A stretch of 64,000 nucleotides of DNA, taken from contig NC_083509.1 of assembly GCF_032362555.1 (NCBI RefSeq), positions 5,107,001 through 5,171,000 on the forward strand, given 5' to 3'. This DNA comes from Amyelois transitella (taxonomy: Eukaryota; Arthropoda; Insecta; Lepidoptera; Pyralidae). Shown here in pieces: positions 1 through 64,000 of this stretch. The position numbers and the translations under genes were made by a program. The notes below the pieces were generated by a model. The model was not told where the DNA came from and searched no databases. It was given only the letters and a program-made list of their open reading frames with translations. Positions within the stretch are counted from its first letter, which is position 1. Each line of letters starts with the position of its first letter.

Positions 1-1602
1 GTTAGCACAAATTAAGGTGCTTCTAACATGACTCACTCATATAAAATAAAGTATATAACTTAATTCAATTAATTTAATTTGTCAAAGTTTGTTCTGTAAC
101 AAATCGATACTGTTCTAAGGCCGGTATTGGTAGTTAAACATTAACTAACATGTCTGACAAATAACCTCATTATGAACATCTTTTGATTTATAAGTTGCAG
201 AAATGTTTGTACGTATAAGAGACAGAATAGCGAAATAATAATGTACTCAAATACTGTAAAACGTGTCCATATTATGCCACCGGAAAAGTCATTACAGCCC
301 ATTGCTCCCATATATACGAATTCGCTGTTTAAACTACGGGACGAAGCTTAAAATAAATTTACTTCAAAAAACAGCGCAAAACAGCCTGTTGCAATATTTA
401 CATTTTTCTAAATGAAACTGTCTAGGCGTGTAAGCTTCAGTCAACACAATAGTAAAGGAATACTGTTGAAACAAAAAATGTTGATTCGTTTTATGGATTA
501 ACTGATAAATGATTTTAATCACTGTTAATCTGTGACGTGGATTTGATTGATGATGGATTGATGTTAATATCTACTTATGCGAGATTGTTATTCTTCTGTG
601 AATTTTTGAGGATAACATCGATAATTCTGTCACAATTTATGTTGAAAATATGTAAACTTAAAATTTTTGGACCGAGATTTAATAAATTAGGTACCTACAT
701 ATGAATTTACAAAATATATTCTGCATCTTCTTAGATAACCAAATTATTATAATTACATTCTTCTACAGTCTTAAGTTGTCTGGGATAATGGCCAAAAAGG
801 CGCATCTTGGGCTCCTCTCCAGAGCGGTAAGGATGCAACCGAAACTTATGTTAGGAGGAAGAAGAAGTGTGTTTGTCATTGAAGATCTTTCTTGATTTAT
901 TTCATTTAGCCATCAGAAATTAAAATTTATAACAGAACAGCAGGCTCTAACGACAAATCAGCCCCCTTATTAACAAGATAAAATGTCATACTTATCTTTC
1001 TTTCATTTCGGATAGGTAACCAAAAAAAAAGTAATCAGGAATCGGTAAGACATTTGCCCTAAGCTAAGTGAATTGACCGCCTGTATATTGTAAGCTTAAT
1101 GTAATAAGCATAACCTACATATACGACGATACTACTAAATTACTATGATAGTAGTAATGTAGAGGCTTGTATCTTAGGATACTTGGAATATAAAATAATG
1201 TTAGCTTTATGTTTTAGGAAGAAAGATAGGTATTTATAAGAAGAAATAACTTCTAAGTAACTGCTTTAAAAATCAAATTTCGATAAGATCACTTAAAGCA
1301 GGAAATTGACACGTCATGGTAAATGTTATCAATAAAATTTTATCAGTAGCTACCAACTCAGTTAATGATCTTTTAGAAACAATAATTACAATATATCTTA
1401 TAAATACATCTACGTATTTTTTATTGTTTATCGAAACCACTTGACAGATTTTCTCTACACATGTTTGGACTACGGACTTGCTGTTTATATATTTTTATTA
1501 TTTCTTTTGTGATATGATCATAAGGGTTCTACTGTACCATACTCGTAAACAATAATTAAATAAAATATTATAGCAATAAATGCCTATGAGGGCAAAACTT
1601 AC
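1..1602. other. Left flank or intron of gene C, no exon seen
   Basis: AT-rich sequence with no convincing coding exon. It should be intronic if gene C continues to the left. The only recognisable content is a fragment of a tRNA-derived SINE family at about 780-895. Confidence 0.4.
780..895 (+). mobile_element. SINE family 2 fragment (3' half)
   Basis: Contains the CTCCTCTCCAGAGCGGTAAGGATGCAACCG-type 3' segment and the GGAAGAAGAAG end shared with the copies at 21.5 and 51.9 kb. It is truncated, and the short open frame across it is not a gene. Confidence 0.5.
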
Positions 1603-2452
1603 GTCAATATAGGCCACATTACGGTTGTTGCGTCTTCTCGCCATACGCGCCATAGTAGCAGTCGGGAGGTTCCCGGACAAGGGACCGGGTTGCGACATGG
1701 TCCGCCTTCGTTCAGGAAACGTCTCCTCCGTTAGGTTATTCAGAGATCTATTTAGAATCTGGGGAAAAAGAGATTTGTCTTCGTTTAAGCGTGTTTCTCT
1801 TAAAACGTTATCGAGCGTTAAAGCTACCGGTGAACTTAATAGTAAGAGTATTCTCTACCAGTAAACCTTTTGAATTTTTTAAGAAGTGACTGGAATAAGT
1901 TCGCCCAAGTGAAAAATTCCTGTTTCTCCTATGAACACTATCCTTGAATAAGTCTGGCCTCGGAGTGACTCTTGTTTGCCTCCCGCGTTTTACAAGAGAA
2001 CCTTTCTTCTAGTTGCCAGAATGCATGTTATTTATTTAATTATTGAAAAAACGTTTTACTACTGAATTTAAAAATAAAAATACGAATTTTCAATCATATT
2101 GTCATTATGAAAAAAATAAACTTTAAACATGTGGAGCAACTACAATATAATTTTATGATAAATTGCCCAATAGTGTCCAATTGTAACTTTGTTTATTATC
2201 TTTACTGTGGTACGTATTACATCTAGAAAGTACCAAATTTCTGATAATCTATTACTTTATTTTCGGGTCTTTAAATTAATATGTAACTGCACTTACCCCG
2301 GGATCTTCACGAGTTTCCGGATCATTCTTTTCGACATCTTCCTCATAATGTTGAAGCGATGTTTCTGAATGAAATTTCTTGTCTCCCAGTTTTTTCCTAT
2401 TAATTATTTCATCCAAAATTTCTTGACGCTTATTATGCAAATCTTCCGCCAT
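1603..2452 (-). CDS. Gene C, first two coding exons of an unidentified protein (runs off left edge)
   Basis: Exon 1 is 2297-2452 and exon 2 is 1603-1758. The ATG at 2452 has a good context (AAAATGG) and opens the reading MAEDLHNKRQ. Exon 1 ends in a GTAAGT donor and is 52 codons, phase 0. Exon 2 follows a pyrimidine-rich TCTCTTTTTCCCCAG acceptor, is also exactly 52 codons and ends in GTAAGT. The first half is highly charged (many E, D, K), likely soluble and disordered; the second contains a basic run, ARMARRRNNRNVAYID. No later exon is visible between 1 and 1600, so the protein must continue to the left. No family was recognised. The gene lies 0.55 kb downstream of gene B's stop on the same strand. 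Confidence 0.6.
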
Positions 2453-3003
2453 TTTCAAAATGTTTTTCACTTATCACTTAAAAGTAAAACTATCACGTCT
2501 ATTTCATTATTTTAATTTTAATTGATATCAAACGTGTGACGCGGAAGATCTGCGATTTACAATTAGATTGCAAATGAAAAATTGGAATTGCTATCGGTTA
2601 TCAAAAACGTATCAACTATTAAGGAGCAATTATCGCCTGCGGCTTATGAGTTTGCTCCTTTTACATAAAAATTATTCATTAAACACTAGAAGTATTTTTT
2701 TTAATAAAGTGTACAGCGATTGCGTAAGTAATGTGCAATAAAAGCAAAATTGAATTTTGAAGTTCTTAAATAATTGTGTAATTCTAATTTATAGTATTAT
2801 TATCATTCTTGGTTTTAATCAAACATGAGGGAGGAGTCTATTAACAAACAAAGAATATGATTATCTAGATCTATCGTGATGTGGCAGATAAAGTACAGTT
2901 CTATTTTTCATTTTCATATCATGGAGTAAAAATAACGAAATCACTGATAATATAAATAATCTTTATTAAACAAAATACATCGTAACAAAAGAAGTGACCA
3001 TTG

Positions 3004-6000
3004 TTAGTCATTCATCAGTTTGCTCAGTACGTCTTTCAGCTCAAGCGTGTACTGGGATATTGGCAATGCCAGTTCTTGGTCAGAAGTGGAAGCAGTTTTG
3101 TCCCTCACGACATAGTCCGAAGGTACCACGAAAAGCTGCTTTTTATCCCCTGCCGCGTCTATAGACCGGAGGAAGGTTGGCATTGGCAAATGTGGCCGTT
3201 TCTTCAACCATGTGTAGAATGATTTGGTTGATCTGAAATAAATTATTATAGCTGCTGCTAATATGAAGACTTTAAATGTTTACCTGGATGTCGCGAAACT
3301 TTGGCATATTTGAGAGCAAAAAATACATAGAAGAACCGGGACTCAGCAAATATATAAAACTAAATTGTCGATTGACCTTCCGTCTTTGGGCGGTAAGCGT
3401 TTTGGAATGCACGTAAGTCATATATCAAATCCAAATTGTCTCTCGATTGGCTATGTTTTCGGGAGCTAAGTCAATAACTAGGAATAAATTTTAAAAAAGT
3501 ATATTCAAATTGACGGCCTCCGTGGCGCAGCGGTCGTCTGTGTCACAATTCAGTCCAGTGTCCAGGGTCTTGGATGTTTATCTATATAAGTATTTATTAT
3601 AAAATATAGTATCGTTGAGTTAGTTTTTCTTAACACAAGTCTCGAACTTACTTCGAGGCTAACTCAAACTGATTTTATTTTTTAAACTTTAACATACGTG
3701 AGATGCTGAATATCATCCCACACGGCGGCCATTGTGAGTAAATCGTCGGGAATCTTGACGCAATGCCACATGCTCTCAGTGTTGTTCCGTGGCGGGATAT
3801 GTTTCAATTTCTGTGGCAATGACGAGTTGAACGCCGTGGTGTGCGCCGGGCTTGTTTCAGCGTGGATATCGGACGCTATCTGCCGTTTCAGTACTCTTGG
3901 ACAAGATGCCTAAGAGTGAGAGATTACTTTTTAAAGTGTACACACCTTCAGATGCTCTAAACTACCTTACCTAAACATCTTTTAAGGGAAAGAGTACCCA
4001 GAAAAACTAATAAAGACAGCTTAGAAAAAACTAGAAAAAGTTAAGTTCAGAAGATATATATTTCTAATCTTACTTATTCTAGATGAGAAACAAACGCAAA
4101 CTTACCTTAGGAACACGGACGTAATTTGCAATACTTTGCAGCACACACGGCAGTATCTTTGGATCCAGCATCAAGCTACGAGATGCATGCTCATCAAACC
4201 ACACCTATTAATAAAAAAGTCTATAAGAATAAAGAAGCGCAGCTAATTAGTTTTGTCTTGAAAAATATATACAACTATATTTGATAAACTAGTGTTGATT
4301 GTAGTCTATGTGTTATTTTAATGTGTAAGCTATATTAGGTAGGTATGTATGTAAAGTATCATTCAAATCAGTCAGAAGTTTTTACGTGGAAGTATAACGA
4401 GCATACACAATTACACACGTACCAACATTCGTATTTAAAATGTAAGTGTGAAGTATGACGATACAAATTTATGAAACACATACCTGGAAAAGATCTTCAA
4501 TATCCTCTGGACGTTTGATTTCACTTTTGAACTCAACACTTCCAAGAGCTGTCCACCAATCGTAAAATTGTTTAGCAATCTGTAAAATGGAATGAAAATG
4601 AAGTATTTAAAAAACAATATACGTATACATACATACATACATACATAAAATCACGCCTCTTTCCCGGAGGGGTAGGCAGAGACTACCTCTTTCCACTTGC
4701 CACGATCTCTGCATACTTCTTTCGCTTCGTCCACATTCATAACTCTCTTCATACAAGCTCGGCGGTTTCGGGTACTTTTGACCTGACCCTTTACCAGGAC
4801 GTCCTTAATTTGATCAAGATACGTTCGTCTAGGTCTTCCCACTCCGACCTTTCCCTCCACACTCTCCTTGTATATCTGCTTAGTCAACCTGCTTTCATTC
4901 ATCCTCTCCACATGACCGAACCATCTTAACATACCCTTTTCTATTCCTGTAACTACATCTTCTTTCACATCACAACATTCCCTTATCACGCTGTTCCTTA
5001 TCCTGTCACTCAATTTCACACCCATCATACTCCTTAACGCTCTCATTTCCACTGCATTTATTCTGCTTTCATGCTTCTTTTGCCATACCCAACTTTCACT
5101 CCCATACATTAATGTCGGGACCAACACGCCCCTGTGCACAGCCAGTCGAGCCTTTTTGGATAGTTTCTGACTGCTCATAAAGGCATGCAAAGCTCCATTC
5201 ACCATGTTCCCCGCGTTCACTCTCCTTTCAATATCACTATCATACTTGCCATCTGATGTAAACTTTGATCCTAGATATACAAACTCTTTCACTTGCTCCA
5301 CTTTTTCTCCTCCAATCAAAATATTACATGCTGTCATTTCTTTCTCCATTTCAAAAACCAGTGTTTTAGTTTTACTTACGTTCACTTTCATTCCTTTCTC
5401 TTTTAAAGCTTCATGCATACAGTTTACCATCTCCTGTAACTCCTCCGCTGATGACGCCAGTATAACCTGATCGTCGGCATAGAGCAGACATTTGACGAGT
5501 AACTCATTCATCCTTAATCCACTTTTAGACTCTTTCAAATCTGTCAAACAGCTATCCATAAATAGGTTGAACAGCCACGGTGACGCAACACATCCTTGCC
5601 TAACGCCTTTCTCAATCTTAAACCACTCAGTGTGCGCTCCGTTTATCCTGACACAAGCACTCGAATCCTCATATAAGGATTTCAGTGCTCGTATTAAGAG
5701 ACTGCTCACCCCATGCATAGAAAGTGCTGACCACAATTCATTCCTCTCAACTCTGTCATAGGCCTTTTCCAGATCTACGAATGTGCAATAGACTTTTTGA
5801 CTCTTGGCCAAAAACTTTTCGGCTATGCACCGCAAGGAAAAGACCTGATCAGTACATCCCATTCCCTTTCGAAATCCCGCTTGAGCATCCCATATTTTGT
5901 CATCAGTTTCATTCCTGACTCTATTAATCAATACCTTAGCATACAATTTGCCGACGACGCTAAGCAGGCTTATACCACGATAATTTTTGCAGTCCAGCTG

Positions 6001-8540
6001 TGACCCTTTTCCTTTGTAAAGTGGCACGATAACAGCCTTACACCAATCTTTTGGTACTCGGCCGCTTCTCCAACACAAATTGAAAAGGCAGTACAACTGA
6101 CTAGCTACTACGCCTTTTCCTGCTTTAAGCATCTCGACCGACACTCTATCACACCCAGCAGCCTTTCCCGCTTTCATACTCTTAAGTGCTTCCACAATTT
6201 CGAACATTTCAATTTCGCCTTCCATCTCATTCTCTTTTTCTTCGCTATAGCAGAAATCTTTCTTATTTCCTTCCTTTTTTTCAAATAAACTTTCAAAATA
6301 GTCCTTCCATATCTTTAGTACACATTCTTCTCCTTTCACAACGCTACCATCCTGGCATCTGATCCTAGTCAGCTCTCTGGTTAAAGAGGATATACGTATA
6401 ACAACATCATAAGTATTTGTACTACTACTGTGATGTATGAACTTACATAAAAGTACTTTATATAAATAAAAATAAATGTAACCTACATATCTAATTGTCA
6501 AAAGATTTTCCCTTGTAAATCTCTATCCAACTTACTACCGGATGTCAAAAATTTCACAAAATTGATTAAAATTAAAACATGACTTACTTTTTTCGTCATA
6601 ATTTCTGCCTTCTTACTGAATTCATCTGATGCCGATATTTCGAAACCCTTTTGTTTGTATTTAGATTTCCATTTGATCATATCAGTTTCCGATTCATTGC
6701 AATAAAGCATTTCAAAATGGGGATTTTTGGAACTATATCTGCGTTTTTTGCTATCAGAACATTAACAAAGATTATTATGTATTTGCCAGTATTATGAAAT
6801 ATATGTACTTATCAACCAACTTTCAAAAATGAGATACTATATGTAAAGATGTAGTAGTCTCTGCCTACCCCTCTGGGAAAAAGGCGTGATTTTATGTACG
6901 AGGATGTATTGAGTGGTCAATCCGTTAACATATTTTCATAGTGAGATTTATTATTGATATATGCCTGACGTTATTCCTTATTCAATTAGCCAAAATTTGA
7001 TGATAGGTTCTCGGAAAAATTGAGGGAACCCTTAAAATTTTATAGGTATAGTGATTGAATTTGAATGATTTAATTTGAATTTGAAGCTATGCAGACATTT
7101 GCGTAAGATTGTAATATTATATGTGGAATGGAAAATCAAAAAATATCACGGCATTTTTTATATTTTATATAACTACTTTTCTAAGACAAAAGAAAGAATT
7201 TTCTACATGATTCTTTGTAGGAAAATAATCTAGAAATAATACTAGAAGTAAAAAATCCGATTCGTACCCATATATACTCGCCAGATGAACATCCATGTCA
7301 TCATGGGTCTCCGCCGGGGAGCCGGCGGTTGATGTCTCAGATTTATCAGTCCTCGTCTTATCAGTTTGAATAGACATTGCTCTCTGACAAAAACTTTTTG
7401 AAGATATCATCCTCGAAAAGTTCCTTGACATCGTTATAGTGGCTGCATGAGAAGCTTTGACAGTAAGAGATTTATGGGAAGATCTTTGTTTCATGCTTTC
7501 TGCTTGTGATACCTCGCTCCACAGGTCAGATTGTTCTTCTATTATTTCCTCTTCGGCAACTTCAACTTCTGATGGTTCAAAGTCACTCAGAGAGAAGTTG
7601 GGCCGGCTAGTAGGTCCTATTTGCTAAAAAGTGTGTTTTTTTTCAATTAACAATCTAAAAGAATGCAATTCTTATATAAATTTATGCGATTAGGTCATCC
7701 TATTCATACATCCAGTTGCCTGAATGTGCAAGGTTACTCGCGATATTTGTCCTCATCGTCAGAGCATTGGCTAGCACTAAAACTAATGTATATAACTCAG
7801 AAAAGAGTCATTAGTACATGACCGAGGTAGGATTTAAACTTGTGCTTCTTTGCGCATCACGCATTTAAATATGGCCAGTTAAACGCTTTGGCTGCCGACA
7901 CTGATTCGTTATTATATCATCGACTTGAAAAAGAAAAAAGTTTTCTTACCGAAGCAGTTTTGGCTATATAAAATTGGTCCGAGGCCAAGATAGAACCGCT
8001 CTCGGAAGGTGGCTCGTAGCGCGTGGACTCCGGAGGGAGGTCGAATATCTTCGCGATTCTAGTGAACAGCACCGGGCCCACGAGCTGTCGGACTGTCTCA
8101 CTTTGAGACTCCCAGAACTAAATAAGAAATTTATTAAGGAAATCTTCATATAGTGTCTCATAGCATCGCTCTTAACAATAAGGACGAAAAAGTGATGCAG
8201 TGGTCATATTATAGTCTCGAAACCCACACGGTGCAGTGATTTTACATAAAGATATTTTTTGCATTAATGATTGAATGTTTTACTGCATTTTAAAACATAT
8301 AAATGGCGAAATTAGCCTCGAGCTTTTTCTGTCAGTCAACCGAGCAAGCGATATAGGATATGGGAATGTGTAAAATATTCTGACCTTGTCATCTTTATAA
8401 GATAATTCCAACTCCCGAACCACATTTCTCCAATGCAACCTGACCGAGGGTTCATTCTGTTGATATCGAGAAGGCTTTATAGCACGCAAATTCTTTGGTT
8501 TATCCCAAGTTTTAATAAGAGGTCGCTTTCCACAAGGCAT
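3004..8540 (-). CDS. Gene B: 488-aa unnamed protein, tandem paralog of gene A
   Basis: Eight exons: 8385-8540, 7950-8117, 7268-7623, 6588-6738, 4484-4579, 4106-4204, 3698-3909, 3004-3232. All boundaries have GT and AG (the first donor, AAG|GTCAGA, is weak), all phases agree, and the joined frame ends in TAA at 3004. The start is ATG at 8540 (MPCGKRPLIK). Exon 3 encodes an acidic then serine/threonine-rich linker of about 120 residues absent from gene A. The rest aligns with A exon by exon: ESQ-containing exon 2, IAKQFYDWWT versus IANDFCEYMK, WFDEHASRSL versus EFDTHVARSL, and PPRNNTESMW versus APRNNTKALW. No signal peptide or membrane segment is seen. The family is not one I can name. A LINE and a SINE lie in its introns. 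Confidence 0.85.
3512..3672 (+). mobile_element. tRNA-derived SINE, copy 1 (internally deleted)
   Basis: Begins with GGCCTCCGTGGCGCAGCGG (A-box region) but has lost the B-box part. It keeps the 3' half with GTTGAGTTAG and CTAACTCAA inverted arms. It lies in the last intron of gene B. Confidence 0.65.
4628..6389 (-). mobile_element. 5'-truncated LINE with target-site duplication
   Basis: A non-LTR retrotransposon inserted in the intron between exons 4 and 5 of gene B, same strand as the gene. It is flanked by an 11-bp direct repeat, ATATACGTATA, at 4617-4627 and 6390-6400. The 3' end (left side) is a (GTAT)n tail directly after the ORF end. The 5' end is truncated inside the ORF, so the endonuclease part and 5' UTR are missing. 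The intact frame, clear duplication and clean tail suggest a recent insertion. By reverse transcriptase it is RTE-like or a neighbouring clade; the clade is not certain. Confidence 0.9.
4651..6389 (-). CDS. LINE reverse transcriptase, N-terminally truncated
   Basis: About 579 codons stay open from the truncation point to the stop. Reverse transcriptase motifs appear in order: NYRGISLLSVVGK finger region, motif A FVDLEKAYDRV (near 5750-5782), motif B QGCVASPWLFNLF, and catalytic YADD (5470-5481). The C-terminal part has the RWFGHVERM and VGRPRRTYLDQ signature common in RTE-like and related LINEs, and ends PSGKEA. No ATG of its own is expected, because the 5' end is lost; host sequence upstream only happens to be open. 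The enzyme would copy LINE RNA at the target site, but this copy lacks an endonuclease and is probably inactive on its own. Confidence 0.85.
6853..6901 (+). mobile_element. LINE 3'-tail relic
   Basis: GTAGTCTCTGCCTACCCCTC and GGCGTGATTTTATGTA match the last 40 or so bases of the LINE at 4.6-6.4 kb, in opposite orientation. It is an extremely 5'-truncated copy in an intron of gene B. Confidence 0.7.
7705..7905 (-). mobile_element. SINE family 2 (5' part), tRNA-like head
   Basis: On the minus strand this reads from a degraded tRNA-like head through AATGCTCTGACGATGAGG to CATTCAGGCAACTGGATG, as in the copies at 21.4-21.8 and 51.8-52.0 kb. It lies in an intron of gene B. Confidence 0.6.
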
Positions 8541-8859
8541 GTTTTATCAACTGGAATGTTCCGAAATACTTGATTATTGGTGAAAAGATATTTGGTTTCT
8601 TTTATTATAATTTTTGATTCTGAAAGCTTCCTTATTTCAATCAATGTCATCATCATAATGTCGTCATCGATGAAATTTTATTGTAAAGAAGAAGACGTTG
8701 TACTGAGAAATGTGGGCTCCTAAGTAGGTAGGTACCCACGTCAGGAACATCAAGTTATGCGCCTATTAATCTTTCTCTAAAATTATACTTTCATATTTTA
8801 TTTAACAGACTAATTGCTCTTTAGTCAGTTAAATAAGATATGAAAAAGGTCAGCGCAAA

Positions 8860-9420
8860 ATTCATATCGCGCCATCTATTTACAAATTTTGATACCCAGT
8901 AACATCGCAATAGCACACACTCCAAAAGAAACAACCTTCGGGAAACAGCCACAGAAAGCCTTCCTTTTTCATAAATGGTGACGCCATCTAACGAAATTTC
9001 CCGATACTTGCTTCTACCATGCGCAAAAGAGTTTCATTTCATCGCAATAAGATGCCGTTAGTTTTGTTATACTTGTAAATAATATTATCGTTCAAATTAT
9101 ACTAATACTATACATGCGAAAGTTAGTACATGCGAATGTTTGTTATCTTTTCACAGTTAATCTACTGAACCGATCTGCATAAAATTTTGCATATATTTGA
9201 TGTCTTACGGAGAAGGACAAAGGGTATTTTCAATGCGTGTGGCGCCGCGTATGAAAGTTACTGATATATAAAAATTGGTACTTATTGATATTTGCTTCAC
9301 AGGCTTCAAGGTTATTGAGTTTAAAAATTAATTAGTGGGTCGCTGTTACAGCGCCATCTAGTGAAAATTTTTTAAGTTTTGTATCCTACTTTCAGCGCAA
9401 TAAAACCTCCGTTAACGGTC
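8860..9420. repeat. Interspersed repeat cluster between genes A and B
   Basis: Contains several copies of the GCGCCATCTA-type motif (near 8869, 8979 and 9349) and a segment near 9105-9260 with TACATGCGAA, CTACTGAACCGATCTG and GAAGGACAAAGGG, a pattern common in lepidopteran dispersed repeats. No ORF. Family and boundaries are not determined. Confidence 0.45.
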
Positions 9421-9649
9421 AGATGTCGCTTATAGTATCACTTTTCAAATTTTTACCATCTATTATAAGTGAACAAATGCTTATAATATTTTCATAGTTG
9501 TTCCAATGACCCAGTAAAGCTGTACTTTGAATGAGGTCACACATTCAACGTTTAATAAGTTTACAAATTATTTATTAATTGTATGAGAGTAGTAGTAAGT
9601 ACTGATAAAGAGGTATAGCGATTATAACAGCATTATATAATTGTATGAG

Positions 9650-9890
9650 TTACTTTATTGCATTATCGTAAGAAAATACCCAGAATTTTACAACAAAAAA
9701 GATAATTTACCGCGGCGTTATCCCACTAGACAAAAAAATAAATTAATTACACCTAGCTATAAGCTGGTAATTTCAAAGTCTGGTCCATTAGCGATGACTA
9801 CAAGGATCTATAATGCTGTACCTGACTGCATAAGAAAAGAAGAAAATGTAAACTGATTCATTAAAAACTTAAAACTACCTACTTTTGACC
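9650..9890 (+). mobile_element. LINE relic, extreme C-terminus of a reverse transcriptase ORF
   Basis: The frame reads PRRYPTRQKNKLITPSYKLV, then ARIYN-like AMTTRIYNAVPDCI, a stop, then FIKNLKLPTF. This is the usual C-terminal pattern of Jockey-like LINE ORF2 proteins (a variable tail, an YN.LP turn and a FK-L-K helix). It is truncated and carries a stop, so it is a relic. Confidence 0.5.
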
Positions 9891-10164
9891 GATAAATGCT
9901 AATATACACTGGACGAGTTTTAAAACGATAAAAATATTGACATTTAAATTTGAATAATTTTTTTTATTATATATAATTTGAATTAGAGGAGAAGGTGGTA
10001 TTGTGCCCCCCTACTTTGTTTTTGAAGGTTTATAAAAAAAACAGGTACTTACCTAGAAACTGGAAACATATTTTATTGGACTCTTTGATCATTTGTTAAT
10101 GCATATTTTACTATGGCATAAATGAAACTAGGACCATATAATCAGAAATAATATTTATTCTTAA

Positions 10165-10620
10165 ATAATCAAATTTGGCATAATGAGATCAAGTGATGGT
10201 TATGACGGCAAAAATCACAAATATAAAAGTCGCCTTCTGGACCTGCATAGGCTGTATGAGCCCATAATTCGCAACTCTGACACTGTACCCATTGCTCACC
10301 AGGTCTGTTATTTGAATAGTCGATTTCGCAAAACACGCAGAGGACACATATCTGTATTTTCAGGAACTCTATTCAAATGTGCGTTTTCATCATCTGAATC
10401 GGTATTTACTGTTTCACTGTCAGATCTACTGCTGGAAGTAACATCTGTCTGGCGTCGACCAGCAGCTTGGCTAGTGTCTCGTGTACCGCGATCACGCCTG
10501 ACACCATCTCCGCGAGGACGTCCTCGTGTTGGAAATTGTTCGTTGTTCCTTCGAGGAAAAAAAAAATCGTGGGTCGGGGCCACGTTTTTTGTTTCTTCCT
10601 CGAAGAAGGAAATAAAACAC
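10165..10620 (-). pseudogene. Broken transposase C-terminus with PHD-like zinc finger
   Basis: The minus strand encodes a basic RGRPRGDGVRRDRG stretch and an acidic serine-rich linker (SSSRSDSETVNTDSDDE). After a one-base frame change near 10345 it encodes CVFCEIDYSNN, WVQCQSCELWAH and FYICDFC. The C-x2-C, C-x2-C, WxH and C-x2-C spacing is that of the zinc finger found at the C-terminus of many pogo-like DDE transposases; the usual Cys after WAH is Tyr here. The catalytic part is not visible nearby. GTGCCCCC near 10000 and GGGGGCATTAC near 10720 could be remnants of terminal repeats. Confidence 0.5.
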
Positions 10621-11093
10621 TTTGTCTAGACATCGGAAAGAGAAAACAAAAATAAGAAATAGATAAATTAGTCTTACATGTAATGTGACCCCCGGGACCA
10701 TAATACGACCAATTAAACGGGGGCATTACAAATATTGAGATAATCAAAATAAATATACCTAACATATTTATAAAATGCTTAACTTTCATAATTACCTTTG
10801 AAATCCCGCAGAAGATTGTTCAATGAATAAAACGACAGACACAAATTCGATATTTTTCAATTTTTACTCAATTAAAATCACTGCAGTTAAAAAGTTTTCT
10901 CACAAACGTGTTTCGACTAATTCTAATGACGTATAAACGGGGCGACATCTGACGGATTAGATGGGTGCTAAATATTGCTGTCACAACGAGGACTTAGAAC
11001 CACCGAAAATTTGCTAGGTGGCGTTATTAGAAAATATTAATATCAATGGCCTTTTCCTCTAATTAATTTAAATAAAGTGAAAGTATTATCCTG

Positions 11094-11158
11094 AGATCGT
11101 GGCAAGTGGAAAGATTTTCTGCCTACCCCTTCGGGAAAGAGCCAGGATTTCAGGTATG
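11094..11158 (+). mobile_element. LINE 3'-tail relic
   Basis: GATCGTGGCAAGTGGAAAGA and CTGCCTACCCCTTCGGGAAA match the GKWKE...YPSGKEA coding end of the 4.6-kb LINE, diverged, ending near GTATGTG. Confidence 0.65.
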
Positions 11159-11644
11159 TGTAGTATGCAGGTAAATTCCACAATTTGGTGGCAAATAGTG
11201 ATAATGGGATGTTAACTGTGTGTTTTGGATCGTATTTGAATTAATTTGCGTCATTAGGGAAGCTGGTCCTAGTTAACCCAACAACGCCCTTTCCAAAACA
11301 AATAGGATGCTAAGTCGGGCTGGGTAGGTTAGTTAGTTTTCAATTGAAATTGTTACGCTAATATATAAGTAATTTGTATTTTCCCAATCATAGTGAAGAA
11401 TATAAATAATATCTGATCGAAAAATTTACTTTGTATACCTTTAGGTGTCCCAAATTTTATATTCTCCACTGCCTATGTATGTATGTATTATCAAAAACAC
11501 TCGGTTTATATGGATTTGACGTAAGATAAAAGAGATACGAATTTGTTCGTGAAAGCAGAAAATAAAATTATGCTTATTTCGATTGAAACATATGTATTTT
11601 GTCAAGATTATTTTATTTATAAAACTAGCCATGAAAACAGATGG

Positions 11645-14600
11645 TCACTCGGCAATATGAGACAGACGTTTCCGTAGATCTTCCATGGGTGCCGTGGTCA
11701 TTGGAGACGGAACTGGCCGTGGTCGGGACCTATAATAAAAAACTAATTTAAATATCAATATGTTATTATTAACTAGTACCTATAATGGACAAAAGTGATC
11801 TATAAGATTTAGTTCACTTTTTAGTTTTCCGTTCTATTATAAAAAAATAACAAAACCTATTGTGTGGCGTTTTTTAAATACAAATATTTAAGAGGATATT
11901 CCTAGCGCTTTAGCCTCTCAGCGGGTTTAACTATTTTAACAGGATTATATACTTAGGGTTCTTCTTCAAGGCGATGGTCTCTATTTTAATCTCCATTCCA
12001 CCATAAGCCATACGGTATCACGTCGCCTTTCCACGCAAGGCACTGTCTACGCCGTAAGGGATAAAGATGTAATCATATACAGTTGAATATGTTTTCCACC
12101 TTTGCGAGTAGTCTTTTACTTACAGCAGAATCTAAATAACTGTAATAAATAAAAAACAAAGAACTACATCAATTTAGTTACCTTCCCGCTTCAAAAGTTA
12201 AACGTGCGTCTAACACTGCGGGGTCGAACATACCCAGGCTACTGAGATATGGAGCCCGCCGATGTTCAGGGTGCTCAATCATCCACCGGCAGTATTCCTT
12301 CACACTCCTGGTAAATACAAACTCTTTTTTTATTATATACCAAATTTATTGTTACAACCTATTTTCTCCATGCAAAGAAGCGTAAATTTTGTCGAAGACG
12401 CTTCGAGCAATACCTAGTGAGGATAGGAGTTATGAATGATGAAAAAGGTGCGATTTTATGTATGGTAATCTACAACAAAAAATTATCGTCTAATGAGATA
12501 AGCGATTACAATGCGATTAGACATATTGATTGCAATATAATCATCTACACATTATCGATGTATCGGGCACGCTGAATATCTTTTTTTTTTTTTTAACTTA
12601 AATTTTGTACATATATGAAAGAGATTCTAAAATATACCTAGCAATTTAAAAATCTTTAACATCGGCCTCTTTGAGCGAGGCTTGAGTCAGGCTAGATAAT
12701 ATGTGTAATATGACTAAAAAAATTATAATATTCAGAAGAAAAATTCCGAAAGCGGATCGTCCAAATCCCTAATCATATTGGTGGAGGGTGCAATTGGAAA
12801 CACGCATAAGTTTATGAATGAGAATATACTATAGAACATAAAAAATACTTGTTATTAATAATCATAGAAAAATAAAAATACTCTAGTGTGTAGCTTTAAT
12901 AAAGCCTATTGTTCTAAATTTGCTTTTAAAAATAAACCTAAAATATGAAATTCGAACCTCGGATGTCAACCTGTTAGGTTTACCGAAACTGTGTAGGTGT
13001 GTACACGGTTTCGGCATTAGTCTGATAGGTTCTGCTATTGATAGGTCCTTTTTGTTACAATTTCCGGAAATATTTTCGAAAATTATTTTACACGAGCATC
13101 GCATAATGTTTAAAGTTCGATATTGAAGAAACAGCAATGTGATAAAAGAATAAACATTTGAAAATACTTTTATAAGACAAAACTTTTTATATTTTTTTCG
13201 CACTCCAGTTTTTCATTGGATCGTGATATTTGGCATGCACATTGCCTTTGATACGGATATGCACACAGGAATTTTGTCCATACCACGTCAAAAAATAGTT
13301 TTCTTTTTTAACGCTCTGTTATTTTACAATTCACTTTTTTGTTTATGACAGCACACTCTCTTTAAAAACAAAATACTATCGTTATACGACCCGTTTGATT
13401 TGATGAGGCGATTTATATTTAAATACCTACTAGCATCTGCCTGGGACTTTGCACGTGTTTAAATTTTAGCTTATAATGTAATGTAACACACATTACATAA
13501 CAAACCTACAAACTTTATATTAAATAGTGCCCTTATACTAAATTTATCTTTAGTTTAAGTTCTATTTTTTTTCCTTGATGTACATACACATGTCACGTTT
13601 GTGATTTATATGAGGTAAACAAAGCCAATAGTCACAAGACTTGAAGACAACGTTAAGCTGTGTGTAAGATTACCATGGAGTTTGGTATGAACTATGGTTA
13701 AAACTATCAAACCGTTATAAGCTAACCTCAAATTAGTGATGCCATCCCAAACCGTTTTCAAAGTGACCAAGTCTTTGGGCACGTGTCGAGCTGATCTCCA
13801 CAAGGCCTTGGTGTTGTTCCTTGGGGCCCTCCACTGGTCTTGCCTGGGGAATGAGCGACTGAACGCCAAGTATATGTCTGGCTTCATCTCTTCCTTGATA
13901 TCCCGTGTAATTTCTCGCTCTAGTGCTGCATATTCAGACTTCTGGACAGTACAGATATATGTTAGTTTTCTTATGAAAATAAAATTACTACATATCTACT
14001 TATTTATTGATACTAAGGTTATTTTTATAAATATTACGAAATATATGATTGAAATTCCTGCTGAAGGTATGAAAATAATTTCTTTTATTCATCTGGAGTA
14101 TAAAGTATCAATTTTATACAAATATTTCTAACTACACACAAACCTCGGGATGTCCCGTCACGGTAGCAATTTTATCATCAACACAGGGCAATTCTTTAGT
14201 CACTACCTTCAAACTACGAGCAACGTGGGTATCAAACTCGATCTGAAACACAAACGGATCAAAAATAGATAGTCCTACTTATATTCCAATTTTATGTGTA
14301 TCGTAGTATCGATAACGGTTCTTTAAGATGGTAAAATGTTAATTAATGTCTCTGATGTTAGGAACCAAACGTACTTGAAAAAGCTCTTTGATAGCTTTTG
14401 GCATAAATAGCTGCGACTGCTGGTTGCCTCCCAACTGCTTCATATACTCACAAAAGTCATTTGCAATCTGAAATTGTGAAATTATCTATGTTAATTAAGA
14501 TTAAAAGTAAATTAATAACGAAATTAGTGCAGAAATATAAATATTACAATGATATAGCCAGCAGTCTAAAGTAAAGACTGACAGGCCTCGTTCATCTGTA

Positions 14601-16512
14601 TGGCCTAATAATAGATATGAGATTTAAATAGAGACAGGTTGCTAGTCCATCGCCTATAAAAAGAACCCCAAGTTAATGAGCCTATTCTCTTAATCGCCTT
14701 TTATGAAATCCATGGAAAAGAGATGGTTAAATAGTCGTGTTAACATACAATCAGACTAGCATTTATAATACTTATAGCCTCAATATGTACGTGTGGACTA
14801 GATAATATAGACTACACATAAATACACATATTTACCCGGTCGGTAAGGTCATCCGCCTTCCGAACCAAACTCTTCTCTTCTTCCTTTTCTGGTTGGAGAT
14901 AACGAGTGGCCCACGTGACTTGCTCACGTTCCGGCTTACTGAGAAACTCTTGATGAACATTCGGTTTAAATTTTTCACTTTCTTCATCACTGTAAGGTTA
15001 AAAGTCTTAAATAGAGAAATAGTGAGAATGTGTCTTTGTACCCGTTCGTGTTCGTAAGAAAGGTCAGTACATAGTTGAACATAGATCATTGCTATTGTGA
15101 GTAAACAACCATACTTATATTAAAAATGCGAAAGTGTTCCTGTCTGTCTGTCTTAACGCTTTCGGGGTTAAACAACATCAATCTTAAAACAAAAAGTGTT
15201 TTTTTTTTTTTTCAATTGAAATTGTCTTACCTAGGATACTCTACATCGGTATCAGAATCTAGTTCTCTATTAATATAGAGGCTTTTTCTAGACGAAAGCA
15301 ACGGCTCTTTTATTAGTCTTCGAATTTTATAATCTGTAACATGAATACGACTTTTATATAAACAAAAATAACATTTATACCAATAATCATCGTCGTCATC
15401 CTAGTGAAAGTTTCGTTTGCGTCTTGATCTTCTGGTGAGAAGCCCGAAGTGCACCTAAGACTAGTAAACTGATTGGGTAAGTCAGGTTTTTACACGAAGC
15501 GACTCCTTTTTGATCTCCGTAAACTTTACAGGGTAACCAAACCCATATTGGATCATAAATATACCAACGACAAAATGTAAATCAACAATTGTAAAATAGA
15601 ATACCAATTTTATGGGCAAAATTTTAAAAGTATGTAGTCAGTTTTTCACGTAACTCATAACAGCATATTACGAATAATGAAACAACAAAATGCAAGCCCC
15701 ATTAAGTTGATAAACATAACGTGAATTTTGGGTAAACTTTCATATCGTTTGTTTGTACGTCAGCAAACATTGAGAGCAAACTTTACCAAATGAAATAAAA
15801 TGTATAAATTCACGTGACGTCCTTAAACTAATAAGTAGAGAAAAATAATAATATGAAGATTGCACTTTTTATTTTATTATTTTTTTAAACTCTCGATAGA
15901 AAGGAAAAGGAAGTTATACTTTATGTTACTGTACTTTTATAAGTATTTAAAATCATACGTTTAACAACATATATAATAAGTATAATAATAAAGATTACCT
16001 TCAGTCTCCTTACTTTTTTCTTGATAAAGATCAACAGCAGGTATTTCTAATATATCACACACTCGTTCGTAAAGCTTTTTTGGCAAAACTTCAGCGAGTT
16101 TTTGGCTTTCCTTGACCTAGAGGTAGGAAATACATTAGGTTTTTATTTAGGTAATTTAAGAAGTTTAAAATGAAAAAAATAATAATAGAATAAATACATT
16201 CATATAATCACATCAATATAATTCAACTTTCAAGTCCTTTGTCGCCATTTACGACATCTATGACAAAGAGATGGAGCGGGTCTATTTTTTTTCCTAGTGG
16301 TGCCGGAAACCACACGGCACAAAAAAATTATGTTATTACCTACTAATAAAAGAATTGTAAGATCTTACTGTGGAAGGTTTACATTCGTCTAACTCGTTGA
16401 ACACTTCATTCCAATATTTCTTATTAGTGTGAATCGCCTCAGAAGCCTCATATTTAGAAGGTTTTATTTGTGGTATCTTGCGTGGTATCTTGGACTTTTT
16501 TTTGCTTGCCAT
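11645..16512 (-). CDS. Gene A: 378-aa unnamed protein, tandem paralog of gene B
   Basis: Nine exons: 16369-16512, 15999-16116, 15231-15333, 14836-14989, 14375-14467, 14144-14242, 13727-13941, 12182-12307, 11645-11729. All junctions are GT-AG with consistent phase; the sum is 379 codons including TGA. The start is the ATG opening MASKKKSKIP. The protein begins with a basic tail and continues with an ESQKLAEVLP helix region, an acidic linker (LDSDTDVEYP), a helical block (IANDFCEYMK), EFDTHVARSLKVV, APRNNTKALWRSARHVP and a C-terminal YCRWMIEHPEHRRAPYL block. No signal peptide or membrane span is seen. It resembles B over most of its length, with intron positions shared. Function is unknown. Confidence 0.87.
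11940..12085 (+). mobile_element. SINE family 1 (GTAT-tailed), diverged copy
   Basis: Recognisable blocks: TTAGGGTTCTTCTTCAAGGC, CCATAAGCCATACGG and GCCGTAAGGGATAAAGATG. The 5' third is missing. It lies in the last intron of gene A. Confidence 0.55.
14555..14745 (-). mobile_element. SINE family 1, diverged copy in gene A intron
   Basis: Blocks GCCAGCAGTCT, GAGACAGGTTGCTAG, CCATCGCCTATAAAAAGAA and TCGCCTTTTATGAAATCCAT match the family in reverse orientation. Confidence 0.6.
16228..16321 (-). mobile_element. SINE family 1, 5' portion only
   Basis: Reverse orientation. Ends with GGTGCCGGAAACCACACGGC, the family's 5' head; the 3' half is absent. Confidence 0.65.
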
Positions 16513-17264
16513 ATTTTGAGCGGAACACAAAAAATATAACCGTATAGATTAACATCGAGTTGGTCTGAACACTGGCAGGCCGCAGTTTGTACTTCACAAG
16601 TTCGAAACAAAGGGATTCAACCAAACGCTTCATAACATAGCCTTTATCAAGACTAGAGGTGACATTAAAACATCATTTCCAGGATGAAATGTTAAAAATG
16701 CAACATTAAGAAAAAATAATTTCGATGGCTAGTTAATTTCACTGAAAAAGTGTAGTCGAAATGATAAAAATCTTTAAAAATACAACACAGATAATAGGAA
16801 TTTGTTTTGGAACTTTGTAGGAAAAGCTATACCTTTAAGCCTTTAAATGACGCAATATAAAAGAGTTGAATGTTTAAATTCATAAACATAGCTATAGCAA
16901 TTATACCTACGACATAGTTATAGATATGCTATGTATTGGTTAGTGAAATCAGCAAAATTTCGATTTTTATAATTTTATACATTTAATTCGGGTTTGTTAT
17001 CTAAACTATGGTTCTATGTATCACGTCACCTATCTATGTTAGATATGACAATAATTACTGAAAGCGGATAAAATTTTGAGGTAAATTACTTACTGAACCT
17101 TATTAAAATTTCCTTTGCGGTCACTTTCAGTTTAAAATAATAAATACCGAAAACATTATTTCAATCTTCTTAATCGGTCATTTTGCATTTAATAAACAAG
17201 CCCATTTTTTAGTTTTTAATATAATTAAAATTTCAACTACGACACCATTATTTTCATTCACTTT

Positions 17265-17364
17265 AAAAAACAATAACTGAAACTAAGCAACATCATTCCT
17301 TATAATACTAACCTGTATTAGTATTATAAGGAATGATGTTGCTTAGTTTCAGTTATTGTTTTTT
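17265..17364. repeat. Perfect inverted repeat, 47-bp arms, 6-base loop
   Basis: Left arm 17265-17311 (starts AAAAAACAATAACTG) and right arm 17318-17364 (ends CAGTTATTGTTTTTT) are exact reverse complements around a CCTGTA loop. Such perfection means a young element or selection for structure. It could be a tiny palindromic transposable element, or a foldback formed during repair. Confidence 0.9.
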
Positions 17365-18560
17365 TACACAAACAGTTTAGTAATAATCTCTTTATCAATA
17401 CGAATCTAACCTACTGTAGAATGTAAAAATAGGGTTGTGCGATGCGCGTTTGATCAATAGTCTGTATAGACGTATGAAGTTATAGACAGACGTACCTTGT
17501 ATAAATACGAATGCGTCGCCTACACAGCGCGGCAGACCCACGGCAAAAGCGTTACCCTTGGATATACGCCGTGCCATATTTACTAGCAATTTGTTGTAGG
17601 TACACAAAGTTCCCTTCCTTTACTTTTTGTAACTGAATAAAAACGTTATTGAAGCTCTTGTTTAGGACATTTCGGGGAAGATAGTTACATTTTTTTAATA
17701 TTGTGTTTAAATACTAATGCTTATTTGAGGCGTTTAGTTACAGACGGTAATATGATTACAATATCTCAATAGGATTTCAAAACGTAGATATATACCTACC
17801 TACCTAAGTATAAACTCAAGGTATTTAATTAGTTTTGCAGCGTATTTTCATTCATTCAATGTACCACAACAAATGTAAATAATTCACTTCCGTAGAATAG
17901 TTAACTTGAAATGAAACATCCATACAATGAAAAGATGAATAAACTCTTCGGAAGTGAAGTTAGCAAGTTTATTCAGTCAGAGCAGTTGTGTCAGATTTCA
18001 CGGGAACTGCCGCTTAACACAATATTATGGAATAGCGAAACGTCAAGTTAGCATAACACTGCTTAACTTCGTCTGGCGATAAAGCTATATTCGTAAATTT
18101 TGTTACAAAAATAATTGAAACATAAAATTAAGAAAAAGGCATAGGACTTCTCATTTTAAGATGGGGTTTCTTGTCACTATATAAATCTCTACCTATACCA
18201 TCAGTAATCCATTCAGATAATCATGCCCCCTGAAACTTTACAACTATTGGTTCGGTCTTTGCCATATGGAAGAAAGGTGGGATATCTCTATGTACCTACT
18301 ACCAATGTAGTTTAGAAGGGATATAAACAGCGTACATATTATACTATTGCATTAATCGGAGGCATTGGTAGTACGCAATCTGGGTGCACTTACGATACCT
18401 AGCTATATGTGTATTGTGATTCCTTGCATAGGTATTTTGTGTTACACTAAGTACCATTTTTAAAATTCCGTATTTTTAATTATCACTTCATAGATGAAAC
18501 CAGCTTGGCAAGTAGAGTAAATAATAGTTCTTTTTTACTACGCTTTTATTAGCTTGGGTT

Positions 18561-18581
18561 GTATGTATGTATGTATGTATG

Positions 18582-18611
<30 letters not shown>
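18561..18611 (+). repeat. (GTAT)n microsatellite
   Basis: About 12.5 uninterrupted GTAT units. The same unit forms the tail of the LINE and of SINE family 1, so this array may have grown from a lost insertion tail. Confidence 0.95.
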
Positions 18612-18612
<1 letters not shown>

Positions 18613-19545
18613 CGGAATCTTTGAGCTTAATTTTCACTGATTTCTAAACGTCTGATCAACTTGGAACTTTGCACACGTATCAAGGACCGATGACAATGCA
18701 ATATTTTGATAAGAGTTTCTCATTATCCTTATTAAAACTGCCAGGATTAATAAATTCATTTTTAGATCCTTCGTATGAGAGTAAGAGAGACAGAGATAGC
18801 ACCAGTGCCAGTAATCTCCATACAAGAAACCAAGAAGTTCTGACGTATAATGAGTCAAAAAGAGATGTAATATATTTCCATATAATGTTACTATTAACCT
18901 GAGGCTTCTTTATTTCATCGCATTGCTCCATTTAGAATTACCATTAGAAACAATAGTAAAATTAGTAGAATATTTTAAAACAATAAAAAATATATAAGTA
19001 ATAAAACAAAAGTAATAAATGAAAATTGAACAACTAAATTTACAATAATACAAGAATAAAGTTACTACCTACAGAACTTTGCGATATTTAATACGTATTT
19101 AACATATTAATGCAATTCTTGAATTAACATTAGGTATCTTTTGCCTATTTATAATAGCAACACTGTAATACTCGTTTGGAAAATGAGTGACAGTTTTTTA
19201 TGTCAAATAAGTTTTACAGTAAGTTTTGATTGAATTCGATTCGAACACCTGTAAACTTTCTTTCTGTTGTTTTTTACCGGTGCCTGTGTATTTACCTATT
19301 TGCACTTTGTTTTGTGCTGATAACTTGTCGTTATTTGGAGTTTGGAATCTTCCGTTGAGTCGAGCTTTGTTCTTCCGGATATTCGTGTGATTTTATCATC
19401 TGAGATTGGACTCTGACTGTGTTTACTGTGTTGTGCAGATATTTTGAGATAGGACTCCTGTAAAAAGTACCTTATTATTTGAGATAGGAGTCCCAAGTTT
19501 GTGTTTGTTTTTGTGAAAGACAGATTTTACAACAAAAGTGCCACG

Positions 19546-19594
19546 ATGTCTTCAGATAAACTTTGTTGCGTTCCTGGTTGTAAAGGCAGTGGAG
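19546..19594 (+). CDS. THAP-type zinc-finger first exon (orphan)
   Basis: ATG in CACGATGTCT context opens MSSDKLCCVPGCKGSG, then a GGAG|GTATGT donor (phase 1). The start of a THAP domain has a C-x4-C pair followed by a basic residue, as here (Cys7 and Cys12, then Lys). THAP domains bind DNA and occur in host regulators and P-type transposases. About 400 bases upstream, pyrimidine-rich and open-looking, could be 5' UTR. The rest of the domain (Cys, His, AVPTIF-like end) was not found downstream, where a SINE and a large foldback follow. It may be a living gene with a long intron or a decayed mobile gene. Confidence 0.45.
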
Positions 19595-19761
19595 GTATGT
19601 TTGAAATATTTTTGTTCCTGTATCAATCTGCCTCTTAATCTTGTGGTTTGATTCCTGGCAAGGCCACAATCGAAAATTATTACGTTTGCTGGATAGTCAA
19701 AAATATTATTAACAGTGATTTATCACTATAAAATTCTTTTCAACTGGGTTTAACAATCATC

Positions 19762-19918
19762 ATACATACATATAATCACGTCTATATCCCTTGCGGGGTA
19801 GACAGAGCCAACAGTCTTGTAAAGACTGATAGGCCACGTTCAGCTATTTGGCTTTAAGATAGAATTGAGATTCAAATAGTGACAGGTTGCAAGCCCATCG
19901 CCTTAAAAAGAATCATGA
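19762..19918 (-). mobile_element. SINE family 1, 5'-truncated
   Basis: Starts (its 3' end) with CATACATACATATAATCACG, then TATATCCCTTGCGGGGTAGA and GACAGGTTGC, and stops near AAAAAGAATC. The CATACATACATA is the GTAT tail in reverse. Confidence 0.8.
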
Positions 19919-20124
19919 TGATGAGAATATTATGAGATTTAATCCAATCAGGCCACATATAACTTTAAGAAAGTTAGTTGTGAAAACCTCCGGCGATGGG
20001 CGCATGGTTGCGAAAGTCTTTTCTAGTAAGATAGTTATACCAGAAGTGTTAACTTCCAAAAAATAATTGTATAAAAAAACTAAAAAACTACCTGTTTTAT
20101 TGCAAATCGAACTAAAAAATAGAA

Positions 20125-20630
20125 AATAAATAATAGTTTAAAAAAAACTAAAAAACTACGCTTTTATTGCTAATCAAACTAAAAAATAGAAAATAAAAAT
20201 TAATGACAAAGGAATTCAGTAGTAGCAAGTCGAACAATCAGTTATAGTCAGTTGTAGTAGTAATTACTTCGGATTAAAATTATAACAAAATTAAATTTAT
20301 AAACAAAACAATTTAAATCAGAGTAAAAATCGTGGGGTGCATTTTACTTCATTTTCATAACTCTCTTGTCATAAATATATGCTAATAGAATGATTTTAAT
20401 ATTTACTACATCAGGCACCCCACGCTTTTTACTCAGATTTAAATTGTTTTGTTTATAAATTTAATTTTGTTATAATTTTAATCCGAGGTAATTACTACTA
20501 CAACTGACTATAACTGATTGTTCGACTTGCTACTACTGAATTCCTTTGTCATTAATTTTTATTTTCTATTTTTTAGTTTGATTACCAATAAAAGCGTAGT
20601 TTTTTAGTTTTTTTTAAACTATTATTTATT
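20125..20630. repeat. Long foldback: two 216-bp inverted arms, 74-bp spacer
   Basis: Left arm 20125-20340 and right arm 20415-20630 are reverse complements with only about four mismatches seen. The spacer is 20341-20414. The arm ends are rich in CTAAAAAACTAC-type sequence, and a second partial copy of that end (ACTAAAAAACTACCTG, 20075-20130) precedes the left arm. There is no ORF. It could be a foldback-type non-autonomous transposon or a hairpin-RNA source. If the THAP exon belongs to a spliced gene, this lies in its intron. Confidence 0.88.
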
Positions 20631-21439
20631 ATATTTATTTATTGGTATTTATTAGAGCACATTGTTTGTTTGTAAATACTTTATTGTACATAACAGGGGA
20701 CTTGCGTGTACAAACAAAAACAGTATAACAAAAACAGTAATTCACAAGTCCTTGGTTGCAAGAAAAAAATAACTTATTTATCATATTCATCTGAGTTAAT
20801 GAGTTAGAAAGTTAGATACCATTAATTAACGCTTGAATGAAGCATTTTATTGACATTGTCTTATCTTAAAAACAGGTTCGATAAATGTAGCCGCCTGAAA
20901 CGAGATTTATCTCTCTCTTTCCAGCATGTCACGGACCAATAAATAACAATACTAAGTAGAATAATGGTTTTGTATGTGCTTATTAGTTGTACACTGTGTA
21001 CTATGTGTGTGCACCATTTTAGGAAAGCGGGTAGAAAAATTCTAGATACTACTCCAACGCCATGGGATCCGAGGCGAACTTCAGGCATCTCCAAGAATTT
21101 GCGCAGCGCAAGTAAGGATGCTGTTTGAGATTTTTATTTTCAGAACTAGAAAATCCCGGTCTTGGGGCTAACAGATGAGGGCGACCATTCGACGATACCA
21201 TGGCTACGCCAGGTGTAACGTGTATCGTTAGCCTCTTTAGAATAGGAGATGAGTAATATAGAAATAAAAGTCACTATTAAGATTTTGTAGGGAGTCAAGA
21301 AAAGAAAGAGACTTTACTTTGACAAATGTATACATAGCAACTGTAACCATGGTGTAAATCACAAAGAGTAAATGTGACTACATCATGGAGTGTGTTACCA
21401 AAGAGTATGTATATGACATACTGTTAAAGAGCAAATGCT

Positions 21440-21845
21440 AGAGCACAGCATTCTTCGGCTCGTATAACCGCATGGCTGGTAGAGCTGTTGGTCTTCTTCG
21501 CCTGGCTTTTGTTCCGGCTGTATACTCACCCTTCTGGAGAGGAGTCCAGGGTATGCCATTGATCCTGGATTGGGTGAGTCATCTGACCTCCACGACCTTC
21601 GCAGGTAAACCTTGCCCTCAAATTGAATCAATCATAGTTACACATCCAGTTGCCTGAATTTGCAGGTTTCCTCACGATGTTTTCCTTTACCGTAAGAGCA
21701 TCAGTTAGAAATCAAACTAATGTTATGTATATATCGAAAATAGTTATTGATACATGGCAGAGGTGGGATTTGAATTTGTATCTTTCTGCGCAACACGAAT
21801 TTTAACCAGGCACCTTACCGATTGAACCACCGACGCACCGACGGT
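21440..21845 (-). mobile_element. SINE family 2, nearly full-length, tRNA-like head
   Basis: Read on the minus strand it starts with a tRNA-like head: TGGTTCAATCGGTAAGGTGCC (A-box like) and, about 40 bases later, AAATTCAAATCCCACC (B-box like). The body contains ACTGGATGTGTAACTATG, AGGTTTACCTGCGAAGG and CTCCTCTCCAGAAGGGTGAG, and the 3' end is GAAGAAGA. This is the best copy of the family in the window. The short ORFs across it are not genes. Confidence 0.7.
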
Positions 21846-21849
21846 TGGT

Positions 21850-22600
21850 CTACCAACTGATATTGCTATGGCAGAAAAAGGTTTCAAGTAGGGAAATTTC
21901 CACAGATGAAACCTGGAGAAAAACAATTTAACTTTATCAAATATAAACATTTAAGGCAACATACATAAAATCACACCTTTTCGATAGATACTTTTACAAC
22001 AAAATATTTAACTCTCGTGTCGATTATACTAAGAGTTGCGTTTGTAATAAGACATTTACAGAGACATATTTGCGACAAACTGCTGATGTCAACGACTTAA
22101 TAAGTTAACTTGTTACGGGACTTGTGTAAATTTACCTTAATGCCTGATATACCCACGCGAATCCGACCCCACATTATTCTTAGCTAACAGAGCAATTTAT
22201 ACGAGCATACTGTAAACGAGACGTTTAACAATTGAACTTGTATGAGTACATATCACAAATCAAGAGATATCTGTGCGAAGGTAAGATTGAATGTTGCTCT
22301 AGAATTTGGAATTAAAATAATAGGGAAGTACTTAAAATGAGCACTTTATATAAATACACAAAAATAAACCATATCTTTGAGGTATAAAAGAAAAGTGACT
22401 GATTGACTCACGGCCCAAACTACTAGAGATTTGAAATTTACTTGTCGGTTCTATTATAGTGGTCTAAGAAATTCTTACAGAAAAAGAAATTAACGGGATT
22501 TTTTATATTATGCGGGCGACAGGCGTAAGCTAATAAAGGTCTAAATATAATAACGCACAATTTAATAACTAAGATTTAATTCATAATCCAATAAAAAAAT
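21850..22600. other. Gap downstream of the 657-aa gene
   Basis: No gene. A block at about 22390-22530 (GTGACTGATTGACTCACGGC and GCGGGCGACAGGCGTAAGC) looks like a dispersed repeat fragment. A possible poly(A) signal for the neighbouring gene, ATTAAA on the minus strand, lies near 22562-22567. Confidence 0.35.
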
Positions 22601-24574
22601 TTATAAACAAAAATCAAAACTTTCATCTGTAAATATTTTAAGAAGTCTGGGGTTCTCTTGCATTAATCTTCGCAATGAAATTTTACGTTTTGCTAATATT
22701 TCGTTTATAAATTTTTCAGAATTTTCCGTCGGTTTTTCATGCAGGAAATTTAAAGTATGACAAGTATCAATGTAACAGTTACATTTAATGTAATCGCTAA
22801 AATTTTCCTGGCTGGAATATTGGGTCTCAACATTATTATAAGGCTCAAATGTTTCTGCATATGGCACATCTTTAAAGACAATATCTTTTGCATTTAAAAG
22901 ATCAGGTGACGAACTAAATTTTTGTGGTTTTCCAAGAATTACCTTTAACCTTTTAAAGTTTTCTTCAGTGTAATTTAAGTATGAGTTTAAATACGGAAAG
23001 GAACTTTTTTGTATCCAGTCTGTACATTGTCGCGCTGGACAATTATCAAAACGTTTAATATCATCAAAAAGTATATGTTGAAAAGAAGGTTCACTAGTCA
23101 ATTGACTAAAATCACTAAATTCAGTCGTTGTTGTCGATTCACTAGATGTACTTGGTTGTGAAATTTGTGTAATTTCCTCGTGTTCAATATATGAGATCAA
23201 AGAATCATCAAGTGTTTTCGGTGCACATTTACATTTTTGTGAGTCTAAAACTGCTTTTATTTCTTCATACTTATGACATTTAGCATATAAATACTGTCGT
23301 CCGAGTCTAATGGTAGGTAAATCTACATGAGACGGTAGCGTCTCTCTACTGCCATATCTTGTTGGAATTGACTCCGCTGTATCACCCACAATTTCGAAGG
23401 GTTTCTTGCAAGGAAGATCTGGAGGCGCTTCTGGTTTTACGAAATTGAAAACATTTTCTTCTACTAATATAGAGGGTGCTTTGAAAGGTAACTTTTGTAA
23501 TTCGTTTAATTGCAAAACAACCATTTTTTCAAAATCAAGAAGGAAAGTTGTCTGTTCTGGCAATAACTTTAAACTGTAGCTTATAAATTTTAAAAACAAT
23601 TGCAATACTTTTCTTATCTTTTCTTCCCAGTCTTTATTTATAGAACAAATTCGGACATCTTTCTTTTTATAATCGTCTATTATGCCTTGTTTTTCTTTTA
23701 TTCTTTTTATTTTATCAGCAATATCCAATGTTTGATAACTTTCTATCAAAAAATGATTAATTTTGCATTTTTTTCTTTCTGCACACATAACATACATAGT
23801 ACCTGTAATACTCTCTGCATCAGCTTGTGTTACAAAAGCTTGTAAAGCATCATTACTTTCTTGCAAAGCTTGGTTGTACAACTGATGATTTCTATACATT
23901 TCATTTTTTAGAAGCATTTGATAATATGCCTTAATCTTCCCAATTTCATTATCAAACCTTTTTTTCAAAATATCGTTTAGAATGTCTTTTTCCTTCTTTA
24001 ATTTCGTTATTATTTTGGGATTTAAATCACTAATTACATTCGAATGGGCACTTACTAATACTTTTTTTATTTCAGATCTCAAATGGTTTTCTAAATCTTG
24101 GAGAGAACTTTCATAATATTTTAAACATTCTTCCTTCATAATTTTACTTTTTTCAGAAAATATTTTGTCATAAAGTTTTTTTACCCTGCCTCCAATTTTT
24201 TTCTTTTCGTAATCCAAAATGAACTCCCATGCCGCATTATTTTCATTTACAAGTCTATTCACACGGGCAAGAAACTTTGCTTGTTCGATTTCTAGAACAT
24301 TATCTCCGATAGCAAGGATACCTTCATGTGTTATTCCTCTAGTAATTTTAGAAGTGAAAGGAGGCTGTAGTTCTAATATACCTATTAATAAATCACTAGG
24401 CGATTTCCACTCATCTACTACTATTTCTTTGTTACTAGGTATCTTATTTACCTCTGCCTTTAATTCAGTTACAATTTTTTTGAAATCACAGTAATCATCG
24501 TCAAAATACACATCAGCGTATGTACTTGTAACAGTATTTCCATTTTCAAGGGTATTAATTAAACCGTTTTCCAT
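22601..24574 (-). CDS. Intronless 657-aa coiled-coil protein, unidentified
   Basis: One uninterrupted frame. The ATG at 24574 (AAATATGGAAAACG context, MENGLINTLE) is preferred; the frame runs 14 codons further up only through a TTG. Residues about 97-250 and 295-325 are lysine/glutamate-rich and helical, with the look of coiled coils (KKKIGGRVKKLYDKIF, IITKLKKEKDILNDILKKRF). Residues about 480-510 are serine/threonine-rich (STSSESTTTTEFS). Cysteine pairs occur late (KCKCAPK, CNCYIDTC). No signal peptide or membrane segment. Codon use is AT-rich like the surroundings, but the frame is long and free of repeats, so a real gene is likely. Lack of introns next to multi-exon genes hints at retroposition or a terminal single-exon gene. 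Not recognised as a named family. Confidence 0.8.
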   Translation of the reverse strand: MENGLINTLENGNTVTSTYADVYFDDDYCDFKKIVTELKAEVNKIPSNKEIVVDEWKSPSDLLIGILELQPPFTSKITRGITHEGILAIGDNVLEIEQAKFLARVNRLVNENNAAWEFILDYEKKKIGGRVKKLYDKIFSEKSKIMKEECLKYYESSLQDLENHLRSEIKKVLVSAHSNVISDLNPKIITKLKKEKDILNDILKKRFDNEIGKIKAYYQMLLKNEMYRNHQLYNQALQESNDALQAFVTQADAESITGTMYVMCAERKKCKINHFLIESYQTLDIADKIKRIKEKQGIIDDYKKKDVRICSINKDWEEKIRKVLQLFLKFISYSLKLLPEQTTFLLDFEKMVVLQLNELQKLPFKAPSILVEENVFNFVKPEAPPDLPCKKPFEIVGDTAESIPTRYGSRETLPSHVDLPTIRLGRQYLYAKCHKYEEIKAVLDSQKCKCAPKTLDDSLISYIEHEEITQISQPSTSSESTTTTEFSDFSQLTSEPSFQHILFDDIKRFDNCPARQCTDWIQKSSFPYLNSYLNYTEENFKRLKVILGKPQKFSSSPDLLNAKDIVFKDVPYAETFEPYNNVETQYSSQENFSDYIKCNCYIDTCHTLNFLHEKPTENSEKFINEILAKRKISLRRLMQENPRLLKIFTDESFDFCL

Positions 24575-27245
24575 ATTTATATAAATTATTATTAAACTTT
24601 TCAATAAAAATATCAATTACAATGTCAAAATGACGCTCCATGCAAATTGTTCAAATTTTCCATGCTTAGGTGTTGAAATATGACTAAAGAGTATTTTTAT
24701 ATTATTTTGATAGTTTTATACTTTAAATCTGTGGTTTTGTAATACATTTTGGGAATATCTAAAGGAAAAGAAGTATAAAATTATCAGGGTTCTAGTACAC
24801 TTTAGAAGAAAAACAGTGATGTTGCAAAAGGTCATGTAGTTGTTTTGTATAACGTCGCTTTCCCCGAGCCAGACCGGGCCGACCCTATGCAGGAGCAACG
24901 GGGCCGTCAGGAGATCTCGTGCAAGATCAATGCCTAATGATGATGATAACTATGATGTCTCTTACATAGGAGATATTTCGGACACAATAGTGAAGTTTGA
25001 AATGCATCAAGCAACAATATAAATAAATCATTGCTTCATCGATTTTTACGACTAAAATCACAGCTCCTAAATCACAAAATTTAATTAAAGAATTATTTTA
25101 TCATTACAAAATAACATTTAAGTATTCAAACGGGCGAACGTGTCGACGGCCTACCTGTGTGATTAGCAGCGGTGATGTAAAGCGGCGAGGAGCCCCGCCG
25201 CTAGATTTAATTAAATACTTCCTTGCACCACCCACCTACTATTTCACCTCTTGTACCTACCCGCTCGCCTTATCACTTCCTACGCTAAAGCACGTAGTAA
25301 ATATTTTTCATACCAGCTAACAGTAAGATTTAACTCGCTGCGAGATACGAAATTTATTACCACACAAAATCGTTACAGCTTTAGTGGCAAAAACACTCGA
25401 TTCCTCAGTTGTGACTGCACCAAATACGAACACGTGATAATAAATTGCAGACATATCTCGACTCCATTCTCATTACGGATGCGGCAATGTCCGACGGAGT
25501 TTTGTCATAACTCAGTCTCGGTTGAAATTATTTCCGTTGGGTCTGATGAGAAAACTAGAGGTGGAGAACTGGAAATGTAAGTATTCGCGCAACAAGCCGT
25601 GGAATAACGACGGGACATATTTCATTCTTAACGAAGTTAAATTTCCGGGTAGGTCCTGTAAGAGCGTGCGTAACGCTGATAAAAGGCTACCCGCCACAAT
25701 ACCGATTTTGTACTCGACAGTTTAAGAGCCATCAAATAAATAGATATACCTAATTGAAATTATTATGTAAATATGATAAAACTGTTTAATAGGTTTTAAA
25801 AAATTTTAAAGTGAGGTTTAATGTTAGTTATTTAAGCTGAAGATAATTAAAAAAAAATTAGATATTGAATAGGTATCCTTGATCTCGGAATTATTTGTTT
25901 ATGTTTTAAATATCATGTTTTTCAATATTTCAACGGAGAACTAAAAAGTAAAAACTGAAGTTGGCAGTTTGACGTGCCAACAATAAAACAACAAACATAA
26001 TTCAGAAACTGGCAATAAGTTGGATTGTTTTCTACACATCATATCAGGAAATAAATCTTTCGGCCGCTTATCTGACGTCAAACTTAATTCCCATGCATAA
26101 TTCATCGCGTCGATGCCGTGTGAAGAGGAAAACTTTCTTGACTCGCTACAACAACCGTCTACCACCTGACATGTCTTATAGTTGAAGAGACAGAGGCCTT
26201 TATCAAAATTTTTAGATGATGCTTAAAGAATATTAAAATAACTTGTATTGGAATCATCTTAGATTTTACGTAATAATTTCATATTGCACATATTGCAAGC
26301 TTAGTTACGTTGTATAAAATCTTTTCATCATTGCTAAAATGTGTTAACATAAAAATGTGATCAAAATAAAGAACTCTCGTATTACGTACACAAAACCAAT
26401 GCAGCGGTGAGGGTGCGTCGGTAACGGCGTCTAGTTTAATATTTCATACCTATCCAAAACAAGTTGGCAGAGTCAGCACGCGCTAAATAGTGTGCTCTTA
26501 GATATGGTATTAGACACGAAGAAGCCAGCTAAATAAGACGTATTAACCTTTAAAAAAAACCGATTTGTACTTTAAACTGACATGTATGAGCTCAAAAACT
26601 ACTACTGTACCGAAACTAATAACATTTTTAACACAGCAAGACCTTCATGGAAAACATAGGTTTTATTTTATTCAGAGTAATTTCCATAGAAGTCGGTATA
26701 ATATAATGATATTGGCTCTCGTTATAATAAGCAATGACCCCATGACTCTCTGACAGATTGCATATCGCTTCCAGTCCGATACGACTTCATCAACCGGAGA
26801 GCGGGACAGGAGATTGACGCTGAATCAATCTATATGAAGTACTGGTGCGACTTGCCATCGGCAAACGAATAAATTCTTTATCAATCTTTATCACTCGATT
26901 TTCACAGTATATTGTGTCAGTGTTACAAATTTTTATGAAACGATATTTAATAATAAAATAATATGATCTACTTGCTGAAATAATTTAATAGATTTAATTC
27001 TTTCGCGGGGACTAGGCAGGGAATACTTACATATTAATACCTGCTATGATTTTTGTATACCTCATCCATATACCTCTTTCGTTTCATAGACATTCATTAC
27101 ATGAAGTTACATGCAAGCTTCTCAACTTTACACAGATTTTAAACTGTACCATAATAGCAACAAGAGGGCGAGATGACAATTACTTTTTTACGACTTCGGT
27201 AGACGAAAAAAACTGGAATTAACTTAGGACAAACTTTAATGTTAT

Positions 27246-27266
27246 CATTTATTTATTTATTTATTT
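27246..27266 (+). repeat. (ATTT)n short microsatellite
   Basis: About five ATTT units, a low-complexity run in non-coding DNA. Confidence 0.8.
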
Positions 27267-29059
27267 ACGCCAAAAATACAATGGTAGTAGTACACCTCTT
27301 ACAGTATTTGGCAAGGAATTCTTATAAGTATATATTCTTATAATAGTTATCATGACATCATAAGAACGAGGAAATAATACCATTAGGTAATACGAATATA
27401 TCTTTACTATTCTATGCAAAATTTTTAAATCGAGACAGCTCAAAGATGTCGCTAGCAGAGCTACCAGTTAATCATGTGATTGACGTTAAATGATTTCCGC
27501 AAAGTACCCGGAAATGATAAGTGAAAAATGATAGATCCCATAACAGAAATTATCACGGTTTATTTGGGGTAGAATGTACATTTATGGGACAATATTTCTT
27601 AATTTATTAATTTAATGAAGAAGAAGAAGACCGGTTTATAAAATATATATTGACCGAGCGGGCTAAGCGAGTGAAGTCTACCAATCTACTTGAGGCGAAA
27701 ATACTTATTTTGTTTGTATGAATGTAACGCGATAACTTTCAAACTTTTAAATATAACAAATTTAAAACGTATGTAGGATCTGTCAATAGAATTTTTAGAA
27801 AGAAGAAGTATACATACCATATTTAATCGCCTGTTACATAATTTTAGCATTACTAGAACATAGCATTTAAATTATAGCCTTCTAAGTCTGTTTAATCGAT
27901 TAAGTAAACATATACAGCTACTTTGACTTTTGTTTACGGGCATTTAAATTCAGCGCAGCGAGACACGGGTAGTTTTAGCATTTGTCCGGGGCAGCTGCAT
28001 TCACATACGGAATTGTAAATTTATTCGTCGGTTTCTTAGTGGCCAGGTCACTGCGTTCAGTTAAATTTTATAGTTTAGTTTAGTTGGGAGACTATCCCAT
28101 CACTACCCATAGCTTTAACAACCTTTTGGTTATAAGAGAATCGTAGGAGGAGTGCGCTGCTCTCGCGGTAAGGCGATTTTAAATTATAGTTAAAGAAATT
28201 CTCTTTCTCTCTCATTTTTGCATATTCTCAGTTGCACTTGCTTTTTTTGGGACTTGGGATCCCGATATTCACTCGTATATATAAAGCTAGCTGTACTTGA
28301 ACTTTTGATACTGTTGTAAGTTTTTGAAACTTGGATTTCTCTTCCTGATTTATTCTTTTTTTGGGTTTTGATTTGCCTGCTTTAGTAGAATCATATTATA
28401 TAGATACCTTTGTATGTATATTTTTCAAATTAATCCTCAAACACATAAAGATGGACTAATAGTATCATGTCTACGAGCAAGATTTTGTTGACCTATTTTT
28501 ATTTTATTATGTAATTCATGCATTCCAGTTAAGCAATAAAATAATATTAAGTCAACGCGGCGTCAACTTATGTAATGGGTATTCGACTGCCTCGTCCGCT
28601 CAGTCACCTCCGCAGCAGAACTACGTGTTATTGCCTACAAACACGACATAAGAAGGTGTTGCTTATAATTTTGCCGGTGTAAGATTGCGCTGTAATGCCG
28701 GGTAAGGGCTGGTAGAATTGCTGTATTTCCTTAATAGTCTGCATTTACCCTCGCCGACAATTTGTGACGAGAGCGTGAGCTAAATTGTCGCTTGGAGGAA
28801 ATAAACTAATTTACTTGTATATGATGTTCATAGACTAAAGGGTTCCTTGAGATATAATTTTCAATCGACAACGTTAAAAGTGTGTTCAATTGACTAAGGA
28901 GATCATTGACTGAACTGCTTAGAGCTGTTCTCGTAAAGTAAATTAAACTTAACGTAAAGTATTTAATTGTAACATTTTATAAATATCTTTTTTTAATATT
29001 GTAATTAACTATAGTTATATATTAAAGTAAAGTGACGTAATGTGTAACCATAATAGAAT

Positions 29060-29200
29060 ACGACAGGTGTCGCTCTGGGTATAAACCAGACTGGTGTACC
29101 AGTGACCACAATCGTGGATTACTAAATCCAGAATCGTAGTCATAGGCCGACCCGAGAGTCGTTTCCAAAGAAATGAGGACGCAACCAGGGATGATGACAT
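29060..29200 (+). mobile_element. SINE family 2, very diverged 3' part (tentative)
   Basis: AATGAGGACGCAACCAGGG resembles the family's GAGGTGAGGATGCAACCGGG block, and the preceding bases show the same order of weakly matching blocks. Old copy. Confidence 0.35.
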
Positions 29201-32200
29201 TCAAAGAGCTTGATGTCTTTGTATATTAATCAGGCTCTAAATTGAGTTTTTATAATTTATGTAATTTTACTTACTTGTTCATTTTATCTAAACTTATCTA
29301 TCTATTACTTACTCAATCTTCAGATTTCTTTACTTACTCTATATTATCTAATTTATTTTAATATGAATTATAAACTGAACTAATGCTGCGCTGCATAATT
29401 TAATAAATCCAAGCAGTATCCACTAAATAAAATAAAAAAAAATATATTAAAGTTTATAGCTGTTCTGCGAATGAGCACGTTTTACGTCCTAAATCTTAGT
29501 TCCCATTTCAGAGACAGTCGCAGTCTCAGAGGTATTTCAATCTATTTCAATAATGAATTCTTTCAGCCAGCACGTAGTTAATATTGCCGTTGGTGTTTTA
29601 ATGAAGGGCGTCATAAAACGTGTCATTGTTACGGCAAGCACATCGCGGCGGGAGTGCGGGCAGAGAACATAGACAGCACAGAAATAAAAACACTTTGTAT
29701 TAAAAACGGATTTCAAACTAAAGCAACCGGCGATTGCCTGATAGCGATGCAAGGAACTCTAGCCTTTAAAAGTATCCTTCTTCGCGGATATTTACTAATC
29801 GTTGCCCAAAAACCATTCTGCAGCTCTCAATTTCTTTTTACATACTGTTAACTATGCTTAAAAAATAAAGTATATTTAATTGCGTATAAAAACTAGTTTT
29901 TTATTTTATTTTTAATCCGCGTCTTTAAAAGAACCTCTTAGTTTTTTTTATTTCCATATTTTTTTTACATTTTGCTCGCTTACAATTTCCACTGTCATAA
30001 TCCTAACTTCTTGTAATATAAAAAATTGCTCTCATTGCTATAAATTATAATGATTGTTGTCAATATTATTTTCGCGGATCCCAGGCCCTAAAGCTCAGCA
30101 TCGTAAATGTTGCCCCCTCTGATATTATGATTTAGAGCCTTTCTCATTTTTTCGAATTCCCAGTAATGTCCTAGTCACATAAAAAATAAACATAAGTACC
30201 CAATATTATAAGAATCAGAATTTTAACCAGCCTTACTTCTCTCTACTCCATATTTGGTGATGTGGGACTCGCTCGGAGTTTAATGCTGCGCATTAACACT
30301 ATCGCCCGCGCGGGACGGATTAGCAACACACTTTATGAACTTGCATATGCATCGCAAACATCCATCTGAAATGAGGATGTGCGTTTTGAACATTTTAATG
30401 TTTTCCACCCTGGCTGCTGTCAAAATTATGTTGAATAACACTTAAAATTATACTGAAGCATGAAGCTTTCTAGTATTAACTACTTGTCTTATACGAAGCA
30501 AAGTTTGGATTTATTTATAAGAAAAAAACAAAGACACATCTAAAATAAAAAAAATAAAATGAGTATTTCTTTGAAATTTGTGAATAAATGTTTGCGAAAA
30601 TTTCATTAATCTTATGTTAATAAACTCGCCGAAAATTTACAAAGAAATAGCATAGTAAAGTTTGGCTCAATCGAAATACGTGGTTAGCCCAATCGAGTTC
30701 TCGTGCTATGTGGTAGTTAGTAAATTCTCCTAACAGATATATAATGTAGAGATGCTACCAGGAGTCGGCCCTCGGATGCTTGCTCGGAATCTACTCGTAT
30801 TTCTAGGCCATTGCCCAGTGCCGTAGTTCAGTTGCATTACATTAGGCACTGCTCACATTCCAGATACCTTGAGCCTATTAGATCCAATCTATTCAAATAA
30901 TTACTGTTTGGTTACAGACCTCATAAGGTTATTGAAATAAAAAAAAATACTTATTTTTTCAATCAAACAGACTTCGTATATATATAAACTATTACAAAAA
31001 TGTTATTTAGTAGGTATATAGTTTTATAATTATATAGATGTTATACAGGTATATATATATGTATTATGCCCTAAATTGCAAATCACAAGCATCTTTTAGT
31101 TAATAATAGTCAAAAGTTTAGTTTAGTTAAATTACAAAATCATTGGGGATACTAATAATTTGAAACATTAGTTTTATTTGAGTTAAACAAAATAATATGG
31201 ATATTAGTAATTTGACATGGGAAGTCCCTGGCGCATAACAAAAACTTATAGAAATGGACAGACCGATTATTTTAACAATAATTTTTATTATCACTTCCAA
31301 ATATACACGTGTACAACAAATTAAATATCTGTTGACCCATCTAATTATGACATGTAAAGGGTTATGTGTTAATTTCATAGGAGTCGTGATGTGGCGGAGC
31401 CGGCGGGCGGCTGTCAGCGGGACGCGGGTTGAAGACGGTCCGCAATTGAATCATAAAGGGTCACTCCATTGTGAACGTTCACTTGTCTTACTGGACGTGA
31501 TTCACAAACAACTGTTGAATACGTGTGATTATAGGATGGTATGTATGAAGGGAAAAGTTAATAGACATATCTCATAACATTACCGAATACCTGCTACGAA
31601 ACTTAAGATTGCTTTGTGTCCTTTCCAAAATCAACACCTAATTTCTTATATGTATGCAAATTACTGAAGGTACTGAAGGTAGAGAGTGTTTAAGCATTTG
31701 TAGTTTTAAGTCACAGTAAAGTTTATAATAAACAGACAAACTAATTTGGCAGTAATCTAGCATAATGTTAATCAATATAAACTGGACTGAACACCAATAA
31801 ATGAAGCTTGTTTCAAACATCGTCTTAACGATCACGTGTGGAGCACGGTTTGACGAAAACTGAATTATTAGCAGGATTCTAGAACATATGGAAGATGATA
31901 AAAATATATGGAAGATCAAATTTTAGCCAAAAGCCAAATAATTCCAATAGAAAAATATTAGATGGTCAAGGTAACGATAAAACATAGATAGGTGGCATAG
32001 GTATTCTAAACAAAAATATTGATTTATAAAATTCGATGATGTACATTGTATTAAACCTTATCTAGAGCTTCAAAAAATATAAATGTAACTACTACAAACT
32101 TGTAAATCCCGAATTTATTAAAATAAATATTTATTTCACCAAATTTGAGAAATATTAGGCTAAGTCTCCACATATGACAAACTAATAGTCAACGTAATCC

Positions 32201-34346
32201 TCAGTCGGGCGATGTCGTAATCAAATCCTGCCGGAGCCTAATCGAGGCAGTCCACGCCTGACCTCCGTCAAATCGGCTAAAGAACACGACCTGGGTGTCA
32301 CGAGACGAGATAACTGCAGCCTTTGGACTGAGGGACCCTGCTCACTAACGTCGGAGAACAACGACTTTTGACAGTATCGGTGTTCGATTTTTAAACTTCA
32401 AGAATGCGTGTGTTTTGTTTTTTATATTATATAACTTTTGTTATTTTCCAATTTATGTAAACTTTTGAATGTAAACTTAAGAATTTTTACCGAATTTATT
32501 GCTTTTTTATAACTTTCCTACCTAAATAAGTAAGTAATTATGTGAAATTATTTATGTTTATTAACATTCGCACATTCTGTTTTCTGATAAAATTAATTTG
32601 ATAAACTAGTCATCGCCCTGACCTGCCTTGCTTCCTTACCTGTTTGAAAAGGAGTCCGCCTGTGACAACAATCCTTGGTAAGTAATGATTGTTTTCTAAA
32701 TTTATTGTGATTAATTGAAGGTTGTCATATAGTAATGTTGTCATTTAGTGTTAAATCTTCAATTATAATTAATCTCCAAAAATTTGTCAATATTGCTAAA
32801 GCTACAAATAAGTAAATTATCATCCAATATTGAATAAAAAAAAAGCTTTCGTATGCACACTATATCCGTAAGATTCAGTGTCTGCTTATGAAATAGGATA
32901 ATTAGATAAATTGATCATTAGATGAAGTTCCATAACTTTCCTTTGAAAACTTTCTAAAGCGCCACGTGAACAAACTTTGAATGAGAATGAACTTTGCAGC
33001 GAAACCGAAGTGGCTTCAGCGTGATAAATAAATAATTGTATTATTATGCGATTTCTACAAACGTCTTTATAAATTGAACATTCTTATAGGTTGTTCCATC
33101 GTTTAGCTAGAATTTATACTGTCAGCGACAGGAGGCGTCAGGCACAAAATACACATCGTACAGAAGGATAAACTGATGTTTTAAATATGTAAATATTCGT
33201 ATGGCATTCGACGAATTTTTAGGTCTCCTTCTATGCAGATATTTGGCAGAGTAATCCTTGTTGTTTTCTTAAAACTTTCAGACTCTTGTTATTAATTTTT
33301 GAAAGTTTATAAATCGTTTATTCTGTATTGCCAATATTTTACGCTAGGGGCGCTTAGAACGGCAGCCCTCCGGCTGCTCCTGCAACATATTTCACTACAT
33401 AAATCATAACTTTATTTCCTCTCGCTCATGGCTTTGGCTTGGATGCTCGAGTACCGTGGTGTCTTTGCTTTGTAATAGCCACAAAACTGAGAACGATAGA
33501 ATATATAGTTTAATCCATACTTCTTCCATAGTAATATTCATTTTACTAATAAACTCAAAAACTACCGGACTTATATTGATGATATTAAGCACTGAAACAG
33601 ACTTTCGGGAGTAAAAGAGAAAATATTTTCTGTATTTATTCAAACAAATATGCACCGTAAGAAAGATCTTTAAAATTTTGGGATTATACAAATCTTTTTG
33701 ACATGTTATAATCATATTTGAGCCATGAAAAAAAAATATATGTTCCTTTCTTAATTAATTTAAGCATGCTGGTTTGTATGTATTACCTAAAAATACACAA
33801 GCCACCAAGATAAAGTAAGTCACCTAAACGTTATAAATGATTACATTAACGCTCATTTAAGATCGTTTTAGCGTTCTTCCTGCCAATTAGTGCCGTGAAA
33901 ACATCGCAGGCCAAACAAAAGGAGGGGAGGGTCATGAATTTATTGTTAGGTTTCTGGCTTAAGTTATTTAAGTGTAGGCAAGGCGCTGTTCACGTGCGGA
34001 GCTCCGATGCAGCTTCCCGCGACAATTTATCATGAATCTTTAATTAAACTTTAACAGTGACTGTTCGCGAAGGCGCATTGTGTCTCACAATAAGTTGGAT
34101 AAATCAATTGCTCTGTTTGCTTTATTTTGGTTGTATGTAATTAATTGTAAAGTTGATTGGTTGAAAATTATAAATTCTTTGATATTAACTTAATTTTGTT
34201 TAAGTAATAGTTCAGAAATAAAGATTCAGAAAATGTTCCAAGAGGAGTGTATATTCCCCTTTTAAATATGCTTCCTTTCAACAAATAACAAAAACATCAG
34301 CAAAACCGAAACCTACTTTATTAAGAAATATGGAAAACCGTTGTTG

Positions 34347-36681
34347 CCCAAGTAACAATTAGGCGCTAAAGTAAGATTTATAATAAGTCTATAAAAGCGC
34401 TAACTAGATTCTAAAGTGGTTTATGGGTGTTTCAAATTAGTGTTAGAGCGCGCTCTAACCCTACTTTACCCCCGAATTGGGCACAATTTTATATTACTTA
34501 AGGTTGTATAATGACGGTATACAAGAGTTATGGAAATTGGCTAAGAGGTACAATCAATGCTATAAGAAAGTTATGATAGCGGTAACAGGATCTCTTAGCG
34601 ATACAAGAGTGGTAAATAAGCGAAAATTAACTCTATTAGCGGTAAAATGGCAAAAATGGTTTTATATTACCTCCATGGGTGCTAAGCGGGCTACAGGTAG
34701 GCGTCAACTGACTCCTTAAGCGGTACAGTAGAGATACAAAGGCGTTAATTATATTTTCAAGCGCTAAAAGGGAAGTAAATAGGTGTTTTGTAACGGTCTG
34801 AACGCTATTCAAGATCCACAAAGGGGATAAAGTTCTTTCTCGCACGAGGTTTTGATACCCGGAAAATATTGTTTCTAATTTTGCGATCTAATAATATACA
34901 TATAATACTATTTTCAATGGCTAAAATAATCCTAATGATGTTTATATTAAACAAGAAAAAGTGAAATTGTTTTATGGTGCAAAAGGAAGCGTATTTTTGC
35001 TGCGAAGGTAAGTACACTGTGAATATGTTACATATTTATTGGCAAATAATTCGAGCGCCCGATGTATGTTGTCTTTTTACTGAAAACAAATGTTTTGTCT
35101 AATATGGAGTGACACATTTTTCTTGTAAAAAAGTTCTAAAATATTGCCTTATTGATCTTATAATACTGTACTAGTAATATAAATACATACTAGAGCAAAA
35201 TACTTCATGGAAACCTTGTAAATATTTGTTTTTATAACCATAATCTAATATTTCATTATCTCAACATGGCGAGCAAACGAATTTAGGGATCCGTAGTGCT
35301 CAAAACTTTAAACCATGTATTGATGTTATTTATTATTCACCTGTTAACTGTTTTGGACGAGTAGAATACAAAGAAGTAGCTAGATATAAATTATTATATT
35401 GTTTTAACAATTAATATAATATTATGATTTAAATACAATATTAGGTTTATAAACCTGACTTTAAGACTATTAAATGTCGTGTTTGTTTACAGATAAGACG
35501 AAAGCGTATAAAACTTACAAAAAACAGTTGAACAGAGAGTAGAAAATAACAATATTGAAAATGAGGCAAGTTCCAGCGCAGACCAGCAGCATTTCGGAAG
35601 TGCTGAACACGATCAACTAGAACAGCACTGTCTTCAACTAAATACATATTTAGATACGATGACTTCATGGGAAGCACAAAAATATCGAGCTTGTTCTTCA
35701 TTTTATAGCCATGAATATGAATAATATTAAATGGTGACAATGACTAAATTTTGTTTTATTTCTACAATATCATTATCTTTCGTGAGACAGTATTTATCTT
35801 TTGATTGAGTCGATGCGCGATGCGATCTTGCGCTTCACTGCTTTCCATAGGAATCTTCATTATCACTTGTAGTAATAGCACAATCATCATTTTGAAAAGC
35901 ATGTACGGAACCTTCAAGCTCACAGGAAACTCGCGCTTCACTGCTTTCCATAAGAATAGAGGACGTATTTTCAATAGGAATAAAGGAGTTCAAAATGCGA
36001 TAATATTCTCTGATCAATTTCTGCGTATTTCCACCAGTCCTACATTCATTTTTCCAAGTATTTACAACAATTTTAGTTTTTTTCTTTGGTTGCGACGCCA
36101 TTGTCAAAAACAAGTAGTCAATATAAGAAATACAGTAGTGACCTTAAGCGCTATTACTTTACCTTTAGTCACAAAAAAGTAACAATAGTCGCTAGAGGAT
36201 CTGTTATAGCGAAAAATTATACTCCTATTTGACTTAAAGTAATGCAAGAGAGTTTTGTATAACTTCAAGCATTTGGTTCTATATAAGATTAAATAAACAC
36301 CATTGTATGGCTGGTAGCGCTTATTAACGCTATTGTGCAACTTTAGGTTCTTGTAAAGAGTTTAATATCACCTGCATAGCACTTTTGGAGGTAGTAACTA
36401 ATTCTTATTCTTATTTAGATCTTAGAGTTCTAAGATTCACTTAAAGCTATAACACAAAATGCTGTGCATGTACAACAGTGTTAAGATTTGCCATAATACA
36501 TCCATAACCTTTAAGCTCGCCTGATTGTCGCGCTTGTAACTCTGTATTATAAGTAGAAGTGATATACGTTACTTGCTTACACCACTTTATCGCCAAAAGT
36601 CATAAGTGCTGCTACTGTAATGCCTTTCTAGCTCACTAAGTAACAAAATAAGCTCTAATCGTCGCCTAAATGTTTGTTGGG
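34347..36681. mobile_element. Degraded 2.3-kb DNA transposon with terminal inverted repeats
   Basis: The ends are inverted: left CCCAAGTAACAATTAGGCG and right, reverse-complemented, CCCAACAAACATTTAGGCG (16 of 19 match). Both subterminal zones carry many AGCG(N)TAA-type motifs, for example near 34363, 34397, 34577, 34594, 34620, 34637, 34719 and 34761 on the left and 36145, 36191 and 36319 on the right, as expected of transposase binding sites. A short decayed ORF lies inside. No clear target-site duplication was found, and the superfamily is undetermined. Confidence 0.5.
35835..36101 (-). pseudogene. Remnant ORF inside the 2.3-kb element
   Basis: Opens with ATG, MASQPKKKTKIVVNTWKNE, and contains CRTGGNTQKLIREYYRIL, a basic, helical start that might be a DNA-binding domain. 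It ends at a stop after about 88 codons. A 20-bp direct repeat (GCGCTTCACTGCTTTCCATA at 35831 and 35934 on the plus strand) lies within or just past its end and puts MESSEA in two frames, evidence of decay by duplication and frameshift. Confidence 0.35.
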
Positions 36682-38402
36682 TGGTTTTAATTGAAGATAG
36701 AGACGATTTCGTGACTTTAAATTCATACCCTAGATTCTTCTTCAAATTATATTCGCAAGTGCTGTGAAAATCTGCTCACGAATTTAACAGTTGTTTGTAG
36801 AAACATCACTTTAAACCGAATTAAATGATGAAACTTGCTTAGTTATGCAGAGTTCGTTTATAAATGAAATTAAGTACTTATGTCAGTTAGCTGGTAAAAT
36901 TTAATTATGGAGTTCTGGAATATTTTACACCAGAAAGAGAATTGAGTTGCTTAAGAATAAGTTATGAATTTGTTATGATTTTCAAAATCATCTTATTTTT
37001 ATTCGGTAATTTATTGAGGTTTATCTTATTGATAAACGTTGTGGAATGTGCTTTTGCCAATACTTAAAGCGTTAAAATTTTTTTTAAAACGTTATGACAT
37101 ATTATTAACTAAATCAAAATATCATATTAATATTTAAAAAAATGTGAAATAATAAAAAGCTGGTTTCATAATACACCTGTAATTTATATAATTTTCTAAC
37201 TTTACATTATATATTATGTACAATGAATTCAACAAATTCAGCTTAATACCTATTCATTTATATTACTAATATGTAACAGACTAGCTTTACAAATTTTAAT
37301 ACCAACCTGCATATCATCGATACATACACATATACCTAACTAGCAGCAAATATAAAGAGTTGAAACATACTGATCCCTAAACATTTTTTTTATTTATACC
37401 CTTTGTAGCCCAAGAACAAAAATTTATTTAACTTGTAAATATTATTTATTTATAATCAAATGTAATCTAAAACCCATTTTAAAATAAATTATTCAAACAT
37501 ACATGTCTACTTATACAAGAAGAATTTCTTGTTATGTGGTAAAATGATAGTGTTGCATGCGTTAAATATACTAAGCTTTTTCTAATTCACTGCACACATG
37601 CACTGTCAGCTGTGGCAGTTTGTATACATTCTCTACGTTATAATACACATTTATTCCTAAACCATTTAAGTTGTATTACACAGTTTAGTGATAACAAAAA
37701 AGAAATTGACATAAAAATAAAATATTTTAGGTACTTAGGTATGATTTCAAATAATAAACAATTATTGTTTTTTTTTTCGCATGATCGAAAGTACTAGGTC
37801 TATTGTACTTAAGAGAATAAGGATGCGTCCAAAAAAAATTTTGTATGATAGACCTGGAGAAACATTGAACAGGAAATTAATGTTTTTTTGAGAAATGCAT
37901 TGAACAATCTCAAAACATGGGTCATGGTGATATATTTCGTAATTTATATAATTCTTTTGCCAATATTAATTCTAAATTGCGATTCCAAAAGGCACTAGTT
38001 ATTATAAATAAAGTAATTTGATACGTTTTTTTAAAGTCGTTGTAATAAATTTCAAATTTTGCGTGTTTTATGCTACGCCAATTTTAATACACATTGTAAA
38101 TTCATTGAATTTTTAGAAACATTGTGAGTACAGAGGTACTAAGAATATACTGCTTCTGTGAAAATTACTTTCTATATATTTTCGATAAAAGTAAACTATT
38201 TAAAGGTGTTGCCATTTTTATCCGAAGAAATATGTAGATACAACACATTGGATGATGTACAGAATTTGTAAAATATTTACGATAATTCTAGATATAATAA
38301 TGACATGCTAAAATACAAATTACTAACACATTTGTCCTCTAACAAATAGTTAACAACCAAATGGAAATTGACAACAAAGCCTTCTAAATCACAGTATAAA
38401 CA
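36682..38402. other. AT-rich 3' flank of the sarcoglycan gene
   Basis: Very AT-rich with no coding exon. Part will be 3' UTR of the sarcoglycan gene; several AATAAA-like signals exist on the minus strand, so the poly(A) site is not assigned. The short plus-strand frame at 37612-37797 shows no family feature. Confidence 0.4.
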
Positions 38403-41400
38403 TCATCGGCAGATAAGACTCTCTTCCCTCGCTGCGCACGCACCGTGTGGGGGCGCTAGAAACAGTTTGCCATTTGCACACGCGCACAATTGGTAGATAT
38501 TTTGATGGTGCGGGTCATGCGAATGGGGGGCTGAAGGAGGCAAAGGCAATGCTGATTTCAGCTTGGGCATGTATATGCTAGGGGCATCCAAGCGTATCTG
38601 AAAACATACATCATTATACAATTAACAGTTCAATATAAAATCATGTGTAATTTGTTGGCAGGTTAATTTGATACTCACCGAACCGGCGATGGATCGCAGA
38701 CGGAAGGTGGTGAGGCAACTTGCGCTGATGTCACCGGCTCGTGACTCCAACGCGATATTTTGAGCTGCATGCATCTCCAGCGATCGGGTTGGAGACTCCA
38801 AGCTGTTTTAAGCAAACAATTATACTCGTATTGTGTACAAAATGTATAATTACCGGAATGTATTAATAATCAACGGTGTAAAGTTGAAATGGGTTGAAAA
38901 ATCGATTTCTATATTGGTATTAGTCGTCTTTATGATTTGACCACCGTTAATTATTACGATTATTGCTCACTTTTTTATTATTTACAGTACTTTACAGGCT
39001 TCGCTAGGTGCGCTTTGACAAGTGGCGTCTACGAAGCCGTGTGAAACATCACGTCCGCTAGACTAATGATAGTGGGTGTGTCAGCGCCCACCGTCACAGC
39101 ATCTTGACCCACACATTGAAGAAGAGACCCTCTAGCGTCCTATACCTATAATATTACTTACACCAATGGTTTCGCTGGGGGCGCTTTAACAAGCGGCGTT
39201 TGCGCAGCCGTGTGTAACGTGACGCCCGCTGGACTAATGACAGTGAGTGTGTCCGCACCCACCGTTACAGCATCCTGACCCGCGCCCAGAATAAGGGCCC
39301 CTCTTGCATCCCGGACTTCGAGTCTCCCTGCGTTCACTTCTAAGCGATCGTGCCCTTTAAGTAAAGAAGTCATTTTATAAAAAAAAATTCATTAATAAAT
39401 GCCTACTTGAGGTTTAACTTTTTAACTTGTTTTTTCTGACACGAAAGACTTAGAAAAGAAAACACTATAGTATATCTGTTAACTTCATTCTACCTCCCAT
39501 TTTTTTTTCATTTATTATTGTATAAAGGATCTTACAAAACATTGAGTAGGTATTAACTTAGCATAGCGAAACCACCAAGGTTTGACATTACACTAAGAAT
39601 TAAGTTTACGTCAATCAATCATATTGTAATACATAGAAGAAGAAAAATAACCAAGAATTGGACAAATACATATGTTTTTTTATTATTTGGTCTCTTATTA
39701 ATTATGGTTATGACAATATACGTTTTAAAGGGAACTAAGGAAATGCTCTTTAAGTTTATATTTTATATTTTTTTTTTCGTCAATTTATCACGTAATTCCA
39801 CAGGTAGTTTATTAATGAGTCGAGTAACAATATAATCAGTCGTTCGCCTACCATATTCATTGTTTACGCGAACCGGTTTGCTACTCAGTTGATGTCTAGC
39901 TATGTAATCGGGTGTATACAGAGTGTTCTGGTTGTGGTCGATTATTGGTTAAAAAGAACAGTTTTTTATAAAACATTTTTTACCCGAAACCGCCGAGCTT
40001 GCATGAAGAGAGTTATAAATGTGGATGAAGCGAAGGAAGTATGCAGTGATCGTGGCAAGTGGAAAGAGGTAGTCTCTGCCTACCCCTCCGGGAAAGAGGC
40101 GTGATTTTATGTATGTATGTATGTATGGACGGGCAATACTTTACAGTGTTTAAAAAGGCCAGAGTGGTCGTCACTAGGTATATTGATATCTAACTTTATT
40201 TGATACTATATTTTTTAATATTCTTAGTTGAAGATCATAAATTGTATTTAAATAAGTTTTATATGTACGCCCGTAACTACATAAACCATATTGAATATAA
40301 GATTCAGCTAGCGAATAATATAGCATTTATTTTACTTTAAATGAGATCCTATTTTTAATATTATGATATTTGGCAAAAATTGTCGTAACCTATTACAATT
40401 AATTAATAGTACCTTTATTACAAAGATGTTCTAAAGTAACATAACCTATGTTGCTGCTATCATAAAGCATACCTAATAGATCATAAAAGGCATGAGCAAC
40501 ACTGCAGTGAACACAATGCTAGATTTCAGTACGATATGTAACGCCTCGTGTACGCATAAGCCTCAGATTTATTCATGTGTTCGCTCGGATCACGCTAACG
40601 TTAGTTCGATGTCTTTGAAAATCATACATGTGTATTCTGTTCTAGGGTACATTATGCTATTAATTTTTAGGTCCTATTTATGTAACTATCATTTAAACAT
40701 CTAGCTTCTAAAAATTGTGCCTTATGCTATTCTTATCAGCGAAACCGTTAGAGTAGTTTCGACTTATAGATAGCGTTTGCAAGGGTTATGGCTTCTCGCT
40801 AAAATCTGACATTATGTATATAAAAGCAATTCATATTTTTAATTTCCACATAAAAACTATAGAATTAAAATTCACTTGCCTAAATACAGTCTACTTTGCA
40901 GCAATCCATGGACATCCCTCGTGGAAATGGTAAAATTACGGGACGACTCCACTGCTACGGGCTGTCCCCGACGAGACTTGATGCTTGACGTGAACAGCGA
41001 GTCCAGTACTAGAGCTTGTCCAAGCAGTTGCAGACCACCAGGCACGATGCGGAGCTGGCCCATGCCCTCCTATTGGAAAAAGAAAAACGACTTATTTAAA
41101 GAAGTCAGCGACGAGCACCAGATCCAGTGTAAAGTAGGCCAGCGGGCTTCATCTTGATGACTTACAGACCTGTAAGCGCGAATTTTCATAGATGGTACTT
41201 TCGCTAATACTTTCAAAGTTAACATTGGATTTTCATAAAATCCTTCCAAAGTAAACAGAAGAAAACGTCTTAACCTCATTAAAGATTATCCGGGCCATCA
41301 TATTTATTTGCTTGCAACGTGGCAACCACAAAGCAATCTACAGCCACACCAATATTTTTTTACTAAGAGTTGTATTTTTCACTATCTATTCTTAAAGTGA

Positions 41401-42057
41401 ATGTAAGTAAACATGAAATTCATTCAAAGCTGCAAGAGAGCAGTTGTCGCTCACAACAGAACGCCTGAGGACACCGCTCACTCTCACAGAGCTTGTTGCA
41501 TTTTGTGTGTCGCGTGAACACAGATTCGCTTACTCATAATTATGTACATTTAACATTGGATAAACAAAGTTAAATATGTTTCTGAGGTTAAATTAACCAT
41601 TATTGAAATTTAAGCCTTCCATCTTGTTAATGTTAACTGTTTATGTGCCTTTAAAAGGTAAGGAGAACAAGTCTTCTATTACTGTAAAAAATTTAGTGCT
41701 TTGTATGTATACTTATTGTCTATCCCCCTTGACGTATGTCACATCTTTAATCTTTACAAGATAACAATATTCGGAGGCCACGCATGCTAAATGTCAAAAA
41801 ATGCCATAAAATAACCATAGCTTCAGTTACTTACTGAATTAAAATCCAAGACTTTCAGAACCCACAGCGTCAGTGCCAGATTAATGATCATCATAAACAT
41901 GAGCGCCATCACAAGAATGTAGAGACATTTTTTCCGCCAGCCGTAGATGCCAACTTTGAATTGGCTATTATAACTGTTCCTGATCGAGTCAGCCTTTGTG
42001 TCCCTCGCATTGTTGTTCAGGATTGGCTCGGGGGTGATCTTGTCGGCGTATGGTATT
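38403..42057 (-). CDS. Scgdelta: Delta/gamma-type sarcoglycan, missing 5' exon(s)
   Basis: Five exons: 41835-42057, 40880-41069, 39162-39354, 38679-38802, 38403-38597, giving 307 residues in frame to TGA. Sarcoglycans are type II membrane proteins of the dystrophin-glycoprotein complex in muscle, linking cytoskeleton to matrix. Visible family features in order: cytosolic [15 protein letters not shown], one membrane span ([20 protein letters not shown]), EGMGQLRI, the beta-rich extracellular part ([39 protein letters not shown]) and the C-terminal cysteine cluster ([20 protein letters not shown]). The first visible exon begins in phase and has no Met before the family's conserved part, so the ATG lies further upstream. 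The donor at 40880 is AG|GCAAGT, a GC-AG intron. Assignment as the insect delta/gamma/zeta ortholog is by motif. Confidence 0.93.
38998..39140 (-). pseudogene. Decayed partial duplicate of sarcoglycan exon
   Basis: The minus strand repeats most of the exon at 39162-39354 in the intron just after it, about 21 bases past its donor. [12 protein letters not shown] and [11 protein letters not shown] match [12 protein letters not shown] and [11 protein letters not shown]. The copy has an in-frame TAG (39029-39031), lacks the first part of the exon and its donor GTAAGT has become GTAAAG. It cannot be used as an alternative exon. Confidence 0.88.
39780..40345 (-). mobile_element. LINE relic (C-terminal RT ORF) in a sarcoglycan intron
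   Basis: The minus strand reads [20 protein letters not shown] and then [18 protein letters not shown]; past an inserted block it reads [23 protein letters not shown] and [15 protein letters not shown]. That order is typical of the C-terminal region of Jockey-like reverse transcriptases. It is interrupted by the plus-strand LINE tail at 39988-40127 and lacks the catalytic domain. Confidence 0.55.
39988..40127 (+). mobile_element. LINE 3' end, nested in an older LINE relic
   Basis: Encodes the same C-terminus as the 4.6-kb LINE ([33 protein letters not shown], stop) with two or three differences, then GGCGTGATTTTATGTATG and a (GTAT)n tail. A 5'-truncated copy of the same family, opposite in orientation to the sarcoglycan gene. 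Confidence 0.9.
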
Positions 42058-42182
42058 CTGCAAGGAATATTTATTTGAAACAATGCCGGTAAATCGAGCA
42101 AAAACTTTGTTTGTCATTTCCCTTTTCAATCTGTGGAAATGCGACATTTTCAATCCAACTATCTATTGGGAAAACAGAAAAA

Positions 42183-42422
42183 GTGCCGTGTGGTTCTCGG
42201 CACCTATAGAAAAAAGAACAGGACTACTCCATTTCTTTCCCATGGATGTCGTAAAAGGCGACTAAGGGATAGGCTTATATACTTGGGATTCTTCTTTTAA
42301 GCGTTGGGCTAACAACTTGTCACTTTTTAAATCATAATTCTATTATTAAGCCAAACAGCTGAACGTGGCTTTGTCTTTTCAAGACTGTCTACCCCGCAAG
42401 GGATATCGACGTTTATATGTAG
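42183..42422 (+). mobile_element. SINE family 1, nearly full-length
   Basis: Starts GTGCCGTGTGGTTCTCGGCA, continues TTCCCATGGATGTCGTAAAA, GGCGACTAAGGGATAGGC, AAGACTGTCTACCCCGCAAG and ends GACGTTTATATGTA. A small deletion removes the TTGGCTC block. It lies just upstream of the first visible sarcoglycan exon. Confidence 0.85.
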
Positions 42423-42529
42423 TTATCTGTGTTTGTAAAACAGAAATAGACCTGAAAGCAGGATTTAATATTAGTATGTATAGGCCTTATGTTGACTTTT
42501 CCAACTTTGTACCCCAGGAATTTTTCGCA

Positions 42530-42597
42530 TTAAAATAAGCAGAATTTACACTAGAAAATAATAATATGTTTTGTAGTGTAAATTCCGCTTAATTTAA
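42530..42597. repeat. Short inverted repeat, 24-bp arms
   Basis: TTAAAATAAGCAGAATTTAC... (42530-42553) and its reverse complement (42574-42597) with two or so mismatches, separated by 20 AT-rich bases. Possibly a very small miniature transposon. Confidence 0.7.
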
Positions 42598-42599
42598 TT

Positions 42600-45500
42600 C
42601 GTACTTCAGTCTAGATGGATTTATAACAGTATTTATTTTATACACTTCTGCTTACTTTATTGTCGAAATATATTTTTTTTAAATATCTTAGTGTAGAACT
42701 GGCCTCGTCACCAAAAATATTCAAGTTGTTCGCTACAGGAATAACTGTACAGTCTTAGAATCAAGTATTAATGCATACGTATACGAGCACATCTTTCGTG
42801 GAGACATGTACAAAAGTACCCATCTAGTATTCGTAAAACTGGCCACCGTCAGCGGCGGGCGCCATAAATTTACAAGGATTCGAGTGCGACAGGACATTGC
42901 ACACTGAAAAATTCTAGTAAGGACGTCACCCACGCTGTGAGGGATATCGCCGAGTTGGCATTTCTATAACTCATTACGCTCAGTTGGGCTATGTTGAGAA
43001 ATATATGACGGAAATGTGATCTGCTTAATTTTTTTTTATATTAGTTAACAAGTAAATTATTAACGTTAAATATTTTACTTCATTCTTATATTAATTCTAA
43101 CACATACATACAGTATGTGTGTATTAAACCTTTTCACAAATAGATAATTAAACGAATTTTGAGTAATGGAGTTTACACGCTATAATAACACAAAGACTAG
43201 TTTCCCTATTTTAACAGAAGGTTTAGTTCTACAGAACTTTGGTTACAAGAAGACTGATTTAATACCTGAATAAAGCTACTCCTTAGAATGTATTAATAAT
43301 ATTATAACCACCAGGAGCTGAATATTTGATACCCAGTCTTGCTTTGAGACTTATCGATGATATCTAGAATTTAGAACTTAATCTGGATTACAATATTAGA
43401 TATTAATTACCTCGAAACTTGGGAACTGAGCTAAGATGATAATCTGCCTGAATATAAATAAACCCAAAAATAAATAGATCTATTTGAATGAAATTTGGCA
43501 ACAGGCATGTCTAATCTTTAAGAGTAACACAAAGCTTTAATTCTCACGGACAGTCCCGGGCAAAAGCTATTAAATGTTAATGTCTATTTAAACTAAAACT
43601 TTTGAGATTGTTTTGTATTCTTTTTTTAACTCACACCTGATGACTTATCGCTTCTGAAAATTCTTTAATATTAAGTTGTATAACAAATAAATAAAGCAAA
43701 ATTAAAGGGAATCAGTATACATAACCAAATTATATTCATTTAAATATGTGATGCGTTTTAAATTCAAACATAACAGAGTCGTCGGGCAAGTGTCGCGCAC
43801 GGGATTTTCCCTAATCCTGATACAATAAGAGGGGCTCAATTGAACATACACTCTGCTCTCTTTCCCTGTTTACTTAGGTATTGCAAATAAATTAAGAATT
43901 ATTTTCGTACTAAATGATTGCCAAATAATACAGAACCCACGTTTGGACTGTATATTTAAAAACATTAATCTTTGTCTATTCTAATTTTTATAGTGTTAAA
44001 AAATATTTTAAACGAACTGTGAACGTGTAGTAGGTATTTACAATGGGTGTAACTGACCTTTTTAATTGACGTAAGCAAAAAATTTGTAAAAGAATTGGAG
44101 TCTGCAATGGAATTACTAGATAATAAATTATTGTGAATTAAGTAAATATTCAAAACATTATCTAACGAGTAAGTTATCAACTGCATATTGTTCTACAAGA
44201 GTGGCTCACAAATTTTATAAAGTGTAAGTTAAAAGCTTGGCGATAGGCTAAAGGAAAATATATATAAAAATTCAGTGAAATCTGTGTGCGGACAAGCACT
44301 TTATCTCGCAGTCCAGTCTCGCAACACGTTTGGGGGGTTTACGTAGCATTAGAAACCAATTACAGCAATAATACTCTACCCTTCGTACTTTTTTCGAGTT
44401 TAATCGATAAACATTGGGAAGGATTTGTTGAAAATTTTTCGATGAACACGTACTAGCGCCTAACAGAGTTAACAACTTCGTGATGTTTTTTAAGTCGATC
44501 TATTGCACTTTCTAGATTTATAATGTTATTTTGTGTTTTCATTTGTTATTTTAATAAAAGTAAAAGTCAATCGAGAGTAGGGCTTACAAACTTGGGATTT
44601 TTCATTTTATCGATAAGCTAGTAACCTTTGCTATATTTCAGCTCCATCATGAAGTCATGTAGCTGTCCGTGTTCAAATTATCTACCCTGTCTATCCCGTA
44701 AGGGATAAAAAGTGACATAATTATATTTGTACTGCATTTAAAATTCGATTACGCATTATAGGTTAATAAAGTCTGTAAACATAAACTAACTGGCTTTCTG
44801 CCAGTCAACATTTAGAAAATGGCAAACTTGTTACCAGATGTCAGAATGGAACACTAAAGTTGCTAAATTTTAGTGTGCACTAAATAATTATTTAGTTTGC
44901 CTTTACTTATACTTTAATATTCAAGTCTCGGCAAACACTAACAGAATAAACTACGTACACATCACAGCTGCAGTTTATGGAAATCAGCCCCCAAACTATC
45001 GCTGTTTCGCTTTTCATAATGTCGTGAAACGGGACAGCGATAGCTTTTCGCGCGATAAAAACGGTGTCGCGCGTGACATGCCACGGGCGCAGGAGACGAC
45101 AGTACATCATACTTCAGCATGTCACTATATATAACTACCTTTCGATTTGTTTTCATGTACCAAGGAGTATTTATACTAGTTCATTTTATTACCATTAACA
45201 CCTAATAAGAAGAAGTTAGTCTTACATATTTTCAGGATATTTTTTACATTGAATTTTTTTCAATTAATTATTTATTTGTAAATACTTTATTGTATTAATG
45301 TTAAAAAGCAAATTAACACAAAGAGTCATAAAATCTTAACAAACAAGAAAAAATACACCAAAATAGAGGAAGTTCATGGACACAATTTGTTTGATGTCAC
45401 AATTGACTGGCACCTAAATTGGAATACACATTTATTATAAATTAACAAAAAAAAACAGTTATAGTATGCACTCTTAATATTGTTAGAAAATTATTCAATT

Positions 45501-46116
45501 GATGTTACCCGAGCGGCTTACTTTTGGAATATATATCCTTATCTCACTTACGGAATTATATTTACTAAGTAGTACAATTTAGTATTTACTAAGTCTACTT
45601 TTGTAATAAAAAAAAATGTTAACGTATAATCCATAAAATGTATTCAGACGATTAAGTAGTATGAACGAAGTAAATATTGAAATTTTTAACACATATGCAT
45701 TAAAATATTCAACCACTTACCTCCAGGAATAAAAAATATGTATTATACTCTTTTATCAAAAGTAAATTAAAAGCTTGGTTATCATAATAACGTTTTTATA
45801 ATTTGGTTGAATATTTAGATCACCGTACAAATTAAGCATAAAAACTTAGCAATATTCAATGTAATTTTCAGTTTAAACTTAAAAGAATTAATGCCTGGAT
45901 TACTTTCATAAAATGGGTTATACTAACGATAGTATTAATAATGATAAAAATATTGCATGCCTGAAGGAACAAACTGTTGTTACTATTAAATGTATCCTTA
46001 TGTCTACACAGTTATGCAATTAATAATTTTAAGTTTGAGTTTCTTTAAATTTTATGAACATTAAAATACTTACAATAATTCAAAGTAGGTATCTTTTACA
46101 TGGATTTCTTGGCGAG
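42600..46116. other. Non-coding region upstream of sarcoglycan
   Basis: AT-rich, no coding exon found. A GC-richer patch at 44985-45110 (GCGCGATAAAAACGGTGTCGC) and repeat fragments (43460-43570; a TATTTGTAAATACTTTATTG block near 45270, also at 20665) are the only structure. It may be intron or promoter of the sarcoglycan gene. Confidence 0.35.
44575..44730 (+). mobile_element. SINE family 1, diverged copy
   Basis: GGGCTTACAAACTTGGGATT, GATAAGCTAGTAACC and CTATCCCGTAAGGGATAAAA are recognisable. The 5' head is missing. Confidence 0.6.
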
Positions 46117-46311
46117 TAAGGGATAGGCTTATAAACTTGAGATTACTCTTGTATGCGATTGGCTAACACCCTGCCACTTTTTTAAACTCAATTCTAATTT
46201 CAATTTTATTTAATTCTAAACCATACATCTGAATTCCTTCCAGTCTTTTCGAAACTGTTGACATTGTCTACCTCGCAATTGATATAGACGTGACTTTATG
46301 TGTGTATGTAT
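46117..46311 (+). mobile_element. SINE family 1, 5'-truncated
   Basis: Begins AGTAAGGGATAGGCTTATAA and ends TATAGACGTGACTTTATGTG with a GTAT tail. Confidence 0.75.
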
Positions 46312-46480
46312 GAAATATACCGACCTTTGATGGAAACATCCCACAAAAGCAAGTCTATATAGAGACGTATCAAGAATGCAATAAGCATTATATTAAACAC
46401 ATTATATTTAACACAGCAGAGATAAAATATATAAATGGGGTGGAATACAATAAATTCTCAACGCGGAAGCGTAAACGATG

Positions 46481-46578
46481 TACGCAGACGGGCACGTAGC
46501 ACCGTCTCGTAGCAGCTACGCCGTGCTCGTAGCTCGTAGCTACGGGCGGAGACCCGGTACCGCAAATGAGCCATATTA
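46481..46578 (+). repeat. GTAGC-rich direct repeat, copy 1
   Basis: About 97 bases, including GCTCGTAGCTCGTAGCTACG and CCGCAAATGAGC, repeated about 380 bases downstream. GC-rich compared with its surroundings. Family unknown. Confidence 0.75.
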
Positions 46579-46858
46579 ATCATCTTCATCACAGCAACAC
46601 GACTTTCTGGCTTCCTCTATTCGCAGGTTCTTCTTAATAATACATTTTTTTATTGACTATTGCAGTTGTGATTGTATCAGGAAGAAAATATATTTACATT
46701 AATAATTAGAATGCGTTTCACCCCAATCTGCCTAAAGGTAAGAAAAATGAGGTCTAAGGTAATGCGCACAACCTCGAATTAGGCTTAGTGGTAGGTATCG
46801 ACGAAAGGACATTAGGTATTTGTATTAACTATTTACAGTATAAATTATGTAATAATTT

Positions 46859-46954
46859 ACGTAGATGGGCACATAGCAAAGTTTCGTAGCAGCGTCGCCG
46901 TATTTGTAGCTCGTAGCTACGGGTGGGACCCGAGCACCGCAAATGAGCAATATA
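46859..46954 (+). repeat. GTAGC-rich direct repeat, copy 2
   Basis: Matches copy 1 in the blocks GATGGGCAC/GACGGGCAC, TTCGTAGCAGC, GTAGCTCGTAGCTACGGG and CCGCAAATGAGC, with perhaps 20 percent difference. Confidence 0.75.
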
Positions 46955-47039
46955 TAATATTTCAAATATTTTTAATTTTGTGTTGCATTTCTGCAACATT
47001 CAATTAATGTACACGAGTTATACAAATACATATATCATA

Positions 47040-47690
47040 AAAATAAAGGCGTCGGAATGTGACGACCCCATCGCCCCCTGGGTCGCCTTCCCCGTGCTCC
47101 GCAGGGCAGCTTGTGGCTGTTGAGGTGCAGCGACCCCACGGACCTGAGTGCTCCAAGGCCCCTGTTCCTCGCCTCCGATCTTCCTTCGCTAAGGTCAGAG
47201 TGGAAACCGTTGAAGGACAGAACCCCTACCATTGACTTGCCTTAACCGGCCAGTCGAGTGGAGTCGCGAGAGCTATACGCTCGAAGAATGGAAGTGTAAA
47301 ATGTCATAACGCCGGGGTGCCTGACTGGTTCACCACGATTTCACGCCCCGCAGTCTCACCTCTCGACAGTCTTAGGAACCCACGCCGATGTTGCCCCTTT
47401 GTTGCAAATCATGATGACTGATTTGAGGGGTCCATTTCGAGTAACCGCCTGCCATATAATATTCACGTATTCATGATTATAAACGTCAACTCCATAACCC
47501 ATCATTCTTTTCCTTATTTTGTAATAAGTCCACCTCCTGCCGACACCTGTTCATGGACATATCGTATATTGATATCCCCGGGAACGGGTTTTGGCAGGAG
47601 AACAACATAACATCAACTTCTCCAAAGGGTCTCTGTGATGGATTTGTATCTCCTCGCAAGCCTCTCAAAAATCTGGGGTGTATAGACCCG
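47040..47690 (-). mobile_element. GC-rich repeat, probable retrotransposon 3' region
   Basis: Sharply GC-richer than its neighbours, with short frames on the minus strand (NSHKLPCGARGRRPRGRWGR) but no long ORF. Composition, sharp edges and lack of splice sites suggest a transposable-element fragment, possibly LINE 3' sequence. Not identified. Confidence 0.4.
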
Positions 47691-49230
47691 TGAAATCCAT
47701 GAGGATAATAATTTACTTATCAAATTTTCTATTCATATTTGGATGTTAAAAATTTCAAGCACATTTTTATTAAACCTGATTCCACAAATCAAAAGGTTTA
47801 TCTTGTAAATGTAATTAAGGTTGACAGGTGCATTCAGTTATTACCTTAATTAACTTACACGTAGTATTAAACCGCTGCTTACAATACATTAGTCGGTTAA
47901 TTGTACATTACATCTCAATCCAATTAGTTAAGCTTATTATAATATTAGGACTTGTATATACTAGTATTTCTCTCTGTTTACGTAGGAGAAATAAAAATTC
48001 TAAATTTTTGGTACCTTATTCGTCGTTGTTACTCGTTATTTGATTTTCTTTGTTATAAAGACTGTAACAAGTATTCTGAAAGTATTTTTTAACAAATAAG
48101 CGAGAATAATGCCCCTTTTTGAATCTTATTAAAAAAAAATAAGTTTCGTTAATTCTTATTTATGTCTTTATGGTGTTTTGATGTCCTTTTACCTGTAAGC
48201 AATTATAGGGTTTAATTTTTAAAAAATATCGTCGCTCTGCCATAAATTTTAAAAATGCCGATTAGTTAAAGATAAAAGGTTAATTTTACTAGTGTGGGTA
48301 ATTAATGAAATGTGTGAATTTATGGCAGTCTGTATGAAATGTTGGTGTGTTCGCGCTAATTGAGCGGTTCACAGGCGTCGGCCGAATGCGCGCCGCACAT
48401 TCGTTAGCAATATTCCACTAACGAACCAAACTAATGGCTATTAACTTGAATAACGCAGCACTTTGCGATTCCTATTCCTCACGCACTGATATTGATATCT
48501 TAGAAAACATATCAGATACAGGAATCCTACCTGTAGCAGTGACAACAACGATGTAAATTGGGCTAGGTTCCCCTGTTGATAAGGTCACGGAGAGTAGTCA
48601 GGCACCTATACTATATAACTAACACTCTCCTAAATTACCTGAATCACGGTGTCATAGACAATGTATTGGGGTCAGAAAAAAATTGGTAGTATTTACATAA
48701 AAATAAATCTACAACATAATCATGCTTTTTTTAAGGGTCGAGACATCCTCTGATACCTGTAACATCAGCTTTACTTTACCTAAACGTTCATGAAACTATT
48801 ATATATTAATTTAGATATTTTTAATACTATTGAATTAAGTTATTTTTGTGTAAAAGTATCCCATTCACAACTTTTGGTGCGAAATAACGAATCGGCTTTC
48901 CAACTGTCATCTTCTGTAAACTGTGTGAGCTCGCACCGTACTCGTAGCAGCTATAAATTAAGTTTTCAATTTGCCAGTGACGCATCGCTAAGGCGTCCTA
49001 AACCGAAACTTGTACTAAATTGATTCACTGATTTATTGAAAAAAGGGAAATCAATACATAACTTTTATTCCTTTTTACAATCCTACTTATTATATCTCGT
49101 AAACCTTCATGCAAAAAGAGATTTGGATTCATTTGAAACTATAAGTGAGACAACGACAAGTGCATACTCGTAGTCGTATAACATTAGTGCATTATCTTTA
49201 TTTACCTAGCGACTTCCTTATCGGTATTAA
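47691..49230. other. Gap, no gene seen
   Basis: AT-rich. A GC-richer patch at 48350-48450 (GGCGTCGGCCGAATGCGCGC) is followed by TAATGGCTATTAAC and could be regulatory; nothing coding is supported. Confidence 0.35.
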
Positions 49231-49231
49231 A

Positions 49232-49470
49232 AAGTGGATAGGACCACTCCATATCGTTCCCATGGATGTCGTTAAAGGCGACTAAGGGATAGGCTTCTAA
49301 ACTCTTCTTCTCCTGTATTCTTCTTTTAGACGATGGACTAGCAACCTGTCACTTTTTGAATCTCAATTCTATCATAACTCCAAACAGCTGAAAGTTTCCT
49401 ATCAGTCTTTTCAAGACTGTTGGCTCTATCTGCCCCGCAAGTGATATAGGCGTGATTATATGTATGTATA
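49232..49470 (+). mobile_element. SINE family 1, nearly full-length
   Basis: CCACTCCATATCGTTCCCAT, ACTAAGGGATAGGCTTCTAA, CAAGACTGTTGGCTC and TATAGGCGTGATTATATGTA with a short GTAT tail. Confidence 0.85.
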
Positions 49471-49892
49471 AACAAAGCATATGCTAAAACTCTTTATACC
49501 CATACTGTCAAACATTTTTTTCTGATATGCAAAATTAATATTAGCCTAACCTTAAAATAAACGAAATGTAGACGTGCCACTGTTTGCGGTTGCATGCAGA
49601 AGCAACGCAGCGCTGCATTATGTGGGCCATAAATCAAGTGCATTGAAATCTCCTTCCTCCTTCGTGTCGGTGAGCCATCGCACGGCGACGGATATTTGAA
49701 CCAATGCACCGCCGACGCTGAAACCCGCGCCGTTTCACTGCGTCTACGTGCGCGGTTGTAGTAATGTTGTAAATTTGAACAGGCAAAATGATGGATGGAT
49801 ATACGAGTTTACTTTTGATTTTTTTAAAAATCTAATACTTATGTTTTTATTCATCCAGCTAAACTTAGCCTTATTATGTATAGATATGGTTG

Positions 49893-50136
49893 GTCACGTC
49901 TATATCCCTTGCAGGGTAGACAGAGCCAACAGTCTTGAAAAGCCTGAATGGCCACGTTCAGCTATTTAGCTTAATGATAGAATAGAGATTCAAATAGTGA
50001 CAGGTTGCTAACCCATCGCCTAAAAAAGAATCCCAAGTTTGAAAGCCAATCCTTTAGTCGCCTTTTACGACATCCATGGGAAAGAGATGGAGTGGTCCTA
50101 TTCTTTTTTGTATTGGTGCCGGGAACCACACGGCAC
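49893..50136 (-). mobile_element. SINE family 1, full-length
   Basis: Best full-length copy: from TCACGTCTATATCCCTTGCA to GGTGCCGGGAACCACACGGC. Its 5' head can fold GTGCCG against CGGCAC. Confidence 0.88.
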
Positions 50137-50710
50137 TGCACAATCATCAAATCTATTACTAAAATATCATCACTAATGTTAAAATTTTACTTGATTCCTT
50201 TCTAACTGATGGATTACATCGAAACAAAATAACGACGCAATTCCAAAATTAAAGAAATATAACTAAGATTTCTAAACCATAATAATTCAAAAAACCATAT
50301 AAGAAAATGGGAACTGTTTCAGGAAATTGGCATGCTAATGTTAAACCTAATATAAACGTAGCCATAGTTCGATTAGAGCTTGTCATATTCATGTTCACAC
50401 AATGGAGAGGGCCGACGACGGTGGTACATCCATTCACTCAATGTTACTCAATGGCTTTTGCATGTTGCATTCTGTACTCCGACTGCATTGGAACTTGTCC
50501 TAATATTTCTGTCAACACGAAATCGGTTTTAGCATCTTCAATACCGTTTGCGAATGTACTTTGACTTTGCTTATGTGCAGAAATATTCTCCACAAAACTA
50601 ATCAGGTAGACGTTTGCTTTTACACATACGATTAGTTGTTAAGGATCAGTTCCTTTTAAATAAACAAGGAATAACTAAAATTATAATAATTTATTACAGT
50701 TTTAGTTTTA

Positions 50711-51394
50711 GTGCCGTGTGGTTCCCGGCACCATTACAAAAAAGAATAGAACCACTCCATTTCTTTCTAATGGATGTCGTAAAGGGCGACTAAGGGATAG
50801 GCTCACAAACCAGCAGGCCAATTCTGCTATTTGTTAACCGAAACAGTTCGGATGCGTTTCAGCTTGGTTACAGTTGCGTTTATATTGTCAAACGGTATTC
50901 CAGTAACTTTACGTTGATAGCTGAAACGTAAATGAAACGGAAGCGGTTGGTTAATTGCTGCCGATGCAAAACCGTAACTTTGGACAATTCAACCAATGCA
51001 GAACCGTTGCGTTTCGGCCGGACCAACTGTCAAAAACTTATCAGAATACGAAATAATAGCCGAACGGCAAACGGAAGGTTATTTGTCCTTTAGCAGAATA
51101 CGACAAACGAACCGTTTCGGCTGCGTAACCAATGCGTTACGACTTCGTTTTGACAAATTGTTAGTAGAATACCAAAAGTTGTCATCAATGCGTTTCAGAT
51201 CCGTTTCGGATTAAAATAGAATAGCAGAATTGACATGCTGGGATTCTTTTTTAGGCGATAGGCTAGCAACCTGTCACTATTCGAATCTCAATTCTATCAT
51301 AAAGCCAAATAGCTGGACGTGGCCATTTAGTCTTTTCCAGACTGTTGGCTCTGTCTACTCCGCAAGGGATATAGACGTGACCATATGTATGTAG
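50711..51394 (+). mobile_element. SINE family 1, split by a 430-bp insertion
   Basis: The 5' part is 50711-50810 (GTGCCGTGTGGTTCCCGGCA to GGCTCACAAAC) and the 3' part is 51241-51394 (GGATTCTTTTTTAGGCGATA to CATATGTATGTA). Together they restore a normal family member. Confidence 0.88.
50811..51240. mobile_element. 430-bp non-autonomous DNA element with terminal inverted repeats
   Basis: Inserted in a SINE, so its ends are exact to a base or two. Left end CAGCAGGCCAATTCTGCTAT and right end, reverse-complemented, CAGCATGTCAATTCTGCTAT match at 18 of 20 positions. The interior has many repeats of motifs such as CCGTTTCGG, GCGTTTCAG and AACCGTT and no meaningful ORF. The intact SINE would have about three bases (TTG) at the junction that are missing, and no target-site duplication is obvious. 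Superfamily unknown. Confidence 0.85.
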
Positions 51395-51837
51395 TTTTAG
51401 TATTAATATTTCATTACAGCTTCAGTAATTTATGATAGATTTACTATCATAAATTTCGTTCAATTGAAACTCAAAATCAAAGCGTATAGGATGTCTCAGA
51501 CATAGAGCGATATGGGTGCAACGAATAGGCAGAGAGTGTCATGTTCGGGTTAATACCTTCCCTGAGAGACATGTCGGGCTCAGCGAAACGTCAAAGGGAA
51601 ATTGAAAATTAATTTATGCTCCTAAATTTCATACACACAACTCCCAGAGAGATTGCAAAACAGACACGTCACATTCTTTGTGTGATATTACGTTAATACG
51701 TCAGGATTAATAAGCATCTGTAAATGTATCTTCAACGAATAGTGATAGTAAGAAATATAATGTTATTCACCAAGGACAAAAAAAATATGTTATCATTAAA
51801 AGTAGATACAATATAAATGTATACAGTGAGGCAAAAC

Positions 51838-52040
51838 ATCGTCAGGAAACCTGCGCATTCAGGCAACTGGATGTGTAACCATGGATCCAATACGTGTCAG
51901 GTTTACCTGCAAAGGTTGCGGTGTCACTTAGTGTCCTGACTTCCTAATCTAGGATCCATGGTCAAAGACATACCCCGGGTTCCTCTCCAAAGAGGTGAGG
52001 ATGCAACCGGGACTGAAGCCAGGAAGGAAGAGACTATATA
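51838..52040 (+). mobile_element. SINE family 2, 3' part
   Basis: CAGGCAACTGGATGTGTAAC, CAGGTTTACCTGCAAAGG, CTCTCCAAAGAGGTGAGG and GGAAGGAAGAGA follow the order in the 21.4-kb copy. The tRNA-like head is missing. Confidence 0.7.
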
Positions 52041-54304
52041 AATCTATTCGACATGTTAGTTTCAAAAAGTGCCATTATTATTACATTTCTGTCAAATTGA
52101 AAATTATGTTACAGAAAAATTAAATAGATAAGGGAAGAAAACTAACTAATGCTCTCATAAACCGGCTAAGAACAGAAATGAAACCTCCTAAACGTGTACA
52201 TTTAGGTTAACTGTAAAATAAGAGTATTAAAACTGACCCAAGGAAGAAACATGTGGGAATAATATAACTAAACATAATGTATTGTAGGGTGCAATGAGAA
52301 AATTTGTTAATTAACTCAACTAAGTTATTTATTACAAACATAAAATTAGTGAACTAACATTTTGTTATTTTAGATAAGTATATATACTTACTTCTTAAAA
52401 CAATGATTTTGTCTGATCAGTCGATACACGAAACAACCACTTAAGATATAAATGTGCATTAATAGATATTCACGTTACTTTAAGCATTTGTATAACCAAG
52501 TACAAAAAGTAGATGAAAGGGTTAACAAACCCATACGGCTAAGTCGGGGACACACCAAGCGGTTTAGAGCTCGTGAGATCTGAACGTACTCGCGGGAGGG
52601 CAGAAAGAGTCGTAAATACTCCCGCCGCCGCTCACTTATAAATTAGGATCATAAAGCAGTTGCCAAAGTTTGTTGGCGGCCCGGCGACCATAAAACAACG
52701 CTTACTCTCAGAGGGGAGACGCGTGTCTGAATTTCACTCGTGTCGTCTTTCAATTTGGTTGCGAGTCAAGTAGTTAATTTGTATCACTTTTTTTTTATTC
52801 ACCAAATAACTTTCGTACGCGGTTCCGCTCGGGAAAAATTTGTAGTTTTACCTAAAATTTCCCAAAGAATTATTAAATACACCATTCATCATACGACGCG
52901 TATCATAATAATAAAACATAATATCCATGCACTTAGAATATGACAGACAATGAGTTCGTACAAGAGTACCATTTGTCATTTACCTTCAATTTCAGACTCT
53001 ACGGTTGATATAGGCGTGAACAAAATCAATTGTGCAATCCGGGACATTTATTGTAGTTGCATAAATTGAACCGTCCTCAGAAAGGACTAAATGATATTTC
53101 CAAGTAAGTCAGTATGAAATATTTTAAAAATTCACATGAATTGAGAATACTGAGGTAGAAATTTTCGTGCTTGTGTAAAGTACTCTAAAAACTATTATTA
53201 TTCTAAAAAAGTAAAAGATTAATATTATAAAAGAACTTGATAATATTACACAAAATTGATTCACACAAATGTTATGTTATGGAAAAATCTCATTGTTATT
53301 CCATTTAGCAGATGTGCCTGTTAAACTGATAAATTCAAAGATCGCGAAATCGCTTGGAAGTAACGTGTGAAGGCGAGTTGGGCACAAAAGCTTGCTCGCC
53401 GCACTTCAAACTTGGAGTTAGTTTTAGGTGAACTTGTCCCTGTCTCGTCCCACTCATACACACACTTCCCGCCGACAACTTAGTCACTTTTGTTCACTTA
53501 CAGCTCAACCGCTGTTCGCCCATAAAGAGGATTTTAAGTTAGTCATATCTGTGTTTGCGTTTTAGTGTCTTTCAGGAAGATAACTGCAATAAAACTAGGA
53601 ATGTTTTTTGTGAAACAAAGAGTGAATACTTTTGGCCGAAAATTAAAATTTTTATTTAGAACGAGCTATGATTTTGTTGCTAGTAATAAAAAATTACTTT
53701 GGCAAAACATACCTCCTTTTTTTTTCATACAAGGTATATTTTCCGTTAAACATTTATCGAATGCTCTAAATTTGTCCGACCATTTCGAACTTGATTTTCC
53801 TCTCCTATTTGTCAATTGAAATCCATTTTGTAATATATGAGCCCTGTTACTGAAAACGCAACGTTAACTTTATATCCTTTTACAATTTTTATTACATATT
53901 TTTTTACATTACATATTTTTTCTGCTCATAGACTTATAATTATACATATTTCTGTCTGCAGCATCCATGAGAATGTCTTTTTATAGAGGATATTAAAAGA
54001 CGATTAGAGGACATCTTTACATTATCTACCATAATTGGTAGTGAAAGTTGCTTTATTGTAACTTTGTATATTTTTGCGAAAACCATTCTGTTGAATTCCG
54101 GTATGATTTGGTATAAAAAAATAAACTGTTTTTTTTATTTCATTTCACACAATTTAGGTTTGATATTTGACAAGTTTTCATGCAATCTGGTAGCGAAGAA
54201 AAAATATTGAGTATGTCAGTTGCTTCTTTTCCTATGTTGATTGCAAAAGTCAGTCAAAGGCTCTTTCTGTTCTGTTTATGCACATAATAATAGGACATAA
54301 TATC
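52041..54304. other. Gap with GC-richer islands
   Basis: No supported exon. GC-richer islands at 52540-52760 (CCCGCCGCCGCTCACTTATA) and 53340-53540 (GGCGAGTTGGGCAC; CCCGCCGACAACTTAG) stand out from AT-rich surroundings and might be cis-regulatory or first-exon DNA. Confidence 0.35.
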
Positions 54305-54544
54305 AAGCCATGTGGTTTCCGACACCAATTTAAACAAAATCGGACCCCACGATTATTTTCCCATTAATGTCGTAAAAGGCGACTAAGGGATAGGCTTATA
54401 AACTTGGGATTCTTCTTTTAGGCGACAGGCTAGCATCCTGTCACTATTTGCGTTTCAATTCTATCATTAAGCCAAGCAGTCTCACTCTTTTAAAGGCTTT
54501 TGGCTCTGTCTGCTCCGCAAGGGATATAGACGTGATTATATGTT
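54305..54544 (+). mobile_element. SINE family 1, nearly full-length
   Basis: AAGCCATGTGGTTTCCGACA, AAAGGCGACTAAGGGATAGG, TTCTTCTTTTAGGCGACAGG and GGGATATAGACGTGATTATA are all present. Confidence 0.85.
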
Positions 54545-54881
54545 AGGTTAGGACATGATATCAGCACATAATAAGATCGATTAATGTTTTATTTTTTTAT
54601 AAATATAACTTTTCCACCTCTCAAAGAGGAAGTATTGAAAGATATAAAAATTAAGTTTCCCGACACGCATTCTGTGCTTGGCAATCGGCATCACAAGAGC
54701 GGCGCGTGTAAATAATTCAGCCGATACGAGACTTGCTCTCCGGGGCTTTGGATGGAATACCAACATCTGATCTGTGATTGCACCCAATAAATCTGTTTCT
54801 CTCACCACTCCGCTGTTGCACGTTATTCGCTAAGTATTATTGTACTTCTGAAAATCAAATAGATCATTTGATTTTCCTGGA

Positions 54882-54955
54882 TGGCTCTATGCGGCCTTTG
54901 AGTCTTTCCTAGACTACTGGTTTTATTTCCCGTAAGGGTTATGACGAGTGTGACG
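54882..54955 (+). mobile_element. SINE family 1, 3' fragment
   Basis: TTTCCTAGACTACTGGTT and CCCGTAAGGGTTATGACG are diverged versions of the family 3' end. Confidence 0.45.
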
Positions 54956-54959
54956 ATGA

Positions 54960-56737
54960 TATTATTAAAGTTTGTGAATCAATTATACAGATGCTAGCCA
55001 CCCGCTTTAATGGTTTCGAATAGTCAATTACTTACTTAATTTGTTTCGTTAACCACTTGCAAAATTAACTTACTTATCATACATCGCAGTTGTTCATATT
55101 AGTGAATCTAAAATGATTAAGTTACGAAATCTTTACTCGAATCTGAACAAAAATAGCAAAGGAACTTTGTTTTCATTGCTGTCCGCAAACAAACTACCGA
55201 AAATACGTGACAGGCAATACAAATCATAGCTGCATCCACAAGTAGGTATGCACTCGGTGTTCACCATTGCTCTGTTAACTGGGAATACTCAAACTAAATA
55301 TAGCTTCAACTCCTAATTTTAAAAAATACATCTAGAAAAGAGAAGTATTCTTACCTAACTAATAATTCATGACATCATATACTCAAAATAGTTAAAAATA
55401 AATACTAAATTTTCTTTGGTACAAAAATTAAAACTATAAAAAAGATGACGATTTTAAAGTTAAACTTTATCGTTTCATTCGTAGTTAAAACAGTGATTGA
55501 AAATAAAATATATAAATAAACTTAACTGCAAACCACTTCATATATTATTCCGCACGAAATCTCAAAAATATGAAACAATGTTTAGCGGTTTTAATATTTG
55601 CTTGTCACAGCTACACGATTTTACAATTTGCTGTCTTTTGTAGAGTTTTCCGAGTAATCAAATTAACTGCCACTGAAATCATTTCGGTGATTCAAAATAT
55701 TTTAATTGACAAACAGAAATTTGGCCGGAAAATTGCGCTTAAATTGTGCTTGCATTCGCTGGATGTTAATTCAATGAATAAATATCGCGTCAGAACAACA
55801 TCAAAATTCACTTATTATTATTGTTCAGACATGGAATGAGGCCATTGTTACTTACTTAATAGTCTGTTTATAGAACTTCATTTCAATTGGTAAGTAAATA
55901 TTTTCACCGCGGTACAAAACTCTCTGCATGTTCGAAAATTTCGATCTAGAAAGGTATGTCCATTATGTTTAAATTTAGGTTTTGTAGTATGAACTTTCGA
56001 GTTTTTTGTAATGAGTCCCTAAATTTTATAAAATGTGTTTATTTTTATAATTATTATGACTAGTAATTAAGGTACTGGGGGAGTTTTTTAACTGAGATTT
56101 ACAATACCTACTGATCGCGTGACTCTTTATAATTATCTGTGGAAACTCACCTTTACTTTTATTCATTCAAATTTCATAAAGCAAATTGTTGGGTTCTACC
56201 AAACTTTCGTTCAATTGTATTAGTTCAAAATTGATCTCTAATGTATTTCAACCTCGCATCATTAACCTATATCGGAACAAATTGATTGCATTAGTGCTAA
56301 TGTATTAACTTTTTAGACAGATAATGAAGAAGTGTGTTTGTATAAGTTTTCTTGCGTTAAGGATGTTTTTCGTTTGAACGTAAAATTTACATATAAGTTA
56401 TTCGGCGGAGGTGCGTCGCCTCGTAAATCTCGCGACAAGAGGATTTCTGTTTGTGAAGTTTCTTTTTTATTTCCACTTTATCTGTGTACGCAAAGGACTG
56501 TGAATACTCAGGCGCAACGCGGGCTCGCTCAACTTCTATAAATCAATTTGTACACTTATCCGTACTTATAATGTTCGTACGGGTACGGCGCTCCACACGT
56601 GTGACAGACTCCACCCGAATATGAAATTTCTTACAAATACACATATACTTTTCGAAAGTATAACATTAAAAGAAAAGAATTTATGTTTAACTCTTTTACT
56701 TATTTTTAAACATGTAACTTGAATATATAAATATATA
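54960..56737. other. Gap, no gene seen
   Basis: AT-rich; short ORFs at 55570-55839 and 56332-56541 have no splice-site support or recognisable motifs. Nothing else stands out. Confidence 0.35.
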
Positions 56738-56947
56738 CAGGACAAATTACACAGATTGAGTTAGTCTCGAAGTAAGTTCGAGACTTGTGTTCCGAAATAC
56801 TAACTCAACGATAATATATTTTATAATAAATACTTATATAGATAAACATGGCCAATCAGAGAAAGTTCTTTTCTCATCATGCCCTAGCCGGGATTCGAAC
56901 CCGGGGACCTCCGGTGTCACAGACAAGCGTACCTACTACAAACGTCA
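56738..56947 (-). mobile_element. tRNA-derived SINE, copy 2
   Basis: On the minus strand it contains the B box (GGGTTCGAATCCCGG), GGGCATGATGAGAAAAG and the 3' inverted arms GAGTTAG/CTAACTC. The first bases with the A box are lost. Confidence 0.8.
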
Positions 56948-56987
56948 AACGCATGATATTGTAAAAAAAATGTGATGACAATTGGTT

Positions 56988-57233
56988 GGTGCGGTGTGGT
57001 TCCCGGCAACAGTTGAAAAATGATATGACTACTCCATCTCTTTCCCATGGATGTCGTAAAAGGCGACTAAGGGATGGACTAATAAACTTGAAATTCTTCT
57101 TTTAGGCGATGGGCTATTTTTATCTCAATTCTATCATTAAGCCAAACCGGACGTAACCTTTCAGTCTTCTCATGACTGTTAGCTCTGTCTACCCCGCAAG
57201 GGATATAGACTTGATTATATATACCTATGTATG
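56988..57233 (+). mobile_element. SINE family 1, nearly full-length with a small deletion
   Basis: GGTGCGGTGTGGTTCCCGGC, TTCCCATGGATGTCGTAAAA, CTACCCCGCAAGGGATATAG; the block with CTAGCAACCTGTCAC is deleted. Confidence 0.83.
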
Positions 57234-58668
57234 ATAAATTGATAATTATGTGGTGTTATCATATAAATGACATAATTATTGGTATGGACAGTAGAATGCC
57301 TTAAATTTTTACTAATGGACTTTTTAAAATTACATTGTTGTTCTTAGTTAAACCACACAAAATCTAATTTCACGTCGACCATTCTCGTAAATTCAGAAAA
57401 AGACGAGTTTCTGGCATAAAAATGTTATATCTACATTTTCCTATTTGAAAGCCCAGACAACAATCATTTCAGGCGAAGTTATACTTAAGCGAGTTAGTCA
57501 TTTAGCTGCCGAAATAAAAGGAGTAGCTAGCCGAAACGGTTTGTCCAGTTCTACGTGTCCATTTTGCATCACAAAGTTAGATGTGTTTGTCGTTCTATTT
57601 TAAACGCGATAACGCCAACTTTCCAGTCCTCGAAATGTGAATACCTTGTTGCGAAAATGTGACTAACGGAAACTGTACAAGTAACTCGGCTGTCCTTCCG
57701 TGAACACATTCAACTCAGCGCTCCAGTGTTACCAACTTGAAGGTCTCTCCCAATATATTGTAATGGTGGTTTTAAATGCATACTTATCATCTTTTATCAA
57801 TTTTTTTAATAGATGTGATGGGAATTTATTATGTAATAAATGCCACATTTTAATGCCAAAATATATTTAAACTAGAGAGCGCCGGCGGCTTCGCCTACAC
57901 GAAAATCCCTTTAAAGAGAAGCAAAAAATCCCTTTAAAGTGAAGTGAAAACTACCGTTCCCACGAGAATTTCGGAAAATCGTCATATAGTGCACTACAAG
58001 ACAATTTTTGACACTTTCATGATAAATTTCAGCTATCTAGTTTCGGCTGTACATTGTCTGTCAGTCAGTCACTCATTGGCATTATATTTAACAATATTTC
58101 CCAAACTAAAATGCCGTTTGTGCCTATAACACCCAATCTAAAAGCCAGTCTTCCAAGTGCATGAAGCAATAAGATATGAATATATAAATGAACCTATTGG
58201 ATTTAATAGGGATTGGAGCTGAGGTTTGGAGCATTTGGTTGGGTAGTTGGTAACTCCACTCTCTGCCCCCGACCACCCCGCACCTACTTGTGGCCTCACG
58301 GACGACCAACCATTTCTATTCAAATTTCTTTATTACATACTATCCACTTACTTCTTTGTTAACTTTGTCTGAAATTCTTTTCAGATTTCCTTTTTCATAA
58401 CCTTCATGAGACAACTCACCTATAATGTAAAGGATTATAGGTACTTAATCCTTATCACTTTAGATTTGTACGCAACTTTATTTATTTATTTTTTTCATAA
58501 GCTAATAAATTTCATTTTATTTGTATTCGTAGAATATTTTCACTACCAAGTAGGTAGTTAATCAAGTGCCGTTGAAAAATTTATTCTATGTTATAATTAA
58601 GATAATAGATTCTACCTAATTATACTGGCCAAATACTCATACCCAAAGTAGATTATTCAAGAACAATA
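57234..58668. other. Gap, no gene seen
   Basis: Non-coding. Around 57870-58100 a dispersed-repeat-like segment (GAGAGCGCCGGCGGCTTCGC; a tandem AAATCCCTTTAAAG pair) is visible. Confidence 0.35.
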
Positions 58669-58670
58669 TC

Positions 58671-58916
58671 GACGGCCTCTGTGGCGCAGCGGTAATACGC
58701 TTGTCTGTGACACCGGGGGTCCCGGGTTCGAATCCCGGCCAGGGCATGATGAGAAAAGAACTTTTTCTGATTGGCCTGGGTCTTGGATGTTTATCTATAT
58801 AAGTATTTATACTAAAATATAGTAGCGTTGAGTTAGTATCTCGTAACACAAGTCTCGAACTTACTTCGAGGCTAACTCAATCTGTGTAATTTGTCCCGTA
58901 TATATATTTATTTAAT
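58671..58916 (+). mobile_element. tRNA-derived SINE, copy 3, full-length
   Basis: Head GGCCTCTGTGGCGCAGCGGT (A box) and GGGTTCGAATCCCGGCC (B box) about 40 bases later, then GGGCATGATGAGAAAAGAAC and the 3' hairpin arms, ending TTGTCCCGTATATA. The tRNA-like part does not form a complete acceptor stem and lacks CCA context, so it is a SINE rather than a tRNA gene. Confidence 0.88.
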
Positions 58917-59143
58917 ATAAACGAAAAATACTTTTAACTTTTTCCACCGTTCATCTGAATAAATCGATTTGTGTAATGCGTGCACGGACACTAATTAACG
59001 GGCCTGCGATATCGCAACCGAGGCGCATCGCTACGACTGCGTACTATGTGTTGTTCATATTATCTCACATCGCTAACGAACCAGTCTGTTAACTTACCCT
59101 TTCTGGGTTTATCCTCACCATTTAAGTTATTTACCCATACTAT

Positions 59144-59395
59144 GATGGCCTCTGTGGCGCAGCGGCAGTACGCTTGTCTGTGAGACCGGAGGTCCCTGGT
59201 TCTAATCCCGGCCAGGGCATGATGAGAAAAGAACTTTTTCTGATTGGCCTGGGTCTTGGATGTTTATCTATATAAGTATTTATTATAAAATATAGTATCG
59301 TTGAGTTAGTATCTCGTAACACAAGTTTCGAACTTACTTCGAGGCTAACTCAATCAGTGTAATTTGTCCCGTATATATTTATTTATTTACTATAT
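59144..59395 (+). mobile_element. tRNA-derived SINE, copy 4, full-length
   Basis: Nearly the same as copy 3, about 470 bases away in direct orientation; the B box is GGTTCTAATCCCGG (one change). Ends in TTGTCCCGTATATATTTATT. Confidence 0.88.
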
Positions 59396-62300
59396 ATAAC
59401 CTATATTACGTTTTTGGTATATTCCTATGGGGTAGATTGTTACCAAGACTCGAGGTCAACTGTTCAGGTGTAAATAATATGCATTTTTTAATTTGATATT
59501 TTGTATCTGTAATATTTTTACGAACGTATTTTTTTATCACAGACAGGCTTCACCTCAAAAAATACTCTTTAATTTTTGTTCAGATGAACAAGAACACGGA
59601 CATAGTGAATCTATATATGTATAAGGCCCCTTTCCAGATAACAGAACCCTAAATATCTATATCAGAATGAAAAATAACACAAACCTTTTACGAAGCAAAA
59701 CTGGACACGAAAATGTTGGTAACTTTTCAGTTTCACTACAATTTTATTTCACACTAGTGCTGTTATAAGTGATTTAGTGTAAAGGATCTCAAATCCTACT
59801 AGCGCGGAAATATCTTTACGACTGCAAAACCACTTAAACGTATGTTCTGTGGGAATGGCCGGGGGAAATAACGAAGTGAGTGAAGTAAGAATAAAATGTC
59901 ATAACACAGTGGCGAAATTTAAATTCTTTAACAAAGTTTACACGAGAACCATTCTTTCAGTGGTTACAAAGTTTCTACACTTAATTTATATGAAAATTTC
60001 TTTGCACAGCGACACGAACATTTTAAACATGAAGAATGCAGCAGCTTTTTTGTTCAGCATGCTCCTTAATATTTAAGTGGATATCTTATTTTGAGATAAG
60101 TATATGCTTAGTATACTAACATTCATTTTAAAATATGAATATTTTGTCGTATAATTTCATTGTAACTACCAAGTGAGGAGATCACAAGCGGTCTATTTGC
60201 TGTTAATATTCATTGTCAATGAGAGCTTTTCAAAATTCTTTGTGGGATTTTGTTTTTGGGAAGTGCATCATGCCAAATTCTCCCGTCGCCTAGTTTAGTT
60301 GATGTATATATTAGTGAGTAAACGGAGCCCCGAATTACAAAACACAGAGTTCAAATTAGTTTATAGAAATAATCACATGAGAAAAAGAAGGGAAGGAGTA
60401 ATATTGTTACTTTGTATGATTTTTATTATTCAACAATACGCCATCATAAAAAAATATTGAACGAGTGTAAAAACATTTTTTTAACCTACACCAGTAAGTC
60501 ACCTTGCTTTTATCAATTTATTTGAAACTTTTTTCTCGATTATGAACAAGTGGAAACAAAAGTCAACAAGACAGGGGTGAAGTTCAGTAGAAAATTAATG
60601 AAGATTACAAAATTCACGCCCATTGAGCTCCCGGGGCCCGCTTTGTCGAACCTTTGACTCCAACTTGCTTGTTAGACTAAATTGAGAGTAATAATAGCAC
60701 TCATTTGTTTGGTTTAAACGTTTTCATTTCCACTCTTGGATATATTTCCGCAATCAAACTTGTCAAATTGAATTGTTTTGGCATGCTTTGCGATTTGTTC
60801 TCTGTTTTAATGATTTAAACTATCAAGTCACCGAGCATTTTCGTTAGGTAAATTATTATGTTACGTTATATTATCTTCTTCATTGTGTGCAAATCATTGT
60901 ATATTGGTATTTTTATAACATATGAGTAATACAAATATTCAAAAATACAATTATGTTCAATAAGACAAGAACTTTTATCAGAAATACCAAGATCGTCAAA
61001 ATAATTTTGAACTATAAATAAAGCTGTTAACGGCGGATTTCAGAGCTTAATTGTGACAGACGGACTTCGTTACTTCGGACTTCGGACAATACGTTAAACC
61101 TTTTAAGAAGCGAGGTGACAACAATGTACTAGTATGTTCAGCTTTTGACAACTTTACATATTAGTATTGTACATATTTTTATATGATAAAACTTTTACTT
61201 ACTTTCTTCCCTTATGGTCAGTGTAGACGATATGGTTCCTCGCGGCCGGAGTCTGCCGACTCCTGCCCAGCGAGTGTGAATCGACCAAAGCCATCACTCC
61301 AGCCGACTTCCAAACTGCCCACTCCTAACCGCCGCCAGAATAATTCGACTGCAGCCCGCTTGGCTACGTTTAACAACTTTAGATGGTCGGCTTGTTAGAG
61401 CTCACTATTCTCCGGACATTGTATACACAGTATGGACTTCTTGGCCGCGAAAGTTTAACGCTCTGTTGATTTTGTTTGTTAACATTGTCCTGTTGGACTA
61501 CTAATAATTTCGGGTATAAGTCGTTTAACCATTACTGGTTTAGGAGTTTCTTTTTACATTAACTTTTTTAACTTATTTTTTACTTCCTCAGTGATTTCTT
61601 TTCTTGTGAATCTGGAATGAACAATTTTACTTCAGTCTGATTTTATGTTACTGTATCTATCAAAATCTTTGTTTAAATTATCCTATTAGACCAGGAATAC
61701 TTTTATTTACTACCCGTTTAAGTTTTACTTGTTTTTCAGTTTTGTCTTCATATTGGTGATTTTAATTATGTAATGAATACGTTTCTCTCCTGAATCAATA
61801 TGATACTTACGTATTACACAGTAGTTTAAGAATAAAGTACAAGCTCAATTAGGCTGAAAACTATTTCATAGCTTTACACCTATGTGCGTCTATATTGAGG
61901 AAAAAAGTTTGTGTATCACAAAGTATATAAGACTCTTATATAAGAATATATATTTACCTTCAGCGGTAGGCGGGGCTTGGGATCGAGGCGGGCTTATTTG
62001 GAATCGACAAGGAGGTGGAGTGGTGGCAGTTGTTTATCAATATCCGCACACCTAAATACGCCTCTTTTCTTGTACTTAAATAGATTTTAATATAACAATA
62101 CAACTACTATGGTACAATTAGAAGATAACATAATTATTTTATCTTTATTTAAGTAATTAAACCCTTGATCATTTAAAAAAATCTTATTCATTCAGGAAAG
62201 AAATTGAGAAAACAACGAGACCTGAATCACTTCTGTCAAATATTTTACAAATGTTGAAATGTTTTCTCATTTCATAAATTATAATTCGCAAGACAGTATA

Positions 62301-63607
62301 CAAATGGGCTTTAATTAACTGGGGAATGTCGACGAAACGGCAAGTATGCCGGGATCGGCGGGCCGGGCGCCGAGCCGGCAGCGCCCTGCCGACGTTCCTA
62401 CAATTTACATTGGCCGCTTATTTGTATAAAATACTGCAATACAGTTTAATTACCGCAGACACTAAATCGTTCCGCGTAGTTAACTTTTGCGATGTACCTT
62501 TTTAATTTTCTCGTTGAATTTGTTGTCTGTTTCTGTATATTTTGCAGTTTTAAATGAGTTTTTTTTTGCTTTACCTAACTACTAAGTTCACAAAAAACAA
62601 AAAGAAATAAATAAATGATTCACTTTTTCAATTGTTTGTTTGGGCTTATCTTTGAAACAAATGTTTTTGAGAGAAATGAAAAAAATGTTTTCTCATGAAA
62701 ACATAACCAACAATATTTCACATTTAAAAAAAATGCTAAATTGTTGATTTCATACACAAATTTGTTCGAAAGTTCATCGAAAAGACAGCTACGAAATAAG
62801 TTGTCTACGCGCAGCGAGCACGGGTGTAGAGCCCCGTGCGGTCACCTTCAAGGCTCACAGCCAACTGAATGTTTGCCTCTTTGCTCCACAATTTATCCTG
62901 TTTCAGCAGAATCTCTCATAAGAATATACAACTTGTTCCTATGATAATAAAGTGGATTTTACATTGAACGCACGTATAAAAGTTGATTCGACTGTAAACT
63001 GAAATGTGGAGAATACGTCACGACAATCTAATTCTTCGTACATGAGCATAATGACGGCTTTAGAACCGAGGATGACGAGAAACTGAAATTTTAGACGAGA
63101 TGACGAATCTCTTGGACGGAAGGCCTCTATGTTTAAGATCGGAGAGTCCATTTTCAGGTAAAGAATACCTAAGAGAGGCGGTCGTAAGGTTTTAGGGGTG
63201 GCGCGTAAAACAGACGCATGCGTATATCTCTTGAATAATTTCACAAACTCTGAACTTGTTCGATGCTGAACTGATTAGCGTTTAGAATTTATAAGGATTT
63301 CTGTCTTCCGGTAGGAGTTCCAATATTATTTATTGTTACAATTTAATCCTTAAACAATGTAATAAAGTTCTTGATTCTTGTAGATTTGTTTAATACTAAC
63401 CCACTTAACTAAGTAATATAATTTTGATGAAATGAATCCCAAAAGTCATGCTTATAAAATGCGTCATAGATTAACGATTTAAATACAGTTCCCTGCAAAA
63501 GTTTTATTGATACGCATATTTAGAAGCAAATGATCGCACTAAACAGTTATAAGTAGAAAATGAATATTTTATACCACCTAAAGATAATCATAACAATACG
63601 TCACAAG
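59396..63607. other. 4.2-kb region without a supported gene
   Basis: AT-rich with islands at 60610-60660, 61220-61400 and 62328-62405. The 61.2-kb island contains a 71-codon frame with GC-rich composition but no clear exon borders. The minus-strand frame at 62939-63244 has no recognisable motif. Confidence 0.35.
62328..62405. other. GC-rich island, candidate regulatory element
   Basis: GGCGGGCCGGGCGCCGAGCC within DNA that is otherwise about two-thirds A/T; followed by TTTGTATAAAATAC, a TATA-like stretch near 62422-62435. Might be a promoter or conserved enhancer; no transcript evidence is available. Confidence 0.3.
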
Positions 63608-63740
63608 ATAGACAGAGTCAATAGTAACAAGCGATTACGTTTAGGTGTAAAATTGAGATTCAAACGTAGCAGGTTGTTCGTCCATCTCCATAAAAGAGAA
63701 TCCAAAGGTTTATTAGCTTAGCCTACCCCGTAATATAATT
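63608..63740 (-). mobile_element. SINE family 1, diverged copy
   Basis: AGATAGACAGAGTCAATAGT, GTAGCAGGTTG and CCATCTCCATAAAAGAGAAT match the family in reverse orientation with many changes. Confidence 0.5.
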
Positions 63741-63787
63741 TTACAATTTTAATTAAAAATTGTATAATTATATAAAATTATATTACA
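63730..63787. repeat. AT-rich inverted repeat
   Basis: GTAATATAATTTTA and TAAAATTATATTAC are exact inverted arms, with a second nested pair (ACAATTTT/AAAATTGT) inside. A small hairpin-forming insertion in or beside the diverged SINE. Confidence 0.65.
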
Positions 63788-64000
63788 AGAACTTCTATGA
63801 TGTCAGAATTAAACTCATAAACCCTTTTCTGAACGAGGGTTTAAATTAATCCTCTCCAAACTACGATGTCTTTAATTCAAATCCTTTTACTGAATACGAG
63901 TAGATCTACTATTAATACATTTGTCTGAAAAAGTATACTTAAATATGAACATAGAAGTAAACATGATTTCAATTGAAGCAAGATTATACCATTATTTCTC

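Follow-up and report, generated by a model that had tools for sequence, protein, structure and literature searches.

Tandem paralogous genes A and B, without a recognised domain, in a 64-kb stretch of the Amyelois transitella genome

Two adjacent genes on the minus strand of a stretch of DNA from the lepidopteran Amyelois transitella (assembly GCF_032362555.1, contig NC_083509.1, positions 5,107,001 to 5,171,000) raise the question of how a pair of multi-exon genes that resembles no named domain is to be interpreted: are the two copies of one gene, are both intact, and what type of protein might they encode? The whole of this stretch, 64,000 nt long and here termed the window, was analysed. 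A preliminary description of the window had proposed that A and B are tandem paralogs with shared intron positions.

Gene models and the homology of A and B

As rebuilt from GT/AG sites, gene A consists of nine exons (16512..11645, minus strand) encoding 378 residues and gene B of eight exons (8540..3004, minus strand) encoding 492 residues, the two being arranged head to tail on the same strand and separated by 3104 nt (Table 1). The ends given in the preliminary description were exact, as 16512 is the first base of the ATG of A and 3004 the last base of the stop codon of B. GT/AG dinucleotides are found at all junctions (8/8 in A, 7/7 in B), and the spliced reading of each gene contains one stop codon, which is terminal. 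Since the splice sites were picked by eye, some of them with the paralog in view, these signals and open frames do not prove the models independently, and an alternative donor lies close by for the first two exons of A and the third exon of B. An AATAAA follows each stop codon, 27 nt past it in A and 36 nt past it in B; as a background, such a signal occurs within the next 46 nt for 8.1% of the minus-strand positions of the window. Exons also have a higher GC content than introns in both genes (0.443 vs. 0.303 in A; 0.447 vs. 0.360 in B).

Table 1. Positions of the exons of genes A and B and of the repeat-derived frame within gene B. Shuffle counts give how many of 300 shuffles reached the score of the exon pair.
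Feature	Position in window	Strand	Evidence
Gene A exon 1 (ATG at 16512)	16369..16512	-	donor gtaagatc; A1-B1 0/300 shuffles
Gene A exon 2	15999..16116	-	A2-B2 0/300 shuffles
Gene A exon 3, 103 nt, unlike B exon 3	15231..15333	-	A3-B3 126/300 shuffles
Gene A exon 4	14836..14989	-	A4-B4 3/300 shuffles
Gene A exon 5 (IANDF block)	14375..14467	-	A5-B5 0/300 shuffles
Gene A exon 6 (EFDTHVARSL block)	14144..14242	-	A6-B6 0/300 shuffles
Gene A exon 7 (APRNNT and TVWDGI blocks)	13727..13941	-	A7-B7 0/300 shuffles
Gene A exon 8	12182..12307	-	A8-B8 3/300 shuffles
Gene A exon 9 with stop, without homology support	11645..11729	-	A9-B8 128/300 shuffles
Gene B exon 1 (ATG at 8540)	8385..8540	-	splice model and exon comparison
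Gene B exon 2	7950..8117	-	splice model and exon comparison
Gene B exon 3, 356 nt, Ser-rich, first half acidic	7268..7623	-	splice model and composition
Gene B exon 4	6588..6750	-	splice model and exon comparison
LINE reverse-transcriptase frame, not part of gene B	4651..6522	-	PF00078, E 1.6e-41; inside the 2008-nt intron 4 of B
Gene B exon 5 (IAKQF block)	4484..4579	-	splice model and exon comparison
Gene B exon 6 (WFDEHASRSL block)	4106..4204	-	splice model and exon comparison
Gene B exon 7 (PPRNNT and AVWDDI blocks)	3698..3909	-	splice model and exon comparison
Gene B exon 8 with stop	3004..3232	-	splice model and exon comparison; AATAAA 36 nt past stop

The homology of the two genes was therefore also assessed by a search of unspliced DNA, which was chosen because its result is independent of the splice models. 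The best match of the B protein to the unspliced A region scored 53.9 bits and lies at exon 7. Of 200 first-order random copies of this region, 107 were matched at all, with at most 23.5 bits. With the spliced proteins, BLASTP aligned A 131-333 with B 237-441 (68 of 206 columns identical, 33%; 115 bits, E 8e-33) and, in a separate N-terminal match, A 10-74 with B 15-80 (28% identity, E 7e-4), and the local alignment score of 302 compares with a maximum of 73 in 1000 shuffles. Local and exon-wise alignments were preferred to an ordinary global alignment of full-length A and B, which misplaced the N-terminus of A. Chance is excluded as an explanation for the homology as a whole, and the proposed tandem paralogy is strongly supported by the BLASTP match, the shuffles, the unspliced-DNA search and the shared introns described below. 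A tblastn search with A and B found no third copy in the 64-kb window.

The exon-by-exon comparison (72 pairs, 300 shuffles each) resolves this homology into its parts. Five pairs, those of exons 1, 2, 5, 6 and 7, had scores that no shuffle reached. The pairs A4-B4 and A8-B8 (3/300 each) are unconvincing alone because 72 comparisons were made and the off-diagonal pair A2-B7 was likewise reached in just 3/300 shuffles, and no likeness was seen between the two third exons or between A exon 9 and B exon 8. The sequence blocks named in the preliminary description are present, namely ESQ in exon 2 and the IANDF/IAKQF, EFDTHVARSL/WFDEHASRSL, APRNNT/PPRNNT and TVWDGI/AVWDDI pairs, with the correction that what had been written as a common "HA" is really H-V-A in A and H-A-S in B.

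Intron positions, exon 3 and neighboring features

Five of the seven introns of B match an intron of A in both aligned residue and phase, and a sixth matches in phase only, at a position one residue off. Introns 4 to 7 are identical in aligned residue and phase (0, 0, 0, 2), so that exons 5 to 8 are entered in these phases in both genes, just as had been described, and exon 4 is entered in phase 2 in both. Intron 1 lies at residue 48 of A and at residue 52 of B, which are paired in the N-terminal BLASTP alignment, with phase 0 in both genes, and intron 3 is of phase 2 in both, its two positions differing by a single residue when the proteins are aligned without constraints. For intron 2 the phases disagree (1 in A, 0 in B), and no intron of B corresponds to intron 8 of A.

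The long third exon of B had been regarded as an extra, acidic and serine-rich exon. It is serine-rich throughout (22 Ser, 19 Asp+Glu and 12 Lys+Arg in 118 residues), but its acidic character is found mainly in the first half (12 acidic vs. 5 basic residues, compared with 7 vs. 7 in the second), and it is not extra, since it fills the slot occupied in A by a short exon of unlike sequence. It is hence more properly described as replaced or expanded than as added, and an insertion, which was considered as its origin, was dropped.

Repeats are found in and around both genes. In addition to the reverse-transcriptase frame in Table 1, LINE-related fragments are located elsewhere in the window at 6854-6898, 11075-11167 and 39981-40127, and intron 7 of B contains a SINE-like copy. 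Two plus-strand segments, 58675-58746 and 59148-59219, were both called tRNA-His by ARAGORN, the first being just over the Rfam tRNA cut-off (29.6 vs. 29 bits), and both calls sit in repeats of SINE-like type, which have matches to one another and to 3559-3671 and 56736-56931. Between A and B, a PHD-finger-like stretch at 10172-10372 (minus strand; 22 bits vs. a cut-off of 24) is possibly, at a guess, a transposon remnant, and upstream of A there is a perfect inverted repeat at 17265-17364, with two 47-nt arms that are 100% complementary and 6 nt apart. A long single-exon frame of 658 residues at 22601-24577 (minus strand), which may resemble vertebrate C6orf163, had no Pfam match above cut-off and a best PDB match that is not credible (E 0.47). 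Exons of a sarcoglycan gene (PF04790) lie at 39161-42113 on the minus strand, with matches at 41824-42113 (E 1.3e-13), 40875-41069 (E 6e-11) and, below cut-off, 39161-39388 (E 1.5e-4).

Relatives, age and constraint

The preliminary description recognized no named domain in A or B, and this holds for Pfam, NCBIfam and the PDB sequences, a profile search included, none of which gave a credible match. No Pfam model reached its cut-off with either whole protein or with four sub-segments, and matches below cut-off to GlutR_dimer, Smac_DIABLO, DUF7175, HTS and TMEM120A-B were rejected. NCBIfam gave matches below cut-off only, and these for B: a phage tail spike model (TIGR01665; E 0.0002, but 20.7 bits vs. 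a cut-off of 26.75), which falls within the serine-rich exon 3, and ResRegPgtA (14 bits vs. a cut-off of 650), both of which were rejected. PDB sequences were matched neither by B nor by a profile of the C-terminal regions, and A matched only two homoserine O-succinyltransferase chains, which are dismissed below. In the viral contigs, no pattern matches were obtained with a stretch of 137 residues of B, and neither the 126 pattern matches of a two-sequence A/B profile nor the 19 of A exon 7 were confirmed. Among prokaryote genomes, none of 165 matches of the A/B profile was confirmed, and B exon 7 gave 52 matches, including one of 22 residues in Pontibacillus that was taken for chance, while four plasmid matches to the C-terminal region of B (E 4 to 7) are noise. 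As the contigs and genomes searched were viral and prokaryotic, the lack of relatives among them says little about novelty. A literature search with six motif strings from A and B found no related work, its sole match being an unrelated dengue paper.

An undescribed insect family, as had been suggested, is a possible reading of these sequences. It is also quite possible that A and B belong to a widely conserved family with an existing name or catalog entry, such as a vertebrate ciliary or sperm protein, of which they would be insect members that diverged fast, and that they seem nameless only because the libraries searched contain no model of it. The many intron positions common to two old, intron-rich copies suggest an old family, the domain libraries covered were Pfam, NCBIfam and PDB sequences next to the viral and prokaryotic contigs and genomes, and many eukaryotic proteins have no Pfam model. 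Against such an affiliation are the failure of any Pfam model to reach cut-off, with whole proteins or sub-segments, and the lack of a credible match among PDB sequences.

The duplication itself is old. When the A region (11001-17000) was compared with the B region (2901-9000) by blastn, three matches were obtained, none of which lies in an exon pair; two fall on LINE fragments and the third, of 22 bases, ends such a fragment. As only repeats were matched, a recent duplication was dropped. Across the 222 codons that could be aligned, pN and pS are 0.473 and 0.769, respectively, with pS saturated, and pN below pS fits constraint on the protein, which two sequences with saturated synonymous sites can indicate only weakly.

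That one copy, and A would be the likelier, is a decaying pseudogene is very improbable. A is the shorter copy, its exon 9 lacks homology support, and it is known here from sequence alone; but splicing of its nine exons leaves no internal stop codon and has GT/AG at every junction, even if the sites were picked by eye, its stop codon is followed by an AATAAA, and pN is well under pS, although that ratio reflects the whole history of both copies and not the recent past of A. We regard it as nearly certain that A and B are intact paralogous genes. Finally, a genuine homoserine O-succinyltransferase-like segment (PF04204) around a short GHPE-containing stretch of A, encoded by exons 6 and 7, is hardly credible: residues 225-287 align weakly with PDB 7cbe_A (E 0.0083) and 6mtg_A (E 0.11), and the Pfam HTS model matches A with E 0.0041, but its 16.6 bits are under the cut-off of 27, of 298 profile positions it covers only 226-281, a short terminal portion of the enzyme, the match is interrupted by an intron, and the GHPE motif is missing from the aligned segment of B, for which reasons the likeness is treated as chance.

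Possible nature and significance of the A and B proteins

The reading that we lean towards, if only slightly, is that A and B are apparently functional genes that arose by an old head-to-tail tandem duplication and that encode soluble, intracellular proteins of a binding or scaffold type. One ancestral gene gave rise to both, and the product of each copy would be conserved in a C-terminal region encoded by exons 4 to 8 and in a shorter N-terminal one encoded by exons 1 and 2. Exon 3 would be a linker free to change, which in B is long, serine-rich and probably unstructured, and this linker would set the copies apart. A membrane span is unlikely, because the highest 19-residue hydropathy is 0.71 in A and 1.01 in B, and both N-termini, as read from the sequence, start with basic stretches and have no signal-like hydrophobic run. 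The presence of conserved blocks over some 200 residues, together with the lack of a recognized catalytic motif, favors a soluble binding or scaffold protein, so that binding or scaffolding would be a likelier mode of action than catalysis. For a scaffold or adaptor function in particular, the chances may be about even.

Where such proteins might act can be considered in the light of what is reported for other Lepidoptera. A study of the monarch lists 140 sperm proteins (23.9% of the sperm proteome) without detectable homology in non-lepidopteran insects (PMC5712127), and, in two accounts of Lepidoptera-restricted families, new orthogroups are described as arising mostly (177 of 217) by duplication and strong divergence and as nearly all lacking functional annotation (PMC5712127, PMC11837612). 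A and B, known here from the genes of one species, are similar to the families so described in being unannotated and in their history of duplication and divergence, and might also prove similar in having no relatives outside Lepidoptera. A role in sperm or testis is the best single guess, a tentative one that comes from base rates and not from the A/B locus itself, and is rather doubtful.

Lepidopteran males form fertile eupyrene sperm and nucleus-free apyrene sperm. It is conceivable, but improbable, that A and B represent a domain confined to Lepidoptera, whose two copies, products of the old tandem duplication, are distinguished chiefly by the exchange of a linker exon and would now act at separate steps in the making of sperm, such as eupyrene versus apyrene.

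A and B look like a real but fairly ordinary unannotated gene family. What they add to annotation is a well-supported pair of gene models without a described domain, and they illustrate that such genes can be recovered from unannotated DNA when splice signals are combined with the comparison of paralogs. Were the family limited to one insect order and male-biased in expression, it would be one more case among the many sperm genes of this kind to which no function is assigned; otherwise, its description would be a matter of routine annotation.
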